64,000 nucleotides of DNA, from positions 1-64,000 of the forward strand of contig JABWBH010000018.1 in assembly GCA_013360585.1 (NCBI GenBank), read 5' to 3'. The stretch comes from Phycisphaerae bacterium. GTDB lineage: Bacteria; Planctomycetota; Phycisphaerae; UBA1845. Below are positions 1 through 64,000 of the stretch, piece by piece. The position numbers and the translations under genes are program-made. Below the pieces are notes generated by a model that saw only the letters and a list, made by a program, of their open reading frames with translations, ran no database searches and was not told the origin of the DNA. Every line of letters begins with the position of its first letter. Position 1 is the first letter of the stretch.

Positions 1-2
1 AA

Positions 3-464
3 GATCTGTGGGCGCTCCAGAAGGCCCTCCGCAACGGCACGGCGGGCGAAGACCCGCAGGGCCAGTTCACCGACGCCGTGGCCGACGTGGCCGCTGCTCG
101 GTCCGTATACAACAGCACACTGGACAGCCTGAGGACGACGATCAATAGCGAACTCTCCCAAAGCCAGCAAGCGGCGTGGACCAGCATTCAGAGCGGCTGG
201 GGACCATCCATGCCCCTGCGGATGCTCACGCTCGATGGTGAGCAACGCAGCGACCTCGCCGCGGCCCAGGCCCGTTTCGAGCACGCCTTGGCCGAAGCCG
301 AAGACGATGAAGAACGCTCGGCGGCGGTCACGGCGTGGGACGAGGCCGTCAGCGGCTGCTTGACCCAGGATCAGAAGACCGTCTGCACCAGCTACATTGA
401 AAACTACGTCGCCGCCTCCCAGCACGTAGCCGCGGCGTTCGAGATCGTAATGCCCAGGGAGTAA
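3..464 (+). CDS. C-terminal part of an unknown helical protein (truncated by window edge)
   Basis: The frame is open from the first bases of the window and ends in TAA at 462-464, so the true start lies upstream. About 153 residues are visible. They are rich in Ala, Glu, Gln and Asp and look almost wholly helical, with two segments resembling the 'L-[ST]-x-x-Q' stretches of Spy-like periplasmic proteins (ELSQSQQAAW and CLTQDQKTVC). There are two cysteines near the end. I do not recognise a family, and the Spy comparison is only an impression. A GTG at 78 lies in frame but has no ribosome site and is inside the open frame, so it is probably not the start. Confidence 0.6.
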   Translation, partial: DLWALQKALRNGTAGEDPQGQFTDAVADVAAARSVYNSTLDSLRTTINSELSQSQQAAWTSIQSGWGPSMPLRMLTLDGEQRSDLAAAQARFEHALAEAEDDEERSAAVTAWDEAVSGCLTQDQKTVCTSYIENYVAASQHVAAAFEIVMPRE

Positions 465-1062
465 CCAGTATCGAATCAAGAATGGAAACGCATGACTTGG
501 GGATCCGCGTGGGTCAATGCGAGAGTGTCCCATGCGATCCGCTTGAAGGAGTGCTCATGCCCATGATCCGTCGCCGCACATGGGTAACGGACAATGAGGT
601 TCTGCGCATGGTGGATCGCCGTTGGGAGTTCGGACGGTGCCGGACATTCCCACCATCGGCGCGATGTGCGCGTGCCAGCGTGCGCTGGCGTAGACGCCCC
701 CCGCAGCGACGATGATCAGCTGCACACACATCCAGGCTCGGCGGCGACCGGTGGGATCGGGAGCGGTCTGGTTAGTCGTGGGGTGTCTCCTTCCGGATCG
801 AGACGGCCGCGTCAACGGCGGTCGGCGAGTGGCTCGTGGTCGGGCGATTGAGCGTTTCAACATCGGTGTTCGCGGTAAGCAGCCATCGTGCTCCCTAACC
901 GTGCCGCAGAACGGAAGACGCAGCCCCTCTCCCGCTCGTGCCCCCTCTGTCCTGGTTTCACCGTTTCACGGCCAGCAAAACACTGATTCCAGGCTCCCAG
1001 GCCCGTATCCCCTCGACAAAAAGTTCAACTGGCGTACTGTCACCCCGACTTTTCGAGAGATC

Positions 1063-1092
1063 AAGCCCTTCGACCAGCACGTCGAAGGGCTT
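1063..1092. terminator. perfect 12-bp hairpin, possible terminator
   Basis: AAGCCCTTCGAC at 1063-1074 pairs perfectly with GTCGAAGGGCTT at 1081-1092 across a six-base loop. On the plus strand it is followed by TCTCGTTGT, which is only weakly T-rich, so an intrinsic terminator is possible but not typical. It lies 600 bp beyond the last supported gene. It could instead be a structured element of a small RNA. Confidence 0.4.
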
Positions 1093-1171
1093 TCTCGTTG
1101 TGGGACAGAGGGTTGCGCCATCGAGGCGGCGTCAGTTCGTGTCGCAGCGGCTGCGATCGCTCGCGGGACTT

Positions 1172-1243
1172 ACTGCACTTGTGAGACCCACTGCACTTGT
1201 GAGGCTCATTGCGCTTGTGAGGCTCACCGCGCTCGTTTGACTC
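1172..1243 (+). repeat. 18-bp tandem repeat, four degenerate copies
   Basis: Units at 1172-1189, 1190-1207, 1208-1225 and 1226-1243 share the pattern ACTGCACTTGTGAGGCTC. The first three differ at only a few positions and the fourth is more diverged. In one frame the units would encode six-residue repeats of the CTCEAH kind, but that frame has no other support as a gene. There is no spacer between copies, so this is not a CRISPR. Confidence 0.75.
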
Positions 1244-1744
1244 GCCGCGCATCGGTCTGGATCCCTCAGCAGCGTCTTGGCGAACCTCTCGCGCACCAGC
1301 TCCGGTTGTTGGAGGCGTTGAAGGCGGTCATCCGCTGCTCGTCGATCTGGATTTCCGTCGCACGAACGCAAAGGTGATCGCCCTTATTGATCATGGTGCA
1401 ACCGGAGGATACGCGGAGCCGGTTTGTAGACTTCTGGTTCCTTGTCGTTCGTCATGAGAGGGTCGCAGCGGGCTTAGCGAATGCGGCTGCCGGCGGGCCG
1501 CCCCGAGCCGCACCGCGCGACTCCGGAATCCCTGATTTCCAACCGTGACTGAAGGACTCAACTGGAAGATTCCGCGTGGGGGAGTTCAAGATGAGACATC
1601 CGGTGGAGCGGGTTCGAGCTGATGAGGAATCCCCGCGGACCGGAGGTTCGCGATCCGTTCAGGGGGCGCCCGGAATTGAAGCGGCTTGCCGCCCACGAGC
1701 CGCTTGCCGCCAATTGAAAGACGGATGCGGAGTTGAGCTCCGCG

Positions 1745-1814
1745 ATCCAGTTGCCGCGCACCGGTTGCCGTCATCCGGTTGCCTTGATCCGGTTTCCGCG
1801 ATCCGGTTGCCCCT
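1745..1814 (+). repeat. ATCCGGTTGCC tandem repeats, about five copies of 13-15 bp
   Basis: Copies begin at about 1745, 1760, 1773, 1787 and 1801, each with a core close to ATCCGGTTGCC followed by two to four variable bases. Related TTGCCGCC pieces occur just upstream around 1685-1710. The array lies some 230 bp before the lipid operon at 2045. Nothing shows that it is a regulator-binding array, but the near-regular 14-bp period would fit either that or slippage. Confidence 0.6.
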
Positions 1815-2044
1815 ACGAGCCGTGTTGGCATGCAAGAAAATGAGGGCGTATATTGATGGGCGGGACGGCGGCGCACGGGGGTCGCACAGGGACTGGGCGG
1901 CGACCGGTTTCTCAGGCGCGTCGGAGTTGCGTTGTTGAGGTCGCGGTTTCGGCGTGGCGGTTGCGGCGGGGGCATCGTCGATGCGGATCCGAAGCGCGTC
2001 GTTAGCGGGGCTGCGGCGGCGGGCTTGGGCGGGGTGACGGGGCA

Positions 2045-5000
2045 GTGGATACGTCATCGGTTTCAAAACGTGTTCAGCTTCGTGAGCAGCTTGCGGGGAA
2101 GCACCTGCTCGTGACCGGGTCCACCGGTTTTCTGGCGAAGGTGTTCGTCGAGAAGACGCTGCGTTGCGTGGACACGATCGGAGGGGTTCACCTTCTGGTG
2201 CGGTCGCGGGCGGACGGGCGGGCGCCGCGGCAGCGCGTACTGCACGAAGTGCTGGGCTCGACGGCGTTCGACCGGCTGCGGGCGTCGCTGGGCGACGGGT
2301 TCGCGCGGTTGTGCGAGGAGAAGGTTCACGTCGTTGCGGGGGATCTGACGCGCGAGAAGTTCGGGATGCCTGACGCGGAGTACGCGGCGCTGTGCGGGCG
2401 GATCGACGTGGTGGTCAACAGCGCGGCGACGGTGACGTTCGACGAGCGGCTGGACCTGGCGCTGGAGCTGAACACGTTCGGTCCGCAGCGTTTGCTGGCG
2501 TTCGCGCGGGACGCGGGAAACGTTCCGTTTCTGCACGTTTCGACGTGTTACGTGTGCGGGATCCGCAGCGGCGTGATCGTCGAGGATTTCAGCGCTCCGG
2601 AAGCGGCGCGGGAGCGCTTCCCGCGTACGCCGGACGGCGCGTTCGACCTGGACCGCATTGTGGCGATGCTCAGGGAGGTCTGCACGGGGATTCTGGGTCG
2701 GTACGAGGGGGAGAACGAGCGCTGCCGGCGGGAGTTGATCGACGCGGGGATGTCGTCGGCGCGGCAGTACGGGTGGAACGACACGTACACGCTGACGAAG
2801 TGGCTGGCGGAGCAGTTTCTCGTCCGCGATCACGGACCAGTCCCTCTGGCGGTGCTTCGTCCGGCGATCATCGAAGGCGGATACGACGAACCGGCGCCGG
2901 GCTGGATCGACGGGATGCGGATGGCGGACCCGCTGCTGGTCGCCTACGGTCGCGGGAAGCTGAAGGATTTTCCGGCGCGGCCGGACGTTCCGCTGGATCT
3001 GATTCCGGTGGACCTGGTGGCGAACGCGATGCTGGCGGCGATCCCGCTGGAGGCGGCGGGCGCGGCGGACGTGCCGGTGTATCACTGCGCGTCGAGCGAC
3101 CGCAATCCGCTGCTGATCCGGCAGTTCACGGGGTACATGCATGAGGGGTTTCATCATCGTCCGCTGACGGACGACGATCACCGTCCGGTATTCCCCGCGC
3201 CGCTGAAGCTGATCGACGGGCGCGAGTTTCAGGAGTCGTGGCAGCGGCGACTGAACCGCGTCGAGCGGATCAAGAATCTGCTGTCGCGCGTGGGGATCAA
3301 GGGGGAGTGGGCGCGGCGCGTGTCGATGGCGCGGCGTCAGATCGAGCAACTGCTCTACTTCGGTAAGATTTACACGCCTTACACGCACCTGGACGTGCGT
3401 TTCGCCTGCGACCGGACGGAGAAGATGTTTGTGCGGCTGGACGCGGCGGATCAGGCGATGCTGCCGTGCGACGTGCGGCGGCTGGACTGGGGCGAGTACA
3501 TCGTTCACCGGCACATTCCGGGGCTGCGGAACTACGTCCTGGGCGCGGGGGCGGAGCCGAGCGCGCGTCTCGTGGCGATGCGTGAGGCGGGCGGCGCCGC
3601 GCAGCGGCCGACGGACGCGCTGCAATCGGACAGTATTTTCGAGGTGTTCCGCCGGGTGGCGAAGGCGTTTCCGGACAAGCCGGCGCTTCAGGTGATGCGC
3701 GACAAGAAGTGGATGCGGTACACGTACGACGACGCGTGCCGGGCGACGGGAGTGATCGCGAGGCGGCTGGCGGAGCGGGGGATCGTCGCGGGGGATCGGG
3801 TCGCGTTGTGCGCCGAGAACGGACCGGAGTGGGGTCTGACGTACCTGGCGCTGATGCGCGCCGGCGTGACGGCGGTTCCGATGGATCCTCAGCTTCGCGG
3901 GGAGGAGGCGTGGGAGCATCTGCGCTTCGTGGGGGGGAAGCTGATGTGCGCCGGTCGCACGACGTTTGAGAAGCTCGAAGCCTACCGCAAAGCGAACGAC
4001 GCGCCGCTGGCGTTGCTGGCGGATCCCTTCGTTCCGCCGCCGGGAGCAAGCCGCGACGACGGTCCGGAACCGGCGGTGATCTCCGGGGCGGAAACCGCGT
4101 CGATTCTTTTCACGAGCGGGACGACGGTGGCACCCAAGGCGGTGCAATTGACGCACCGCAATTTCATCGCCAACACGCGGGCGCTGCTGGAGCGTCACCC
4201 GTTGAGGCCGTCGGATGAATTTCTCTCAGTCCTGCCGATCTATCATGCGTTCGAGTTCACGGGCGGGTTTCTTGCGCCGCTGTCGAGCGGGGCGACGATC
4301 ACGTATCTGGACCAGCTCAAGGGGCCGGAGATCGTCGCGGCGATGCAGGCGACGGGGACGACAATGATGCTTGTCGTGCCGCGGCTGCTGCGGATGTTTC
4401 ATGATTCGATCCGCACCCGGGTCGCAACGCTCAGCGCGTTCAAGCAGTTCATGTTCCGGTGGCTGGAGCGGTTGTCGGACTGGACGGGTCGGCGGTTCGG
4501 GAGGGTGTTGTTCGGTTCGATCCACCGGCAGTTCGGCGGGCGGTTGCGGATGTTCGTGTCGGGGGGGTCGGCGCTGGATCCCGAGCTGTTTCATGCGTTC
4601 CGGCGGTGGGGGTTCCCGGTCTGCGAAGGCTACGGTCTGACGGAGACGGCGCCGGTGCTGACGGTGAGCACGGTGGAGGGGGCGCGTCCGGGGTCGGTGG
4701 GTCCGCCGCTGTCGAACATCGAGCTGGAAATCCGCAACCTGAATCTTGAGGGGATCGGGGAAGTCTGGGTGCGCGGACCGAACTGCACGAGCGGTTACCT
4801 CAACAACCGCGCGGCGACGGAGGAACTCATTGCAGACGGGTGGCTGCGCACGGGCGATCTGGGCTGGCAGGACGGGGAGGGGAACCTGTACCTGACGGGG
4901 CGTGCGAAGGATCTGATCGTGACGTCGTCGGGGAAGAACGTATACCCGGACGAGGTCGAGTTCCGCTACCGCGAGCTGCCTTACGTGAAGGAGTTGTGCG

Positions 5001-6277
5001 TGCTGGCGATGCCCTGCGAGCGGACGCACGGCGAGGCGGTTCACGCGGTGGCGGTGCTGGACCGGTCCGCGGCGCCGGATCTGGATCCGTCTTCGATCGA
5101 GCGCGAGGTTCGGAACGCGGCGGCGGAGATCGCGGAGACGCTGCCGAGTCACATGCGGATCACGACGTTTCACTTCTGGGAGAACGACCTTCCGAAGACG
5201 TCGACGCTGAAGGCGAAGCGGGGCTTGATCCGGGACATGCTGCTGACGCGGGGGCTTGCGGCTTCTCGCACGGCGACGGCGACGGCGGCGCCCGCGTCGC
5301 TCGACCTTTCCGCGCCCGGACCCGCGGCGGTGGCGGGGATTCTGGCGCGAGTGTCGCGCCAGCCGGTCGAGGCGATCCACCCGCACGCGCACCTGCTGCT
5401 GGACCTCGGGATCGACAGCATCGCGCGTCTTGAGGTGGTCAGCGAGCTGGAGTCGACGTTCCGACTCAAGGTGCCTCAGAAGGACGCGGCGGAGCTGGCG
5501 CGGGTGAGCGACGTGCTGGCACTGGTGGGGGCGCGCAAACCGGTGGCGGGCGCGCGGCCCGACGCCGAGGTTTTCGCGCGCAGCGTGCTTGCGCGGGACG
5601 ACGGGGGCTCGATCAACGGACAGGCGCCGGCGGCGTTGCAACCGGTGCGCTGGGTCATTCGCGGCGGGGCGGCGGCGTTCATGAACACGTACGTGCGCGT
5701 CGCGGCGCGCGGCCTTGAGCATCTGCCTGCGCGGGGTGCGTTCGTGCTGGCGCCGAACCACGCCTCGCACCTGGACTCGCCCGCCGTGCTGACGGCGATC
5801 GGCGGTCGGCGCCGGGTCTGGGTGGCGGCGGCCGAGGATTATTTCTTCAACACGGCGGTCAAGCGTTTTCTTTTCGGCAAAGTGTTCGACACGATCCCCT
5901 TTGACCGTCACGCGGACGGGATTGCGGGCCTGCGGCGCTGCGCCGAGGCGCTGCGCAAGGGCGACGGGCTGCTCATATTTCCGGAGGGGACTCGGTCGCA
6001 GACAGGGGCAATCCAGCCTTTCAAGATCGGTCCGGCGGTGCTTGCGGCGGAGGCGGGTGTCCCGATCGTCCCGGTTCACATTCATCGCGCGTATGATCTT
6101 TGGCGCAAGGGGCAGCGTTTTGTGCGTCCCGGGACGGTGCGCGTCACGTTCGGCGCGCCAGTCGCTCCGCCCGACTTCACCCGCCCTGAGGTGGATCGTT
6201 ACCACGCCTACCGGGACATGATGGAGCGCGTCGAGCAGTCGGTTCGTCGCTTGTCGCGGGAGGCCGCCGCTTCATGA
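2045..6277 (+). CDS. Four-domain fatty acyl reductase / acyl-AMP ligase / ACP / PlsC acyltransferase (ElbD-like)
   Basis: The 1410-residue protein has four domains in order. Residues about 15-500 are an NAD(P)-dependent thioester or fatty acyl reductase of the male-sterility family, with TGSTGFLAK at 24-32, HVST at 164-167 and the YxxxK pair Y248/K252. Residues about 525-1060 are an acyl-adenylating enzyme with FTSGTTVAPK at 689-698, YGLTETAP at 863-870, TGD at 936-938 and a Lys-rich end at 1051-1058. Residues about 1095-1165 are an acyl carrier domain with LGIDS and the phosphopantetheine serine S1125. Residues about 1205-1390 are a PlsC acyltransferase with NHASHLD at 1238-1244 and FPEGTRS at 1312-1318. 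All key residues are present. The set suggests that a fatty acid is activated, held on the ACP, reduced to an alcohol or transferred to a glycerol backbone. The layout matches ElbD, the ether-lipid enzyme of Myxococcus. The start is GTG; the stop overlaps the next gene by ATGA. Confidence 0.9.
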   Translation: MDTSSVSKRVQLREQLAGKHLLVTGSTGFLAKVFVEKTLRCVDTIGGVHLLVRSRADGRAPRQRVLHEVLGSTAFDRLRASLGDGFARLCEEKVHVVAGDLTREKFGMPDAEYAALCGRIDVVVNSAATVTFDERLDLALELNTFGPQRLLAFARDAGNVPFLHVSTCYVCGIRSGVIVEDFSAPEAARERFPRTPDGAFDLDRIVAMLREVCTGILGRYEGENERCRRELIDAGMSSARQYGWNDTYTLTKWLAEQFLVRDHGPVPLAVLRPAIIEGGYDEPAPGWIDGMRMADPLLVAYGRGKLKDFPARPDVPLDLIPVDLVANAMLAAIPLEAAGAADVPVYHCASSDRNPLLIRQFTGYMHEGFHHRPLTDDDHRPVFPAPLKLIDGREFQESWQRRLNRVERIKNLLSRVGIKGEWARRVSMARRQIEQLLYFGKIYTPYTHLDVRFACDRTEKMFVRLDAADQAMLPCDVRRLDWGEYIVHRHIPGLRNYVLGAGAEPSARLVAMREAGGAAQRPTDALQSDSIFEVFRRVAKAFPDKPALQVMRDKKWMRYTYDDACRATGVIARRLAERGIVAGDRVALCAENGPEWGLTYLALMRAGVTAVPMDPQLRGEEAWEHLRFVGGKLMCAGRTTFEKLEAYRKANDAPLALLADPFVPPPGASRDDGPEPAVISGAETASILFTSGTTVAPKAVQLTHRNFIANTRALLERHPLRPSDEFLSVLPIYHAFEFTGGFLAPLSSGATITYLDQLKGPEIVAAMQATGTTMMLVVPRLLRMFHDSIRTRVATLSAFKQFMFRWLERLSDWTGRRFGRVLFGSIHRQFGGRLRMFVSGGSALDPELFHAFRRWGFPVCEGYGLTETAPVLTVSTVEGARPGSVGPPLSNIELEIRNLNLEGIGEVWVRGPNCTSGYLNNRAATEELIADGWLRTGDLGWQDGEGNLYLTGRAKDLIVTSSGKNVYPDEVEFRYRELPYVKELCVLAMPCERTHGEAVHAVAVLDRSAAPDLDPSSIEREVRNAAAEIAETLPSHMRITTFHFWENDLPKTSTLKAKRGLIRDMLLTRGLAASRTATATAAPASLDLSAPGPAAVAGILARVSRQPVEAIHPHAHLLLDLGIDSIARLEVVSELESTFRLKVPQKDAAELARVSDVLALVGARKPVAGARPDAEVFARSVLARDDGGSINGQAPAALQPVRWVIRGGAAAFMNTYVRVAARGLEHLPARGAFVLAPNHASHLDSPAVLTAIGGRRRVWVAAAEDYFFNTAVKRFLFGKVFDTIPFDRHADGIAGLRRCAEALRKGDGLLIFPEGTRSQTGAIQPFKIGPAVLAAEAGVPIVPVHIHRAYDLWRKGQRFVRPGTVRVTFGAPVAPPDFTRPEVDRYHAYRDMMERVEQSVRRLSREAAAS

Positions 6278-6984
6278 GCGGAGGACCGGATCACGCGGCG
6301 CGGACCGGGGCATTTTTCGACGTCGACGGGACGTTGGTGGGCACGACGATCGTTCACTACTACGCTTATCTGCGGACGCTGAACATGTCTCCGCTGGCGC
6401 GGCGGGCGTGGCGAGCGGCGTTCCTGATGAAATGCGTCGGTTATCTCGTGCTTGATCGCATCGACCGGACGTGGTTCAACCGCGTCTTCTACCGCAGTTA
6501 CCGCAGCGTGGCCGTCGGGATGGCGAAAGCGGCTGCCGCGGACTGCTACCGCGACGTGATGCGTCCGAGGCGCTTTCCCGAGGGCGTTTTCCGGGTTGAG
6601 CGGCATCGGCGGGAAGGTCGGCGGGCGGTGCTGGTCACGGGGTCGATCGACTTTCTGATCCGCCCTCTGGCGGAGGAACTCGGGGCGGATCTCCTCGCGG
6701 CGCGCCTGCTGGAGCAGGGGGGGCGTTTCACGGGCGAACTGGACGGTCCGCCGATCAGCGAAGGCGAGAAGGCGCGGCGCATGCGTGCGTACGCGGAGGC
6801 GAACGCGATCGATCTGTCGGAGAGCTTCGCTTACGGCGACAGCATCGCGGACCTTCCGATGCTCGAGGCGGTGGGACATCCCGTGGCGGTCAACCCTGAT
6901 GCGGCGCTCAAGCGAGAGGCGCAGCGCCGGGGGTGGGCGATCGAGACGTGGGGGCTGGACGTCGGAAGGGAGCGAGCCGGTTGA
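6274..6984 (+). CDS. HAD-IB family phosphatase
   Basis: This is a 236-residue haloacid dehalogenase-type hydrolase of the SerB/CicA-like IB group. The N-terminal FDVDGTL motif supplies nucleophile D16 and general acid D18. Motif II appears as LVTGS near residue 116, and motif IV is YGDSIADLPML near 187-197. Residues 30-90 form a helical cap. Members act on phosphoserine or on lysophosphatidic and other glycerol phosphates. Its start codon overlaps the stop of the acyltransferase fusion (ATGA), so the two are probably translationally coupled. That suggests removal of phosphate from an alkyl- or acyl-glycerol phosphate made by the neighbour, but the substrate is inferred. Confidence 0.88.
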   Translation: MSGGPDHAARTGAFFDVDGTLVGTTIVHYYAYLRTLNMSPLARRAWRAAFLMKCVGYLVLDRIDRTWFNRVFYRSYRSVAVGMAKAAAADCYRDVMRPRRFPEGVFRVERHRREGRRAVLVTGSIDFLIRPLAEELGADLLAARLLEQGGRFTGELDGPPISEGEKARRMRAYAEANAIDLSESFAYGDSIADLPMLEAVGHPVAVNPDAALKREAQRRGWAIETWGLDVGRERAG

Positions 6985-8213
6985 AAGGGATTGAGTTCCG
7001 CCGCAGCCTGCCGCGTTATGTCCTGCTGAAGCTGCTGGGGGCGCGGGGCAAGCGGCTGCACGGGGTCCGGGCGCTGCTGCCGATCCGTTACGGCGAAGTC
7101 GCCGAGCCGCGTCTGCCTGGTCCGGCGTGGGTGCGCGTGCGTCCCGCGTATGCGGGGATCTGCGGGTCGGATCTCTCGACGATCTTCGCGAAGGGCAGCC
7201 CGTACCTGGCGCCGATCACGTCGATGCCTTTTGTGCTCGGTCATGAGGTGGTGGGACGGGTGGTCGAGACGGGGGTCGGCGTAACGCGGTTTCGGGAGGG
7301 CGACCGCGTCGTCCTCCACCCCGCGCTGGGCTGCCGGGTGCGCGGGATCGAGCCGCTGTGCGACTCGTGCCGGCGTGGTCGGGACGCGCTCTGCCGCAAC
7401 ATCACGCGCGGCGCGATCGCCCGCGGCGTGCAGACCGGATACTGCCGCGACACGGGCGGCGGGTGGAGCGAAGGCTTCGTCGCGCATGAGTCGCAGCTTT
7501 ACCCGGTTCCCGCGGAGGTTGATGACGCGACGGCGGTGCTGATCGAGCCGTTTTCCTGCTGCCTGCACGCCGCGCTGAGCGCGCCGCTCGACCGGGGGGA
7601 CACGGCGCTGGTGCTGGGGTGCGGGTCGATCGGGTTGTTGACGATCGCGGCGCTGCGCGCCTCGGGTTGCGCGGCGCGGATCGTCGCGGCCGCGAAATAT
7701 GATCATCAGCGGGTGCTGGCGAAGGCGCTCGGGGCGGACGAACTGGCGCCCGGCGGGGGGGCGCTCCGAGGGAGGTATGAGGCGTGGGGGAAGCTCGTCG
7801 GCGCGGACGTGCTGAAACCGGAGTGGGGCAAGCCGACGGTGATCGGCGGCGCGGATGTCACATTCGACTGCGTGGCGAGCAGCGCGTCGATCGACGACGC
7901 CGTCCGGTTTACGCGCAGCGGCGGAACGATGATGCTGGTGGGCATGCCGTCGGTGCCCTCGGGCGTGGACTGGACGCCGCTGTGGTTCAAGGAGTTGACG
8001 CTCAAGGCGACGTACGCTTACGGTCCCGAACGCGTCGGCGAGCGGACCCTCGACACGTTCGACTACGCGATCGAGTTATTCCGGACGTGGGGACCGAGGT
8101 TGACCCCGATGTTGTCGCGCCCTTTTGAACTGGCGGATTACACCGGGGCGCTGGCATGTGCGGCGGATACGGGGCGCAGCGGGGCGGCGAAAACCGTGTT
8201 CCGCATCGGTTAG
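6981..8213 (+). CDS. Zinc-dependent medium-chain alcohol dehydrogenase
   Basis: This 410-residue MDR enzyme has the catalytic zinc ligands C61 (GICGSD) and H88-E89 (GHEVVG), structural-zinc cysteines around 118-138 (CDSCRRG...C) and a Rossmann GCGSIG at 213-218. I chose TTG at 6981, which overlaps the previous TGA (TTGA) and has GGAAGGGAG about ten bases upstream; the GTG at 6933 would overlap the phosphatase by 52 bases. The reaction is reversible oxidation of an alcohol or ketone with NAD(P). In this operon it could reduce an alkyl-dihydroxyacetone intermediate or oxidise a fatty alcohol, but neither is shown by the sequence. The insertion around 140-165 is somewhat long for the family. Confidence 0.88.
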   Translation: MKGIEFRRSLPRYVLLKLLGARGKRLHGVRALLPIRYGEVAEPRLPGPAWVRVRPAYAGICGSDLSTIFAKGSPYLAPITSMPFVLGHEVVGRVVETGVGVTRFREGDRVVLHPALGCRVRGIEPLCDSCRRGRDALCRNITRGAIARGVQTGYCRDTGGGWSEGFVAHESQLYPVPAEVDDATAVLIEPFSCCLHAALSAPLDRGDTALVLGCGSIGLLTIAALRASGCAARIVAAAKYDHQRVLAKALGADELAPGGGALRGRYEAWGKLVGADVLKPEWGKPTVIGGADVTFDCVASSASIDDAVRFTRSGGTMMLVGMPSVPSGVDWTPLWFKELTLKATYAYGPERVGERTLDTFDYAIELFRTWGPRLTPMLSRPFELADYTGALACAADTGRSGAAKTVFRIG

Positions 8214-8266
8214 CGACGGCGAAGCGCCGCGATTGCGATCGGCGCCCGACACAAGACTGGAGCGAG

Positions 8267-9853
8267 ATGGCATCCAACGGAAACATCCACGTCGTCACAA
8301 AGGCAGACCCGCCGTTTCTGATGCACCGCGGCGAAAGTTTTGTCCGCGAACGCCTGCCCGAAGGCGCACACGTCATCTATCCGAACCCGCCGCTGCCGGC
8401 GCTGCCCGACGCACGCGAGGCGATCCGCCGCGCGATCGACCACCCCCTCGGGCAGGATCCGCTGGACGCGCAACTGGCGCGCGGCGACATCCGTCGCGTG
8501 ACGATCGCTTTCGACGACGTGTCGCTGCCGCTGCCTCGCATGCGCCGTCCGGACGTGCGCCAGCTCGTGATGGAAGTCCTGCTGGACAAGCTGGATCGGG
8601 CGGGCGTCACCGATGTCCACCTCATCTGCGCGATCTGCCTGCACCGGCGCATCACGCCGCGCGAGATGAACTACATGCTCGGTCCGGACCTTTTCCGGCG
8701 CTTCTTCCCCGACCGCTTGTACAACCACGACGCGGAAGACCCGGACGGAAACGTTCACCTCGGCACGACGGAGAAGGGCGAAATCGTCGAGATCAACCGT
8801 CGCGCGGCGGAGAGCGACCTGCTGCTTTATGTGAACATCAACCTCGTCACGATGGACGGGGGACATAAGTCCGTGCCCGTCGGCCTGGCGACCTACCGCA
8901 GCGTGCGCCATCATCACAATGCGCACACGATGCTGCACGACAGCAGTTACATGGACCCGCCGGCGAGCCTTTTTCACCGGTCCTGCGAGAGGATGGGCGC
9001 GATCGTCGCGAAGCACGTGAAGGTCTTTACCGTCGAGACGACGCTCAACGGCGACTTGTTCGACCCGACGCTGGCGTTTCTTCAGAAGCGGGAGCATGCG
9101 TGGGGCGCGAGGGACCGCCTGATGTATTCAGCGATGAAGACGGCGCTGAACCTCGCGCCGTTTCCGCTGCGGCGCAAGCTCTACAATGCGCTGCCGGCGC
9201 CTTACGGATTGACCGGGGTTCACGCGGGCGACACCGGCGCGGTTCACGAGCGAACGCTGGTCAACGTGGACCGGCAGCAGAACGTCAAGGTGGACCGGCA
9301 GTACGACGTCGTCCTCGTCGGTCTGCCGAGCATCGGTCCCTACAACGTCAACAGCATCCTCAACCCGATCCTCGTGCAGTGCCTGTCGGCGGGTTACTTC
9401 TTCAATTTCTACCGAGGCAGACCGCTTGCGCGGCGCGGCGGAGTGATGATCGTTCATCATCCGGTTCAGGAGGCGTTCAATACGCTGCACCACCCGTCGT
9501 ACAAGGACTTCTACGACGAGTGCCTGCCGCAGACGCGCGATCCGAAAGAACTGGAGCACCGCTTCGAGAAGCGCTACGCCGAAAGCGACCGGTATCGTGA
9601 TCTTTATCGCAACTCGTACGCCTATCACGGGGTCCACCCCTTCTACATGTGGTACTGGGGCGCGCACGGGATGGCGCACTTCGGCAAGGTGATCGCGGTG
9701 CAACCGCAGAGCCGGCAGGCCTGCCGACGGATCGGCTTTGAACCGGCGGCGTCGTTGGCTGAGGCGCTGGAGATGGCGAAAGCGGTGGTCGGTCCCGACC
9801 CCAGCATCGCGTACTATCACTGTCCGCCGGTGCTCATGTGCGACTTGCGCTGA
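8267..9853 (+). CDS. LarA-like (DUF2088, lactate racemase N-terminal domain) protein
   Basis: A 528-residue protein whose first half matches the nickel-pincer racemase family. RVTIAFDDVSLPLP (77-90) corresponds to the LarA start segment, H126 lies in CLHRRIT, and GGHKSVPVG at 198-206 contains K201 at the place of the pincer-bearing lysine. The second half is His- and Tyr-rich and I do not recognise it beyond the family. ATG at 8267 follows GGAGCGAG; longer frames from 8156 overlap the dehydrogenase. It is the last gene of the lipid operon, 53 bp after the dehydrogenase. No cofactor-making LarB, LarC or LarE gene lies in the window, so the substrate and cofactor are open. It could be a 2-hydroxy-acid racemase or epimerase, or something new. 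Confidence 0.8.
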   Translation: MASNGNIHVVTKADPPFLMHRGESFVRERLPEGAHVIYPNPPLPALPDAREAIRRAIDHPLGQDPLDAQLARGDIRRVTIAFDDVSLPLPRMRRPDVRQLVMEVLLDKLDRAGVTDVHLICAICLHRRITPREMNYMLGPDLFRRFFPDRLYNHDAEDPDGNVHLGTTEKGEIVEINRRAAESDLLLYVNINLVTMDGGHKSVPVGLATYRSVRHHHNAHTMLHDSSYMDPPASLFHRSCERMGAIVAKHVKVFTVETTLNGDLFDPTLAFLQKREHAWGARDRLMYSAMKTALNLAPFPLRRKLYNALPAPYGLTGVHAGDTGAVHERTLVNVDRQQNVKVDRQYDVVLVGLPSIGPYNVNSILNPILVQCLSAGYFFNFYRGRPLARRGGVMIVHHPVQEAFNTLHHPSYKDFYDECLPQTRDPKELEHRFEKRYAESDRYRDLYRNSYAYHGVHPFYMWYWGAHGMAHFGKVIAVQPQSRQACRRIGFEPAASLAEALEMAKAVVGPDPSIAYYHCPPVLMCDLR

Positions 9854-10097
9854 CACGATTCAGGTGGTCCACCTGCCAGGCGCTTCGCGGGCCCAAAAAT
9901 TGCCCATCTTAACACATGTGGCGGATCTTTGTGTAAACATGAAACTCAACCGGCTCGTGTCCTCCGGAAGTCCTCTTATTCGTTGATCGTTCAGCGACGC
10001 GCGGGTCGATATGAGCCTGCGGGGGGGGCGACGGGGTCCGATTTCCCCCGTTCGGATCGGGTCACGTGGGCTTAGCGCATTTCACGGAGGAACGACG

Positions 10098-10565
10098 ATG
10101 AAACTGGCGCACCGACAGAAGTTCAGCGGCAAGGCGAGAGCGACATTCGAGCGCGGACGTCAGGACCAGCGCTGGATGGAGGCCTGCATCGATGAGTATT
10201 TCGACCCCGAGTTGCCTTTCACGCCCGGGGAACGAGTTGCGCCGGTGCGTTACGGCGCGCCGATCCTGACGGAAGTGAGCGGCCTGGAGGGTTCGGGTGA
10301 TTATCCGTCGCTGGAATCCGCGCTGGACGCGCGCGATGAGACGGAGGTCGCAGCGGTTTCGATGCCGTCAGGAGCAGCGGCGTCACCGGTTCGTGCGACA
10401 TTCATGACGGACAGCCCTGTCGCGGCGGGCGTGAAGCACGGCGTGGACCTGCTGCCGCGGAAGGTCGAGGCCCCTGCGTTTTCGTGGGTTCGTTTCGCAC
10501 TGGGGTGCGGTCTGGGCGCGGCGGCCGCGGTCGGGGCGTGGCTGCTCGCCGGGTGGGCGACGTGA
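10098..10565 (+). CDS. Small C-terminally membrane-anchored hypothetical protein
   Basis: The frame gives 155 residues from ATG 10098, which has GGAGG eight bases upstream; the longer frame from 10011 lacks such a site. The N-terminal 40 residues are basic with an acidic patch (CIDEYFDPELPF), the middle is loosely structured, and the last 22 residues form a single Ala/Gly-rich membrane helix ending in LLAGWAT. This is a tail-anchor layout with the bulk in the cytoplasm. I recognise no family. It sits between the lipid operon and a convergent HNH gene whose end is only 7 bp away. Confidence 0.7.
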   Translation: MKLAHRQKFSGKARATFERGRQDQRWMEACIDEYFDPELPFTPGERVAPVRYGAPILTEVSGLEGSGDYPSLESALDARDETEVAAVSMPSGAAASPVRATFMTDSPVAAGVKHGVDLLPRKVEAPAFSWVRFALGCGLGAAAAVGAWLLAGWAT

Positions 10566-10572
10566 CCGGCGA

Positions 10573-11181
10573 TCAGGTCAGCTCGACGTCCCAGTACGCG
10601 GCGCTGACGAAGTGCCGCCAGGAGGCGTAGCGCTGATCCGTGAGCTTCAGGTGCAGCATCGGGTTGTGCCGGGGTTTTTGCGCGGCGCGGATGAGGTGCA
10701 TCCCGGCTTCTTCCGGCGTGCGTCCGCCCTTATGCACGTTGCACTTCAGGCAGGCGCAGACAATGTTCTCCCAGGTGTTCGATCCGCCGCGTGAGCGGGG
10801 AACCACGTGGTCCAGGCTCAGGTCGCGCAGGCTGAACTTCCGCCCGCAATACTGGCAGGTGTTCTCGTCGCGGGCGAAGATGTTGCGGCGGTTGAACTTG
10901 ATCATGTGCCGCGGCATCCGGCCGTAGGACAGGACGCGGATGATCTTCGGCACGGCGATGTCGCGGCGGACGGTGCGAATCCACTCATGCTTGTCGCGCT
11001 CGAACGCCTCGCGGAAGGCGCTGAGCTCGGCCCAGTCCCGGAAGTCGTAGGAGACGTAGCGCCCGTCCTCGACGTGGACGATCTCGGCGGCGGGGCGGTC
11101 GTCCGCGAAACGCTTGAACAAAAGCGAAAACGCGCGCCGGACGCTGATGATCCGAAGCGCCAGGTAATGCGCATTGAGCAT
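10573..11181 (-). CDS. HNH endonuclease family protein
   Basis: From the ATG at 11181 the protein has 202 residues. The N-terminal stretch (LNAHYLALRIISVRRAF) is typical of a common chromosomal HNH group. The zinc-binding CQYC at 109-112 and CLKC at 144-147 surround DHVVPRSRGG at 124-133, which holds the catalytic H125; N148 and H150 complete the ββα-metal fold. Such proteins nick or cut DNA, but this chromosomal branch has no settled role. A GTG at 11292 would add 37 residues without similarity; neither start has a strong ribosome site. Its end nearly touches the convergent small gene. Confidence 0.85.
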   Translation of the reverse strand: MLNAHYLALRIISVRRAFSLLFKRFADDRPAAEIVHVEDGRYVSYDFRDWAELSAFREAFERDKHEWIRTVRRDIAVPKIIRVLSYGRMPRHMIKFNRRNIFARDENTCQYCGRKFSLRDLSLDHVVPRSRGGSNTWENIVCACLKCNVHKGGRTPEEAGMHLIRAAQKPRHNPMLHLKLTDQRYASWRHFVSAAYWDVELT

Positions 11182-11421
11182 CAGGACGCTACCGTCCAGC
11201 CCCGATGCTCCCTGAACGTTGTACGCAAGGCTTGCAGAGAAGACGATCCTCCCCGTGGCGGCGGTCCGCTCACGCGGACCCTGGAACTCCACGACGTTTG
11301 CGACATTCTACGCGGTGACGACCGGTGATTCAACGGGCGCGCCTCATCCGACGCACCGGCGGACGATCGAGCGGCCGGATGTCGCCGGACGTAAACTTTC
11401 TCATCAGGGAGGCGTCCGATC

Positions 11422-12060
11422 ATGTCGCTGGAGATTGAACTGAAAGTTCGGGTTGACGATCACGACGTCGTGCGCCACCGACTCGTGGCGCTCGGGGCCG
11501 AACCCCTCGGCGCGGTTCTCGAGTTCAACCGCCTTTTTGATACGCGTGACGGCGCTCTTGCCCGCGCGGGCGTCGGGTTGCGCGTGCGCACGCACCTTCC
11601 GCAACCGGTCGACCAGGCGGTGACGCCGGTTGGGGGGTCTTTCCCTCCTGCGTCGGCGTCCGGGGCGGCCAAGGTGACCGTCAAAGGACCGCAGCGGCCC
11701 GGTCCGTTCAAGGTTCGCCCGGAGGAGGAGTTCGACGTCACCGACGGGGACGCCGTCGCCCGCGCGTTCGCCCTGCTCGGATATGAGACGACGATCGCGT
11801 TCGAGAAGCGTCGTGAGAGCTGGAGACTCGACGATTGCCGGATCGAACTGGATACCCTTCCTTTGCTCGGATTGTTCGTCGAGGTGGAGGGTCCATCAGA
11901 GCAGGTGGTGTCCGAGGTCCGCCGCCGCCTGGGTCTGGACGCACACCCTCACGTTCAAGCGTCGTACGTGTCGCTGCTGGACGAGGCGTGCCGAGACCGG
12001 GGGCTTGATACGCACGTGTTTTTTCAGCCACCTGAGTCGTCATCTCACGCGGAAGGTTAA
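11422..12060 (+). CDS. CYTH-domain protein (CyaB / class IV adenylate cyclase-like)
   Basis: The 212-residue protein opens with the ExExK signature (EIELK, E4, E6, K8) of the triphosphate-tunnel family. Further charged strands follow: RVRTH near 53, KVTVKGP near 81, FEKRRESWR near 127 and ELDTLP-LLGLFVEVEGP near 140-155. CyaB-type members cyclise ATP or hydrolyse triphosphates, and many bacterial ones are of unknown use. ATG 11422 is preceded by AGGGAGG at an ideal distance. A loop at about 65-75 is longer than usual and Pro/Ser-rich. Confidence 0.87.
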   Translation: MSLEIELKVRVDDHDVVRHRLVALGAEPLGAVLEFNRLFDTRDGALARAGVGLRVRTHLPQPVDQAVTPVGGSFPPASASGAAKVTVKGPQRPGPFKVRPEEEFDVTDGDAVARAFALLGYETTIAFEKRRESWRLDDCRIELDTLPLLGLFVEVEGPSEQVVSEVRRRLGLDAHPHVQASYVSLLDEACRDRGLDTHVFFQPPESSSHAEG

Positions 12061-12077
12061 AATACAGACCGCTTTGC

Positions 12078-12108
12078 GCCCCGGCCCGTTTTGGGGTAAT
12101 TCCGGGGC
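12078..12108. terminator. weak hairpin between convergent genes
   Basis: GCCCCGG at 12078-12084 pairs with CCGGGGC at 12102-12108 across a 17-base loop containing TTTTGGGG. It lies 17 bp after the CYTH stop and before the convergent spermidine synthase gene. There is no T-tract, so this is only a candidate bidirectional terminator. Confidence 0.3.
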
Positions 12109-12170
12109 ATGACCGGGAAGCCGCAGAGGTCGCGGGAGGCGGGCGCTTTACCGTCTTGCGACCTGCCGCG

Positions 12171-15100
12171 TCAGCCTCCGGCTGCCAGCGCATCCACCAC
12201 CCGCGCGCGCAGGTTCGCCGGGATCTCCGCCCCGCGTTCCGCGGCGCGGTCCAGCGTCGCCTTCGCCTCATCCGGACGGTCCAGCAGGAGCTGCGCTTCC
12301 GTCAGCAGCAGAAGCGCCGCGGCGTTATCTGAGTGCGCCTCGACCGCCACTAACGCGTACAACCGCCCCTCACGCGCCTTCTGACGGCGCTCGGGACCGT
12401 CGCTCAGCGCCTTCGCCTCGGCCAGCAGCGCCTCCGCGCTCGCCCGGAAGAGCGCCGCCTCGGGCGCGTCTGACCGGATCCGCGCCAGGCGTTCCTCATC
12501 CTCGATCACGTCGCGGACCTCCAGGACGTACGAAAGCGGTGCGACGCCCAGCGCCCGGATCGCCAGCGCGAAATACACCTTGCGATCATCCTCGTACCAG
12601 TCCATCACGCGATAGCCGTCCTGCACGTCGATGATCCGCCGCACCTCCGCACCGCGCGACCGATCCCGAAGCAGCGCGCCGGCCCAGTCCTCCGGCAGGG
12701 AGGCGTTGCGGAACAGCACCTCGTAGAAGTCCATGTCCGAGGGCTTCCAGTAATTCCTCACGGCGGCGTAGTTGAGATAGTTGCGGTTGTCGGTGTTCGG
12801 TGCGAGTTCGCCGAAGACGCCGATCGCGGCGCCGAGGTCTCGTCCGCGCAGATCCGCCGCCTTGAAAAGAAACGTGCCCCAGAAGTCCGCCTCGGAGCGG
12901 ATCTGCAAGGCGTCAAGCTGCGCCTTGATCGTAGGTACGCGCATCAGCTCCGCGACCCGCTCCGTGGCGTCATGCGGTTCTTTGCAGGCGATGAAGAAGT
13001 AGTCATCCCGAGACGGCGACGCCCAGACCGTCGTGTGCTCGAACACCGCGTCCACCGTCTGAAGCACCCGGAAGAACTCGCGCGGCGACAGCGAGTACGC
13101 GTGCAGCCACTGACACAGGATCCCGCCCGGCTTCAGGCGGGCGCGACACCCGAGGAAATGTTCGCGCGTAAAAAGGTACGACACCCCCGCCATCCAGGGG
13201 TTGGACGGCTCGGAAATGATCACGTCGTAGACGTCGTCGGTCAGAGCGAGATGATTCCTTCCGTCGGCGACGATCGTGCGTGTCCGCGGATCGTTCAGCC
13301 CCCGGCCGTTGATGTGATCGAAAGGACCAGGCGACCCGTCCGGCGGCTGGATCGCGGCCAGGACGGAGTGCGACAACTCGATCAGGTCGACGCGGTCGAT
13401 CGGATAGCACAGGGAAGCGCCCAGCGTCCCGCCGCCGCCCAGCCCGATCAGCGCCACGTCCTTCGCGTGTCCGTGCAGAAGCAGCGGCAGGTGGCCCGAG
13501 AACCACTGCGTGCCCATGTCGAACGTGTCGCTGGCGTCGGGCTTGCCGTCGACGATGAGCGCCGTGTTGGGACGCGCCCCGGGCGTCCGGGAAGGCTCGC
13601 GCACCACCGCGACCGTTCCGTAAGCGCCCTGATGATGATAAACGATCGCCGGCGGGTCGGTGACCCTCGTCAACAGGAAAGGACCGAAAAGAAACGCCTG
13701 TCGGTCCCACGGCACGGCGAACACCAGGTAACAAAGCCCCGCCCCCGCGCCGAAGGCGCAGACCACCGGGCGGAACAATTCCGGGGGGGTTCGCCACGCC
13801 AGCGCCGCCGCGATCAACCCGACCAAGGCGTACGTCCCGGCGGCGACGTGAAGCAGACCCTGAACCTCAAGTCGATCCAGCAGCCACAATCCGCCCGCCG
13901 CCGAACCGAGCATCGCTCCGACCGTGTTCATCGCGTAGACCGCGCCCGTCGTCCGGGCGGTCCCGCCGGGCCGCGACTGCGCGTAGGCTTCACACGCCAG
14001 CGGAAGCGTCATGCCTAAAGCGATCGTCGGCAGCGCGAAAAGCCCGAACGTCGCCAACCCGCCGACCGTGAAGATCCAGCCCGCCGAGGCCTTCTGATCC
14101 ACGACAAGGTAGTGCAGCAACTCCGCCGTGTCCGAGGGCGACCGGCCCAGCGGCAGCATCACCGCCCAACTCAGCGCCGCCGTGATCAGGCAGGCATACG
14201 CCCACGGCTGCGCGGCGAATCTCCAGCGCTTCATCAACCACGATGCGAACGTCGCCCCCACCGCCAGCCCGATCAGGAAGACCGCCACGATGGTGCTGAA
14301 GGCGTACGTCGAGCTGCCCAGATTGAACGCGATGATCCGCGTCCAGCCGATCTGGTTCATCATGCCGGCGGCGCCGGTCAGCCCCGCGCCGATCGCAATC
14401 CAGTGCCCGTGAGCGTCGGGCCGCACACCCGCCTCCGCCGCGATCCCGGTCCGAAGTCCGGAGAAGTGCGCGGGCGACTCCGGATCGACGGGCGAAAGAT
14501 CCAGCGGGTCATAACCCACCGCGACACTCGCCTCGACCGGTGCTTGCGCCGCCTGCGCCGCCCCGCGCCCGATCCACAACGCGAGCAGCGCTGCGGCGAC
14601 GTTCAACCCTGCCGCCGTCAGGTTCGTTCCCGCCAGACCGAGCATTTCACCGAGCACGAACCCGCCGGCGAGGACGCCGAGCACAGCGCCCACCGTGTTG
14701 ATCGCATAAAGACGTCCGACGACCTCCCCCAGGCGATCCCCGCCGCGACGCAGCGCCACCGCCATCACCGGCAGGGTTGCGCCCATCAACATCGTCGGGA
14801 CGAGCAGGACCGCCACCGCCAGCCCGAACCGCACCAACGTTACCGGCCAGAACGCCGCGTCCGTCGCCGCGTACACCGCTCGCAGGGGGTACGCCAGCAG
14901 CGCCAGCACCGTCGGTATGAAAAGACCGCAGGCGGCGATACCCAGCTCAAGAAATGCATAAGCCGCCCAGGGACGGCTGAGCAGATCGCCCCGACGCCCG
15001 GCGAGGTAGCTTCCCAGCGCCAGCCCGCCCATGAAAGCCGTGAGCACCGCGGCGTGGCTGTAAACATCCAGCCCCAGCAGCAGCGCGAAACGCTGCGCCC

Positions 15101-15173
15101 AGTAGATTTCGTAAAGCAACCCGGCGGCGCCGGACAGAAAGAAGCAAAGATAAAGCAGTCGTTGCTGAGGCAT
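12171..15173 (-). CDS. Membrane-fused spermidine synthase homologue (MFS-like plus aminopropyltransferase domain)
   Basis: The protein has 1000 residues from ATG 15173; upstream codons of the open frame give low-complexity sequence and were excluded. About 12 or more hydrophobic segments cover residues 5-520 in two blocks, each with the MFS-like 'AAGLLYEI' and 'MGATLPVMA / LGMTLPLACEAY' motifs. Residues about 530-725 form a methyltransferase-fold spermidine synthase domain, with GLGGGGTLG for cofactor binding, VDLIELS, and VIISEPSNPWM. The C-terminal 150 residues are Ala-rich helices resembling tetratricopeptide repeats. Fusions of this kind are common in planctomycetes and related groups, but their product is not established; true polyamine synthesis is doubtful. 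It is transcribed divergently from the cytochrome protein. Confidence 0.88.
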   Translation of the reverse strand: MPQQRLLYLCFFLSGAAGLLYEIYWAQRFALLLGLDVYSHAAVLTAFMGGLALGSYLAGRRGDLLSRPWAAYAFLELGIAACGLFIPTVLALLAYPLRAVYAATDAAFWPVTLVRFGLAVAVLLVPTMLMGATLPVMAVALRRGGDRLGEVVGRLYAINTVGAVLGVLAGGFVLGEMLGLAGTNLTAAGLNVAAALLALWIGRGAAQAAQAPVEASVAVGYDPLDLSPVDPESPAHFSGLRTGIAAEAGVRPDAHGHWIAIGAGLTGAAGMMNQIGWTRIIAFNLGSSTYAFSTIVAVFLIGLAVGATFASWLMKRWRFAAQPWAYACLITAALSWAVMLPLGRSPSDTAELLHYLVVDQKASAGWIFTVGGLATFGLFALPTIALGMTLPLACEAYAQSRPGGTARTTGAVYAMNTVGAMLGSAAGGLWLLDRLEVQGLLHVAAGTYALVGLIAAALAWRTPPELFRPVVCAFGAGAGLCYLVFAVPWDRQAFLFGPFLLTRVTDPPAIVYHHQGAYGTVAVVREPSRTPGARPNTALIVDGKPDASDTFDMGTQWFSGHLPLLLHGHAKDVALIGLGGGGTLGASLCYPIDRVDLIELSHSVLAAIQPPDGSPGPFDHINGRGLNDPRTRTIVADGRNHLALTDDVYDVIISEPSNPWMAGVSYLFTREHFLGCRARLKPGGILCQWLHAYSLSPREFFRVLQTVDAVFEHTTVWASPSRDDYFFIACKEPHDATERVAELMRVPTIKAQLDALQIRSEADFWGTFLFKAADLRGRDLGAAIGVFGELAPNTDNRNYLNYAAVRNYWKPSDMDFYEVLFRNASLPEDWAGALLRDRSRGAEVRRIIDVQDGYRVMDWYEDDRKVYFALAIRALGVAPLSYVLEVRDVIEDEERLARIRSDAPEAALFRASAEALLAEAKALSDGPERRQKAREGRLYALVAVEAHSDNAAALLLLTEAQLLLDRPDEAKATLDRAAERGAEIPANLRARVVDALAAGG

Positions 15174-15429
15174 TGCGAGTCGCTCGCGCCGTGTACCCTG
15201 ACGACCTGCCGCGAGCCGCCGGATTTCGGAAGGCCCGCAGGCCCAGTCTAGGCGGGCGTTCCCCTCCCGGCAACGCCCGAGTTCTTTTCTGTCATCTCCC
15301 GCCTCGCGCTGGCCGGCGGGAGAACCTGACGTCGCGGTTGAACCGCGCCCTTTGTTTCCGGTACGATGCCGGACCGGGCGCGGTTCGCCGTCGATCGGCG
15401 CGGCGGACCCGCCGGACGCGAGGGCGATC

Positions 15430-18400
15430 GTGAGAAACCCGCTGGTTCGAGGGTGTTGCCGGGCGACGCTTGCGGCGCTGATTGCATGCGCTGCGGGGGT
15501 GATCACAGCCGATCCCGCTGCAAGTTTCGGGGTCGCGGAGGAAACCGATCCGACGCGCCCTCGCCCCGCGGACCGGGTCACAACGTCGGCAAGCCGCGAA
15601 CCCGACGCGATCAACTACGATCGGGACATCCGGCCGATCCTTTCGGATCGGTGTTTCAAGTGTCACGGTCCCGACGCCGCCACGCGACAAGCCGGTCTGC
15701 GCCTCGACGAGCGGGAGTCGGTGACGGAAGCGCGCGACGGCCGCACGGCCGTGCTTCCGGGTCGCGCTGAGGACAGCGAGTTGTGGCGCCGCATCGCCAG
15801 CGACGACCCCGCGGAGGTGATGCCTCCGCCGGACAGCAATAAGCGACCGCTTTCTCCGTCGGAACGCGAATTGATCCGGCGCTGGATTGAAGCTGGCGCG
15901 GAGTATACGCCGCACTGGTCGTTCGTTCCTCCGCAGCGCCCCACCGTTCCGGAGGTTGAGAACGAGGACTGGTGCGTCACCCCGGTCGATCGGTTCATCC
16001 TTGCCCGCCTCGAGGCTGAGGGCGCGACGCCCTCGCCGGAGGCGGACCGCGCCACGTTGATTCGGCGACTTTTCCTGGACCTGACGGGGCTTCCGCCAAC
16101 GCCCGAGGAAGTCGAGGCGTTCGAGACGGATGAACGCCCGGATGCTTACGAGCGCCAGGTGGATCATTTGCTCAACGAGGAGCCCTACCGCACGCGACAC
16201 GCGGAGCGGCTTGCGCTGCCGTGGCTGGATGCGGCCCGGTATGCGGACACGTGCGGGATTCACATGGACGCGGGTCGCCAGATGTGGGCGTGGCGGGACT
16301 GGGTGCTGACCGCCTTGAAGGAGAACGCGCCTTTCGACCGGTTTCTGACCGAGCAGCTCGCCGGCGACCTGATTCCGAACGCGACCGACGCGCAGAAGAT
16401 CGCCAGCGGGTTCAACCGTAATCACGTCACCACCGACGAGGGCGGCGCGATCGCGGAGGAATATCTCGTCGAGTACGCCGTCGATCGCGCGGCGACGACG
16501 GGCGCGGTTTTCCTCGGGTTGACGCTCGGGTGCGCCCGCTGTCACGAGCACAAGTTCGATCCGATCTCGCAGGAGGAGTTCTTCTCGTTCTACGCCTTCT
16601 TCAATTCGATCGAGGAGCCGGGGCTGTATTCCCAGCTCCCCGACCCGAACCGGGCGTTCGAGCCTTTCATGCTCGTGCCCACCGAGGCCCAGAACCGCGA
16701 TCGCGCGGAATTGAAGGATCGGTTGGACAAGGCCCGCGCCGACCTGAATCTCTCCTCGCCCGAGGAAGCGGCGCTGCTCGAGACCTTCCTCGCCCGGACG
16801 TCGGAGGAACTTGGCGTCGCGTGGACGCCCGCGCGTGTGATCGAGGCGAAATCCACGGGCGGCGCGACGCTGACGGTCCAGCCGGACGGATCGGTGCTCG
16901 CGTCCGGGGAGAATCCGAAGCAGGATGATTTCGTCATCACGCTGGGCTTTGACGAGGCGGATTCGCGGGTTCTCCTGCTGGAGGCGCTTCGGGATCCCTC
17001 GCTCCCGACGGGCGACATCGGACGCGCCTTCAACGGGAACGCCGTGCTGACCGGTGTCGAAGCGGAGGCGATCTCCGTGAGGGACCGGTCTGAGCGGAAG
17101 CCCGTCCGCTTCGTCTGGGCGTGGGCGGATCATGAGCAACCCGACGGCGACTACCGCGTCGTCAACCTCCTCAACACGGAAGACGACCTTGGCTGGGCGG
17201 TGGACGCGCACCGTCGAGACGAGAACCGCGTGGCGTTGCTGCTGGCCGAGGAAGCCTTCGGATTCGACGGGGGGACGGAACTCGTCGTCCGCCTTGAGCA
17301 TCGGTCGATCTACGATGAGCACACGCTGGGCCGCGTCCGGCTGACACCGGGACGCATCCGTGACGCGGCGTTGGCGCGCCTGCCGGTGGCGGTCGGCGGC
17401 TGGTACGTCGTCGGTCCGTTTCCGGTCGATGATCGGGAGAAGGCGTTCGACGCGGCGTTCGGACCGGAGACGGACGCGATCCTGGATCTGAAGCGGAATT
17501 TCGGCGCAGGCAACCAGTACTGGCGCTTTGAGCCGACTTTCCTGGACGAGCGGCCGAATGTGCTTCCGGACGGCGTGAACGTCTCCTACGTCGCCCGGCG
17601 CGTGTACAACCCCGCATGCCGGGCGTTCGATCTGTCGCTGGGCAGCGACGACGGTCTCCGTGTCCTTCTCGACGGCGCGGAGGTTTTTGCGAACCGCGTG
17701 GAGCGCGGCGTTGCGCCTGATCAGGACCGGGTTCTGCTCCACCTGCGTCCGGGCGAGCACGTCCTGACGATGACGATCGTCAACACCGGCGGACCGGCCG
17801 GGTTTTATTACCGGGCGATTCCGAATCCCGACGAACTCTCGGGACTGCTGGTCGGCGCCTTGCTTCCACAATCTGCGCTGGATGCCGGTCTGCGGTCGCG
17901 CGTCGCCGAAGCGTGGAAGACGGCGTTCTCACCGGAGTACCGTCGCCGGCGCGAGCAGATCACCGAGCTGGAGAAGCGCTCGGCGGAACTCGAGGCGGCG
18001 ATCCCGCGCACGATGATCATGCAGGAATTGCCCGCGCCGCGTGAGACGTTCGTGCTGACGCGCGGTCAGTATGACAAGCCGGATCGCAACCGCCCGGTCT
18101 CGCGCGGCGTTCCGGCGGCGCTGGGAAAGATGCCGGATGGCGCGCCGCTGAACCGGCTGGGGCTGGCGCAGTGGCTGACCTCCGCAGAGAACCCGCTGGT
18201 CGCCCGCGTGACGGTCAACCGATACTGGGAGATGTTCTTCGGCACGGGGCTGGTGCGTACGAGCGACGACTTCGGACACCAGGGGGAGTGGCCCAGCCAC
18301 CCGGAATTGCTGGACTATCTGGCGGTGGAGTTCCGCGAGTCCGGCTGGGACGTGCGCCGCCTGGTGCGTTTGATCGTTACGAGCAGCGTCTACCGTCAGG

Positions 18401-19098
18401 GTTCCCGGGCGCGGGAGGACTTGCGCGAGAAGGATCCGGACAATCGCCTGCTGTCGTATTACCCGCCGCGGCGGCTTCCGGCGGAGGGCGTCCGCGACCT
18501 GGCGTTGTACGTCTCAGGGCTTCTCGTCGAGAAGCTGGGCGGTCCGTCGGTCAAGCCTTATCAACCGGAAGGGCTCTGGCAGGAGATCGCGATGCCGCAA
18601 TCGAACACGCGCGAATACGTCCGCGGGGCGGGGGAGGATCTCTGGCGCCGCAGTCTGTATACGTACTGGAAGCGCGCCGCGCCTCCGCCGTCACTGCTGA
18701 CGTTGGACGCGCCGACGCGGGAGTCGTGCGTCATCCGGCGGGCTTCGACGAACACGCCGCTTCAGGCGCTGGTGACGTGGAATGACGAGCAGTTCGTCGA
18801 GGCGGCCCGCGTGCTCGCACAACGGACGCTGGCGGAGCCTGGCGACGATGAACATCGGCTGGCGCGGCTTTACCGCCGCTGCACCGGGCGTTCGCCGGAC
18901 GCGGACGAGCGAGCGTCGTTGTCGGAGGCGCTGTCGTATTTTCGCCGGCGTTACGCGGCGGACACGGATGCGGCGGCCGCCCTCGTCGAGATCGGGGAGT
19001 CGCCGACGCTAACCGGGGTTGAACCCGCGGAACTGGCGGCGTGGACGATGATCGCCAACGCGGTGCTGAATCTGCACGCGACGCTGACCCAGGGCTAG
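15430..19098 (+). CDS. Secreted cytochrome c / DUF1549 / DUF1553 protein (PSCyt1 type)
   Basis: The 1222-residue protein starts at GTG 15430 with a signal peptide (hydrophobic residues 12-27). A planctomycete PSCyt1 domain follows with one CxxCH heme site (CFKCH, 75-79). DUF1549 covers about 182-395 and ends in the family's CARCHEHKFDPIS motif (368-380). The middle, 400-880, includes a lectin- or PA14-like segment (LGSDDGLRVLLDG). DUF1553 covers about 885-1130, with NRYWEMFFGTGLVRT and the TNTPLQALVTWND block. Such proteins are abundant in planctomycetes and are usually paired with a DUF1501 sulfatase-like gene. No DUF1501 gene follows here; a sugar-binding protein does. The role is unknown; carbohydrate breakdown or electron transfer at the surface has been proposed for the family. 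Confidence 0.92.
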   Translation: MRNPLVRGCCRATLAALIACAAGVITADPAASFGVAEETDPTRPRPADRVTTSASREPDAINYDRDIRPILSDRCFKCHGPDAATRQAGLRLDERESVTEARDGRTAVLPGRAEDSELWRRIASDDPAEVMPPPDSNKRPLSPSERELIRRWIEAGAEYTPHWSFVPPQRPTVPEVENEDWCVTPVDRFILARLEAEGATPSPEADRATLIRRLFLDLTGLPPTPEEVEAFETDERPDAYERQVDHLLNEEPYRTRHAERLALPWLDAARYADTCGIHMDAGRQMWAWRDWVLTALKENAPFDRFLTEQLAGDLIPNATDAQKIASGFNRNHVTTDEGGAIAEEYLVEYAVDRAATTGAVFLGLTLGCARCHEHKFDPISQEEFFSFYAFFNSIEEPGLYSQLPDPNRAFEPFMLVPTEAQNRDRAELKDRLDKARADLNLSSPEEAALLETFLARTSEELGVAWTPARVIEAKSTGGATLTVQPDGSVLASGENPKQDDFVITLGFDEADSRVLLLEALRDPSLPTGDIGRAFNGNAVLTGVEAEAISVRDRSERKPVRFVWAWADHEQPDGDYRVVNLLNTEDDLGWAVDAHRRDENRVALLLAEEAFGFDGGTELVVRLEHRSIYDEHTLGRVRLTPGRIRDAALARLPVAVGGWYVVGPFPVDDREKAFDAAFGPETDAILDLKRNFGAGNQYWRFEPTFLDERPNVLPDGVNVSYVARRVYNPACRAFDLSLGSDDGLRVLLDGAEVFANRVERGVAPDQDRVLLHLRPGEHVLTMTIVNTGGPAGFYYRAIPNPDELSGLLVGALLPQSALDAGLRSRVAEAWKTAFSPEYRRRREQITELEKRSAELEAAIPRTMIMQELPAPRETFVLTRGQYDKPDRNRPVSRGVPAALGKMPDGAPLNRLGLAQWLTSAENPLVARVTVNRYWEMFFGTGLVRTSDDFGHQGEWPSHPELLDYLAVEFRESGWDVRRLVRLIVTSSVYRQGSRAREDLREKDPDNRLLSYYPPRRLPAEGVRDLALYVSGLLVEKLGGPSVKPYQPEGLWQEIAMPQSNTREYVRGAGEDLWRRSLYTYWKRAAPPPSLLTLDAPTRESCVIRRASTNTPLQALVTWNDEQFVEAARVLAQRTLAEPGDDEHRLARLYRRCTGRSPDADERASLSEALSYFRRRYAADTDAAAALVEIGESPTLTGVEPAELAAWTMIANAVLNLHATLTQG

Positions 19099-19140
19099 CG
19101 CCGGGCTTTGCACGGACCGCGGCGCAACAAGGAAGGTCAC

Positions 19141-20181
19141 ATGACAGACCGGAAGAACACCGGGCGGCGGGGGCTCCTCATCCTGATGTCGATCGGCGCG
19201 CTGGCGACGACCGGCGCCTCCGCGGTGCGTTCAGACGCCTCCGCCGCCGTCGGCCAGGAGGGAAAGCGCATCCGCGTCTGCCTCCTGCCGAAGAAAAAGG
19301 GCGTCCCGTATTTCACGTCCTGCGCGAAAGGCGCGGAGCAGGCTGCGAAAGAGCTGGGACACGTCGATCTGATCTACGACGGTCCGACGGACGGCTCCCC
19401 GGAGAAGGCCGCGTCGATGATCGAGCGGTGGGCGCTGCAGGGCGTCGATGTCATCGCCGTGTCACCGAACGACCCCGACGTGCTCGCCTCGGCGATGCGC
19501 AAGGCCCGGCAGAAGGGCGTCCGCGTCATCACCTGGGATGCGGACGGGCTGCCCGACACCCGGGAGTTCTTCGTGAATCAGGCGACGGCGAAGGAGATCG
19601 GCTTCGCCCTGGTGGACGCGATGGCCGCGGACCTCGGCGGCGACGCCGCATCCGGAGAACTGGCGATCGTCACCGCGACGCTCACGGCTGCGAATCAGAA
19701 TGACTGGATCCGGCACATGAAAGAGCGCCTGACGGCGTATCCGAAGCTGAAACTCGTGGCGATCAAGCCGTCGAACGAGGACCAGCGCCTCGCGTTTCAG
19801 GCGACGCGCGACCTGATGAACGCGCACCCGGACCTGCGCGGCGTGTTCGGCATCAGCTCCGTCTCGTTCCCCGGCGCCGCCGAGGCCGTCAAGCAGTCGG
19901 GCAAGTCGGGCAAGGTGCTCGTGACGGGGCTGTCGACGCCGAACGACATGCGGGCGCACGTGCACGACGGGACCGTCCGGACCGTCGTGCTCTGGAACAC
20001 GCTCGACCTGGGTTATCTGACGGTGTACGCGGCGGAGGCGCTGGCGACCGGGAAACTCAAACCGGGCGCAACGACGCTGAGCGCGGGTCGGCTCGGTGAT
20101 CGCTCGATCGCCGGTGATCACATTCTCCTGGGGGAGATTCTCCGGTTCACAAAGGATAATATCGACGCGTTCGACTTCTGA
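19141..20181 (+). CDS. Periplasmic sugar-type substrate-binding protein (ABC, RhaS/RbsB-like)
   Basis: From ATG 19141, with AAGGAAGG just upstream, the protein has 346 residues. Residues 1-35 form a signal peptide with an RR pair (TGRRGLLIL). The rest has the type 1 periplasmic-binding fold: repeated lobes with VDVIAVSPNDPDVL, VRVITWDADGLPDTR, and GVFGISSVSFPGAAEA. It should bind a sugar or autoinducer-like ligand outside the inner membrane. No ABC permease or ATPase gene follows, and the next feature is a tRNA, so it is an orphan receptor here. It starts 42 bp after the DUF1553 gene and could be in one transcript with it. Confidence 0.85.
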   Translation: MTDRKNTGRRGLLILMSIGALATTGASAVRSDASAAVGQEGKRIRVCLLPKKKGVPYFTSCAKGAEQAAKELGHVDLIYDGPTDGSPEKAASMIERWALQGVDVIAVSPNDPDVLASAMRKARQKGVRVITWDADGLPDTREFFVNQATAKEIGFALVDAMAADLGGDAASGELAIVTATLTAANQNDWIRHMKERLTAYPKLKLVAIKPSNEDQRLAFQATRDLMNAHPDLRGVFGISSVSFPGAAEAVKQSGKSGKVLVTGLSTPNDMRAHVHDGTVRTVVLWNTLDLGYLTVYAAEALATGKLKPGATTLSAGRLGDRSIAGDHILLGEILRFTKDNIDAFDF

Positions 20182-20389
20182 CGTCGCCCGCCGGATGCAG
20201 CGTCACCGCCGCACCGGAACCGAGTTCGGACCGCGGCGGACGTCTCCACCCCCGGGTGCGGGCCGCCTGCGGACGCGCGCGGCTCTGAAAACCACGCGCC
20301 GGTGGTACGTACGATCGCTGACGCCGCCCCCGCCTGAGGATCGGTTGACCCTGCTTGATCAGGTGAATATGCTGCTTCTGAACATCGCA

Positions 20390-20464
20390 GGCGGCGTAGC
20401 TCAGCTGGTTTAGAGCGGCGGATTCATAACCCGCAGGTCTCCGGTTCAAGTCCGGACGCCGCTA
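20390..20464 (+). tRNA. tRNA-Met (anticodon CAT)
   Basis: The 75-base cloverleaf folds with acceptor GGCGGCG (20390-20396) against CGCCGCT (20457-20463), with one G-U closing pair and discriminator A464. The D stem is GCTC/GAGC and the T arm is TCCGG-TTCAAGT-CCGGA. The anticodon loop TTCATAA carries CAT. The last anticodon-stem pair is an A-C mismatch. CCA is not encoded. The D loop and general shape suit elongator Met; an Ile tRNA with lysidine at C34 cannot be fully excluded. An initiator tRNA is unlikely because the anticodon stem lacks the three G-C pairs. Confidence 0.93.
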
Positions 20465-20966
20465 GTTTCGGAAATCACGCCTGAAATGCCGCTCGCGTCA
20501 ACCTGCCGAATGAGCGGTGCGGCGGGAGCTTGTGCGCCTTCCACGCCCGCTCGACCATCGATTTGTCGAGGCCAAGATGGACGACCCGCGCCCGTGTGCT
20601 GCAATGCAAGGCGTGCCGGGGGCGTTAGCAGGGTGGCTTCGACAATCGTTCGCGCCCAGCGACGGGGTTTCGTCAAGCTTGACACGGGCGGGCAATTCCA
20701 GTGGACGCACGTTCCGGCCGGATGATGACGACCGGGTGGAGGTTCCGCTGGGGGACAACCTGCGGGAGGCCGCCTTGCAAGCCGTCGTAGCCGCGAGGCT
20801 CAAGGAGGCGGAAGACCGTGGAGCGGGCCCGGGGCGCTGGTGGCGGTGCTTGCGCTTCTCTGGCGGGGCGGCGCGGAGTAAAGTTGACGCAACGGGCCGG
20901 GTCATCCCGGCGGACGGATCGACGTTACGCCGAGGTCAGCCTTGCGCGCTTCAGGAGTTCGGAGGC
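20465..20966 (+). other. Gene-free stretch between tRNA-Met and the peptidase fusion
   Basis: The 502 bp hold no recognised gene. A plus-strand frame in line with the peptidase is open from 20517, adding 150 residues, some of which look protein-like (Asp-rich then an Ala/Leu helix near 20720-20820), but it has no ribosome site and precedes a clear signal peptide. It could be a remnant of a lost gene. No convincing promoter or attachment-site duplication of the tRNA 3' end was seen. Confidence 0.5.
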
Positions 20967-23900
20967 ATGTTGAACGTGTATCTTTGGGTCGTGGGGCTGA
21001 CGGGGTTTTCGGCGGGGGTCGGCAGCGCGGAAGAACCGCTCCTGACGGTGGCGGAGAAGTCGGGTTTTCAGGCGACCGCCCGGTACGACGAGGTGGTGGA
21101 TCTCTGCCGTCGGATCGACGCCTCATCGCCGCATGCGGCGATGATCGAGATGGGGCGGACGGTCGAAGGACGGTCGATCCCGGTGCTGGTGCTGGCGAAC
21201 CCGCCGGTCACGACGCCCGAGGAAGCGCGGCGCGGCGGAAAACTGGTCGTGCTGGCGTTCGGGAACATTCATGCCGGCGAAGTCTGCGGCAAGGAGGCGT
21301 TGCCGATGCTGGCGCGGGAGATTCTGTCCTCGCCGAACCCGGCGCTGCTGGAGCGCCTGGTGATTCTTTTTGCGCCGATCTTCAACTGCGATGGGAACGA
21401 GCGGGTTTCGAAGGATAACCGTCCGGGTCAGAACGGCCCCGCGGAGGGGATGGGCGTCCGGCACAACGCTCAGGATCTCGATCTCAATCGGGACTTCGTC
21501 AAGCTGGAAAGCCCGGAGGTTCAGGCGCTGGTGCGGTTCATGACGGCGTGGGATCCGGCGGTCGTCATCGACACACACACGACGGACGGCACGCCGCATC
21601 AATACACAATGACCTACGAAGGGCCTCGCCACGCGGCCGGCGATCCGCGCGTAATTGCGTACGTCCGGGAGCGGATGCTTCCGGACGTGACGCGGCGTCT
21701 TGAGGCGACATCAGGCTACCGCTCGTTTTTTTACGGCAATCTGCACGACGGAGGGGCGACGTGGAGCACCGACTACGCGGACACGCCGCGCTTCAGCACG
21801 AACTACATCGGGCTTCGGAATCGCCTTGCGGTGCTGGCGGAGGCGTACGCTTACGCCTCGTTCAAGGACCGGGTTCTCTGCACCCGGGATTTCGTGAAAC
21901 TGATTCTTGAACATGCGGCGTCGGACGCGACGAAGATCCGGGAGTTGCTGTCCGAGGTAGACCGCGAGACCGTCGCGCGAGGCCGTGAACCTCGGCCGGA
22001 GGACCGCGTGGCGGTGCGCACGCGGGAAGAAGAGTACGACGGACCGGTGCGCATCGCCGGTTACGTCGAGATGGACGAGCCGGGTCGCTCGGGACCGACG
22101 GAAACAAAGCGGGATTACGAAGCCCGGCACGTTGGACGGTCCGTTCCGACGGAGTCGGTCGCCCGGGCCTTCGCCTACGCCTTTCCCGCATCGCTGGCGA
22201 ACGTGAAGGAGAAGCTCCAGCAACACGGGATCGCCGTGGAGGAACTGCGCGAAGACCGGGAGATGTCGGTTGAGGTCTACCGCGTCGAGGACGTGCGCCG
22301 GGCGGACCGGCCGTTCATGAAGCATGTCACGGTCAACGAGGTCTCCGTGACAGTCCGGGAGGAAAAGCGCCGCCTTCCTGCGGGGACGATCCTCGTCCGC
22401 ACGGCCCAGCCGCTGGGGACGCTGGCGTCGTATCTGCTGGAGCCGCAGTCGGCCGACGGGCTGGTGACGTGGAACTTTCTTGATGATGACCTGATCGTCG
22501 GGCGGGATTTCCCGGTCCTGCGGCTGACGTCGCCGGTGGTTGTTGAGTCCGGGCCGGCGGCTGGGTTGCCTCAGGATCGCGGTGGTCCGCGTGAGGTGAC
22601 GTTCGCGGATGTGCTTGCGGGTCGGGAGCCGCAGCTTCGGGGGTCTGCGGCGGCGCCGCAGGGCTGGCTGGAGGACGGGGAACATTACCTTCAGGTGCGG
22701 GAGAACCGTCTGCACAAGGTCAACGCGGCGTCGGGCGAGTCTACGCCTTTTCACGATCCGCAGAAGATGGCCGCGGGGCTGATGAAGATCGAGGGGTTCA
22801 CGGAGGACAAGGCGAAGAACCTCGCGGAGGCGACCCGGTTCACGATGGACGCCGCGCGGCGGGGGGCGTTGTGGAACCGCGACGGCGACCTGTATTACGC
22901 GACGTTCGACGGCGAGTTCGCCGCCCGGCTGACGAAGACGCCGGACCGCCGCGAGGAACTGGCCGACTTCAGCCCTGACGGGCGGCAGGTGAGCTTCGTG
23001 TCGGGACAGAACCTTTTTGTCGTGGACGTGGCGACGCAGACGGAACGTCAGCTTACCACCGATGGCGGCGGACTGATCTACAACGGCAAAGCGGACTGGG
23101 TGTACTACGAGGAGCTTTTCAACCGCAGCGAGCGGGCGTACTGGTGGAGCAAGGACTCCGCCGCGATCTGCTTCCTGCGGCTGGATGACGGACCGGTCAA
23201 CACCTTCACGCTCGTCGATCATGAACCGGTGCGCCAGCGGATCGAGGAGACCCGCTATCCGAAGGCGGGGGATCCGAACCCGCTCGTGCAGTTCGGCGTC
23301 GTCGCGGTGGACGGAAAGACGGCGCCGGTGTTCGCCGAGCTGCGCACGTACGACCCGGTGCAGATCATCATCAGCGGCGCGGGGTTCTTTCCCGGCGCCG
23401 GCGCGCCGGCGTATTTCTACGTTCAGAACCGGGAGCAGACGTGGCTGGATTTTTGCATGCTGCCGCGCACCGGCGGCGAGCCGAAGGTTCTCTTCCGCGA
23501 TCAGACGCAGGCGTGGATTGAAAGTCCGGGCGAGCCGAAGTTCCTCGCGGACGGATCGTTCCTGCTCTCCAGCGAGCGCACCGGCTGGAAGCACTGGTAT
23601 CTTTATTCGGCGGACGGAACCCTGAAACATCCCGTTACGACCGGGGAGTGGGAGGCGCGCGGGCTGGAGTGCGTGGACGAGGCCGGAGGTTGGATCTACG
23701 TCACGGGAACGCGCGACAGCCACATTGCGGAGAACCTCTACCGGGCGCGCCTGGACGGGTCGGCGATCGAGCGTCTGACGCAGGCGAGCGGGCATCACAA
23801 CGTCAGCGTCAGCCCGAAGGGCAATCTTTACGTGGACACCTGGAGCAGTCACGCCGCGCCGCCGCAGGTGGGTCTGTACCGGACGGACGGCACGCTGGTC

Positions 23901-24770
23901 CGGATGCTGGACACGAACCCGGTGCGCGAGCTTGAGGAGGTCCGTCGCAGCCCCGTCGAGTTATTTCAGATCACGATGTCGGACGGCTTCAAGATCGAAG
24001 CGGCGATGATCAAGCCGACGAACTTCGACCCGACGAAGAAGTATCCGGTCTGGTTTCAGACCTACGCCGGTCCGCATGCGCCGACGATCCGCGATGCGTG
24101 GGGAAACGGATACACGCATGAGCAAAGTCAGGCGAACGAGGGTTTCATCATCTTCAAGGCCGACCCGCGCAGCGCGAGCGGGAAGGGCGCGGTCTCCGCC
24201 TGGACGGCGTACAAACGCCTCGGCGTTCCGGAGATGCGCGACATCGAGGAGGTGATCACCTGGGTGCGGTCGCAACCTTATGTCGATCCGGACCGGATCG
24301 GGATGAGCGGATACAGCTACGGCGGGTTCATGACGGCGTACTGTCTGACGCACAGCAAGCTTTTCCGGTGCGGGATCGCCGGGGGACCGGTGACAGACTG
24401 GGGCTTGTACGACACGATCTACACCGAGCGGTACATGAACACGCCGCAGAACAACCCGAGCGGATATGCGGAAACCTCGGTGATTGCGGCGGCGGCGAAC
24501 CTGCACGGGCGTCTGCTGCTTATTCACGGGACGCTCGACGACAATGTGCATATGCAGAATACGATCAAGCTCGCTGACGCCCTGATCAAGGCGAACAAGG
24601 ACTTTGAGATCATGCTCTACCCGGGGTTCCGCCACGGAATCTGGGGGGAGCACTACAACCGTCTCACGATGGACTTCATGAAGCGGAACCTGCTCGCCCC
24701 GGAACCTGCGCCGATTGTTTCCCCCGCGTCGGGATCGGGGGAGGCGGCGGTCGGCGCGGGAACGCCGTGA
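20967..24770 (+). CDS. Fusion of an M14 zinc carboxypeptidase and an S9 (DPP-IV-like) serine peptidase
   Basis: The 1267-residue protein starts at ATG 20967 (GGAG sites just upstream) with a signal peptide ending near residue 21. Residues 30-320 are an M14 peptidase: HxxE at H102/E105, a third zinc ligand in DTHTTDG (H204), LNRD at 173-176 and the catalytic Glu probably E292. After a linker, residues about 620-1010 resemble the DPP-IV β-propeller. Residues about 1010-1245 are the S9 hydrolase, with nucleophile S1117 in GYSYGG, D1191 in GTLDDNV and H1223 in FRHGIWG. Both active sites look intact. A protein that joins a metallo- and a serine exopeptidase is unusual. It should degrade peptides outside the cytoplasm from either end. 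It stands alone between tRNA-Met and a kinase gene. Confidence 0.92.
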   Translation: MLNVYLWVVGLTGFSAGVGSAEEPLLTVAEKSGFQATARYDEVVDLCRRIDASSPHAAMIEMGRTVEGRSIPVLVLANPPVTTPEEARRGGKLVVLAFGNIHAGEVCGKEALPMLAREILSSPNPALLERLVILFAPIFNCDGNERVSKDNRPGQNGPAEGMGVRHNAQDLDLNRDFVKLESPEVQALVRFMTAWDPAVVIDTHTTDGTPHQYTMTYEGPRHAAGDPRVIAYVRERMLPDVTRRLEATSGYRSFFYGNLHDGGATWSTDYADTPRFSTNYIGLRNRLAVLAEAYAYASFKDRVLCTRDFVKLILEHAASDATKIRELLSEVDRETVARGREPRPEDRVAVRTREEEYDGPVRIAGYVEMDEPGRSGPTETKRDYEARHVGRSVPTESVARAFAYAFPASLANVKEKLQQHGIAVEELREDREMSVEVYRVEDVRRADRPFMKHVTVNEVSVTVREEKRRLPAGTILVRTAQPLGTLASYLLEPQSADGLVTWNFLDDDLIVGRDFPVLRLTSPVVVESGPAAGLPQDRGGPREVTFADVLAGREPQLRGSAAAPQGWLEDGEHYLQVRENRLHKVNAASGESTPFHDPQKMAAGLMKIEGFTEDKAKNLAEATRFTMDAARRGALWNRDGDLYYATFDGEFAARLTKTPDRREELADFSPDGRQVSFVSGQNLFVVDVATQTERQLTTDGGGLIYNGKADWVYYEELFNRSERAYWWSKDSAAICFLRLDDGPVNTFTLVDHEPVRQRIEETRYPKAGDPNPLVQFGVVAVDGKTAPVFAELRTYDPVQIIISGAGFFPGAGAPAYFYVQNREQTWLDFCMLPRTGGEPKVLFRDQTQAWIESPGEPKFLADGSFLLSSERTGWKHWYLYSADGTLKHPVTTGEWEARGLECVDEAGGWIYVTGTRDSHIAENLYRARLDGSAIERLTQASGHHNVSVSPKGNLYVDTWSSHAAPPQVGLYRTDGTLVRMLDTNPVRELEEVRRSPVELFQITMSDGFKIEAAMIKPTNFDPTKKYPVWFQTYAGPHAPTIRDAWGNGYTHEQSQANEGFIIFKADPRSASGKGAVSAWTAYKRLGVPEMRDIEEVITWVRSQPYVDPDRIGMSGYSYGGFMTAYCLTHSKLFRCGIAGGPVTDWGLYDTIYTERYMNTPQNNPSGYAETSVIAAAANLHGRLLLIHGTLDDNVHMQNTIKLADALIKANKDFEIMLYPGFRHGIWGEHYNRLTMDFMKRNLLAPEPAPIVSPASGSGEAAVGAGTP

Positions 24771-24797
24771 TGAGCGGATCGCGTTGACGGTGAGAAG

Positions 24798-25919
24798 ATG
24801 TCGTTAACGGAGCGGACCAGCGTAACGACGGCGGGCGCGCCGGGATCCGGCGAGACGGGCGCTGCTCGGCTGCCGGAAGCGGTGGTTGCCGGGGCGGGCG
24901 TAGCACTGATCGCAGCGGACCGCGAGGGGGTCGTGCGACTCTGGAACCCGGCGGCGGCGCGGATGTTCGGCGCGGAGGCGTCGGCGATCCTCGGGACGCC
25001 CGTCGAGAGCATCCTCCCTCGCGCCGTCCGCGAGGCCGCAGCGGAGGGGCTGCGCCGGGCGCTGGCCGAGGGGGCGGCGATGGAGTTTGAGTTCCGCTAC
25101 CCGGATGAGCGAGGCCGCTTTCGGGAACTTGCGGTGAACGTGTCCGCACTGACCGGGGGCGGGGGCGAGACGATCGGCGTGCTGCTTTCCGCGCGGGACA
25201 TCACGCGCCGTTTCGAGGCTGAGCAGCGCCTCGGCGAAGCGCGGAAGATGTCGGCGCTGGGCGACCTTGCCGGGGCGGTGGCGCATCACCTCAACAACAT
25301 CCTCGGGGGCATCACGACAACCGTGGATTTCGCCCTCGACACCCGCGAGGCGGAGTCCTACCGGATCGCGCTGGAAAGAACCGCGGAGCAGACGGCGCGT
25401 GCAGCGCGTCTGATGCGGGGTCTGCTGTCCTTTGCCGAGGGCGATCCGCAACGCGGTGGAAAAGCGAGGATCCGCGACGTTCTGGACCAGGTGATTGAGG
25501 CGTCACAGCGGTCCGCCGCGTCGGCCGGTGTGTCTCTTGAGGTGTTGTGCGGTCCGCTTCCGGAGTGGACGGTTCCGCAGGGCGCCGTGACCACGGTGCT
25601 GCTGGAGATCGTCAAGAATGCGATCGAAGCCAGCGCCGCCGGCGGGCGCGTCGAGATCCGGGCGCAAGGGGAAGATGGAGGCGTGCGCATCGACATTCAG
25701 GATACGGGGCGCGGCCTGCCCGCGAACGCCCTCGGACGGATCTTCGAGCCTTTTTTTCGCGTTGATGAGGCGACGGACGGTCCGTCCGCCGAGCACGCCG
25801 GGCTGGGTCTTTCCGTCGCATACGGCATCGTGCGGGCCTTGGGCGGCTCGATCGACGTCGCCTCGGATGAGAATAAAGGGTCGTGTTTCACGGTCCGTCT
25901 GCCCCCGATGCCGACGTAG
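24798..25919 (+). CDS. Cytoplasmic PAS-domain sensor histidine kinase
   Basis: This 373-residue kinase has no membrane segment. A PAS domain covers about 25-140 (ends SARDITRRFEAEQRL). The H box is VAHHLNN with phospho-acceptor H163. The ATPase domain carries the N box EIVKNAIEAS, the G1 box DTGRGLPA and the G2 block GLGLSVAYGIV. The PAS cofactor or ligand is not evident. No response regulator lies beside it, so it is an orphan; its target may be elsewhere. ATG 24798 follows 27 bp after the peptidase stop with GGTGAG upstream, so co-transcription is possible. Confidence 0.9.
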   Translation: MSLTERTSVTTAGAPGSGETGAARLPEAVVAGAGVALIAADREGVVRLWNPAAARMFGAEASAILGTPVESILPRAVREAAAEGLRRALAEGAAMEFEFRYPDERGRFRELAVNVSALTGGGGETIGVLLSARDITRRFEAEQRLGEARKMSALGDLAGAVAHHLNNILGGITTTVDFALDTREAESYRIALERTAEQTARAARLMRGLLSFAEGDPQRGGKARIRDVLDQVIEASQRSAASAGVSLEVLCGPLPEWTVPQGAVTTVLLEIVKNAIEASAAGGRVEIRAQGEDGGVRIDIQDTGRGLPANALGRIFEPFFRVDEATDGPSAEHAGLGLSVAYGIVRALGGSIDVASDENKGSCFTVRLPPMPT

Positions 25920-26020
25920 ACGCGGTTTCAGCATGACCGGGACAGGGTGGAACAAGAACGCTTCCTCACCCTTGACCTCACTTCACGACTTAAAGGGCGG
26001 GGCGATGCGGCTCGGTCTTG

Positions 26021-26040
26021 CGACGGCGTTCACGCCGTCG
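26021..26040. terminator. 8-bp hairpin between convergent genes
   Basis: CGACGGCG (26021-26028) and CGCCGTCG (26033-26040) form a perfect stem with a TTCA tetraloop, midway between the convergent histidine kinase and diheme protein genes. No T-tract follows on either strand. A bidirectional terminator is likely from position alone. Confidence 0.45.
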
Positions 26041-26050
26041 GTCGCCAGCC

Positions 26051-26845
26051 TTATTCTTTGTGCGCTTTGCCGAAGCCGGTCTCGCCGCGGCGGATGGATT
26101 GCAGCAGCGCCTGAAGCGCCTTGAGTTCGTCGGGCGTCGGAGCGTCGGCGGGGTCGGTCGGGTTATGAAGCGTGGCGATCTCGTCCCAGTTGCGGATCTT
26201 GTCGCGGTCCGGATCCTGATTCGCAATGCGCTTGAACCGAGTCAGGAAGTCTGACGGCTCGCGCGTCGGAGCCGGAGCGCGAGATCCGGGGCGCGTGTTC
26301 GCGGGGGGCGTGTCCAGCTTCGCGATCGACTCGCCCAGGGGATTGTGCGGCGCCTTCTCTTCCGGTCCGGTTGTGTCCACGCTGACGTGGCACAGGCGGC
26401 AGTCCACGATCGTCTCGACGCGCTTCCGCAGCGACGACGTCGCCGCACCGTCGCCTTCGGCGTTAACCGGAGGGACGCTTTTCGGATCGGACGGATCCGT
26501 CCCGCAGAGGATCTCGACCCAGTTCAGCGCGCCGTCGCCGTCGATGTCGACGCGATCGTCCTCCGCGCCGGGCTCCATCCTGGCCAGGGTCGGCGACACC
26601 CGCCGCTCCTGCCGCCGGACGCGCTCCTGCAAGGAAGAGGTCGTCCCCATCGCGTTCAGGCGCTTTCCGTAAAGCGTCAGCTCTTTGCCTTTTTCATCAA
26701 CGTGACAGTCGCCGCACTTCAGGTAATGCAAAAGCAGCTCGAACTTGACTTTCTCGAGATGCTCTTCCTTTCCCACGGCGATCGTGCAAGCGAGCAGCAG
26801 CGCCCCCAGGGCGACGGCCGTCCGTCTTCGACAAGACCGAGTCAA
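26051..26845 (-). CDS. Secreted diheme protein with calcium-type repeats
   Basis: From TTG 26845, which has GGGAG six bases upstream, the protein has 264 residues; the longer frame to 26941 adds Arg-rich sequence without a start signal. A signal peptide covers 1-25. Two CxxCH heme sites (CGDCH 44-48 and CRLCH 149-153) suggest a c-type diheme cytochrome in the periplasm. Between and after them are thrombospondin type 3-like Asp-rich loops (DIDGDGALNWVE near 100-111; DPDRDKIRNWDE near 211-222) that could bind calcium. The family is unnamed. It heads the two-gene minus-strand pair with the low-complexity protein upstream. Confidence 0.8.
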   Translation of the reverse strand: MTRSCRRRTAVALGALLLACTIAVGKEEHLEKVKFELLLHYLKCGDCHVDEKGKELTLYGKRLNAMGTTSSLQERVRRQERRVSPTLARMEPGAEDDRVDIDGDGALNWVEILCGTDPSDPKSVPPVNAEGDGAATSSLRKRVETIVDCRLCHVSVDTTGPEEKAPHNPLGESIAKLDTPPANTRPGSRAPAPTREPSDFLTRFKRIANQDPDRDKIRNWDEIATLHNPTDPADAPTPDELKALQALLQSIRRGETGFGKAHKE

Positions 26846-26943
26846 AACACTCCCACGGTACGAGGTTTCTCGAACCGCGTGTGAGGCCGGGAAACGACGA
26901 CGCGAGCGCATTGAAGATCCTGCTTGTGAGTGAATTCGCACGG

Positions 26944-27897
26944 TCAGCCGGGGTTTGATCCGGGCTTCTTGTCGTCGGGGGGAGCGGCGGGCTCCTTCGG
27001 CGCAGTTCCGGATGCGCCAGCGCCAGGCTTTGACGGCGTTGACGTGGGTTGGTCGCCGGACGAGGCGGCGGCCTTGCCGACCGCGGGATCCTGCGGTTTC
27101 TCGGCCTTCGAAGTCGGGGTCGCGGGGCGGACGCTGCGGATGAACTTCAGGATACGCTCGCGCTGCGGTTCGAGGGTTGAGGCTTTGCCTTCAGCGCGGA
27201 TGAAAAAAGGCCCCTTCGGGTGATGCACGACGGCTGCGATCATCATCTGTCCCGCGACCGGCTTGCCGCTTTTTCCGCCTTTTGTCGCGCCCTTCAACTC
27301 GATCAGGGTCACTTTCAGCGAATTGACCTCGAATTCCTGGGCAACTTCGGCAAGGCGCGGTTTCGATCCGTCATCTTTGATGAACCCCTCACACCAGTTC
27401 TTCAGGACGGTGGACGCCTTGCCCTCGCGCTCGGGGACAAAGCTGACGGCGAGGACCGCCTTGTCGCGCTTTTTCTTCGGGTCGGACATTTTGAACGCAT
27501 AAAGCACCTTGTCGCCGGCGTTGGGGGCGTCGAAGACGGGCCATCCGAGGGGTTCTGCGAACTCAATGAACGCCTTCTCCGGCTGGCGAGGCGGGGGCAT
27601 TTTCGCATCTTTCAAGGCGGTCTCGGCAGCCTGCTGCTCCGCGATCCGGCCCGCCGCGCCTTTCTTTTTCGGAGGCGCCTTCTCCTCGGCGGCGGGTTTC
27701 GGCGCGGGCTTGTCTACATCGGGAAGGAGCGGCTTGGGTTCTTCTTGCGGCTTTTCCGTCGGCTTATTTACATCCGGCGACCCGGGTTGATCCTGAGGCG
27801 TCGGCAGGGCTGAAGCTCCCCTGCCGGACGCCAAGGCGAGCACAACCCCGAAAATCCAGAAAGCGGTCGTCGAGCGTTTCCCAGTATTGTGCATCAT
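26944..27897 (-). CDS. Secreted Pro/Lys/Ala-rich hypothetical protein
   Basis: The 317-residue protein starts at ATG 27897 behind GGGGGGTAC and has a signal peptide (residues 8-30). Residues 31-110 are Pro/Lys/Glu-rich with EKPQEEPKP-like runs, and the C-terminal 80 residues are Pro/Ser/Thr/Ala-rich. Between lies a folded core of about 150 residues (FAEPLGWPVFDAP...). This core resembles no family I can name; it has one cysteine. Linker-rich ends of this sort suggest attachment to peptidoglycan or the outer membrane. Its stop is 98 bp from the start of the diheme gene, so the two may be co-transcribed. Confidence 0.72.
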   Translation of the reverse strand: MMHNTGKRSTTAFWIFGVVLALASGRGASALPTPQDQPGSPDVNKPTEKPQEEPKPLLPDVDKPAPKPAAEEKAPPKKKGAAGRIAEQQAAETALKDAKMPPPRQPEKAFIEFAEPLGWPVFDAPNAGDKVLYAFKMSDPKKKRDKAVLAVSFVPEREGKASTVLKNWCEGFIKDDGSKPRLAEVAQEFEVNSLKVTLIELKGATKGGKSGKPVAGQMMIAAVVHHPKGPFFIRAEGKASTLEPQRERILKFIRSVRPATPTSKAEKPQDPAVGKAAASSGDQPTSTPSKPGAGASGTAPKEPAAPPDDKKPGSNPG

Positions 27898-28252
27898 ATG
27901 TACCCCCCAGCAGATCGCGCCGTGCGGCGGTTTAACCGCAATATATTACCCTCGATTGTCGCCCCCGCGAATCCCGGCTCGCCGAGAAATCGGCGCACAA
28001 ATTGCTCCCACGCCTGGCGGAAGCCCGCAGGAATAACGCCCCTGAAATCGCCGGATTGCCGGGGACCGCGATGTTCCGCGCCGCGCATGAACCGCCGACC
28101 CCGTCGTTTCTGCCGCTGCCGCCGCCGCTTGCCCGTGACGGCTGAGTCGCCGCGGTTCTGAGCCGATAAATCCCCGGGAGACCGACGGGAACGCGGTCCG
28201 CTCGGTTTCGAGCGGAACCCGCGCCCGTCCGAGCGAGAGGCGCCGACCCTGA
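27898..28252. other. Divergent intergenic region with a 13-bp palindrome
   Basis: The 355 bp separate divergent genes. GCGGTT-T-AACCGC at 27927-27939 is a perfect inverted repeat 30 bp upstream of the secreted-protein start, followed by the AT-rich ATATATTA at 27941-27948. This is a plausible operator and promoter for the minus-strand gene. The remainder is Arg-codon-rich antisense sequence with no gene seen. Confidence 0.45.
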
Positions 28253-29698
28253 ATGACGAGCGTACCCTACCTTCTGTCCCGGCACATTCTCTGCCCGCTG
28301 CATGAGCGCGTCCTGGGTCGGCGGACGTTCGCACGCCTGCGCCAGATCGAGCGCGAGCAGTGGCGAAGCCCGGTGGAGGTCCGCCTGCTGCAGATGCGTC
28401 GGCTGCGATCGCTCCTGCGGCACGCCGTCCGGAACGTTCCTTTTTACACCGCCCGGCACAAGCCGACCTCACGGGCTGAGCGAGACGGAGAGCCGGATCG
28501 TTTGCACCTCCGCGCGCTGCCCACCTTGAGCAAGCAGGACATCCGCGCGCACACGGACGAACTGATCTGGCCGGAGTCGCCGGGGAGACTGCGGCCGTAT
28601 TCCACCGGAGGATCGTCCGGCGATCCGCTGCGTTTCTTCATCGACCGTCCGCGACAAGCCTCGGACGCGGCGGCGCGCATTCTGACGCACCGGTGGTTCG
28701 GCGTGGACGCAGGTCACCGGGAGCTGTTTTTGTGGGGGTGTCCGATCGAACTGACCCGCACGGACCGCCTGCGCGCCTGGCGCGACGGGCTTTTCAATCA
28801 CCGGCTGCTCAGCGCGTTTGACCTGTCGCGGGAGCGCATGCGCGAGTATACCGACGTGTTCCGTCGGTTCCGCCCGCGCTGCCTTTTCGGATATCCGAGC
28901 ACCTTGTCCCGGTGGGCGGAACACCTGATGACGTATGAGGAGACACTGCCGATCGGGTGTCTCCGCGCCGTATTCGTTACCGGCGAAGTCTGCGACCCCG
29001 TCCAGCGGCGCACGCTCGAACGCTGCTTCCAGGTTCCGGTTGCGGACGGTTACGGCAGCCGGGAAGCCGGCTTCATCGCGCATCAATGCCCCGCCGGTTC
29101 AATGCACGTCATTGCCTCGGAAGTTCTTGTCGAGGTGCTCGACGGCGACCGACCGGCGCGCGAGGGCGAGTTCGGTGAGATCGTCGTCACGCACCTGCAT
29201 GCCTTCGGAATGCCCTTCATCCGCTACCGGACCGGCGATTTCGGACGTCTGCTGCCCGGACGTTGTCCGTGCGGCCGGGGTTGGCCGAGGATGGACGCGG
29301 TGCAGGGGCGACGGACCGACGGCATCCACCTCCCCGACGGGCGGTTCATGCACGGCTTGGCGGTCATTTACGTTCTGCGGGAAACACCGGGCATCGAACA
29401 TTTCCAAGTGAGGCAGACCTCGGACTTCGCCCTTGAGGTGCAGGTCGTCGCCTGCGAGGGGGCCCCGTCGGATGTGCTGCGACGGGTCGAGTCGGGATTG
29501 CGCCGCGTCGTGGGCGATCAGATTCCGGTCCGGGTGCGGCGGACGGCGACAATCGAGCGCGCTGCGTCCGGCAAACACCGGCCGGTGATCTCGGATGTCG
29601 ACGCTTCAGCCGCATCGTCAAGCTCCGGCGCAAGCCGCACTCCCCGCTCGGCCGTTGCGGTCGGTTCGGACGCGGCGCTTGAGGAGGCGATTGCGTAG
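28253..29698 (+). CDS. CapK / phenylacetate-CoA ligase-like adenylating enzyme
   Basis: The 481-residue protein belongs to the PaaK/CapK branch of acyl-adenylating enzymes. It has the N-terminal RHAVRNVPFY segment, the nucleotide-binding STGGSSGDP at about 117-125, DGYGSREAGFIA near 263-274, and FIRYRTGDFG near 322-331. Capsule-locus members (CapK) are thought to activate or transfer acyl or amino groups in polysaccharide synthesis. It is the first gene of a three-gene set with a FemAB-like protein 4 bp downstream and a glycosyltransferase. The C-terminal tail is Ser/Ala-rich. The substrate is unknown. Confidence 0.85.
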   Translation: MTSVPYLLSRHILCPLHERVLGRRTFARLRQIEREQWRSPVEVRLLQMRRLRSLLRHAVRNVPFYTARHKPTSRAERDGEPDRLHLRALPTLSKQDIRAHTDELIWPESPGRLRPYSTGGSSGDPLRFFIDRPRQASDAAARILTHRWFGVDAGHRELFLWGCPIELTRTDRLRAWRDGLFNHRLLSAFDLSRERMREYTDVFRRFRPRCLFGYPSTLSRWAEHLMTYEETLPIGCLRAVFVTGEVCDPVQRRTLERCFQVPVADGYGSREAGFIAHQCPAGSMHVIASEVLVEVLDGDRPAREGEFGEIVVTHLHAFGMPFIRYRTGDFGRLLPGRCPCGRGWPRMDAVQGRRTDGIHLPDGRFMHGLAVIYVLRETPGIEHFQVRQTSDFALEVQVVACEGAPSDVLRRVESGLRRVVGDQIPVRVRRTATIERAASGKHRPVISDVDASAASSSSGASRTPRSAVAVGSDAALEEAIA

Positions 29699-29702
29699 GC
29701 GC

Positions 29703-30851
29703 ATGAGCGTTCAACTTCTGGATTACGCGAACGATGTCACGACGTCGGGCTCGCCTGTGTCCGCCGCCGAGCGCATTCGAACCGGGGGAGGCACCGCACG
29801 AGCGACGGAACCCCCGCTTGTGATCCGCGAGTCCTCATCCGTGGAATCCCAGCGCTGGGACGCCTTTGTTCAGTCGCATCCGCAGGGGACAATCTTTCAC
29901 ACGCAGGCCTTCCGTCAAGCCGTCGCTTCGACGTTTCCGCACCGTGCCAGATACCTGACGGCGGAGCGAGGCGGGCGGATCGTCGGCGTCCTGCCGATGT
30001 TCGACGTGCGGACCGGGTGGGCGGGGCGGCGGCTGGTGAGCGTGCCTTACGGCGTGGGCGGCGGCGCGCTGGCGGAAGATGAGCCGACAGCCAACGCGCT
30101 GGCGGACGCGGCGGTGGCGCTGGCGGCGGAATTGTGCTGCGCTGTGATCGATCTTCGTGGCGGCGCGTCGCGGTTGCGAGGGTTTGAGCGAGTCGACGGT
30201 TATCTCGGTTTCCGGCGCGAACTTCCCGCGAACCCGTCTGACATCGCAACGTGGATTCCGCGCAAGGCCCGGGCGGAAGTCCGTCATGCCCGGGAGCGCC
30301 ACGGCGTCACGATCGACGAAGGCGACGAGCACCTGAACCTCGCGTGGCGCCTTTATTCGGAGAATATGCGGCGGCTGGCGTCGCTGAACTATCCTCGTCG
30401 GTTCTTCGCTGCGCTCCTCGAAGCGACGCGGGATCAACACCGTATCACGCTCGCACGCCGGCGGGGCGTTCCGGTGGCGGCGCTGGTCAGTTTCACGCAC
30501 CGCGACGCGGTCATGCCTTACTTTTTCGGCGCGACGCGCGAGGCACGCAGTTGCGGCGCTGCCCACCTCCTTTATGCGGAGCTTGCGGAGTGGGCGACGG
30601 AGCGCGGGCTGCGCACGTTCGACTTCGGGCGGTCCCGCGCCGGAAACACGGGCAGCGCCGATTTCAAGCGGTTTTTCGGCTTCGAGGCGACGGTGCTGCC
30701 TTATCAACGGTGGACCGCACCGAGCATGAACGTCGCCGATCCCTCGCCCGCCAGCCCGAAAGTCCGTTTCGCGCGCCGTTTCTGGCCGCGACTGCCGCTG
30801 TGCGTCACCCGTCCCCTCGGAGCGTGGTTGTCGCGGTGGGTTACGGGGTGA
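29703..30851 (+). CDS. FemAB-like GNAT transferase (exopolysaccharide-associated)
   Basis: From ATG 29703 the protein has 382 residues. The core WDAFVQSHPQGTIFHT (52-67) and YLTAERGGRIVGVLPM (84-99) are hallmarks of the FemAB-like family that accompanies XrtA-type exosortase loci. The C-terminal acyltransferase half contains AAHLLYAELAEWA and FDFGRSRAGNTGSADFKR. Such proteins probably add an amino acid or acyl group to a cell-envelope sugar or peptide. The N-terminal 35 residues are poorly conserved. It starts 4 bp after the CapK-like gene, so the two are co-translated. Confidence 0.83.
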   Translation: MSVQLLDYANDVTTSGSPVSAAERIRTGGGTARATEPPLVIRESSSVESQRWDAFVQSHPQGTIFHTQAFRQAVASTFPHRARYLTAERGGRIVGVLPMFDVRTGWAGRRLVSVPYGVGGGALAEDEPTANALADAAVALAAELCCAVIDLRGGASRLRGFERVDGYLGFRRELPANPSDIATWIPRKARAEVRHARERHGVTIDEGDEHLNLAWRLYSENMRRLASLNYPRRFFAALLEATRDQHRITLARRRGVPVAALVSFTHRDAVMPYFFGATREARSCGAAHLLYAELAEWATERGLRTFDFGRSRAGNTGSADFKRFFGFEATVLPYQRWTAPSMNVADPSPASPKVRFARRFWPRLPLCVTRPLGAWLSRWVTG

Positions 30852-30910
30852 CGAACGACGAAACCGAAGCAGAGCCTGAACAAGACCGACGCTGACGAAG
30901 GAGCTTGAAG

Positions 30911-32161
30911 ATGAGAATCCTCTACCTGGCGCACCGCGTTCCGTTTCCGGCGAACAAAGGCGAGCGCATCCGCGCCCTGCGCCTGATCCGCCACCTCGCC
31001 CAGCGGCATGAAGTCTGGTGCGCATGCTTCCGGGACGACCCGACCGAGCGGCGCGCGGAAGAACTGGAGACGATCGTCCACCGTCTCGGGGTCGTGGACC
31101 TTCCGCGGCGCGGCGCGTTGCTGCGGGCGGCGAAGTCGGCGCTGACCGGCGCCACCCTGACCGAGGGGTTCTACTCCCACCCCGCAATGACCACCCTCGT
31201 GAACGCGTGGATGAACCAGACCCGCTTCGACGCCGTGGTCGCGTTCTCGTCCTCCACGGCAGGTCTTGCCCTGAGTGTCCCGGCTGCGCGCAGGATCCTG
31301 GACCTTTGCGACATCGACAGCGCCAAGTGGCGCGAATACGCGGACCGGTCGGCGTGGCCCGCAAGCGCCGTCTACGCGATGGAGGCGCGGCGCCTGGCGG
31401 TGAAGGAACTTTCGTGGATCGACGCCTTCGACGTAAGCGTCGTCGCCTGCCGCCGCGAGCTTGAGGCGATCTCGGACGCACCGCTGCGCCGCAAGGCACG
31501 GATCGTGCGCAACGGCGTCGATCTTCCGTCCGAGATAGGAGAAACGTCCGGCGCCTCCGGACCGCCGGTTATCATCTTCGTCGGAGATCTTTCTTACCGC
31601 CCCAACGTCGAGGGACTGACGTGGTTTATCGAACACTGCTGGCCGGGGATCGTCACCCGGTCGCCTCATGCGGAGCTGCACGTCGTCGGACGCAGCCCGA
31701 CGCGGCGGATCGCGCGCCTTGCCGGGACACACGGCGTGCGCGTCTTCGCCGACGTGCCCGACGTCGCGCCTTTCCTTCGCACGGCGCACGTCAGCATCGC
31801 CCCGATCCACGTCGCACGCGGCGTGCAGAATAAGGTGCTCGAAGCCCTGGCGTGGGCAAAGCCCGTCGTGATGACGTCCGCCGTCAGTCGCGGACTGGAC
31901 GCAGGCTTGAGCGAGCCGTGGATCACCGCCGACGACGCCGGGGCATTCATTGACGGTGTGACGCGCCTGCTCGCCGACGCGGATCTTCGCCGCGCGATCG
32001 GCGGCGCGGCACGGTCGTTCGCGCGCCTCGAGTACGCCTGGGGACCGCAGTTGGCGGCGTTCGAGCGGCTTGTGACCGGTGAAAGAACCGTGGCGAGACC
32101 GGCGCGCCTTCGTTCCGCAGCAACGTCTGAACTGAGCGGAACGTTTACCTCCGGGGAATGA
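30911..32161 (+). CDS. Glycosyltransferase of the exosortase-associated GT4 type
   Basis: The 416-residue protein has a GT-B fold. It opens with MRILYLAHRVPFPANKGERI, characteristic of the XrtA-linked sugar transferases. The C-terminal donor domain has FVGDLSYRPNVEGL, LHVVGRSP and GVQNKVLEALAWAKPVV. It should transfer an activated sugar to a lipid-linked or polymer acceptor in the cytoplasm. ATG 30911 was chosen over TTG 30905 because AAGGAG lies seven bases before it. It ends the three-gene set and converges on the ABC exporter operon 29 bp away. No exosortase gene lies in this window. Confidence 0.87.
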   Translation: MRILYLAHRVPFPANKGERIRALRLIRHLAQRHEVWCACFRDDPTERRAEELETIVHRLGVVDLPRRGALLRAAKSALTGATLTEGFYSHPAMTTLVNAWMNQTRFDAVVAFSSSTAGLALSVPAARRILDLCDIDSAKWREYADRSAWPASAVYAMEARRLAVKELSWIDAFDVSVVACRRELEAISDAPLRRKARIVRNGVDLPSEIGETSGASGPPVIIFVGDLSYRPNVEGLTWFIEHCWPGIVTRSPHAELHVVGRSPTRRIARLAGTHGVRVFADVPDVAPFLRTAHVSIAPIHVARGVQNKVLEALAWAKPVVMTSAVSRGLDAGLSEPWITADDAGAFIDGVTRLLADADLRRAIGGAARSFARLEYAWGPQLAAFERLVTGERTVARPARLRSAATSELSGTFTSGE

Positions 32162-32190
32162 GGAGACGGCGGCGCTTTACACGCGGCGCC

Positions 32191-34368
32191 TCATGCGGCG
32201 CTGCCGCCCGTCGCCTTCGGCGCGGACCGGCCGATCAGCACGCACCCGGCGGTGAAAATCGCGATCGCCGACAACACAACCCCCGCCGGCAAGTGATCCT
32301 GCGCACCCTCCTGCGGCTGCGGCAGGAACGAAAACCACTCCCGATGCGCCGCCGACAGCGTCAGAATCGTGTTGTGCATGAAGTGGACGATCACGCCGGG
32401 CAGGATCGATCGCGTCGTCCAGCACACCCACCCCAGCATCGCGCCGAGCAGAAATGTCACCGGCAGCTTCGCGAGGATGAAATGAAACACCGCGAACACC
32501 GCGGCGCTGGCCGCAATCGCCGTCATCTTCCGCACCCCGGATCGCATCGCCCCCAGCAGGAAGCCCCGGAACAACGCCTCCTCGCACACCGCCGGTATCA
32601 GACCGAGCAGGATGACCAGTTCGACCGGTGACAGATCGCGCAGCAGTCGTTCCAACGCCGCGGCGCTGTCCGCCGCGAGGTCCGACATACCGAACCAGTT
32701 GTGCTGAAACACGACCATCTCACGCGCCACGATCCACGAGGACATCCCCAGCAGCACGGCCCCCGCCCACGCCCGGACGCTCGCACCCCCCAGTCCGAAC
32801 GCCCCGCGTAGATCCACCTTCCAGTACGCCGCCACCAGCGCCGGGACCGCCACGAACATCACCGGCATCGCCGCAAACGTCCGCCGCAGGGCGCCGAGTC
32901 CGTTTTCCGCTCCGCGCGTCGATTGCAGCCAGGACTGAAGGAAAAACCACGCCGGAAAGAGCACCGCCGTCACCACCAGCGCCATCGTCAACGACGGACG
33001 CGGCGACGGCTGAATCAACCGCCGATCGAACGTGCTCCGCAAGGACTCGACGTCGGCGAAAACCACGCTCTCCTTGCCGAAAACCTTCGCGGCGACGGCG
33101 ACCGCGGCCGAAGCGTACAACGTCGTGGACAGAAGGACGGTCAGCAGCTCCGACGTCCCCACCGGCGCGCCGATCAGCAGCTCCCGCGTGAGCAACACCA
33201 TGTTTCCCACGGGAACCACCAGCATCATGCCCCGCAGCTCCGTCGCCGGCAGCGCCGCGAACCCGCCGGGAATCAGCACCGCGAGGATGACCGGCGTGAC
33301 GTAGTTCTGCGCCTCCTTGAACGTCCGCGCGTAGCTGCACACCGCCATCATGATCGCCGACATCAGCACCGCAAAGGGAATCAGGCACAGCAGAATCAGT
33401 GCAAGCTGTCCGTAAGGGATGCCCTGTCCGGCGGTGGCGATCAATTCGTTGAATCCGCCGAAATACACCGTCGCGCACACGCTGCCGAGGTTCAACGCGG
33501 CTCCGAGAATCGCGATCGTCGCCACCACCAGGAACTTCCCGACGATCAGGTCGATCACCGGAACCGGGCATGCAAGGATCGTCTCCAGCGTTCCGCGCTC
33601 CCGCTCCCCCGCGGTGATGTCGATCGCCGGGTAGATCGCCCCCGTAATCGTCATCAGGACGAGAATCAGCGGAAGAATCTGCCCGAGGATCGACGACGGT
33701 GACGCCAGATTCGTCGCGGTCACCTCGAAGGGATCGAAGTAGGTCGCGGGAAGTCGCAGCGCCTCGCGGCGCTCGTCGTTGATCCGCGCTGCCACGCGGG
33801 CGATCACGTCCTCAAGCCGGGCATGCGCGGTGGCGCTGCGGGGCTCCTCGCGGTCATAAAGAATCCGAATGCGGTTGCGGCGATCCGGAGAGAACGTCAA
33901 CCCCTCCTCGAACACCACCCCGACGTGGGCCGAGCGGTCTCGAACGCACTGCTCGATCTCCTCAACGCTGGCGCACGGCGTCCAGCTCAATTGAAGCGGG
34001 GGCGGCGACGCCGCGGAGTCCTCCACCTCAGCCGCCGGCGCGTCTCCCGGTGCAGATTCCGAAGATGCGGCGGGGGCCTTGCTGGCGGGAGTCGCTGACG
34101 GTTCGAGCGCCCGGATCCGATCGTATTCATACTGAAGATGCGCGAGCGACTCCGCCTGCGGACCGTCCGCACCTCCGAGTCCGGCGACGATGATCGCCCG
34201 CTGCCCCAGCGCCTGCGTCTGAACCGTAATCGCCTGAAGCGACCCCAGCATCAGCACCGGATACAGGAAGATCGGAACCACGATCATCGCGATCAGCGTC
34301 CGCCGGTCGCGCAGAAGGTCCACCAGCTCCTTGCCGTATATCGTGCGGACGCGACGGCGGAACGTCAT
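32191..34368 (-). CDS. ABC-2 permease fused to a CPBP intramembrane protease
   Basis: The 725-residue protein begins as a NatB-type ABC-2 permease (ELVDLLRDRRTLIAMI, with a membrane helix near 25-45), a large outside loop to about 240, then several membrane helices to 400. The second half is a CPBP (CAAX-protease-like) domain at about 580-700, with the family glutamates in AVCEEALFRG, the downstream His in FAVFHFI and HFMHN near 675. The CPBP metal site looks intact. Fusions of this type occur in planctomycetes and relatives. Together with the ATPase (4-bp overlap) it should export or remove something from the membrane, while the protease may cut a partner peptide. The substrate is unknown. 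Confidence 0.9.
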   Translation of the reverse strand: MTFRRRVRTIYGKELVDLLRDRRTLIAMIVVPIFLYPVLMLGSLQAITVQTQALGQRAIIVAGLGGADGPQAESLAHLQYEYDRIRALEPSATPASKAPAASSESAPGDAPAAEVEDSAASPPPLQLSWTPCASVEEIEQCVRDRSAHVGVVFEEGLTFSPDRRNRIRILYDREEPRSATAHARLEDVIARVAARINDERREALRLPATYFDPFEVTATNLASPSSILGQILPLILVLMTITGAIYPAIDITAGERERGTLETILACPVPVIDLIVGKFLVVATIAILGAALNLGSVCATVYFGGFNELIATAGQGIPYGQLALILLCLIPFAVLMSAIMMAVCSYARTFKEAQNYVTPVILAVLIPGGFAALPATELRGMMLVVPVGNMVLLTRELLIGAPVGTSELLTVLLSTTLYASAAVAVAAKVFGKESVVFADVESLRSTFDRRLIQPSPRPSLTMALVVTAVLFPAWFFLQSWLQSTRGAENGLGALRRTFAAMPVMFVAVPALVAAYWKVDLRGAFGLGGASVRAWAGAVLLGMSSWIVAREMVVFQHNWFGMSDLAADSAAALERLLRDLSPVELVILLGLIPAVCEEALFRGFLLGAMRSGVRKMTAIAASAAVFAVFHFILAKLPVTFLLGAMLGWVCWTTRSILPGVIVHFMHNTILTLSAAHREWFSFLPQPQEGAQDHLPAGVVLSAIAIFTAGCVLIGRSAPKATGGSAA

Positions 34369-35129
34369 GAACCCGCTCCCGCCGGCGCAGCCGCTTCCGT
34401 GCCCTCCGCCGCCAGCTTCAGGAAGATCGCGCTCAGTCGCGCCAGTCCGGTGCGCCGCTGAAGTTCCTCCAACGTTCCCTCCGCGATCAACCGTCCGTGG
34501 TGCAGGAACCCGATCCGGTCACAGAGCATTTCCGCTTCGTCAAGGTAATGCGTCGAGAGGAGGATCGTCTTTCCCTCGTCACCGGCGCGGCGGATGAAGT
34601 CCAGGATGAGGCGGTTGCTGATCACGTCCAGCCCCAGCGTCGGCTCGTCCATCACCAGCACCGGAGGGTCCGCCACCAGCACCCGCCCGATGTTCACCCG
34701 CTGACGCTGCCCGGTGGACAAGCTCCCGCAACGCAGGTCGGCGAACTCCCGCATGTCCAACCAGTCCACCAGATGCTCGGCGCGCCGACGCGCGGCCGGG
34801 CGATCCATCCCGTGAAGCTCGGCGAAGTATTGCAGCAGCTCCCGCGGCGTCAGGCGGAGGTACAACCCGGTGTTCGCCGTGAGAAACCCGAGGACGCGCT
34901 TCACCTCAAAGGGCTGGGTGGCGACGTCATACCCGGCGAGCCGCGCCGAACCCGACGTCGGCAGAATCATCCCCGACAGCATCCGCAGCGTCGTCGTCTT
35001 CCCCGCGCCGTTCGGCCCCAGAAGTCCGAAGATCTCTCCGCGCGCCACCCGGAACGACAACCCGTCCACCGCTCGCTTCTGACCGCCCGCGACTGGAAAG
35101 GATTTGACCAGATTGTCGGCGACGACCAT
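34365..35129 (-). CDS. ABC transporter ATP-binding protein (NatA-like)
   Basis: The 254-residue ATPase has Walker A GPNGAGKTT near 39-47, the signature SLSTGQRQR near 138, Walker B PVLVMDEP near 158-165 and the switch His in LSTHYLDEAE. It pairs with the permease-protease fusion, whose ATG overlaps its stop. ATG 35129 is preceded by GGTGGAG; the longer frame to 35279 adds residues unlike the family. It powers the exporter with ATP. Confidence 0.92.
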   Translation of the reverse strand: MVVADNLVKSFPVAGGQKRAVDGLSFRVARGEIFGLLGPNGAGKTTTLRMLSGMILPTSGSARLAGYDVATQPFEVKRVLGFLTANTGLYLRLTPRELLQYFAELHGMDRPAARRRAEHLVDWLDMREFADLRCGSLSTGQRQRVNIGRVLVADPPVLVMDEPTLGLDVISNRLILDFIRRAGDEGKTILLSTHYLDEAEMLCDRIGFLHHGRLIAEGTLEELQRRTGLARLSAIFLKLAAEGTEAAAPAGAGS

Positions 35130-35184
35130 CTCCACCGGGCGCGGATTGTAACGACGACCCTGCCGCGTCACACCCGGGGCGGTT

Positions 35185-36783
35185 TCACGGTTGAGGGGCT
35201 GACTCGGATTCAGGAGATCGACGCGCGGGCGCCGTGAAGCGCCCGTGCAGCCACCAGGTCCGCACATCCTCCACGTCATACCGCTGTCCGCGCGCCTTCA
35301 GCCACGCCAGCGGCTCGGGCACGGTGAACGACCGGTCCGGCTGGCGCACCAGCCCCACCTCCCGGTCAAAGAGACGAACCGTCAGCAGCGTCTGATTTTC
35401 GTACCCGTGCGTCCCGAAGATGCGCAATTGATCGCCCTGAAGCTGAAGTCGCGCCCCGAACCGGGCGTACTCGACGCGCTCCGGCAGCATTGACGAGACA
35501 TCCACGCCGAGCAGCTCCTTCGCCGCAGAGGCGAGCATCTCCCGGTCGAGGTATCCCGGACCCTCCGGCGGCGGGTGGACGTTGATCTCCAGATCAGCGT
35601 ACTCCACCCGATCGTCATTGATGATGATCGAGGTGATGACGATCTCGGCTACGCCCGTCGCTTTCCCGCGCCCGACCAGTTCGCTGATCGGCTCCAGCGA
35701 AAGTCCGGCGAGATACCCGGACGCCGAAAGATGACGGATCGACTCCTCCGCGACGTTCAGACGCCGCACGTTCAGGTGCAGCCGGCTTGTCTCCTGCGGA
35801 TCGAGGACCGGCCAGATCTGCCCCGGGCGCATCGTCGCAATCTCGCCGGCGCACTCCACCGCCCGCACCTTCCGGTCGGCGACCTCGAAGCGGTCCACGT
35901 CAAGGTGCGCCCGGCCGTCAAAGGGCCCGCCCGGCACGCGCCGCGTCAACTCCGCAAGCTCCGCACCCAGCAATTCTCCCACGAACGTCCAGACCGGAAC
36001 GCCCTCCTCCGGCGCAAAGCGCAGGCGACCGCTCACCTCTCCCGACTTCGCCGCCCCCCCCAGCACCTGCTCCAGGCCCGCCGCGTCCAGCGCCATCCGC
36101 GGGATCGACAATTCCACGTCGTGAAAATCCAGCGCCGCTCCCGAAGTGAACCGCGCCGTGATCGAGATCGGCGACCCCACGTCCCGGCCGTTCAGGGCCC
36201 GGCACTTCAGCCGTGCTTCACCTTCACCCGACTCTGTGAAGTCAATAACACCGGTCGCGCTCTCCGCACGCACCTCGAAATCGTCCTGAACCCACCGGAA
36301 ATCGAAGTCCTCGAGGCGCACCCGACGAAGACCCAGCTCCGCGAAATCGTGCTGAAGTCCCGCCGCGATCAACCGCTCATATTCGTACCGCCGCCACTCC
36401 GGCGTCCCCACCACCAGCCACCCCGACCGCAGATGCAGGTGATAACCGGTTTCGTCTCCGACAAGCTGCTCCACCCAGGTCGCGCGGTCGCACGCGAACA
36501 CGTGCGGCCCGCCGTCCCACAACCGCGCCGCCACGTCCCGAAACGCCTGTCCGTGAAACGAAAGAGGTTCAAGCGCACCGAACGTCACGGGCATTCCCAT
36601 CCAGGTGCTGATATCCGCTTCGATCCGGCGGTGATTCGCCTCGCTTCGGAGGTACCACGCGTAGGCGAACGTGCCTCCGAAGGCTGCGATCGGGCAAAGC
36701 AGCGTCAGCGACAGGATGAAGCGTTTTCCGTCGGACGACATCATCATCACGCAGGATTGTTCGTGTGCGATCCGCTTCCTCAA
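35185..36783 (-). CDS. AsmA-like single-pass membrane protein, function unknown
   Basis: The 532-residue protein has one N-terminal membrane helix (residues about 22-43) and then a long β-rich outside region with repeated short 'hydrophobic-polar' strands (VELSIPRMALDAAGL, YADLEINVHPPPEG). This layout recalls AsmA-like proteins of the cell envelope, but no motif proves it. TTG at 36783 overlaps the previous stop (TTGA), which suggests coupling with the amidohydrolase gene; three ATGs at 36741-36747 are alternatives. A role in lipid transport or envelope assembly is only inferred from the fold class and its ABC neighbours. Confidence 0.68.
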   Translation of the reverse strand: MRKRIAHEQSCVMMMSSDGKRFILSLTLLCPIAAFGGTFAYAWYLRSEANHRRIEADISTWMGMPVTFGALEPLSFHGQAFRDVAARLWDGGPHVFACDRATWVEQLVGDETGYHLHLRSGWLVVGTPEWRRYEYERLIAAGLQHDFAELGLRRVRLEDFDFRWVQDDFEVRAESATGVIDFTESGEGEARLKCRALNGRDVGSPISITARFTSGAALDFHDVELSIPRMALDAAGLEQVLGGAAKSGEVSGRLRFAPEEGVPVWTFVGELLGAELAELTRRVPGGPFDGRAHLDVDRFEVADRKVRAVECAGEIATMRPGQIWPVLDPQETSRLHLNVRRLNVAEESIRHLSASGYLAGLSLEPISELVGRGKATGVAEIVITSIIINDDRVEYADLEINVHPPPEGPGYLDREMLASAAKELLGVDVSSMLPERVEYARFGARLQLQGDQLRIFGTHGYENQTLLTVRLFDREVGLVRQPDRSFTVPEPLAWLKARGQRYDVEDVRTWWLHGRFTAPARRSPESESAPQP

Positions 36784-38024
36784 CCTGCGACGACAGGTTC
36801 CGACGGATACACGCGCTTTCCGGCGATGTACGCTGCTGTCGGGACGCTCGTTCCGTCAAGGACTCGGTCGAGGAGCAGTTTTTTCCCGGACGGCGCGGGA
36901 ACCGCAACCAGATCCGCCCAGCGCCGCGGCATCAACGCGCCGATCTGATCGTCCAGCCCCAGCGCCTTCGCCCCCGCCAGCGTCCCGAGCCGCACCAGCG
37001 TTTCCGCCGAAATGTCCGGGCAGGCGCGACGCACATGCCGCAACTCTTCCAGCACCGACAGAGATGGGTTGGACGCCAGGCTGTCCGTGCCGATGCACAC
37101 GTTGATGCCTCGCGCGAGCATCTCCCGGAACCGGTGCGGCGGATGCCCGAACGCCGCGTGCGTGCGCGGGCAGTAGGCGACGCTCGGTCCACGTTCCGCC
37201 AGCACGGCAAGCTGCGCATCCGTCACGTAGTTCACATGCGCCAGCAGCGTCTTCGACGAAAGCAGCCCCTCCCGCTCCAGCCACGTGACCGGATCCACTC
37301 CCGGCGTGTCCACGCGATCATCCCAGACCTTCATGCGCATCAGGAACTCTCGGAAGTCCCCGTCCCCCGCGACGGCAAAGCGCTCCTCCTGCGCGGTCTC
37401 CAGCAGGTGCATGCACACCGGCGCGCCGATCTCGCGCGCCGCCTCCGCACACCGCCTCAGCGCCGCCGGCTCGATCGTATACGGGGCATGCGGAGAAACT
37501 CCGACGCGCAGCCGCGGCGCCGCCCACTCCGCCGCCAGCGCCGCCGCAAGGCGCCTTTCCAGCATTGATCGGCGCTGTCCGATCGCGATGACTTCCCCGA
37601 ACGACACAGATCGCAGGTGCGACCGGGCCAACATCGGCCGCGTCCAGTCCGGCGTGGTCGTCACGTCGCCGATTGCCGTCACTCCGCACGCCAGACTTTC
37701 TTCGATCCCCCGCCGCACCGCTTCCGCCGTCGACGTCTCATCCGGCGTGGCGGCGCTCCGCTTTTGCATCAGCGCGCTTAACCACGGGATGAACAACCCT
37801 TGCGGCGGAACCTGACCGTGAAGATCACTCAGATCAAGGTGCGTATGCGCGTTGACGAACCCGGGCAGCAGAACCACGTCGCCCAGATCTACCGGCTCGC
37901 CCGTCGCCCCGCGCAGCGCCGCAAAAGGCCCGACCTCGACGATCTTCCCGCCTTCCGCGACGACCGCGCCGTTCTCGATCGCCGAACCTTCGACCGGATA
38001 GACCCACTTCGCCCGAAATATCAC
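36780..38024 (-). CDS. Amidohydrolase of the chlorohydrolase / adenosine-type deaminase group
   Basis: The 414-residue enzyme has the metal-binding HTHLD (NAHTHLDLSD), SPHAPYT, a third His in AHVNYV and the catalytic Asp in GTDSLASN, the set of a mononuclear metal amidohydrolase such as cytosine, guanine or 5'-methylthioadenosine deaminases. I chose GTG 38024 because GGAAGGGAGG lies nine bases before it; the longer frame starts at TTG 38075 with poor support. The substrate cannot be told from sequence. It lies in an operon after a GNAT gene and before the AsmA-like gene. Confidence 0.83.
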   Translation of the reverse strand: MIFRAKWVYPVEGSAIENGAVVAEGGKIVEVGPFAALRGATGEPVDLGDVVLLPGFVNAHTHLDLSDLHGQVPPQGLFIPWLSALMQKRSAATPDETSTAEAVRRGIEESLACGVTAIGDVTTTPDWTRPMLARSHLRSVSFGEVIAIGQRRSMLERRLAAALAAEWAAPRLRVGVSPHAPYTIEPAALRRCAEAAREIGAPVCMHLLETAQEERFAVAGDGDFREFLMRMKVWDDRVDTPGVDPVTWLEREGLLSSKTLLAHVNYVTDAQLAVLAERGPSVAYCPRTHAAFGHPPHRFREMLARGINVCIGTDSLASNPSLSVLEELRHVRRACPDISAETLVRLGTLAGAKALGLDDQIGALMPRRWADLVAVPAPSGKKLLLDRVLDGTSVPTAAYIAGKRVYPSEPVVAG

Positions 38025-38086
38025 GACTCCGGCCTCCCTTCCCGAGGGCGACTCGTGTTCGCCCACGCCTGACAAGGGGCACGCGC

Positions 38087-38854
38087 CTATCTCGCTCTCC
38101 CCACCCCTTCCGTTTCGCGATGATACTCGATCACTCGCCCGTCCACCTCAAAACCCGCGGCCTTGAACCGGGCAAGCCGCTCCTCTCGTTCCACGGCCAG
38201 CGGAAGGCAGATCGTCCGCATCTGCAGACGCTGCGCCAGCGCCAGAACGTGCGCCAGGAGCGCCCGCTCGACGCTCGCCTCGTCCGTCCCCCCAACGATC
38301 TCCGGTTCGATGATCCGCCCGATGTCTCCGACCTGGTGCAGCGCGATCCGTCCCGCCGGACGGCCCGCCTGAAGCGCGACAAACGCATCCAGCGACGCGT
38401 CGTCCAACCGGGCGACCCCCGCCGCTTGTGCCTCTGACGCGTCGCCGAACGTGGCCTCGTACGCGCCCCGCATCGCCCGCGCCGGCAGGATACGAACCTG
38501 CGGTGCGGGATTCAGATGAACCCACCGGGATAAGGTCAGGCAGACGTACTCGATCTCGTCGAACCCTCTCGCGCTCAGAAATGCCCCCAACTCGTCGATC
38601 CGCCGACCCTCGGCCGGTGCCCAGCGGTGACACGTCAGTCCCCGACCCGCAAAAAAGGACTCCGCTTCCGCAAACGCCTCTTCCGCCCGGCGCCCCGGCG
38701 GCAGAATCACCTCTCGATACTGATTCACCTCCGGCAGCGCCGAAAATCGTTCGCAAACGAACGCCACCCCGAGATCCAGCGTGTGACGCTCGCAGAGTTG
38801 ACCGCAGTACGCCTGATTCGACCGGAGGATCGATCCCAGCGTCGTGTGCGTCAT
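38087..38854 (-). CDS. GNAT-family acetyltransferase
   Basis: The 255-residue protein has a C-terminal half of GNAT type (FVALQAGRPAGRIALHQVG, then EASVERALLAHVLALAQRL in place of the acetyl-CoA loop and helix, and RFKAAGFEVDGRVIEY at the end). The N-terminal half is another, more diverged lobe. The target is unknown. Its ATG overlaps the gatA stop by four bases (ATGA), so it is translationally coupled to gatA; there is no obvious functional reason. Confidence 0.78.
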   Translation of the reverse strand: MTHTTLGSILRSNQAYCGQLCERHTLDLGVAFVCERFSALPEVNQYREVILPPGRRAEEAFAEAESFFAGRGLTCHRWAPAEGRRIDELGAFLSARGFDEIEYVCLTLSRWVHLNPAPQVRILPARAMRGAYEATFGDASEAQAAGVARLDDASLDAFVALQAGRPAGRIALHQVGDIGRIIEPEIVGGTDEASVERALLAHVLALAQRLQMRTICLPLAVEREERLARFKAAGFEVDGRVIEYHRETEGVGRAR

Positions 38855-40317
38855 GCGGCGGCCTCCGTCGCCAGAAACGCCGGCGGAACGCCGCGGTGAT
38901 AATCCGTCGCAAGCTGAAACTGATGTGCCGTCTGAAGCAGCCGAGCCTCGCCGAACACCGGACCCATCAATTGCAACCCGATCGGCAGCCCCCGCGCGTC
39001 AAATCCGCAGGGCACGCTGATCCCGCAGATTCCCGCAAGGTTCGCCGGGATCGTGTAAACATCACTGAGGTACATCGCCAGCGGGTCCGAAGCCTTCTCT
39101 CCGAGGCAAAACGCCGTCGTCGGCGTCACCGGCCCGGCGATCACGTCCACTTCCGAAAACGCACGCTCAAAGTCGCCCCGGATCAGCGTTCGAACGCGCG
39201 ATGCCTTGTCGTAATAAGCGTCGTAATAACCGCTCGACAGCGCATGCGTTCCGATCATGATCCGCCGCTTCACTTCCGCCCCCAGCCCCTGACCGCGCGA
39301 CGCCTTGTACACCTCGATCAGGTCGGCTCCCCCCGCGCGCCTCCCGTAACGCAGGCCGTCGAACCGTGCAAGATTGCTCGACGCCTCCGCCGGCGCGACG
39401 AGGTAGTAGCACGCAGCCGCATATTCCGTGTGCGGAAGTGTGATGTCCTTCGTTCGCGCGCCCAGCGTCCGCAGCACGTCGATCGCGCCGTGGACCGCCG
39501 CTCGAACCTCGGCGCTTAATCCCTCGCCGAAATATTCGTGCGGAAGTCCCACGCTCAGACCGTCGATCGGCGCGTCGATCGCCGCCGCGTAGTCCGGCGG
39601 GGCATCCGGCGCGGTGGTCGAGTCCCGTGCGTCCGGTCCGGCAAGGATGTTCATCAGAAGCGCGGCGTCCCTTGCATCCGTGGCGATCGGCCCGACCTGA
39701 TCGAGACTGCTTCCGAACGCCACCAGTCCGAACCGGGAGACGCGCCCGTATCCGGGTTTCAACCCCGTGACGCCGCACAGTGCGGCCGGCTGACGGATCG
39801 AACCTCCCGTGTCGCTGCCCAGCGCCGCCGGAACAAGACGCGCCGCCACCGCCGCGGCTGATCCGCCGGAAGACCCGCCGGGAACCCGCTTCGGATCCCA
39901 CGGATTTCGCGTCGGACCGAATGCGCTGTTCTCCGTGCTGCTGCCCATCGCGAACTCGTCAAGGTTGGTCTTGCCGACGACGATCGCTCCGGCGCGTTCA
40001 AGGCGCCGCACGACTTCCGCGTCATAAAGCGATGAAAACCCCGCCAGCATCGCGGATCCGCAGGTCGTCGGCGCAAAGGAGGTGCAGAGGTTGTCCTTCA
40101 CGGCGATCGGAACGCCGCATAACGGCCCCAGGGCTTCGCCTCTTGAACGTGCTTCGTCGATCCGCCGCGCCGCCGCAAGCGATCGCTCCGCGTCCACGTG
40201 CAGGAACGCGCGGATCTCCGCCGCCGCGCTGATCCGTTTGAGACAGTCGTGCATCACGTCCTCGGCAGGCACGCGCCCGCGCCGAACCCCCTCTGCCGTC
40301 TCAAACACGGTGAGCAC
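38851..40317 (-). CDS. gatA: Glutamyl-tRNA(Gln)/aspartyl-tRNA(Asn) amidotransferase subunit A
   Basis: The 488-residue amidase makes ammonia from glutamine for conversion of misacylated Glu-tRNA(Gln) or Asp-tRNA(Asn) by GatB. The amidase-signature catalytic residues K74, S149 (PGGSSGG) and S173 (TGGSIRQ) are all present, followed by LKPGYGRVSRFGL. Start GTG 40317 has GGGGAGG upstream. It is three bases downstream of gatC; gatB is not in the window. It is full length. Confidence 0.97.
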   Translation of the reverse strand: MLTVFETAEGVRRGRVPAEDVMHDCLKRISAAAEIRAFLHVDAERSLAAARRIDEARSRGEALGPLCGVPIAVKDNLCTSFAPTTCGSAMLAGFSSLYDAEVVRRLERAGAIVVGKTNLDEFAMGSSTENSAFGPTRNPWDPKRVPGGSSGGSAAAVAARLVPAALGSDTGGSIRQPAALCGVTGLKPGYGRVSRFGLVAFGSSLDQVGPIATDARDAALLMNILAGPDARDSTTAPDAPPDYAAAIDAPIDGLSVGLPHEYFGEGLSAEVRAAVHGAIDVLRTLGARTKDITLPHTEYAAACYYLVAPAEASSNLARFDGLRYGRRAGGADLIEVYKASRGQGLGAEVKRRIMIGTHALSSGYYDAYYDKASRVRTLIRGDFERAFSEVDVIAGPVTPTTAFCLGEKASDPLAMYLSDVYTIPANLAGICGISVPCGFDARGLPIGLQLMGPVFGEARLLQTAHQFQLATDYHRGVPPAFLATEAAA

Positions 40318-40320
40318 GCC

Positions 40321-40620
40321 TCATGCCTCCCCGTCTGCGAGCACCTTCGGCACTTTGAAGTACCCCTGATCCGCGCTCGGTGCATTGCGAAGCGCCAGGT
40401 CCGGTCCGCAACCCGCCGCCGGGACATCGTCCCGCAGAACATCCTGAAGCGCCAAGGCGTGAACCGTGGGCGGGACGTCCGCCGTCGGCGCTGCTCCGAG
40501 ACGCTCAAAGTAATCGAGAATGCTCGCAAGCTGGTCGACGTACGCCGCTGCCTCGTCCTCCGCGAGGTTCAGTCGCGCTAGGTGCGCGACGCGCCGAACG
40601 TCTTCAAGCGTCAGGGACAC
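40321..40620 (-). CDS. gatC: Amidotransferase subunit C
   Basis: A 99-residue protein of typical length. The start MSLTLEDVRRVAHLARLNL and the aromatic YFKVPKV near the C terminus identify GatC, which stabilises the GatA-GatB complex. It begins with GTG and is the first gene of the minus-strand operon running to 32191; the 150-bp gap to the divergent ATP-grasp gene should hold both promoters. Confidence 0.95.
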   Translation of the reverse strand: MSLTLEDVRRVAHLARLNLAEDEAAAYVDQLASILDYFERLGAAPTADVPPTVHALALQDVLRDDVPAAGCGPDLALRNAPSADQGYFKVPKVLADGEA

Positions 40621-40770
40621 CCTTGTTCTCCCGAGGAATCCGGTTCAAGGCGGCGCCGCGTCGGATTCAGCTCCCGCCGCCCTTGCCGCAGGTTCCATCG
40701 TGGCGCGCCCCCACGCCGCGGTCAACCGACCGGCTGGTCACGCCGCCGCGCGGAGGTAAGATGCCCCGCG

Positions 40771-41799
40771 ATGACCGCTGGAGCATCCGGTGAAGGTCCG
40801 CGCGACGTTTTCAACGTCTTGTTCACCTGTGTCGGGCGCAGGGTCGAACTCCTCGACGCCTTCCGCCGCGCCGCCGTCGCGCTGAGGCTGAACCCGCGGG
40901 TCCACGGCGCGGACGTGACGCCTCTTGCTCCAGGCATGCACCACGTGGACGAAGCCCACCTCGTACCGCGCATCGACTCGCCGCATTACGTCCCAGCCCT
41001 CCTCGATCTGGTGGACTCGCGCCGGGTTCGCCTCATCGTCCCGAGCATCGACCCGGATCTGCCGGTCCTCGCCGCCGGCGCCGCGGACTTCCTCTCGCGC
41101 GGCTGCGCCGTGCTGGTCAGCGAACCCCACGTGATCGAGACCTGCCGTGACAAACTGCGCACACATCAGGCGCTCCGCCTCGCCGGCCTTGACACGCCTG
41201 ACACCTGGCGACTTGCCGAGTTTCCGGCGGACGGGGGGGCATACCCCGTGTACATGAAGCCGCGTTACGGAAGCGCCGCCCGGGGAAATTTCGTCGTTCA
41301 TTCCGCTCGTGAGTTGGACGTGCTCGGCGCCCGCGTCAGCGACCCGATCGTGCAGGAATACGTCGAAGGCGTCGAGCACACACTTGACGTCTACTGCGGG
41401 CTGGACGGGGTTCCGCGCTGCGTCGTTCCGCGCCGCCGGCTCGAGGTCCGCAGCGGCGAAGTGAGCAAGTCGCTGATCGTCCGGGACGACGCCCTGATGA
41501 CCGCGGGGCGCCGGGTCGTCGAGGCGCTTCCCGGATGTCGCGGTGTTGTCACCGTCCAGGTCATTCAAACCCGCACCGGACGCATCCGCGTCATCGAGAT
41601 CAACCCGCGGTTCGGCGGGGGGGCGCCCCTGTCGATCCACGCCGGTGCGGATTTCCCGCGGTGGATCCTTCAGACGCTCCTCGGAAACCCGCCGGTCATT
41701 GATCCGCTCGGATTCACCGACGATGTCGCAATGTTGCGCTTCGACCGATCCGTGTTCGTCGAGCACGCCTCAAAACGCTCCGCCGACCTCGCGTCATAA
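40771..41799 (+). CDS. ATP-grasp ligase, PylC/carbamoyl-phosphate-synthase-like
   Basis: The 342-residue enzyme has an N-terminal nucleotide-like fold (VLFTCVGRRVELLDAF) and an ATP-grasp core: CRDKLRTHQALRLAGL, YPVYMKPRYGSAARG, QEYVEGVEHTLDVYCG, and the metal-binding VIEINPRFGGGAPL near the end. It should join a carboxylate to an amine with ATP, but the substrates are unknown. Many such single genes belong to peptide or sugar-nucleotide decoration. ATG 40771 was chosen by frame; the best ribosome site (GGAGG, 40752-40756) better fits ATG 40761, which starts a ten-codon frame. Its stop overlaps the convergent yraN by six bases. Confidence 0.85.
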   Translation: MTAGASGEGPRDVFNVLFTCVGRRVELLDAFRRAAVALRLNPRVHGADVTPLAPGMHHVDEAHLVPRIDSPHYVPALLDLVDSRRVRLIVPSIDPDLPVLAAGAADFLSRGCAVLVSEPHVIETCRDKLRTHQALRLAGLDTPDTWRLAEFPADGGAYPVYMKPRYGSAARGNFVVHSARELDVLGARVSDPIVQEYVEGVEHTLDVYCGLDGVPRCVVPRRRLEVRSGEVSKSLIVRDDALMTAGRRVVEALPGCRGVVTVQVIQTRTGRIRVIEINPRFGGGAPLSIHAGADFPRWILQTLLGNPPVIDPLGFTDDVAMLRFDRSVFVEHASKRSADLAS

Positions 41800-42186
41800 C
41801 GTCGCGCCGCGGCGCCTTCCGCCGGTCTGAAGGTTGAAGGCGTCGATGTAGTGCTTGATGTCGGCTTCGCCGTCCCCCTTCAAGGTGATCGCCACAACAT
41901 CCACCCGGCAGGGCAGCGCCCACGCGTTAGTGTCGTGGAGGAATGTGCGCGCGACGGTGCTGAGAGCGTCCTTCTTCGACTGCACGATCGTCGCCTCCGG
42001 CGCGACTTCTCCTTCCTGTCGCGTGCGCACCTCGACGAACACGATCGTGTCGCCGTCCACGACGATCAGGTCCGCCTCGCCCGCCGGACACACGTAGTTG
42101 TGCGCGACAAGACGGTATCCCTTTCGGCGCAGAAAAGAGGCCGCCAGCTTCTCGCTGCGGCCTCCGAGTCTCTTGCGCGGGTCCAT
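41794..42186 (-). CDS. YraN-family (UPF0102) putative endonuclease
   Basis: A 130-residue protein with the family signature from GRRSEKLAASFLRRKGY-like start, YVCPAGEADLIVVDGDTIVFVEVR (key E/D and EVR) and the C-terminal RVDVVAI. This is the nuclease fold of restriction-enzyme type; its DNA or RNA target is not settled. It lies right after rplS, as in many bacteria. ATG 42186 was taken; GTG 42189 is equally possible. Confidence 0.9.
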   Translation of the reverse strand: MDPRKRLGGRSEKLAASFLRRKGYRLVAHNYVCPAGEADLIVVDGDTIVFVEVRTRQEGEVAPEATIVQSKKDALSTVARTFLHDTNAWALPCRVDVVAITLKGDGEADIKHYIDAFNLQTGGRRRGATL

Positions 42187-42208
42187 CACCGGGGGCGAGT
42201 CGAAACGA

Positions 42209-42634
42209 TCAGGGGCTTCCGACCAGTTCCGGCTCCGCTTCGCGGGTCGAACCGCCCTCCGCGCCGCCCCGCGAACGCCCGGTGCGCACTTCCTTCAGGC
42301 GGCGGGCCTTGCCGAGACGATCACGCAGGTAATACAGCTTAGCCCGACGCGCCTTGCCCTGGCGCCGCGATACAACGTCGAGCACGTTCGGCGAGTGCAG
42401 CATGAACGTGCGCTCCACCCCTTCCTTGCCGACGATCCGGCGCACCGTGAAATTCACGTTGATCCCCCGGCCGCGGACGGCGATGACCACGCCGTTGTAG
42501 ACCTGCGTCCGCTCCTTGTCGCCCTCGATGATCCGCGTGTGAACGTCCACCGTGTCCCCGATCCGCAGCGTCGGGAGCTTCGACTTCAAGTGAGGTTTCT
42601 CGACTTTATCAATCAGCGCCTGTGCATGTGTCAT
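42209..42634 (-). CDS. rplS: Ribosomal protein bL19
   Basis: The 141-residue protein matches L19: LRIGDTVDVHTRIIEGDKER, GVVIAVRGRGIN, FTVRRIVGKEGVERTFMLHSPN, KARRAKLYYLRDR. ATG 42634 gives the normal family start; the open frame upstream is not used. The last 30 residues (SRGGAEGG...) extend beyond the typical end. It is third in the rpsP-trmD-rplS operon and binds 23S rRNA at the subunit interface. Confidence 0.96.
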   Translation of the reverse strand: MTHAQALIDKVEKPHLKSKLPTLRIGDTVDVHTRIIEGDKERTQVYNGVVIAVRGRGINVNFTVRRIVGKEGVERTFMLHSPNVLDVVSRRQGKARRAKLYYLRDRLGKARRLKEVRTGRSRGGAEGGSTREAEPELVGSP

Positions 42635-42677
42635 GACACGGTCTCCGCGTCCACCCGTCGCCTTCGGCGGTCCGGGG

Positions 42678-43406
42678 TCAAATCCCGTCGTTTTCTCTGC
42701 GGCCTTTTTCTCGAACCGGTTCCAGCAGATCCGGTCGCCGCTGTCGTGTACGCACCAAGGCCTGCTCCCGTCGCCACGCCTCGATCTGGGCGTGATGTCC
42801 GGACAGCAGGATCTCGGGCACCTCAAGCCCTCGGAACGATCGCGGCCGCGTGTACTGCGGATAATCCAGCAACCCGGTCGTAAACGACTCCCGGATCACC
42901 GACTCTCCGTCGCCCACCGCCCCCGGCAGCAACCGAACCACTGCGTCGATCAACACGATCGCCGCAGCTTCTCCTCCCGAAAGAACGTAATCTCCGATCG
43001 AGATCTCGCGAAAACCGAGCCCCGCCGGAATCCGCTCGTCAAAACCCTCATAATGCCCGCAGAGCAGCAGGAGCCACGTCTCCCGCGACAGCTCCTCCAC
43101 CAGCTTCTGCGTCAGACGCTCCCCGGACGGACACATCAGCAACCGCGTCGGCGCCCGGTTCAACCCCGCCTGTCCTTCCGCAATCACATGCTCGACCGCC
43201 CGGAAGATCGGCTCGCATTTGAGCACCATCCCCGGACCTCCCCCGAAAGGACGGTCGTCCACGCTGCGGTGCGGATCATCCGCGAAGTCGCGGAAGTTCG
43301 TATATGCGATCGTCACCCGACCGCTTTCCACCGCCCGTCCGACGATGCTGTGCCCCGCAAACGCCCGGAGAACATCGGGGAAAAGGGTCAATACGTCGAT
43401 CCGCAT
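42678..43406 (-). CDS. trmD: tRNA (guanine-N1-)-methyltransferase
   Basis: The 242-residue enzyme methylates G37 in tRNAs with G36, which prevents frameshifting. [35 protein letters not shown] and [13 protein letters not shown] (the knotted SAM site) are present. Start ATG 43406. It lies between rpsP and rplS, 43 bp before rplS. Confidence 0.97.
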
Positions 43407-43466
43407 GACCGAATCCCTTCGCTCTCCCACCCCGGCGGCGGCTCACAACGGCGCGCAACGCCCGTC

Positions 43467-43718
43467 TTACGACAGAACGCCGTGCTTCTTCAGCAGCGCA
43501 CGCACCGTATCCGACGGCTGAGCGCCGACGCTAAGCCAGTATCGGATGCGATCCGCCTCGAGCGACACCTGCTTGCTTTCGTCCTTCGCGATCGGATCGA
43601 CGTAACCGAGTTGCTCGATCACGCGCCCGTCGCGCGGACGGCGCTTATCCACGGCCGCGATCCGAAAGAACGGGCGATGCGTCCTCCCGTGTCTCGACAT
43701 TCTGATCCGTACTGACAA
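43467..43718 (-). CDS. rpsP: Ribosomal protein bS16
   Basis: The 83-residue protein has the S16 pattern VRIRMSRHGRTHRPFFRIA, RDGRVIEQLGYVDP and RIRYWLSVGAQPSDTV. TTG 43718 was chosen because GCAGGAACG lies just before it and the length then matches the family; no ATG fits. It heads the minus-strand translation operon. The usual next gene rimM is absent; trmD follows after 60 bp. Confidence 0.95.
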   Translation of the reverse strand: MSVRIRMSRHGRTHRPFFRIAAVDKRRPRDGRVIEQLGYVDPIAKDESKQVSLEADRIRYWLSVGAQPSDTVRALLKKHGVLS

Positions 43719-44151
43719 CGTTCCTGCTCCCTCTGACTCCGCCGACGCTCGTTCCGTCTCCAGCCTACCACGCCGGAAAAACCGAGACACGGGAGTATAT
43801 CGCCCGGTCTCACTCCTGCAAGCACACCTGATAAACCTGCCGGCCCGCAACCCTCGTCGGCAGGGCCGCCCCGACTTGGGGGAAAGAAGTTGCAGTTTCG
43901 GGCTTGCCCAACTCGGTCTTTCAGGTGTCTCTTTGCAAGCCTGTCTTCCAACCAGCGGCACCAGGAAGAGGTATAAAAATACGCCTCCAGAGTAATTATT
44001 GTTCCCTTGCTGAATTCAACGTTTGTCATCATCACCCTCGCAACTTGCCAAGTTTTCCGAGTCCGCGTACTCAACCACGCATGATCGGTTCAGGGCGGCA
44101 CAGCCGGTCGTACCCCCGGACGCGCCCTCCGAGCGCACAAGGATCGGACCA
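43719..44151. other. Divergent intergenic region of rpsP and queF, with an AT-rich promoter-like patch
   Basis: Most of the 433 bp have no gene. The segment 43965-44020 is clearly AT-richer than its surroundings. On the minus strand it offers TTGAAT (44014-44019) and TAATTA (43993-43998), 15 bp apart, as a poor but plausible promoter for the rpsP operon. I looked for a preQ1 riboswitch before queF and saw no convincing one. Confidence 0.4.
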
Positions 44152-44502
44152 ATGCTGGAAACCTTCGCCAACCCGCACCCCCACCGCGACTACCTCATCG
44201 AGCATGTCGCGCGGGAGTTCACCAGCCTGTGCCCGAAGACCGGTCAGCCGGACTTCGGGACGGTGACGGTGCGCTACGTGGCAGGAGATCGGTGCGTCGA
44301 ACTGAAAAGCCTGAAGCTGTACCTCCAGCAGTTCCGCAACCGCGGCATCTTTTACGAGGATATCACCAACGTGATCCTCAACGACCTCGTCAGCGCGTGC
44401 CGGCCCCGGTGGATGCAGGTGCGCACGCGCTGGACTGTCCGCGGCGGGATGCGCAGCGTCATCACGGCGGAACACGGCGAGCCGCCCGGGGTCGTCCGGT
44501 GA
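44152..44502 (+). CDS. queF: NADPH-dependent 7-cyano-7-deazaguanine (preQ0) reductase
   Basis: A 116-residue single-domain QueF. It has C27 in LCPKTGQPDFGT, the thioimide-forming cysteine, with the catalytic Asp D34 behind it. The NADPH-binding patch CVELKSLKLYLQQFRNRGIFYED is intact, although written here only in part. It turns preQ0 into preQ1 for queuosine. ATG 44152 gives the family length. queD lies 18 kb away in the same window. Confidence 0.95.
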   Translation: MLETFANPHPHRDYLIEHVAREFTSLCPKTGQPDFGTVTVRYVAGDRCVELKSLKLYLQQFRNRGIFYEDITNVILNDLVSACRPRWMQVRTRWTVRGGMRSVITAEHGEPPGVVR

Positions 44503-44556
44503 CGCTCCTGCGTCGCCAGCCGCACTGGTCATCGACTCAGTTGAGGAGAACCCGCC

Positions 44557-44847
44557 TTGATCCAGATCGAGGAACGCGACGGCGGCGTCCTCCTGCCGGT
44601 CAAGGTGGTTCCCGGCGCTTCGCGCGACCGCTTCGCCGGAGAGTGGGACGGCCGAGCGAAGATCGCTGTCGCATCCCCTCCCGAAGGAGGCCGGGCCAAC
44701 AAGGCGGTCTGCGCATTCCTTGCGGACCTGCTCGGCGTTCAACGCCGCGATGTCCGCATCGTTGCCGGCGAGACGTCGCCGCTCAAGACGGTGTCGGTCG
44801 CGGGCGTGACCCCCGAACGCTTGCGCGCGTCGCTCGACGAGGCGTAA
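44557..44847 (+). CDS. DUF167 (YggU-family) small protein
   Basis: The 96-residue protein starts at TTG 44557 with GAGGAG about ten bases upstream. It has VVPGASRDRFAGEW and the basic AVASPPEGGRANKAV block typical of the family, with LLGVQRRDVRIVAGETSPLK at the end. Its function is unknown. It lies 54 bp after queF and is probably in the same transcript. Confidence 0.93.
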   Translation: MIQIEERDGGVLLPVKVVPGASRDRFAGEWDGRAKIAVASPPEGGRANKAVCAFLADLLGVQRRDVRIVAGETSPLKTVSVAGVTPERLRASLDEA

Positions 44848-44902
44848 GCCCTCTCGGAGGCTGACGACCGCCCTCCGCTCATTCCTCGAGTGCGGATCCT
44901 CA

Positions 44903-46537
44903 TCACGTAGGTGCGGGCGCTGTGACCGTGAGCGACGGCAACTGAAACAGATCGACGCTTTCGTCAATGCGCGCCTGCCAGGCGGCGCGGTCGCGGGCGA
45001 GAACCTGCTCGAGGGCGAGGACGACGCGCGGATCGAACTGCCGCCCGGCCCCGGCGCGCAGCTCGGCGACGGCGGCGTCGACGCCGCGGCGCTGTCGGTA
45101 CACGCGATCCGTCGTCATGGCGTCGAAGGCGTCAGCGACGAGAAGGACGCGGGCGCCGATCGGGATCTGGTCCCCCTTCAGCGCCGAGGGCGCGCCCGAA
45201 CCGTCGAAGTACTCCCGCTGGTGGCGGATGATCGCGATCTCGGCTTCGAGGATGCGCAGGTTCTCCACGATGCGCGTGCTGATGTGCGGAACCTGGGCGA
45301 TGATCGTCTGCTCGAGCGGAGTCAGCGGTCCGCGCTTCATCAGGATGCGGTCAGGAATGCCGACCTTGCCGACGTCGTGCAGCATTGCGGCGTTCCCGAT
45401 CGACTTGACGGTCGCCGAAGCGCAACCGAGCTGGCGCGCGACTTCGGCGGCGTAGAACGCCACGTTGACGCAGTGCCGGGCGGTATAAGGGTCTTTCTCG
45501 ATGACGGCCTGGGCGAGACAGGAGATGCTCTGTCCGTAAACGTCGCGCGCGAAGGCGTTGAGGATCGCGATGCGTTTGCGGAGCATGTCGATCTGGGTGG
45601 CGTCCGCGGATTCGGGGTGCGCTTCGTCGTCGGCGCCGTCCGCGGCGCAGATCACCTGGTTGCGCCCGCGGCGCTTCGCGCCGTACATCGCCCGGTCCGC
45701 GAGGTCGACCAGTTCGGCCGCGGTGGAGACACGGGGGTCGTCGGTGTCCGCGACGCCGAAGGAGGCGGTCACGGCGTGGGCACCCAGCGCCGGAACGTTC
45801 AGTCCGGACGCCAGCGCGCTTTGAATGCGCTCGGCGACCCGTCGTGCGTCGGCGGCTGAGGACTCGGGAAGCAGCAGCGCGAACTCCTCCCCGCCGATGC
45901 GGCCGACCGCGTCCGTGTCACGGGCGTTGTCCCGCAGAATGCGCGCGACCTCCTCCAGCACGTCGTTCCCCGCCAGGTGTCCGAAGGTGTCGTTCACCGC
46001 CTTGAAGAAGTCGATGTCGAGCACGATCAGCGCCAGCGGGCGCCCGTAGCGGCGGGCCCGGCTCATCTCCCGATCGAGCAGGCGGTTGAAGTGATCGTGA
46101 TTGAAGACGCGCGTCAGACCGTCCGTGATTGCGGCGGCGCGAAGGCGGTCCTGAAGCGTCCACATTCGAAGCCCGACGCGGACGCGGGCGAGCAGTTCAT
46201 CCGACGCGATCGGCTTGGTGAGGAAGTCGTCCACCCCGCAGTCCCACGCCTGGCGCTGGACGTTGCGGTCCGTGATCGCGGTCATGAGGATGAAATACGT
46301 GTCCGCTACCGCCGCGTCCGAACGCACGCGGCTGCACAGGCTCATGCCCGTGTCCCCTGGAAGAAGATAGTCGCAAAGCACGACCTTCGGGTGCTCGGCC
46401 TTGATCAACTCGAACCCGCTTGAAGCGTCCTCCGCCTCGATGTGGCGGTAGCCCGAGCCCTCGATCGCGCGGATCGCCAGATGCCGCTGGGCGGGATCGT
46501 CTTCGATCAGGCAAAGATCCACGGCGCTGTCGCGCAT
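44903..46537 (-). CDS. Response regulator with REC, GGDEF and degenerate HD-GYP domains
   Basis: The 544-residue protein has a receiver domain (phospho-Asp D56 in LCDYLLPG), then a GGDEF cyclase with the active GGEEF at 215-219 and an RxxD inhibitory site at RDTD (206-209). The last 200 residues are an HD-type phosphodiesterase: HD is present in MLHDVGKVGIPD, but the usual HHExxDGxGYP is changed to QREYFDGSGAP, so two His and the Tyr are lost. This suggests cyclic-di-GMP synthesis under control of phosphorylation, with the HD-GYP part weakly active or regulatory. ATG 46537 is preceded by GGGGAA. No histidine kinase is adjacent. Confidence 0.92.
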   Translation of the reverse strand: MRDSAVDLCLIEDDPAQRHLAIRAIEGSGYRHIEAEDASSGFELIKAEHPKVVLCDYLLPGDTGMSLCSRVRSDAAVADTYFILMTAITDRNVQRQAWDCGVDDFLTKPIASDELLARVRVGLRMWTLQDRLRAAAITDGLTRVFNHDHFNRLLDREMSRARRYGRPLALIVLDIDFFKAVNDTFGHLAGNDVLEEVARILRDNARDTDAVGRIGGEEFALLLPESSAADARRVAERIQSALASGLNVPALGAHAVTASFGVADTDDPRVSTAAELVDLADRAMYGAKRRGRNQVICAADGADDEAHPESADATQIDMLRKRIAILNAFARDVYGQSISCLAQAVIEKDPYTARHCVNVAFYAAEVARQLGCASATVKSIGNAAMLHDVGKVGIPDRILMKRGPLTPLEQTIIAQVPHISTRIVENLRILEAEIAIIRHQREYFDGSGAPSALKGDQIPIGARVLLVADAFDAMTTDRVYRQRRGVDAAVAELRAGAGRQFDPRVVLALEQVLARDRAAWQARIDESVDLFQLPSLTVTAPAPT

Positions 46538-46710
46538 GAAGCGTTCCCCGGACGTTTCTTCCTTTCGACAGGCGAACGCCGATCTCGCGCTCGGCGCTCC
46601 TCTTTTGAGTATGCGGTTCAAATCCGGTGTGTGCGCCGGACCGGGCGAACCTTCGCGTTATCGGTCAGAAAGCGCGCCGCCGGCAACGCGCTTCTCGCCC
46701 TGGCGCAGTT

Positions 46711-48189
46711 TCAGCACGCGCCGCGCAGGAACGTCCCCAGCGTCCGGAACAGAATCATCAGATCGAGTTCGAGGCATCCGTGCTTGAGGTAGTAAAGGTC
46801 ATATTGCAGCTTGCGCCGCGCGTCTTCGACCGACGAGCCGTATTTGTAGTTGATCTGCGCCCAACCGGTAAGTCCGGGCGCGATGAGGTGGCGCTCCGGA
46901 TAATACGGCAGGACGGTGTTGAGCGACGCGACAATGTCCGGGCGCTCCGGACGCGGGCCCACGAGCGACATCCTGCCGCGGACGATGTCGAACAACTGCG
47001 GCAGTTCGTCCAGCCGCGTGCGCCGGAGGATGCGGCCGATGCGCGTCACGCGCGGGTCGTTCGGCGTGGCCCAGATGCTGGCGCCGCTCTCCGCGTCGGT
47101 CCGCATTGTGCGGAACTTGTGCAGGCGGAACGTGCGCCCGCGCAGCCCGACGCGCTCCTGGGCGTAGAACACCGGACCGCCGTCGTCCAGCTTGATCGCC
47201 GCCGCGATCAGCGCCCACAACGGCAGCGTGACGACCAGCCCGAGCGCCGCGACAACAAAGTCGATCACCCTCTTGAGTGAGACGGACTCGGCTTCGCCCA
47301 CTTTCAGGTCCGCAAAGAGAAACCAGTCTGGCGTCAGCTCGTCCACGAGGATGCGCCCGGCGGCTTTCTCGTAGAACGTCGCCTCGTTCGTCACGCGCAG
47401 ACCGCGGTGCAGGCAGCGGATGATACCGGTAACGAGGTCCGGATCCCGCGCGGCCTCCGCCCCGACCACGATGTCGGTGACCTCGAGCTTCGTGCAGAGC
47501 GACTCCAGTTCGTCATGCGTTCCAACGACGCTCGAATCCGCCGCTCCCTCCGGTGAATGCCCGTCGGGCGTCGTGCAGCCCACGAGGCGGTACTCGCGTA
47601 TCCCGTCCTGATCGAGCGCGCGCCGCAGCGACGCGAGCAGCCCCGTCGAACCCACCACCAGCAGCGATCGCCGGACATCATGAATCAGCGACCAGGCTCC
47701 GAACCGCAGCACCAGGCTCGACACCAGGTAAACACCCAGCGCCCCGCACACCAGCCGCCGGCTGACCACCGCATAAAGCAGGATGTAGATCACCGCGTAG
47801 GCCAGGATGACGGCGGCGAACGTGGTCAGCAGCGTCCGGATCATGATCCGCGAACGACTGCGAAGCGTCTCGCGCCCGTACAACCCGAAAACGAGGCTGG
47901 CCGCCGTGAAGCTCCCCATGAAAACGGCCTGCGCCGTCCAGATGTGGACATGTTCGACGGTGTAACCGGTGCTGACTTCGCCGACGATGGCGTATCCGGC
48001 GAAAAACCCGACCGCCACCAGCAGCGCGTCCAGCGACATCCAGGCGGAGTCCGGAAGCTCCAGCAGCAGTTGACCCAGCCGGGCTCCGGCCGCGCGAGCG
48101 CGCGGCGGCGCGCTCTCGCGGCCGCACGTCACGGTCAGCAGATTCCGAATGCCCTCCGGGGCTCCCCTCGCCGTCAACGGCGCATCCAT
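46711..48189 (-). CDS. Polyprenyl-phosphate sugar-phosphate transferase (exopolysaccharide initiation)
   Basis: The 492-residue enzyme starts exopolysaccharide synthesis by moving a sugar-1-phosphate to undecaprenyl phosphate. Four to five membrane helices lie in residues 50-165, then a Rossmann-like region (LLVVGSTGLLASL), and the catalytic bacterial sugar transferase domain after about residue 290: KRVIDFVVAALGLV, KFRTMRTDAE, DELPQLFDIVRGRMSLVGPR and APGLTGWAQI. All are the normal family blocks. ATG 48189. It may work with the glycosyltransferase set at 28253-32161, but they are 14 kb apart. Confidence 0.93.
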   Translation of the reverse strand: MDAPLTARGAPEGIRNLLTVTCGRESAPPRARAAGARLGQLLLELPDSAWMSLDALLVAVGFFAGYAIVGEVSTGYTVEHVHIWTAQAVFMGSFTAASLVFGLYGRETLRSRSRIMIRTLLTTFAAVILAYAVIYILLYAVVSRRLVCGALGVYLVSSLVLRFGAWSLIHDVRRSLLVVGSTGLLASLRRALDQDGIREYRLVGCTTPDGHSPEGAADSSVVGTHDELESLCTKLEVTDIVVGAEAARDPDLVTGIIRCLHRGLRVTNEATFYEKAAGRILVDELTPDWFLFADLKVGEAESVSLKRVIDFVVAALGLVVTLPLWALIAAAIKLDDGGPVFYAQERVGLRGRTFRLHKFRTMRTDAESGASIWATPNDPRVTRIGRILRRTRLDELPQLFDIVRGRMSLVGPRPERPDIVASLNTVLPYYPERHLIAPGLTGWAQINYKYGSSVEDARRKLQYDLYYLKHGCLELDLMILFRTLGTFLRGAC

Positions 48190-48522
48190 GCCTCTTGATC
48201 TCCCAGTACTCGCGGACGCTCGTTGCCGTGCAGCTTCCGCCGCCCGCGCCCTCGGTTGACCGCGCCATAAAACCAGCCGCGCCTTTGCATCGGCGGACTT
48301 ACTGCGGGCATTGAGGATCGAAAGGCGCCAGCGTCACGGTCCCCCGTTACTCACGCCCGATAAACGGGCGCCTCGGTCGCAGATGCCGACCCGATCAAAC
48401 TCGTGGGCACGAAGCCGATCCGGGCGACAGTCGCCGCCGTCAGCATCCGATATTCAAGGCGTGCGGGGCGTATTCTTTGAATGCGGCCTCCACCGTCGCC
48501 GGCGCGTTCCACGGAGGACATC
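48190..48522. other. Divergent intergenic region before the lipoprotein gene
   Basis: The 333 bp separate the minus-strand sugar transferase from the plus-strand lipoprotein. There is a good ribosome site (GGAGG, 48513-48517) for the latter. No convincing promoter, repeat or small gene was seen otherwise. Confidence 0.4.
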
Positions 48523-49356
48523 ATGACCCGATCGATCGTCAGATTCTTGAATGTCGCCGGCCTTGCGCGGCGTGGTCCGGCCGTCGGTGCGGCCCGCGGA
48601 CGACGAGCCTCAGCGCCGGCGGGCGCCTGGTTGATCGCCCTGGCGCTTTCCGGGTGCGCTTCGGCTCCGCGGGAAACACCCTGGGTCGCGCCGCCCCGCG
48701 TCTCGTGGGAGGATCTGACTCCGTCGCCGGTGCCGGTTGTGCGCGACGGATATCGCATTCTCGATGAGGCGCCGTCGCGCGGGCGCTTTCCTTGCGCGAT
48801 GTCGGTGAGCCGGATGGCGAGCGAGGTTCTCGACGCGGATCAGGACGGTCCGCTCGTCGTCCCCGCCACGCCGCACAACGAGTTCCTGATCTGGAACAAT
48901 CTCTTTGACAATCTCCCTGCGGTATCTGAAGCGTTTCCCGTCGTGGAGCGGAACCTGGGTGAGCGTCCCGCCGACGCGGCGCTCGTCCTTTCGGCGGCGA
49001 GGGCATTTCACGCCGGGGTGAGCATGATCTACGCGGTCAACGCCGTCGCGCAGGATCGTTATGAGATGCTCGGCGTCCTGCATGACGCGAACACCGGACA
49101 ACCGATCGCCGTGCTTCATGCGGAAGGTGAACGCGCGCCCCGACCCGAGGATTACGAGACCACCTACAACAACGTGGATGCGTGGGATTATGAAGCACGG
49201 GCGCTCGCCCGGCGCAAGTTCAAAAAGCTCGCCGTCGCGTGCCTTCGTGACCTGATTGCCAACGACGTTCCGCAGAAAACACAGGTTCCGGAAGGTTGGG
49301 TTCCGGATCGTCCGCTCGCCCCGGTTCACTGGCCTCCGCGCTACTTCCACCCATGA
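48523..49356 (+). CDS. Lipoprotein of unknown function
   Basis: The 277-residue protein has a type II signal with basic N-terminal stretch, hydrophobic WLIALAL and the lipobox LSGC (C45). The mature part has a conserved-looking core (NEFLIWNNLFDNLPAV..., YETTYNNVDAWDYEARALA) but I recognise no family. ATG 48523 follows GGAGG. Its stop overlaps the VanZ gene by ATGA, so the two are coupled and may function together at the cell envelope. Confidence 0.78.
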   Translation: MTRSIVRFLNVAGLARRGPAVGAARGRRASAPAGAWLIALALSGCASAPRETPWVAPPRVSWEDLTPSPVPVVRDGYRILDEAPSRGRFPCAMSVSRMASEVLDADQDGPLVVPATPHNEFLIWNNLFDNLPAVSEAFPVVERNLGERPADAALVLSAARAFHAGVSMIYAVNAVAQDRYEMLGVLHDANTGQPIAVLHAEGERAPRPEDYETTYNNVDAWDYEARALARRKFKKLAVACLRDLIANDVPQKTQVPEGWVPDRPLAPVHWPPRYFHP

Positions 49357-50882
49357 AAGACGGGTTGACGCCGCGGTCCCGGACGGATCGCTCCCGCCCG
49401 GTGATTGAGGCGGCGGGCGCCCTGTATCTTTTGTTCCTGCTTGCCACGTCGCTGGCGCCGCTGGATTTCGGTCAGCCGCTTCCGCAACCCGCGCTGGAAC
49501 GGATGTTCACCGTGGCGTTCGGTCGCGTGGCGTGGGCGGAACTGGCGGCGAACACCGTCTTGTATGTCCCTTTCGGGGCGCTGGCGCGGTGGCTCCTTAT
49601 CAACCGGAGACCGGGAATCCCGCTCGCCTCGGTCGTAGCGCTGAGCTTCGCCGCCGCCGTCAGTGCGGGGCTTGAGGCGACACAGGCGTTCTCCCCGACC
49701 CGGGTGTCTTCCGTCGTGGATCTCGCCGCCAATTTCGGCGGAGCGGCGCTGGGCGTCCTGGCCAGTCGGCTGACCGAGCGGATGTCCCGCCGCCGTCAGA
49801 CTCGATTCTGGCGTTTGCGCGGCGAACTGCCGCTCGAACTGCGCGCGAAGTTTTACGTTCTTCTGCTGACGGTCATCGCCGCAGCGCCTTACTCGTTTTC
49901 GCTCGATCCGCTCTGGGTGGAGCGGGCGTGGAGCAAGGCGGTTTTTAAACCCTTTGATGAATACGTCACCGGCAACGCAGCAGGCGGATCGCTGGAAGCT
50001 CAGGCGGGAGAACGCCGCCGGGTGCAATCGACCGCGCTGGATGACGGCGCTGAGGCGGCAGCTTTTTTCATGCTCGCGTGGGTGGTGTTTACCTGTTTGA
50101 GGAACGAATACCGGTTCGGGACGGCTGGTACCACCTTGCTGACGTTGTGGACCGTGGCGACGCTGGCGATCGGATTCAGTGTGATGCAGTTTCTGATCGT
50201 CAACCGTGGATTCGTCGCCACCGATCTTGTGATCCGGGTCTGCGGCGGATGCGCGGGACTGCTCCTTGCGATCTGCGCCGGTCGAAGCGTTGCAGGACAG
50301 CGCGACGCCGCGTGGCCGTGCCGACGTCGCACCGCCCGTGTGCTTGCGCTGGCGACCGTGGGGTACATTGTGCTGCGTGGCTCGTTTCCGCTCATGTTTC
50401 GTCCGGCAAGCACTCTTCCCGATCTGATGTCGCCCGAGACGATGTTTCCTTTTTTCGGGTATGCGCGCGGTCGGTTCGACCTTGCGATCACGGACCTGGT
50501 TGCGAAGACTTACGCGTACCTCCTGCTCGGGACGGCGCTCGCCGCAGCTCGCGTGAACGACATGAAATCCGATGCTCGGTGCATGATGGCACGTTCCGCC
50601 GCCGTCGCCCTGGGCGTGGCGATCGTTGTCGAGGGGCTTCAGATTTTCATCGTGTCGCGGGTTCCGTCGATCACCGATCTCCTGCTTGCGGTTCCAGCCG
50701 CAGCGCTGGGCGCCTACCTGATGTGCGGGCTGAAATCCGTCGTAAAAGAGGTTCGACCCGCACGGAACGAACCCCCGGGCGACGCGCCGCCCCCCGGTGG
50801 GCGACGCTGGACGCTTTCGGACGCCCTGATCTCACAACTGGTCGCCCCCCGCAGTGACGCCGTCAAACCGCTCGGCCAGTAA
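49353..50882 (+). CDS. Integral membrane protein with two VanZ-like regions
   Basis: The 509-residue protein has about ten hydrophobic segments. The first 150 residues form a VanZ-like unit (NTVLYVPFGALAR, LEATQAFSPTRVSSVVDLAAN). A second unit lies near the end (LLGTALAAARV, VEGLQIFIVSRVPSITDLL). Each has the Glu-x-x-Q pair seen in the family. VanZ-like proteins are common in exopolysaccharide and exosortase loci, with unknown action. It is coupled to the lipoprotein gene. Confidence 0.85.
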   Translation: MKDGLTPRSRTDRSRPVIEAAGALYLLFLLATSLAPLDFGQPLPQPALERMFTVAFGRVAWAELAANTVLYVPFGALARWLLINRRPGIPLASVVALSFAAAVSAGLEATQAFSPTRVSSVVDLAANFGGAALGVLASRLTERMSRRRQTRFWRLRGELPLELRAKFYVLLLTVIAAAPYSFSLDPLWVERAWSKAVFKPFDEYVTGNAAGGSLEAQAGERRRVQSTALDDGAEAAAFFMLAWVVFTCLRNEYRFGTAGTTLLTLWTVATLAIGFSVMQFLIVNRGFVATDLVIRVCGGCAGLLLAICAGRSVAGQRDAAWPCRRRTARVLALATVGYIVLRGSFPLMFRPASTLPDLMSPETMFPFFGYARGRFDLAITDLVAKTYAYLLLGTALAAARVNDMKSDARCMMARSAAVALGVAIVVEGLQIFIVSRVPSITDLLLAVPAAALGAYLMCGLKSVVKEVRPARNEPPGDAPPPGGRRWTLSDALISQLVAPRSDAVKPLGQ

Positions 50883-50990
50883 TTGACCCGCTGAATGTTT
50901 TGTGCTCCTGACGGATCGCGCTTGACGCCCGACCACCGGCGCATACATTCCCCGCGCACCGCGGTATGCAACTTGCATCCGGCGTGCGGT

Positions 50991-51575
50991 ATGCGTTCAC
51001 TTGCCGGCATCTTGAAGAGGAACTGGTTGAGATCCGTCCTGGACCGGGGCGTCGGTCTGCGCAGCCTGTTCTGGGCGGTCCTGCTGGCTGCTCACTTGCT
51101 CGCGGTCCCGTCCATCGTGGACGGTCTTGCCGGGGTCCGTGCATCGCGGGAGCTTGCCGCGCCGTTGCTTCGGGCGGTCTGGCTGGCTGCATCCGCCGTT
51201 TTTTTCCTGCTGAAAATTGCCGATGTTCCGTGGCTTCGGTTCACCCCGGGTCGAAAGTCCGTGTTGTCCGCCGCGCTGGCGATCGCGCTGTTTCACGCGG
51301 TGGTGATTGAGCGATCCGACGCAGACACAGGCGGCGCCGTGCCGCGGACCGGACTGGTGGTTCTCGTGGGATCCCTGCCGTGGTGGTTCCGCGCGGCCCG
51401 GAACGCGGTGCGCCGGTTCCTCGACGGTTGGCGCAGTCGCTTGACGGCCCTGCGCAAAGCCGTGGACGATCTTCGCCGCGGCGAATTTGTCGCCCGCGTC
51501 GCCTTGCAGGCTCCGGTCTGCCTGCTGCTTCCACATTCGCGCGCCCTTCGTGCTCCGCCTGTGTCCGCCATCTGA
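50991..51575 (+). CDS. Small membrane protein of unknown function
   Basis: From ATG 50991 the 194-residue protein has three to four membrane segments, around residues 25-43, 60-80, 95-115 and 120-133, then a basic amphipathic tail (RRFLDGWRSRLTALRKAVDDLRRG). No family was recognised. A longer frame to 50895 exists but its first 32 residues have no signal. It may be co-transcribed with the VanZ gene 108 bp upstream. Confidence 0.6.
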   Translation: MRSLAGILKRNWLRSVLDRGVGLRSLFWAVLLAAHLLAVPSIVDGLAGVRASRELAAPLLRAVWLAASAVFFLLKIADVPWLRFTPGRKSVLSAALAIALFHAVVIERSDADTGGAVPRTGLVVLVGSLPWWFRAARNAVRRFLDGWRSRLTALRKAVDDLRRGEFVARVALQAPVCLLLPHSRALRAPPVSAI

Positions 51576-51787
51576 ATCTGACGACGCTGGTTCGCGCCGA
51601 TTGCCGGTGCGCGGTCAGGCCCGCGCGACGCGCGGTGCGGCATGTGCGTCGTCCGTCAACATCACGCCGAGCTTCTGAAATGTTACGCACCTGCGCCGTG
51701 TCGGCGCAGCGTGTCGCGCTTGATTTGAACACGGTAGGTGCAGCGCCGTCCGGCGCTCGCACAATTGCAGATAAAGGAGATTCTCCG

Positions 51788-52954
51788 ATGAGAATTCGGA
51801 TACTTGCGGCTTTTGCCTTGATCGCTGCGACGGTCGCCAGCGCGGAGGAGTTTGTCTTTTCGACCCCGTCCGATGATCGCTGGTTCTACCCCTTCAATTT
51901 CAACCCGGGGCGGCGGCCCGTCGCCTCATGCTTCGGGACCGCCGGGATGCCGGGATTCAACGACCGCGACGGCACGGTCATCATTGCGTGGAGCACGTCG
52001 TCGCTGATCGCCCCCGGTCAGGGACCGGACGCGTACGACGTCACGTCGATCCGCCTGACGATGACGAACGTTCCCGGCGCGGAGTGGGCGATCGACCTCA
52101 CCCCCGATGCGTGGTACACATTCGATCTGAATCAGGACGGGTTCATCAACGGCGACGGCATTCCCCGCGGCGAGGAAGGCGACACCGACGGCGAGAGCGA
52201 CGACGAGGATCCCGGTCGTCCGATCGAGGTGTTCGGCGTCGGATTCGGACCCGTGCGGGACTACGCCACCTGGATCGAAACCTCGGGGTACATCGGATCT
52301 GACTCGACGACTGACCGCCCGCGCGACCCCTACCCGTTTGTCTATCAGGACGGCACGGGCGAGCGTCTGCACTGCGAAGACAACGTTAAGGGTCTGCACA
52401 ACGAAGCCCTGGGCGTCACGCAGTTCACGCCGGCGCCCTGGGCGATCGGCGTCCCGATCGGGTACGTTCCCGGGGAGCAGACGACACCCTTTGCGATCGA
52501 GTTCACGATCGACCTTTCCGCGTCCGACGGTCGCGTCCGACGCTACGTGCAGGAGCAGCTTGACGGGGGTCGCCTCTTTTTCTACGTCACGTCGCTGGCC
52601 GACACGACGATGGGCGGCGGACAGAACGAATTCCCGACCGTCTACATGAAGGAATCCACGGACGAGGGCGCACGCCCGGGCGAATTGATCGTCGAACTCG
52701 GCGGCGGGATCCCCTGCGACGACGTGCGCAAGCTCACCGGGCGATGCCGAAACGGCACGCTCAAGTCGAAGGTTGTGTTCCAGGACGAGTCGCATGACGG
52801 ACGGCAAGTCACGGTCAAGGTGGACGGGACACCGCACGTGCTCGACGTCAGCGGGCGCCGCGCGCGCCTGCGCCTGCGCAATCAGAGCGGTTCGCACGAG
52901 GTCTGCCTCACGGATCCGGATTGCGGGCTGTGCCGCGACGTGGAGTGCTCGTAA
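51788..52954 (+). CDS. Secreted protein with a Ca-loop and a C-terminal six-cysteine module
   Basis: The 388-residue protein has a signal peptide (residues 1-19) and ATG 51788 behind AAAGGAGA. Residues 30-300 form an unrecognised β-rich domain with a dockerin/EF-like loop DLNQDGFINGDG (113-124). The last 79 residues (310-388) carry C310, C320, C373, C379, C382, C387 and match the end of the secreted protein at 60156-60983. The first stretch, 'PSDDRWFYPFNFNPG', recalls the start of other planctomycete surface proteins, but I cannot name the family. It is probably surface-exposed. A strong hairpin follows at 53035. Confidence 0.78.
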   Translation: MRIRILAAFALIAATVASAEEFVFSTPSDDRWFYPFNFNPGRRPVASCFGTAGMPGFNDRDGTVIIAWSTSSLIAPGQGPDAYDVTSIRLTMTNVPGAEWAIDLTPDAWYTFDLNQDGFINGDGIPRGEEGDTDGESDDEDPGRPIEVFGVGFGPVRDYATWIETSGYIGSDSTTDRPRDPYPFVYQDGTGERLHCEDNVKGLHNEALGVTQFTPAPWAIGVPIGYVPGEQTTPFAIEFTIDLSASDGRVRRYVQEQLDGGRLFFYVTSLADTTMGGGQNEFPTVYMKESTDEGARPGELIVELGGGIPCDDVRKLTGRCRNGTLKSKVVFQDESHDGRQVTVKVDGTPHVLDVSGRRARLRLRNQSGSHEVCLTDPDCGLCRDVECS

Positions 52955-53034
52955 ACGAGAACTGCGTTGACTGTGCGGCATGCGATGACGGTCTGTCTGG
53001 ACTGCTCGCCGCCGTCGTTGGAGTTGGGCGCCGT

Positions 53035-53065
53035 GGACCGGCGCGTCCTTGTGACGCGCCGGTCC
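53035..53065 (+). terminator. 13-bp perfect hairpin between secreted-protein and pseudopilin genes
   Basis: GGACCGGCGCGTC (53035-53047) pairs completely with GACGCGCCGGTCC (53053-53065) around the loop CTTGT. It is 80 bp after the secreted-protein stop and 33 bp before the pseudopilin ATG. No T-tract follows, so it may be an attenuator or an mRNA-stabilising stem rather than a full terminator. Confidence 0.55.
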
Positions 53066-53098
53066 CGGACCCCGCTCCGGTATTTCAAGGAGTGAAAC

Positions 53099-53905
53099 AT
53101 GTCCCGAAAACTTCGACTCCGCCCGGCGTTCACCCTCATCGAACTGCTCGTTGTGATCGCAATCATCGCCCTGCTGATCTCGATCCTTCTGCCGTCCCTG
53201 CGCAGCGCCCGCGAGCAGGCGAAGACCGTGATCTGCCGGAACAACCTGCGATCCATCTGGGTGGGCATCCTCGCGTACGCCCTCGAAAACGCCGACCGCG
53301 TGCCCTATCTCGAGGATCCGAATCTCACGAATTCCGAGAACGATCCGTTTGATCCGACTTTTCCCGCCTCGGTCGGCAACGTCCTCTTCTCCTACGTGGA
53401 GAAAGGGAGCTGGCGATGTCCTTCGGCGATCGCGGGGTTCCCCGCCACGAGGGGTCCGGACGGTTGGACCCTGACCTACGAGTTCAGCACCGCCGACCGC
53501 CTCGGCAAGCCGATCCCTTACGATGATCATCCGGACGCGTACACGAACAACGAGAACGATCCGGCGATCCGTAATTACGTGCATTTCGACGGTCGGCCCT
53601 TGCGCCTCCTCGACGGCCGCCGGTATGTGCGCAACGGGTTGAACCGCAATGAGAAAGGACAGTGGAACATCCGCTTCGGGTTCGTGACGGACAAGCTCGG
53701 CGGCGCCCCGATGTCCGGGCAGCCGAAGTATCCGCACTTCGGGACGCTCGACGCGCGGCTGGACCTTCAGAACGCGCGGCGATCGTTCGAGGAGAATTCG
53801 TTCGCGGCGGGAAAAAAGCCGGGATACCTGGAGCTGCATGCGGATCATGACCGGGCGGAAGTGCTTCTGACGCGGTTCTGGGTTCCGCACCAGAAGGGAT
53901 ACTGA
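53099..53905 (+). CDS. Prepilin-like protein with N-terminal methylation motif
   Basis: The 268-residue protein has the type IV pilin-like signal [19 protein letters not shown] (11-29) with the cleavage/methylation site before F11 (preceded by A rather than the usual G). The rest is a soluble domain with two Cys (in VICRNN and WRCPSA). Such DUF1559-type or related pseudopilins are greatly expanded in planctomycetes. They are thought to be moved by a type II secretion or pilus-like machine; no such machine gene is present here. ATG 53099 follows AAGGAG. Confidence 0.9.
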
Positions 53906-53991
53906 TCGACAACCGCGGGCACCGTCTTCCCGAGACGACGACGTCGGTCCGTCGCGTTGACCTCATGCGGCGGAGGGTAATAATCCGGGAC

Positions 53992-54717
53992 ATGTCCGCT
54001 CCGGAGCGCCGCCCGAAGCCGCCGTCTGCGCCCGTCTTGCATCCCCGCGAAACCCACGCGCGTCTCGCGGATCTGATCGCCCGGCGATCGCGCGAGACGT
54101 TCGGTCAGCGCGTGCGACGGCTTCGAAGACGGAACCGCTGGACGCAGGCCGAATTCGCGCGCCGCGCCGGTATCAACCAGGGCTTCCTCTCCCAGATCGA
54201 GCGTGACCGCAAGTCGCCTTCGGCGCAGACGCTCGACGCGATGGCGGTGGCGCTCGGGGTTCCGCAGGGGGTTCTCCTCGGTTCGGGCGAGGATCATGAC
54301 GCGCCTCAGCCGCTTCAGACGAAGGAGCTGCCCTTGTTCGGTTCGGTACCCGGCGGCCCGCCGTCACAGACGCAGGAGCAGCTTGAGATGTTCCCCGTCC
54401 TGCGCCATCTCTGGGCCTCTGATCACTACTGCCTGCGCCTCACCTACGACAGCATGGAGCCGACGCTCAAGCCCGGCGACATCGTTCTGGTGCGCTACAG
54501 CCCCGGCGTCGAACCCGAACACGTGCAAGGAAAGATCTGCGCCTGCCTCGTGGACGGCCAGTCCACGCTGAAACGGGTCAACGTTGAGCTGCGGCAGGGG
54601 CGGCGCGTCGTGCTGCTGCGAGGGGACAATCCGCGCATTCCTCCGGCGACCGTCGACGAGGCCGTGTCGTTTTCGATTCAGGGCGTCGTGCTCAAGCTCG
54701 TCGCCCGGGATCTTTGA
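53992..54717 (+). CDS. XRE-type repressor with an S24 (LexA-like) peptidase domain
   Basis: From ATG 53992 the protein has 241 residues. A Cro/CI-type helix-turn-helix covers about 36-92 (WTQAEFARRAGINQGFLSQIE). The C-terminal domain has the catalytic pair S154 (DSMEPTLKPGD) and K194 (LKRVN), 40 residues apart as in LexA-type proteins. It is likely a self-cleaving or stress-sensing repressor. The usual Ala-Gly cleavage pair is not seen; VPGG near 119 may take its place. ATG 53965 is an alternative start. No phage genes are nearby. Confidence 0.85.
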   Translation: MSAPERRPKPPSAPVLHPRETHARLADLIARRSRETFGQRVRRLRRRNRWTQAEFARRAGINQGFLSQIERDRKSPSAQTLDAMAVALGVPQGVLLGSGEDHDAPQPLQTKELPLFGSVPGGPPSQTQEQLEMFPVLRHLWASDHYCLRLTYDSMEPTLKPGDIVLVRYSPGVEPEHVQGKICACLVDGQSTLKRVNVELRQGRRVVLLRGDNPRIPPATVDEAVSFSIQGVVLKLVARDL

Positions 54718-54753
54718 CGCCGCCGTCGCGCCCGCCGGTTTCGCGGACGCCGA

Positions 54754-55494
54754 TTACATCAGTCTGGCGGCCTCCTCGCGGAACTCCTCGTCGCTGCCCG
54801 TCAGATCACGCAGCGTGTCCATCACGGCGCGGCGGAACTCCCGTCGTGCGAGGGCGAGGAAGTTCGTCACCTGCGTGACCGGGAGGTTGAACTCGCGCGC
54901 CAGGTCGTCGTACGTCAGTCGCTCATCGGCGCGCCGTTGAGAGAGGTCATAACGCTCGAAAAGCGCCAGAGGCACATGCTTCTGCGACGCGGCGAGGAAG
55001 GCGCGCAAACGCTCCACCGCCTGCTCGAAGACGCTGCGCGTCCACTCCCGCCGAAAATACTCGTCCGGATCTTCGTTTCCTGACGCAGGGTGGAAAGACA
55101 GCTCCACATCGGCGGCGCTGTAATCCAGCGAGAGCAGTGGGCGGTCCCCGCCGCGCTTCAGCCGGGTCGAGGCCTTGCGCTCGTTCATGACGAACGAATC
55201 CAGGCAGGTTCGAAGGTACGTGCGGAAGGCGGCGCGCCCCGGCTCATATCGCGCGAGCACCTCCTTCTCAAGCGCGTGCGCGAAGAACGTCTGCGTGAGA
55301 TCCTTCGCCTCCTCATTGTCCGCGAGCCACTTGAGGCGAATGTACTTGTACACCGGCTTCCAGTAACACGCGACGAGCGTCTCGTACCCCCTGCGGCGGA
55401 TCGAGGCGTCGGGGCTGGACAGCGATCGGACCGCCGAAAGCCTCGTGTGCGGGAAGGTGTGCCCCTGACCACCGATGTCCGTGTCCTGCGTCAT
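54754..55494 (-). CDS. ECF-like RNA polymerase sigma factor
   Basis: The 246-residue protein has a σ2-like region (VACYWKPVYKYIRLKWL, EEAKDLTQTFFAHAL) and a C-terminal σ4-like helix-turn-helix (LTYDDLAREFNLPVTQVTNFLALARREFRR). A long acidic linker separates them. This is the unusual planctomycete-type family often linked to Ser/Thr kinases. It is the last gene of the minus-strand set, 97 bp after the kinase gene. The core RNA polymerase partner and promoter are not shown. Confidence 0.85.
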   Translation of the reverse strand: MTQDTDIGGQGHTFPHTRLSAVRSLSSPDASIRRRGYETLVACYWKPVYKYIRLKWLADNEEAKDLTQTFFAHALEKEVLARYEPGRAAFRTYLRTCLDSFVMNERKASTRLKRGGDRPLLSLDYSAADVELSFHPASGNEDPDEYFRREWTRSVFEQAVERLRAFLAASQKHVPLALFERYDLSQRRADERLTYDDLAREFNLPVTQVTNFLALARREFRRAVMDTLRDLTGSDEEFREEAARLM

Positions 55495-55591
55495 GGCGCC
55501 CGGAAAGCGTACCCGCCGTCGCCGTCGCGCGGAAACGGATTGCCCGGCGAGAAGCCCGCCCCGCGCAAAGGGGCGGCGCCGCACCGGAACA

Positions 55592-58500
55592 TCAGGGGGT
55601 CGTCGCCGCGCGGCGGGCCGCTCCCTCCTGGATCTCGGCCCGGAGAAGTTTGAAATTCTCGGAAGGCTTGCTTCCGGGCTTCAGAAACGCCTCAAAACGC
55701 TCATTCCAGTCCTCGGCTTCATCCCACTTTTCCAGCGCCTGATACGTCAGCGCCGTAAAGGCGGCATTCCCGGAACCCCCCCCCTGCGGCGTCTTGCGCG
55801 CCTGATCTAGAAGCTCCAACGCGGCGTCCGGCCAGCCGGTGCGAAGCTTCGCCGCGCCGTACATCGACAGGTACGAGGGGTGATCCGGCGCGCCGTCCAC
55901 TGCGATCGCCGCCATCTCCAGCAGGGCGCTGCGCGTCGTCTCTGACGTATCCGTCCTCACCACATAAGGCCACATCACGCTGAAAATCGTTTCCGACAGC
56001 GTCGCAGGTTTTCTCGACCGCCGCGCATGATCCCGGCACGTCGCCAGCGCGAAACCGGGACGATCCGTGAGCATGTAAAGCCGCAGCAGGCGGTTCAGGG
56101 CGATGTTCGTGTTGGCGTCATCCGGTCCCAGCGCCCGGACCATCTCCGAGTAAGCGTCCACCAGCAGCTCCTCGGCCTCTTCGTAGCGAGCCTGATGTAT
56201 CAGGCATCCCCCCAGGAGGCTTCGGGCGACGGCGCGATAGCTGTAATCCTGATCCACCAGTCCGGAGAGAATGCTCAGACACTCGCGCGCGTGCCGCTCG
56301 GCCTCGTCATAACGGGAGACCAGCGTCAGGAAACTGCCGTACCACCAGTGCGCCGACGCCACTTTGCGCGGGTTCATCCAGGGGTTGCGCGTCGCGACGC
56401 GCACCGCATCCTCCAGCAGCGCCAGCGCCGACTCCCGCGGCACCGTGCGCTGATAATGATTCATCCACGTCGTCATCACGTCCGCGACCACGCCCGACAG
56501 CGGATGCTCGTCTGAAAGAAGCTTACGCCGCGTTTCGATCAACGCCAGCGCCCGCGCGCCTGTGTCCGGCGACTTCTCCACCAGGGCGGCGTGCAAGTCG
56601 TCCATCGCGCAGTGCAGCGCCTCATGCTCCTTCCCGCAGGCCGGAACGGCGCAGTACATCCAGCGCGACGACGTCTCCGACCACGACGGCGCCAGCGTCG
56701 ATAACGTCATGCACCGGGCGAATTCCCACCGGTGAGCTTCCGCCGTCGCGGTTTCACCGCGCGCCTCATAAAGCTCGATCAATCCGCGATGCGCTTCCGC
56801 CACGTAGGAACTCGACGGTCCCAGCGTTTTCTCCAGCGTCGCCAGGTTCGCCTTCAACGCCGTCTCGGCTTCGTCGAGACGCCCCTGCGCCACCAGGCAC
56901 ACCGCGAGGCGAACCTCATGTGCGTCCACGTACCAGTGATCCGCGGGCAGCACCTCCCGAAGCAGGTCGAGCGTCCGCCGCGCCAGCGCCTCGGCCTCGA
57001 CCGAAAGTCCTGCGTCAAGACTGGTCGGGATCAGGACGCCCAGCGTGCGCACGATCCGCATATGCATCTCGGGCAGGCGCTCCCGGTAAAGCTCGAGCGC
57101 GGCGTCGAGGAGCGCACATCCCAGGATCGGATCGTTCCGGTAGCTTCGACGGTATCCGAAAAGATACAACTGATCCGCCACCAGCAGCCACATCGGATCG
57201 TCCGCGGCGAGGATCCGCGAAGCCGTCCCCCGCATCGTCGCCAGTTCCTCACGCAACTGCGCAGGATCATTCGTCACCCGCACGCGCTGCAAGACCTCTC
57301 CCAGCTCCGTCGATCGCTCCGTGAGGATCCGCGCGCCCAGCCCCTGCAACTCCCAGCCGAAGTAGTGCGCCCAGACGTCGTTCCAGTCCGTCTGCACGTG
57401 ATAGAAAGGCCAGAGCGACTCATACAGTTTCTGCGCCGGCGTATCCTCGCTGCTGCGCAGAATCTCGACCGCCCGCGCCAGGTGCCGCCTCGCCTCGCCC
57501 AGCAGACCCAGCGAAGCGTACGCCTGTCCCAGCACCGAGCGCACCTCGGCCTCGACGCCGGGCGCCTCCCACGACGCCGACTCGACCTGCGCCGTCGCAT
57601 CATCGAGCACTTCCACGAGCGTCAGGTCCGGTCGGCGCGAAACGTTCGGATCGGTCAGCCCCAGCGCGTTGACCAGCAGCCGCGTGACCGCTTGCGCGCG
57701 CTCGGTCTCGTGGCGCGCCCGCTGGGCCGCGGCGTCCGCCTCCTCGGCGGCGAGCGCCGCAGCCTCGGCTGCGTTCTCCGCCTCCGTCTGAGCGGTCAGC
57801 GCCGCGCGCCGCGCCGCTTCGGCTTCGATCCGGGCCTCTTTCTCCTGCTTCGCCAGAAGCGCGTGATTCCGCGCCTGAATCCCGGCGTACGCCGCGAAGG
57901 CGAACACAAACAGCAGCACCGTCCCCGCGAACGTCGCCGCCCACCGGTGACGCCGCAACTGCGTCCGGATCAGATACCACGTCGAATCCCGCCGCGCCTC
58001 GATCGGATCGCCCGCAAGATACCGCCGCGCGTCGCGGGCCACTTCGCCGGCCGTCTGATACCGCCGCTCAGGCTCCTTCTGGAGACACCGCAGCACCAGC
58101 GTGCATAGGTCCTCGTTCAATTCCGGACGGAACACGCTCGGCGAAGGAGGAACCACGTTGACGATGTTCGACGTCACCTGCGCGATCGGACCGTATACTT
58201 CATAAGGGAACCGCCCCGTCAGCGCCTGATACAGCACCACGCCCAGCGCATAAACGTCCGTCCGCGTGTCCACCGCCGCCGACGATCCGACCACCTGCTC
58301 CGGTGCCGCCCACGGAAGACTTCCGACGAACTGACCCGTCACCGTCTCGGCGCCGTTTCCGTGGTGCGAGCCTTCGCCGAACGCCTTCGCCAGACCGAAA
58401 TCCAGCACATAAGGCCGTCCCCCCGCGTCCACCAGGATGTTCCCGGGTTTCAGGTCCCGGTGGATCACGCCGCGCACGTGCGCCGCGTGGATCGCTTCGC

Positions 58501-59212
58501 AGACCGTGGCGAACACGTTCACGACCTCGTTCACCGGGCGCGTCGGACGCACCCCGTGCGACACGGACGACCCGTTCTGGGATGAGTGGGAGGATGTTCC
58601 CGCTCCGGCGCCTGCGGCCCACTCCTCCAGCCGCAGACCCTCGATGTAGTCCATGATGAAGTAGAATCGTCCCGCCGCGACGCCGCTCGACCTCACCGTG
58701 ATGATGTTCGGATGATGCAGGCGTTCCAGCAGGCGGACTTCCCGCTCAAACCGCACCCGGTCATGAGCGCCACCGAAAGGACCGTCGCGCGTCACCTTGA
58801 TCGCCACGTTCCGACCGGTCACGGCGTCAACGGCGCGGTAGACCACCCCCTGGCCCCCGCGATGCAGCTCCCGCTCGATCCGGAACCCGGGGATGGCCTC
58901 AGGGTCGAGTTCGCAGAAACTCGGATCCCACCGACGGCGCCCGCGCCACGTTCCCTTCAAGACCGCGCTTCGGCTGCCGCTCATCCGCCCCGCGGTCAGC
59001 CCGTCACAGGAGCCTGCTCGGTTCGCGGCGGACTCCATCAATCGTAGGAGTTTCAGTTCTTCCTCGAGCTCGGGCAGCAAGTCAGGGTGTGCTTCAAACA
59101 CCGCCGCATCGGCGAGGAACTCTCCGGCTTCACGACGGCGGAGGACGTCCTCCAGAACCCTTCGAATCCGCGCGGATCGCCGGACGTGTTCACTCCGAGG
59201 TTGACTCGACAT
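55592..59212 (-). CDS. Ser/Thr protein kinase with TPR-like repeats
   Basis: The 1206-residue kinase has a glycine-rich loop HRGGQGVVYRA (117-127), the ATP lysine K139 (VAIKV), catalytic D253 (HRDLKPGN) and DFG at 271-273, all intact. A single membrane helix lies near 425-445, followed by an Ala/Glu-rich coiled coil to about 515 and then about 650 residues of helical, TPR-like repeats (LGQAYASLGLLGEARRHLARA and similar). The N-terminal 100 residues resemble a short kinase leader (VFEAHPDLLPELEEELK). It is likely membrane-bound with the kinase inside. The flanking sigma factors are likely partners. Confidence 0.93.
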   Translation of the reverse strand: MSSQPRSEHVRRSARIRRVLEDVLRRREAGEFLADAAVFEAHPDLLPELEEELKLLRLMESAANRAGSCDGLTAGRMSGSRSAVLKGTWRGRRRWDPSFCELDPEAIPGFRIERELHRGGQGVVYRAVDAVTGRNVAIKVTRDGPFGGAHDRVRFEREVRLLERLHHPNIITVRSSGVAAGRFYFIMDYIEGLRLEEWAAGAGAGTSSHSSQNGSSVSHGVRPTRPVNEVVNVFATVCEAIHAAHVRGVIHRDLKPGNILVDAGGRPYVLDFGLAKAFGEGSHHGNGAETVTGQFVGSLPWAAPEQVVGSSAAVDTRTDVYALGVVLYQALTGRFPYEVYGPIAQVTSNIVNVVPPSPSVFRPELNEDLCTLVLRCLQKEPERRYQTAGEVARDARRYLAGDPIEARRDSTWYLIRTQLRRHRWAATFAGTVLLFVFAFAAYAGIQARNHALLAKQEKEARIEAEAARRAALTAQTEAENAAEAAALAAEEADAAAQRARHETERAQAVTRLLVNALGLTDPNVSRRPDLTLVEVLDDATAQVESASWEAPGVEAEVRSVLGQAYASLGLLGEARRHLARAVEILRSSEDTPAQKLYESLWPFYHVQTDWNDVWAHYFGWELQGLGARILTERSTELGEVLQRVRVTNDPAQLREELATMRGTASRILAADDPMWLLVADQLYLFGYRRSYRNDPILGCALLDAALELYRERLPEMHMRIVRTLGVLIPTSLDAGLSVEAEALARRTLDLLREVLPADHWYVDAHEVRLAVCLVAQGRLDEAETALKANLATLEKTLGPSSSYVAEAHRGLIELYEARGETATAEAHRWEFARCMTLSTLAPSWSETSSRWMYCAVPACGKEHEALHCAMDDLHAALVEKSPDTGARALALIETRRKLLSDEHPLSGVVADVMTTWMNHYQRTVPRESALALLEDAVRVATRNPWMNPRKVASAHWWYGSFLTLVSRYDEAERHARECLSILSGLVDQDYSYRAVARSLLGGCLIHQARYEEAEELLVDAYSEMVRALGPDDANTNIALNRLLRLYMLTDRPGFALATCRDHARRSRKPATLSETIFSVMWPYVVRTDTSETTRSALLEMAAIAVDGAPDHPSYLSMYGAAKLRTGWPDAALELLDQARKTPQGGGSGNAAFTALTYQALEKWDEAEDWNERFEAFLKPGSKPSENFKLLRAEIQEGAARRAATTP

Positions 59213-59371
59213 CCGACCTGTTGTCCCCCTGATTGCGCGTTTTCACCCGGCCGCACCGGTCAACACCGGAGCTGGATTACCTCTGCCACCTTGATTAAGG
59301 ACGCAGAAGTCAACCGGAACTGCCGCCCCGTCGGAACTGAAATTCCGTCCAGTTCGCCAGGCGGCGACCAG

Positions 59372-60025
59372 TTACGCTTTCGTCAGATACCGCGACAGCT
59401 CGCCCATCGTCTTGCGAAGCTGCTCCAGCCCCCGGCTGCAAAGCTTGTGAACTGACCACTCCGTCCGGTTCATCCGCGAAGCCGTGTCCGCTACGCTCAA
59501 CCCCTCGATAAAACGCAGCCTCAGAACCTCCCGGTAGTCCTCCTTAAGCCCCGCCAACGCCACCATCACCGCCGCTTCAACCTCGTCACGGGCGAACACC
59601 TGGCTGGGGGTCTGTGAATCAACGTGGATAATATCAATCAGCGGCGCGATCGAGCTGTTGCCGGGGGCATGAGTGACGGCTTGCCACCCTCCGCCTCGCT
59701 TTGCGGCCTGATGCGTCCGGATCGTGTCCACCAGGCGGTGATCGGTGACTTGAATCAGCCAGCGCAGAAACGCTCGCTCGCCGGTCTGTTCCAACCCGCC
59801 GATGCCCCGGAACACGTCGATGTAGACGTCCTGAAGGATATCCTCCGGACCGACCGCCCCGACAAGCTGGGAGGGCAGTTTCCGGCGGATGCGTGAAAGC
59901 AACCGGCTTTGATAAGGGATCAGGACGCGCTGAAGCGCCCCCGCCTCACCCGCGACGGCTCGCCGGACCAGATCTTCCGCGACGGACGACACGCCTGATT
60001 CCCTTTCCACCGCGATCCGGTCCAC
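59372..60025 (-). CDS. ECF-type RNA polymerase sigma factor
   Basis: The 217-residue protein has σ2 (LIPYQSRLLSRIRRKL, VGPEDILQDVYIDVFR) and σ4 (LKEDYREVLRLRFIEGLSVADTASRM, then TEWSVHKLCSRGLEQLR). GTG 60025 gives the full length. It is the first gene of the set, 159 bp before the kinase. Sigma factors of this kind next to kinases are a planctomycete feature; regulation by kinase phosphorylation is likely by analogy. Confidence 0.93.
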   Translation of the reverse strand: MDRIAVERESGVSSVAEDLVRRAVAGEAGALQRVLIPYQSRLLSRIRRKLPSQLVGAVGPEDILQDVYIDVFRGIGGLEQTGERAFLRWLIQVTDHRLVDTIRTHQAAKRGGGWQAVTHAPGNSSIAPLIDIIHVDSQTPSQVFARDEVEAAVMVALAGLKEDYREVLRLRFIEGLSVADTASRMNRTEWSVHKLCSRGLEQLRKTMGELSRYLTKA

Positions 60026-60155
60026 CTTGCGCCATCTTCAACTTGGCGCGCCGCTGCACCCTTGCATTTCGCCGGCATCCCCCGGAGACGCCCAGCCGCC
60101 TGCGGTTTCGGGATTCCCTTGTCGCATGCCCTGCCGTCCCCCTCTCGCACCGCCG

Positions 60156-60983
60156 TTACGGGTTGCAGGAGGTCGAATTGCACAGCGCTTCGCAATCCAC
60201 GACGCAAACCGTGTGCTCGCCCCCGGCGACGTTCCGCCAGTTCGCCTTGCCCTTGCCGCGTCGGTTGATGACAACCGACGTCTCCGCGCCGCCGTCCAGC
60301 GACAGCAGCAGGGCGCGACCCTCCGCCAGGCTCGTCTTCACCTTCCCGACCACTTTGAACGTCCCGTCCTTACACTTGGCCGCCAGGGAGTTCACCGCGC
60401 CGCAATCCGTCGGCGCCCGGTCCGCCCCGGATTGCGCCAGGTACACGTTGTCGCCAACCGTCGATCCGTCGTCGTCAATTGCATTCCCGGCGGCGAAGAA
60501 CGTCACGGTTCCCAGATCGGACGTCGGCGCGACCCACTCCACCGGGTACTCGTAGGCGAACCCGTTGCCGGACCAGTTCAGAACCGAGTCATCCGCACCG
60601 TCTTCGGTATGCGTCACCCACTGCGTTGTTGAGCCGGCGTAGCGCGTGCGGATTGCGTCCGTCAGCACCAGGTCTCCGGCGCGGCGCCCGTCTGCGTCCT
60701 CCACCGAAAGCTCGAACCCCGCGCCGAACTGATCGGGGTCAGAGACACGCACCCGGAGGCTGTAACGCTCCCCCAGCGCGTACTGCGCCGGAGCGCCGAG
60801 AATCTCGACCGTCCCGACGCCGGCGCCGTCCGGATCGTGACATTCCGTGCAGGTCCGTCCCCCGCTGGCGATGCTGCCGTTGAACGCCGCCGGGGCGCCG
60901 GCGCGCCGCGCCTCGACCCACGCACCCACCGTCAAAGTCGCTCCCGTGGCCAAGGCCGTAATCAAAGCTCCCTGTCGCTTCAT
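60156..60983 (-). CDS. Secreted Reeler-like (choice-of-anchor V type) heme protein with a C-terminal six-cysteine module
   Basis: The 275-residue protein has a signal peptide (1-25), one CxxCH heme site (CTECH, 45-49), then a β-sandwich of Reeler or 'choice-of-anchor V' type (VRVSDPDQFGAGFELSV, ADDSVLNWSGNG, TVTFFAAGNAID). The tail, 194-275, has C194, C204, C260, C264, C268, C273 in the pattern C-x9-C-x55-C-x3-C-x3-C-x4-C and matches the end of the protein at 51788-52954. ATG 60983 follows GGAGGAAGAAGC. It stands upstream of the sigma gene but 130 bp away, so it may be separate. Confidence 0.85.
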   Translation of the reverse strand: MKRQGALITALATGATLTVGAWVEARRAGAPAAFNGSIASGGRTCTECHDPDGAGVGTVEILGAPAQYALGERYSLRVRVSDPDQFGAGFELSVEDADGRRAGDLVLTDAIRTRYAGSTTQWVTHTEDGADDSVLNWSGNGFAYEYPVEWVAPTSDLGTVTFFAAGNAIDDDGSTVGDNVYLAQSGADRAPTDCGAVNSLAAKCKDGTFKVVGKVKTSLAEGRALLLSLDGGAETSVVINRRGKGKANWRNVAGGEHTVCVVDCEALCNSTSCNP

Positions 60984-61204
60984 GCTTCTTCCTCCGTCAA
61001 TCCGCGCCCTGCCCGCGCGCCTGCACTCGCCCCCCGACTCCCCCCCGCCCCCGGTCACCCTCGATTATACCCGCCGCGAACTGAACCGTCAGGACGCCGA
61101 ACGTCCCGTATTCCTCGTCCCGGCTGCCGTCAGGCGGCATTTACTTCAGGCGACTCGTTGACCCGCCGTCCCGCCCGAGATCCGAACGACGACCCACCAC
61201 GGAG

Positions 61205-61253
61205 AAAAAAAACCCCGCGGCGACCCAGGTCTGACCGGGTGTCCCGCGGGGTT
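61205..61253 (-). terminator. Rho-independent terminator of the cysteine-rich protein gene
   Basis: On the minus strand AACCCCGCGG (from 61253) pairs with CCGCGGGGTT (to 61211), with an inner ACCC/GGGT region, and is followed by eight T residues (61212-61205). This is a textbook intrinsic terminator, 72 bp downstream of the stop at 61326. Confidence 0.9.
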
Positions 61254-61325
61254 GCTGATTTCCGCACTCTCGGAAGGCGATCTAATCCGCAAGGCCGAAG
61301 CCGCGGATCGCCGACGATCAGCCGA

Positions 61326-62321
61326 TCACGTTCCGGAACCGACCTTCGCCGGAGCGGCCATCTCGGCGCTGGCGAACGCGGCATCCACCGCGGCATTCAC
61401 GATCGCCTGAACCTTCGCCTGTGCGAAGTTCAGCTTCGCGGTCGTCTCGCACGGCGTCTTCTGCTCCCCGACGACGTAAACGAGTTCCTTGCCGGACTCC
61501 TTCGCCGCCTTGCCCGCCTCGACGCAGCAGGCGTATTCCTTGTCGCCGACGTAAGCGACCAGCTTGACGCCCGCCACGGCCTTCTGCGCCGCCGCCAGCG
61601 CCGCCGCCGCCTTCTCCTTGCACTCGAAGTCCACGCCCGCCGCGCGATACTTCATCGCCGTCTGCGCCTTCTTCGCCGCTTCTTCAGCGCTGACCGGGCA
61701 GCGGAAGCACTCGCCGCCGGCTGAGAACTGCATCGACAGCAGGTCGTTCGCATACGTCTCCGTCACCGACACCAGCTTGACCGTCGCCAGTTCCTTCGTG
61801 TCAAAAACCTCTCCGGCCACGACGAAACGCACCGGCTTGCCGCTCTCCTTCGACGCGGTCTCCGCGCCCATCGGACAGCACAATTCCTGGTCGCCGACGC
61901 GGTACATCATCTTCGGCATCGACGCCAGCGCGGTCTTGCACATCGCCGACTTCGGGCACTGCCCCTCGCTCTGCGCTGCGGTAAGCTGCGTCGAACCGCA
62001 CCCAGCCTTGCCCTCCTGACCCGCCGCCTTCGCGCCGCAGCCCGTACCGGCGGTCTGGGTTGCACCGCAGCCGGCCTTGCCTTCCTGCGCCGTGCCCGTC
62101 AACTTCGCCGTTGCGCAGCAACCCGGTTTCTTCTCGTCCGTGGTCGACGTCGTCTGCGCCTTCGATGCGCAGCACCCCGGTTTCGCCTCCTGCGCCGTCA
62201 GCGCAGCCGCGTTCGCCGACCCACCGCCGCTGAGCGGACAGCAGTCCTCCGGACAGAACGCTCCCACCCCCAGAACGCCGCCCACTGCGACGACCGCCAG
62301 CACCCCCAGAACTTTCGTCAT
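61326..62321 (-). CDS. Secreted cysteine-rich repeat protein of unknown function
   Basis: The 331-residue protein has a signal peptide or anchor (1-21) and 20 cysteines. Residues 44-125 hold four repeats of the type E-x-K-[PA]-G-C-[CG]-[AS] (at 45, 63, 80 and 103), joined by Thr/Ala-rich linkers. Two longer similar modules, YRVGDQELCCPMGAETASKESGK (140-162, shown in part) and YVGDKEYACCVEAGKAAKESGK (257-278, in part), each with a CC pair, flank a middle domain. It resembles metal-binding or thiol-rich proteins but no known family. ATG 62321 follows GAGAGG. It ends at a strong terminator. Confidence 0.8.
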   Translation of the reverse strand: MTKVLGVLAVVAVGGVLGVGAFCPEDCCPLSGGGSANAAALTAQEAKPGCCASKAQTTSTTDEKKPGCCATAKLTGTAQEGKAGCGATQTAGTGCGAKAAGQEGKAGCGSTQLTAAQSEGQCPKSAMCKTALASMPKMMYRVGDQELCCPMGAETASKESGKPVRFVVAGEVFDTKELATVKLVSVTETYANDLLSMQFSAGGECFRCPVSAEEAAKKAQTAMKYRAAGVDFECKEKAAAALAAAQKAVAGVKLVAYVGDKEYACCVEAGKAAKESGKELVYVVGEQKTPCETTAKLNFAQAKVQAIVNAAVDAAFASAEMAAPAKVGSGT

Positions 62322-62454
62322 CGTCAAATCCTCTCCAGAAAAAACTGGTCCTGTTAACCTGTGCGCCGTTTCCCGGCGACGGTTCGCCGGAAGGCATTAC
62401 CCTCGATCATCCACTTCACAAAACAACCCACCCGCCGGCGGGTATTCCGAACCC

Positions 62455-62877
62455 TTAACCCTGGTACTCGCAGCGCGCGCTGCAGGTCTCGTAGACCGTC
62501 ACCTCAGACAGGCAGGAGAGGTTCGGTTTCACCCGATCCCAGACCCACCTTGCCAGATTCTCTGATGTCGGATTCTCGAGACCGGGTACTTCGTTCAGAT
62601 AATAATGATCCAGCTTTTCAAGCCACGGTTCAAAGGCGGCCTTGATGTCCGCAAAATCGACCAGCCAGCCTGTCCGAGGATCAATCTCCCCCTCGCAAGC
62701 CAAGTCCACCCGAAAACTGTGTCCGTGAAGCCGGGCGCAGCGGTGCCCTGCCGGCACGTTGGGCAGCCGATGCGCAGCCTCAAACGTAAACGAGCGCACC
62801 AATCGGACTCTCGCACCGGACGTTGGTGTCGAAGACGCTTCCCGAAGCGGGTAGTTTCTCTCAAACTGGGCGATCAT
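62455..62877 (-). CDS. queD: 6-carboxy-5,6,7,8-tetrahydropterin synthase
   Basis: The 140-residue enzyme makes 6-carboxy-tetrahydropterin from dihydroneopterin triphosphate in queuosine synthesis. It has [10 protein letters not shown] with zinc ligand H36, C47 in HRCARLHGH, ligands H51 and H53, and [13 protein letters not shown] 62877 gives a 20-residue extension before the usual start, so the true start may be later. It is 18 kb from queF in this window. Confidence 0.93.
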
Positions 62878-63184
62878 TGACCGGACTGGAAAAGGAACTC
62901 GTTGCTGTGTTTGAACCGATCCGGGTTCGCCCGAATGCGTCCCCCGATACCGGCGGAAAGGTCAGGCGAAGCCGCTTTTTCCCTCATCCGACTCTTGTTT
63001 TCGGCGGGTATCGTAACGGAAGTGATGACGCAGGACAACAAACCGCCTCCACGGGGATCACCTGCCTGCCCTTGCCCTTGCCCTTGCAGCCCGGTTTACC
63101 GTGCCTTAACATTTTTTCCCGGCGGTGCGGTCATCGCGAAGACAACTGGCGACCCGCCGTTCGGTTACACCGGAGATACGAATT
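62878..63184. other. Divergent intergenic region between queD and the aminotransferase gene
   Basis: The 307 bp hold no recognised gene. A run of CCTTGCC repeats at about 63070-63090 is the only simple repeat seen. GGAGA before GTG 63185 serves as ribosome site for the aminotransferase. Confidence 0.4.
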
Positions 63185-64000
63185 GTGAGCACGACGCTTG
63201 CGCCGCCCCTCCCGGCCCTTCTGGGCGGGCCCAAGGCGGTCACGCTGGACGCGCGCGAAGCCAACCGCTGGCCGATCATCACTGACGAGGACATCCGTGC
63301 CGTTACCGAGGTGCTTCAAAGCGGCGAACTGTCCCTCAACGGTGTGACCCGCGCCCTGGAGGACGACTACCGCAACCTCCTTGGCGTCCGCCACGTCATC
63401 GCCTGCTGCAACGGAACGTCAGCCATCTTCGCCGCCTTGCACGCCCTCGGGCTGAAACCTGGCGACGAGGTTCTGTGTCCCTCCGCCACGTACTGGGCTT
63501 CCGTCATGCCGGTCCTCTGGTGCGGCGCGGTTCCGGTGTTCTGTGAGACGGAGATGGATCAGTGCGGCCTGGATCCCGAGGACGTCGCGCGGAAAATCAC
63601 GCCGCGAACGAAAGCGATGATCGTCGTGCATTTGTGGGGCATGCCCTCGAAGCTGGATGCGCTGACCGCGATCGCCCGCAGGCACGGGCTGAAGCTTTTT
63701 GAAGACGCCTCCCACGCTCACGGCGCGACGTGGCGCGGCCAGCCGGTCGGAACCTTCGGCGACGCGGCGGTCTTCAGCCTTCAGACCAACAAGCTCGCTC
63801 CGGCGGGCGAGGGCGGCATCCTCGTCACCCACAACGACGCGATCGCCGAACACGTGACCTGCCTCGGGCACTTCGAGCGGGTGATCGACCTGAAGACTCC
63901 TGCGCGTCGTTTTGCCGGAACCGGGTTCGGCATGAAGCACCGGATGGCGCCGCTGTCCGCCGCGGTCGCGCGGACCCAGCTTCGGCACATGCCGGAGCGC
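63185..64000 (+). CDS. DegT/DnrJ/EryC1/StrS-family PLP aminotransferase (cut by the window end)
   Basis: The first 272 residues are visible from GTG 63185, and no stop occurs before the window ends. The family blocks are present: NRWPIITDEDIRAV, an LSLNGVTRALEDDY segment, CCNGTSAIFAALHALGL, VHLWGMPSKLDAL, LFEDASHAHGA with the PLP-binding Asp, and FSLQTNKLAPAGEGGIL with the Schiff-base lysine. It should aminate a sugar nucleotide, typically in exopolysaccharide or surface-sugar synthesis. GGAGA lies eight bases before the start. The C-terminal third is missing. Confidence 0.93.
   Translation, partial: MSTTLAPPLPALLGGPKAVTLDAREANRWPIITDEDIRAVTEVLQSGELSLNGVTRALEDDYRNLLGVRHVIACCNGTSAIFAALHALGLKPGDEVLCPSATYWASVMPVLWCGAVPVFCETEMDQCGLDPEDVARKITPRTKAMIVVHLWGMPSKLDALTAIARRHGLKLFEDASHAHGATWRGQPVGTFGDAAVFSLQTNKLAPAGEGGILVTHNDAIAEHVTCLGHFERVIDLKTPARRFAGTGFGMKHRMAPLSAAVARTQLRHMPER

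Follow-up and report, generated by a model that had tools for sequence, protein, structure and literature searches.

Five enzymatic functions, namely a fatty acyl reductase (FAR), a HAD phosphatase, a polyol-type zinc dehydrogenase (ADH), a LarA-like protein of group 14/15/16 (LarAH) and a PlsC acyltransferase, very probably make up one lipid pathway that includes a nickel-pincer-nucleotide (NPN) enzyme. They are encoded by a compact locus in the window, as we call the 64,000-nucleotide stretch of a Phycisphaerae contig that was analyzed here, and they recur together in several other bacterial groups. The product is best guessed, by analogy with ElbD of Myxococcus xanthus, to be an alkyl ether lipid, an assignment with about an even chance of being correct. 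The operon joins two questions: how ElbD-type ether lipids are made in the absence of AGPS and of the anaerobic PlsA/Ger reductases, and what role is played by LarA groups 14-16. Thus, LarAH 14/15/16, an orphan NPN family, gains a likely role in the synthesis of an atypical membrane lipid, which may be an ether lipid.

The locus and its proteins

The four genes between positions 2045 and 9853 lie on one strand, with ORFs at the coordinates given in Table 1. The short overlaps that a preliminary description of this DNA had reported are present in the window sequence: the HAD gene starts at 6274 and overlaps the stop of the fusion gene (ATGA), and the dehydrogenase gene starts at 6981 and overlaps the stop of the HAD gene (TTGA). 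For the LarA-like gene, the probable start codon is ATG 8267, which is preceded by GGAG and lies 53 nt beyond the dehydrogenase stop. With this start, the junction between the two genes is close and does not require an overlap. A chance grouping is excluded, since homologues of all four genes keep this order elsewhere, in other genomes.

Table 1. Genes of the locus (window positions) and domains of the fusion protein (residues)
Feature	Position	Strand	Details
ElbD-like fusion gene	2045..6277	+	1410 aa, GTG start
HAD-IB phosphatase gene	6274..6984	+	236 aa
Zn-MDR dehydrogenase gene, polyol type	6981..8213	+	410 aa from TTG 6981; ORF reaches up to GTG 6933
LarA-like gene, group 14/15/16	8267..9853	+	528 aa from ATG 8267 (probable start); ORF reaches up to ATG 8156
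Fatty acyl reductase (FAR)	aa ~12-500 of 1410-aa protein		C-terminal Sterile domain; Pfam
AMP-dependent acyl ligase	aa ~535-1055 of 1410-aa protein		Pfam
ACP	Ser1125 of 1410-aa protein		Pfam
PlsC acyltransferase	aa ~1219-1346 of 1410-aa protein		Pfam

The first gene had been described as encoding a four-domain protein of 1410 residues with intact active sites, and both points hold. Pfam recognizes NAD_binding_4 (E 6e-61), Sterile (4e-9), AMP-binding (5e-71) together with AMP-binding_C, PP-binding (6e-9) and Acyltransferase (7e-23), and the solved chain closest to the FAR domain is 7eoz, a fatty acyl-CoA reductase (E 5e-90). When the protein is aligned with 13 FAR-containing homologues that share 31-41 percent identity with it, the motifs of all four domains are invariant: TGxTGFL and YTxxK in the FAR, TSGTT and TGDLG in the AMP ligase, DLGxDS in the ACP, and NHxSHxD and FPEGTRS in PlsC. 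In a midpoint-rooted FAR tree, the window protein clusters with those of Phycisphaerae, and the planctomycete clade that contains it is nearer to the FARs of SAR202 and Actinomycetota than to the other planctomycete ElbD clade, which is divergent. LarAH is present in both planctomycete clades. The ElbD fusion may have originated, or been spread, repeatedly.

The identities initially given to the other three genes are likewise recovered by Pfam, as HAD (E 9e-37), ADH_N plus ADH_zinc_N, and Lar_N. The HAD protein also scores 131 bits against TIGR01490 (cut-off 98) and keeps its FFDVDGT motif intact. For the dehydrogenase, the closest solved chains are ketose reductase and xylitol, butanediol and threonine dehydrogenases.

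The LarA-like protein belongs to NF052592 (LarAH 14/15/16), with 790 bits against a curated cut-off of 740. Its residues were compared through an alignment of 93 LarAH sequences with two canonical LarA references (L183 and L184). In 93/93 LarAH sequences, residues equivalent to D72, H108, K184 (the NPN lysine) and H200 (the nickel ligand) are strictly conserved, but H174 has no counterpart, and relative to canonical LarA the loop is shortened by about 4 residues. The absence of H174 rules out a canonical lactate racemase. A loss of the cofactor is also ruled out, since the K184 and H200 equivalents are invariant and larB, larC and larE are present. The predicted structure (pLDDT 89.7) best matches the single-histidine LarA proteins 9q3k (TMq 0.79) and 9q3j. 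LarAH keeps one catalytic histidine and is hence probably not a simple racemase. In the founding survey of the superfamily, groups 14 and 15 are reported to be without the second catalytic histidine (PMC7583248, PMC12611868).

In the window genome, which is 97 percent complete, larB, larC and larE all score above their cut-offs, and a profile search finds LarAH as the sole Lar_N protein. NPN supply in this organism therefore has no other known user. In addition, larB, larC and larE lie beside the operon in seven loci of other genomes, which are four Solirubrobacter records, Nocardioides immobilis, a Nitriliruptoraceae MAG and one other actinobacterial MAG. LarB above the cut-off is missing in 3 of 11 other genomes where LarAH is the sole LarA, these being MAGs of about 2 Mb that are perhaps incomplete.

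Gene order and co-occurrence across phyla

A genome scan with the LarAH alignment gave 80 named loci. The preliminary description had proposed comparing the gene order around homologues, and the exact order ElbD, HAD, ADH, LarAH indeed recurs in several planctomycete MAGs, both in Phycisphaerae and beyond. In Actinomycetota, the order is FAR-HAD fusion, ADH, LarAH, PlsC, and it is seen in dozens of loci from Frankia, Parafrankia, Solirubrobacter, Nocardioides, Actinopolymorpha, Acidimicrobiia, Thermoleophilia and others; the operon is also found in Chloroflexota. FAR, HAD and ADH lie upstream on the same strand in 44 of the 51 LarAH loci with at least 5 kb of upstream sequence, and PlsC is directly downstream of LarAH in 56 of the 74 loci with room for it. 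The fusions themselves differ. FAR and HAD form one gene in Actinomycetota (782 aa in L133), and FAR and PlsC form one ORF in SAR202 (L120). Together with ElbD, these cases indicate that lineages fuse different pairs from the same five functions.

Partial clusters are also seen where the planctomycete locus is split: HAD adjoins ElbD in three genomes (G110, G130 and G277) and LarAH in another (G164), and ADH is near LarAH in G277. In 12 planctomycete loci, the gene after LarAH is DAG-kinase/YegS-like, and a Poribacteria MAG carries both an ElbD-like gene and LarAH. The distance matrices of FAR and LarAH correlate with r = 0.89 overall and 0.91 and 0.92 within the two groups, values that include species history. 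A search for the same operon on plasmids returned only remote LarA matches, with less than 30 percent identity.

The association also extends to gene content. Among 392 Planctomycetota genomes, 25 have an ElbD-like match and 17 have NF052592, and 17/17 of the latter fall within those 25. By alignment extent, the FAR part is present in 19 of the 25 ElbD-like matches. LarAH occurs in 17 of the 19 genomes with FAR-type ElbD (the exceptions, G056 and G141, have the FAR but not the LarAH family) and in none of the 6 with FAR-less ElbD. Similarly, out of 199 Actinomycetota, 52 have LarAH above the cut-off and 57 have FAR-HAD, which is present in all 52 LarAH genomes. The Fisher values are 7e-28 for Planctomycetota and 1e-42 for Actinomycetota, and they overstate the certainty because related genomes are counted as independent; the planctomycete carriers cover at least seven families. 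Linkage does not explain the co-occurrence, since ElbD and LarAH are on different contigs in most planctomycete carriers and 2.6 Mb apart in G171. FAR or ElbD was found in 43 of the 45 named LarAH genomes searched, and in the other two, HAD, ADH and LarAH are still adjacent.

The LarA-like gene, which had been treated as a passenger, is thus the most consistent partner in the set by both synteny and co-occurrence. ADH and LarA as chance neighbors are ruled out by the synteny in Actinomycetota and by co-occurrence in the unlinked state. By the same token, it is very improbable that the locus simply reproduces the elb pathway of Myxococcus, with unrelated ADH and LarA genes added to it. ElbD and HAD do match elbD and elbB, but ADH and LarAH are kept beside FAR, HAD and PlsC in Actinomycetota that lack the ElbD fusion, and LarAH tracks FAR in planctomycetes even when the two are unlinked.

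Another possibility is that the pathway supplies fatty alcohols for ester products, such as waxes or acylated alcohols, and that LarAH has a side role, for instance in the supply or recycling of some small hydroxy acid. FARs that carry a Sterile domain form alcohols, and esters are products of PlsC-type enzymes. Nevertheless, this explanation is decidedly unlikely, as it accounts neither for the restriction of LarAH to FAR genomes (17/17 and 52/52) nor for LarAH being the sole LarA in many genomes, nor for the joining of larBCE to the operon.

A proposed pathway and its product

In the sequence of steps that we infer, the ligase and ACP that are fused to FAR and PlsC in planctomycetes would load a fatty acid, which ligase, ACP and FAR would convert by way of acyl-ACP to a fatty alcohol. 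The alcohol and a C3 polyol-phosphate unit would then yield an alkyl ether. The zinc dehydrogenase may set or reduce a C2 carbonyl, the HAD phosphatase would take off the phosphate and PlsC would add an acyl chain, after which, in many planctomycetes, the DAG-kinase-like enzyme could re-phosphorylate the lipid. LarAH would perform hydride chemistry on the C3 unit via its nickel-pincer cofactor. In this regard, a group-14 LarAH from Frankia showed none of seven assayed activities (PMC7583248), and the authors of the founding survey proposed another hydride-mediated reaction for the LarA groups without such catalytic residues (PMC7583248, PMC12611868).

A more specific role can be proposed by comparison with a second M. 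xanthus operon, MXAN_1676-1674, which encodes AGPS, a FAR-acyltransferase fusion and an SDR (PMC9131029). The operon described here approximates that set minus AGPS plus LarAH. LarAH is thus a candidate enzyme, or helper, for the ether-forming step. A tentative and rather unlikely proposal is that, in a bacterial alkyl ether pathway without AGPS, LarAH group 14/15/16 is the enzyme that is missing for ether formation. The nickel-pincer cofactor of LarAH would abstract the hydride at C2 of a glycerol-type unit, giving a transient ketone that would let the fatty alcohol displace the neighboring leaving group, and the hydride would then be returned. AGPS carries out a comparable replacement of a leaving group on acyl-DHAP. 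If LarAH did act in this way, it would be without precedent among NPN enzymes, both in being neither a racemase nor an epimerase and in taking part in lipid synthesis.

The operon could instead lead to long-chain 1,2-diols, as glycerol substitutes, or to alpha-hydroxy lipids, an outcome that is improbable but deserves serious consideration. LarAH would then act on a 2-hydroxy fatty acid, FAR would reduce the acid to a 1,2-diol and the dehydrogenase would interconvert the diol and a hydroxyketone; HAD and the sphingosine-kinase-like lipid kinase would manage the phosphate, and PlsC would acylate. This scheme asks only ordinary chemistry of each enzyme, as LarA superfamily members use 2-hydroxy acids as substrates (PMC7583248, PMC11770544) and the dehydrogenase is closest to vicinal-diol and polyol enzymes. 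Moreover, the operon is found in Thermoleophilia and Chloroflexota, groups whose members Thermoleophilum and Thermomicrobium are known to have long-chain diol lipids. However, M. xanthus ElbD is linked to ether lipids and not to diols, LarAH lacks the second histidine that epimerization requires and, to our knowledge, long-chain 1,2-diols have not been described in most carriers of the operon.

For the alkyl ether product, a warning comes from Pontiella, since ether lipids were not detected in strains with ElbD homologues (PMC11868695); thus, an ElbD homologue need not imply ether lipids. A literature search on ether lipids in Solirubrobacter, Acidimicrobiia or Phycisphaerae found only general papers. 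The operon has cultured aerobic carriers, namely Solirubrobacter, Nocardioides immobilis, Actinopolymorpha and Frankia. If the reading of the product is right, the operon would make it possible to recognize producers of ether (or diol) lipids by their genes in soils and sediments, environments for which the origin of such biomarkers is disputed.

Comparison with known systems

In the elb operon of M. xanthus, the HAD protein is the product of elbB, and elbD encodes a protein with FAR, ACS, ACP and acyltransferase domains (Lorenzen 2014, reviewed in PMC9131029). Its SDR genes are elbA and elbE, the latter for an NAD-dependent epimerase/dehydratase, and the function of elbC is not known (PMC9131029). 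The loss of elbD strongly lowers alkyl and vinyl ether lipids (PMC9131029). The window operon has the same domain order in one protein and a HAD gene, a likeness in domain and gene content. The preliminary description of an ElbD-like operon thus stands as regards the ElbD architecture and the coupled HAD gene, but not in full, as the operon has no SDR gene, elbE thus being absent, and in its place there is a Zn-MDR dehydrogenase, followed by an NPN LarA homologue. As for MXAN_1676-1674, FAR, acyltransferase and dehydrogenase are common to both operons, and SAR202 also has a FAR-PlsC fusion; the window operon differs by having no AGPS and LarAH as an extra enzyme.

ElbD homologues have been reported before in Planctomycetota MAGs (PMC11868695), so that a planctomycete ElbD homologue is not new by itself. 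The ElbD clusters of sponge Acidobacteriota and Poribacteria share the same four-domain core and have flanking hydrolases and oxidoreductases; in contrast to the window operon, the available text on them mentions no LarA (PMC9426513). A search for literature on LarA or DUF2088 together with fatty acyl reductase returned nothing relevant, and the words 'lipid' and 'acyl' are absent from the main text of PMC7583248, whose supplementary gene-context table may list lipid genes for group 14.

Within the LarA superfamily, the window protein is above the NF052592 cut-off for group 14/15/16 and keeps the NPN-binding residues. To this group, described before as an orphan NPN family, the present analysis adds a conserved lipid-gene context. 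The best structural match is to the single-histidine LarA group 17 of Blautia and Streptococcus (9q3j/9q3k; PMC12611868), and the H174 equivalent is missing in both. Nevertheless, the two groups differ in how this histidine is missing and in their surroundings: group 17 has Asn in place of H174 and lies among carbohydrate genes (PMC12611868), whereas LarAH has a shorter loop and a lipid context.

Other genes in the window

Within the 64,000-nt window, the only match to Rfam was a single tRNA gene. Further downstream, one 1417-aa protein combines an M14 zinc carboxypeptidase domain, a DPP IV N-terminal domain and an S9 prolyl oligopeptidase domain; such a fusion of two peptidases is uncommon. 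Of three neighbouring genes, one weakly matches AMP-binding enzymes, another encodes an acyltransferase of the FemAB/GNAT-like kind and the third a glycosyltransferase; together with a bacterial sugar transferase and a VanZ-like protein, the three possibly represent a polysaccharide or exosortase-type cluster.

Features in the window and at LarA-like (LarAH) loci (L numbers) of other genomes
Feature	Location	Strand
tRNA gene	window 20390-20464	+
Peptidase fusion	window 20517-24770	+
Three neighbouring genes	window 28253-32158	+
Sugar transferase	window 46711-48189	
VanZ-like protein	window 49296-50882	
HypA-like protein	L151 2605-3132	
Second-clade ElbD	L065 1705-6135	
Second-clade ElbD	L066 11087-15496	
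HpnA/OleD-like SDR	L069 4631-5659	

Actinobacterial operons

Upstream of the operon, at a distance of a few genes, six actinobacterial loci (L151 and five similar ones) encode a small protein weakly matching HypA, a nickel metallochaperone.

A second planctomycete ElbD clade

Planctomycetes also contain a divergent second clade of ElbD, which shares about 32 percent identity with the ElbD-like protein of the window and is set apart by a long branch in the midpoint-rooted tree of the fatty acyl reductases. Its members, which include L068, L071, L072 and others besides those tabulated, may be closer to myxobacterial ElbD, and LarAH is also present in this clade. In two of its genomes (L066 and L069), an HpnA/OleD-like SDR lies near LarAH or ElbD, recalling elbA and elbE, the SDR genes of the Myxococcus xanthus elb operon.
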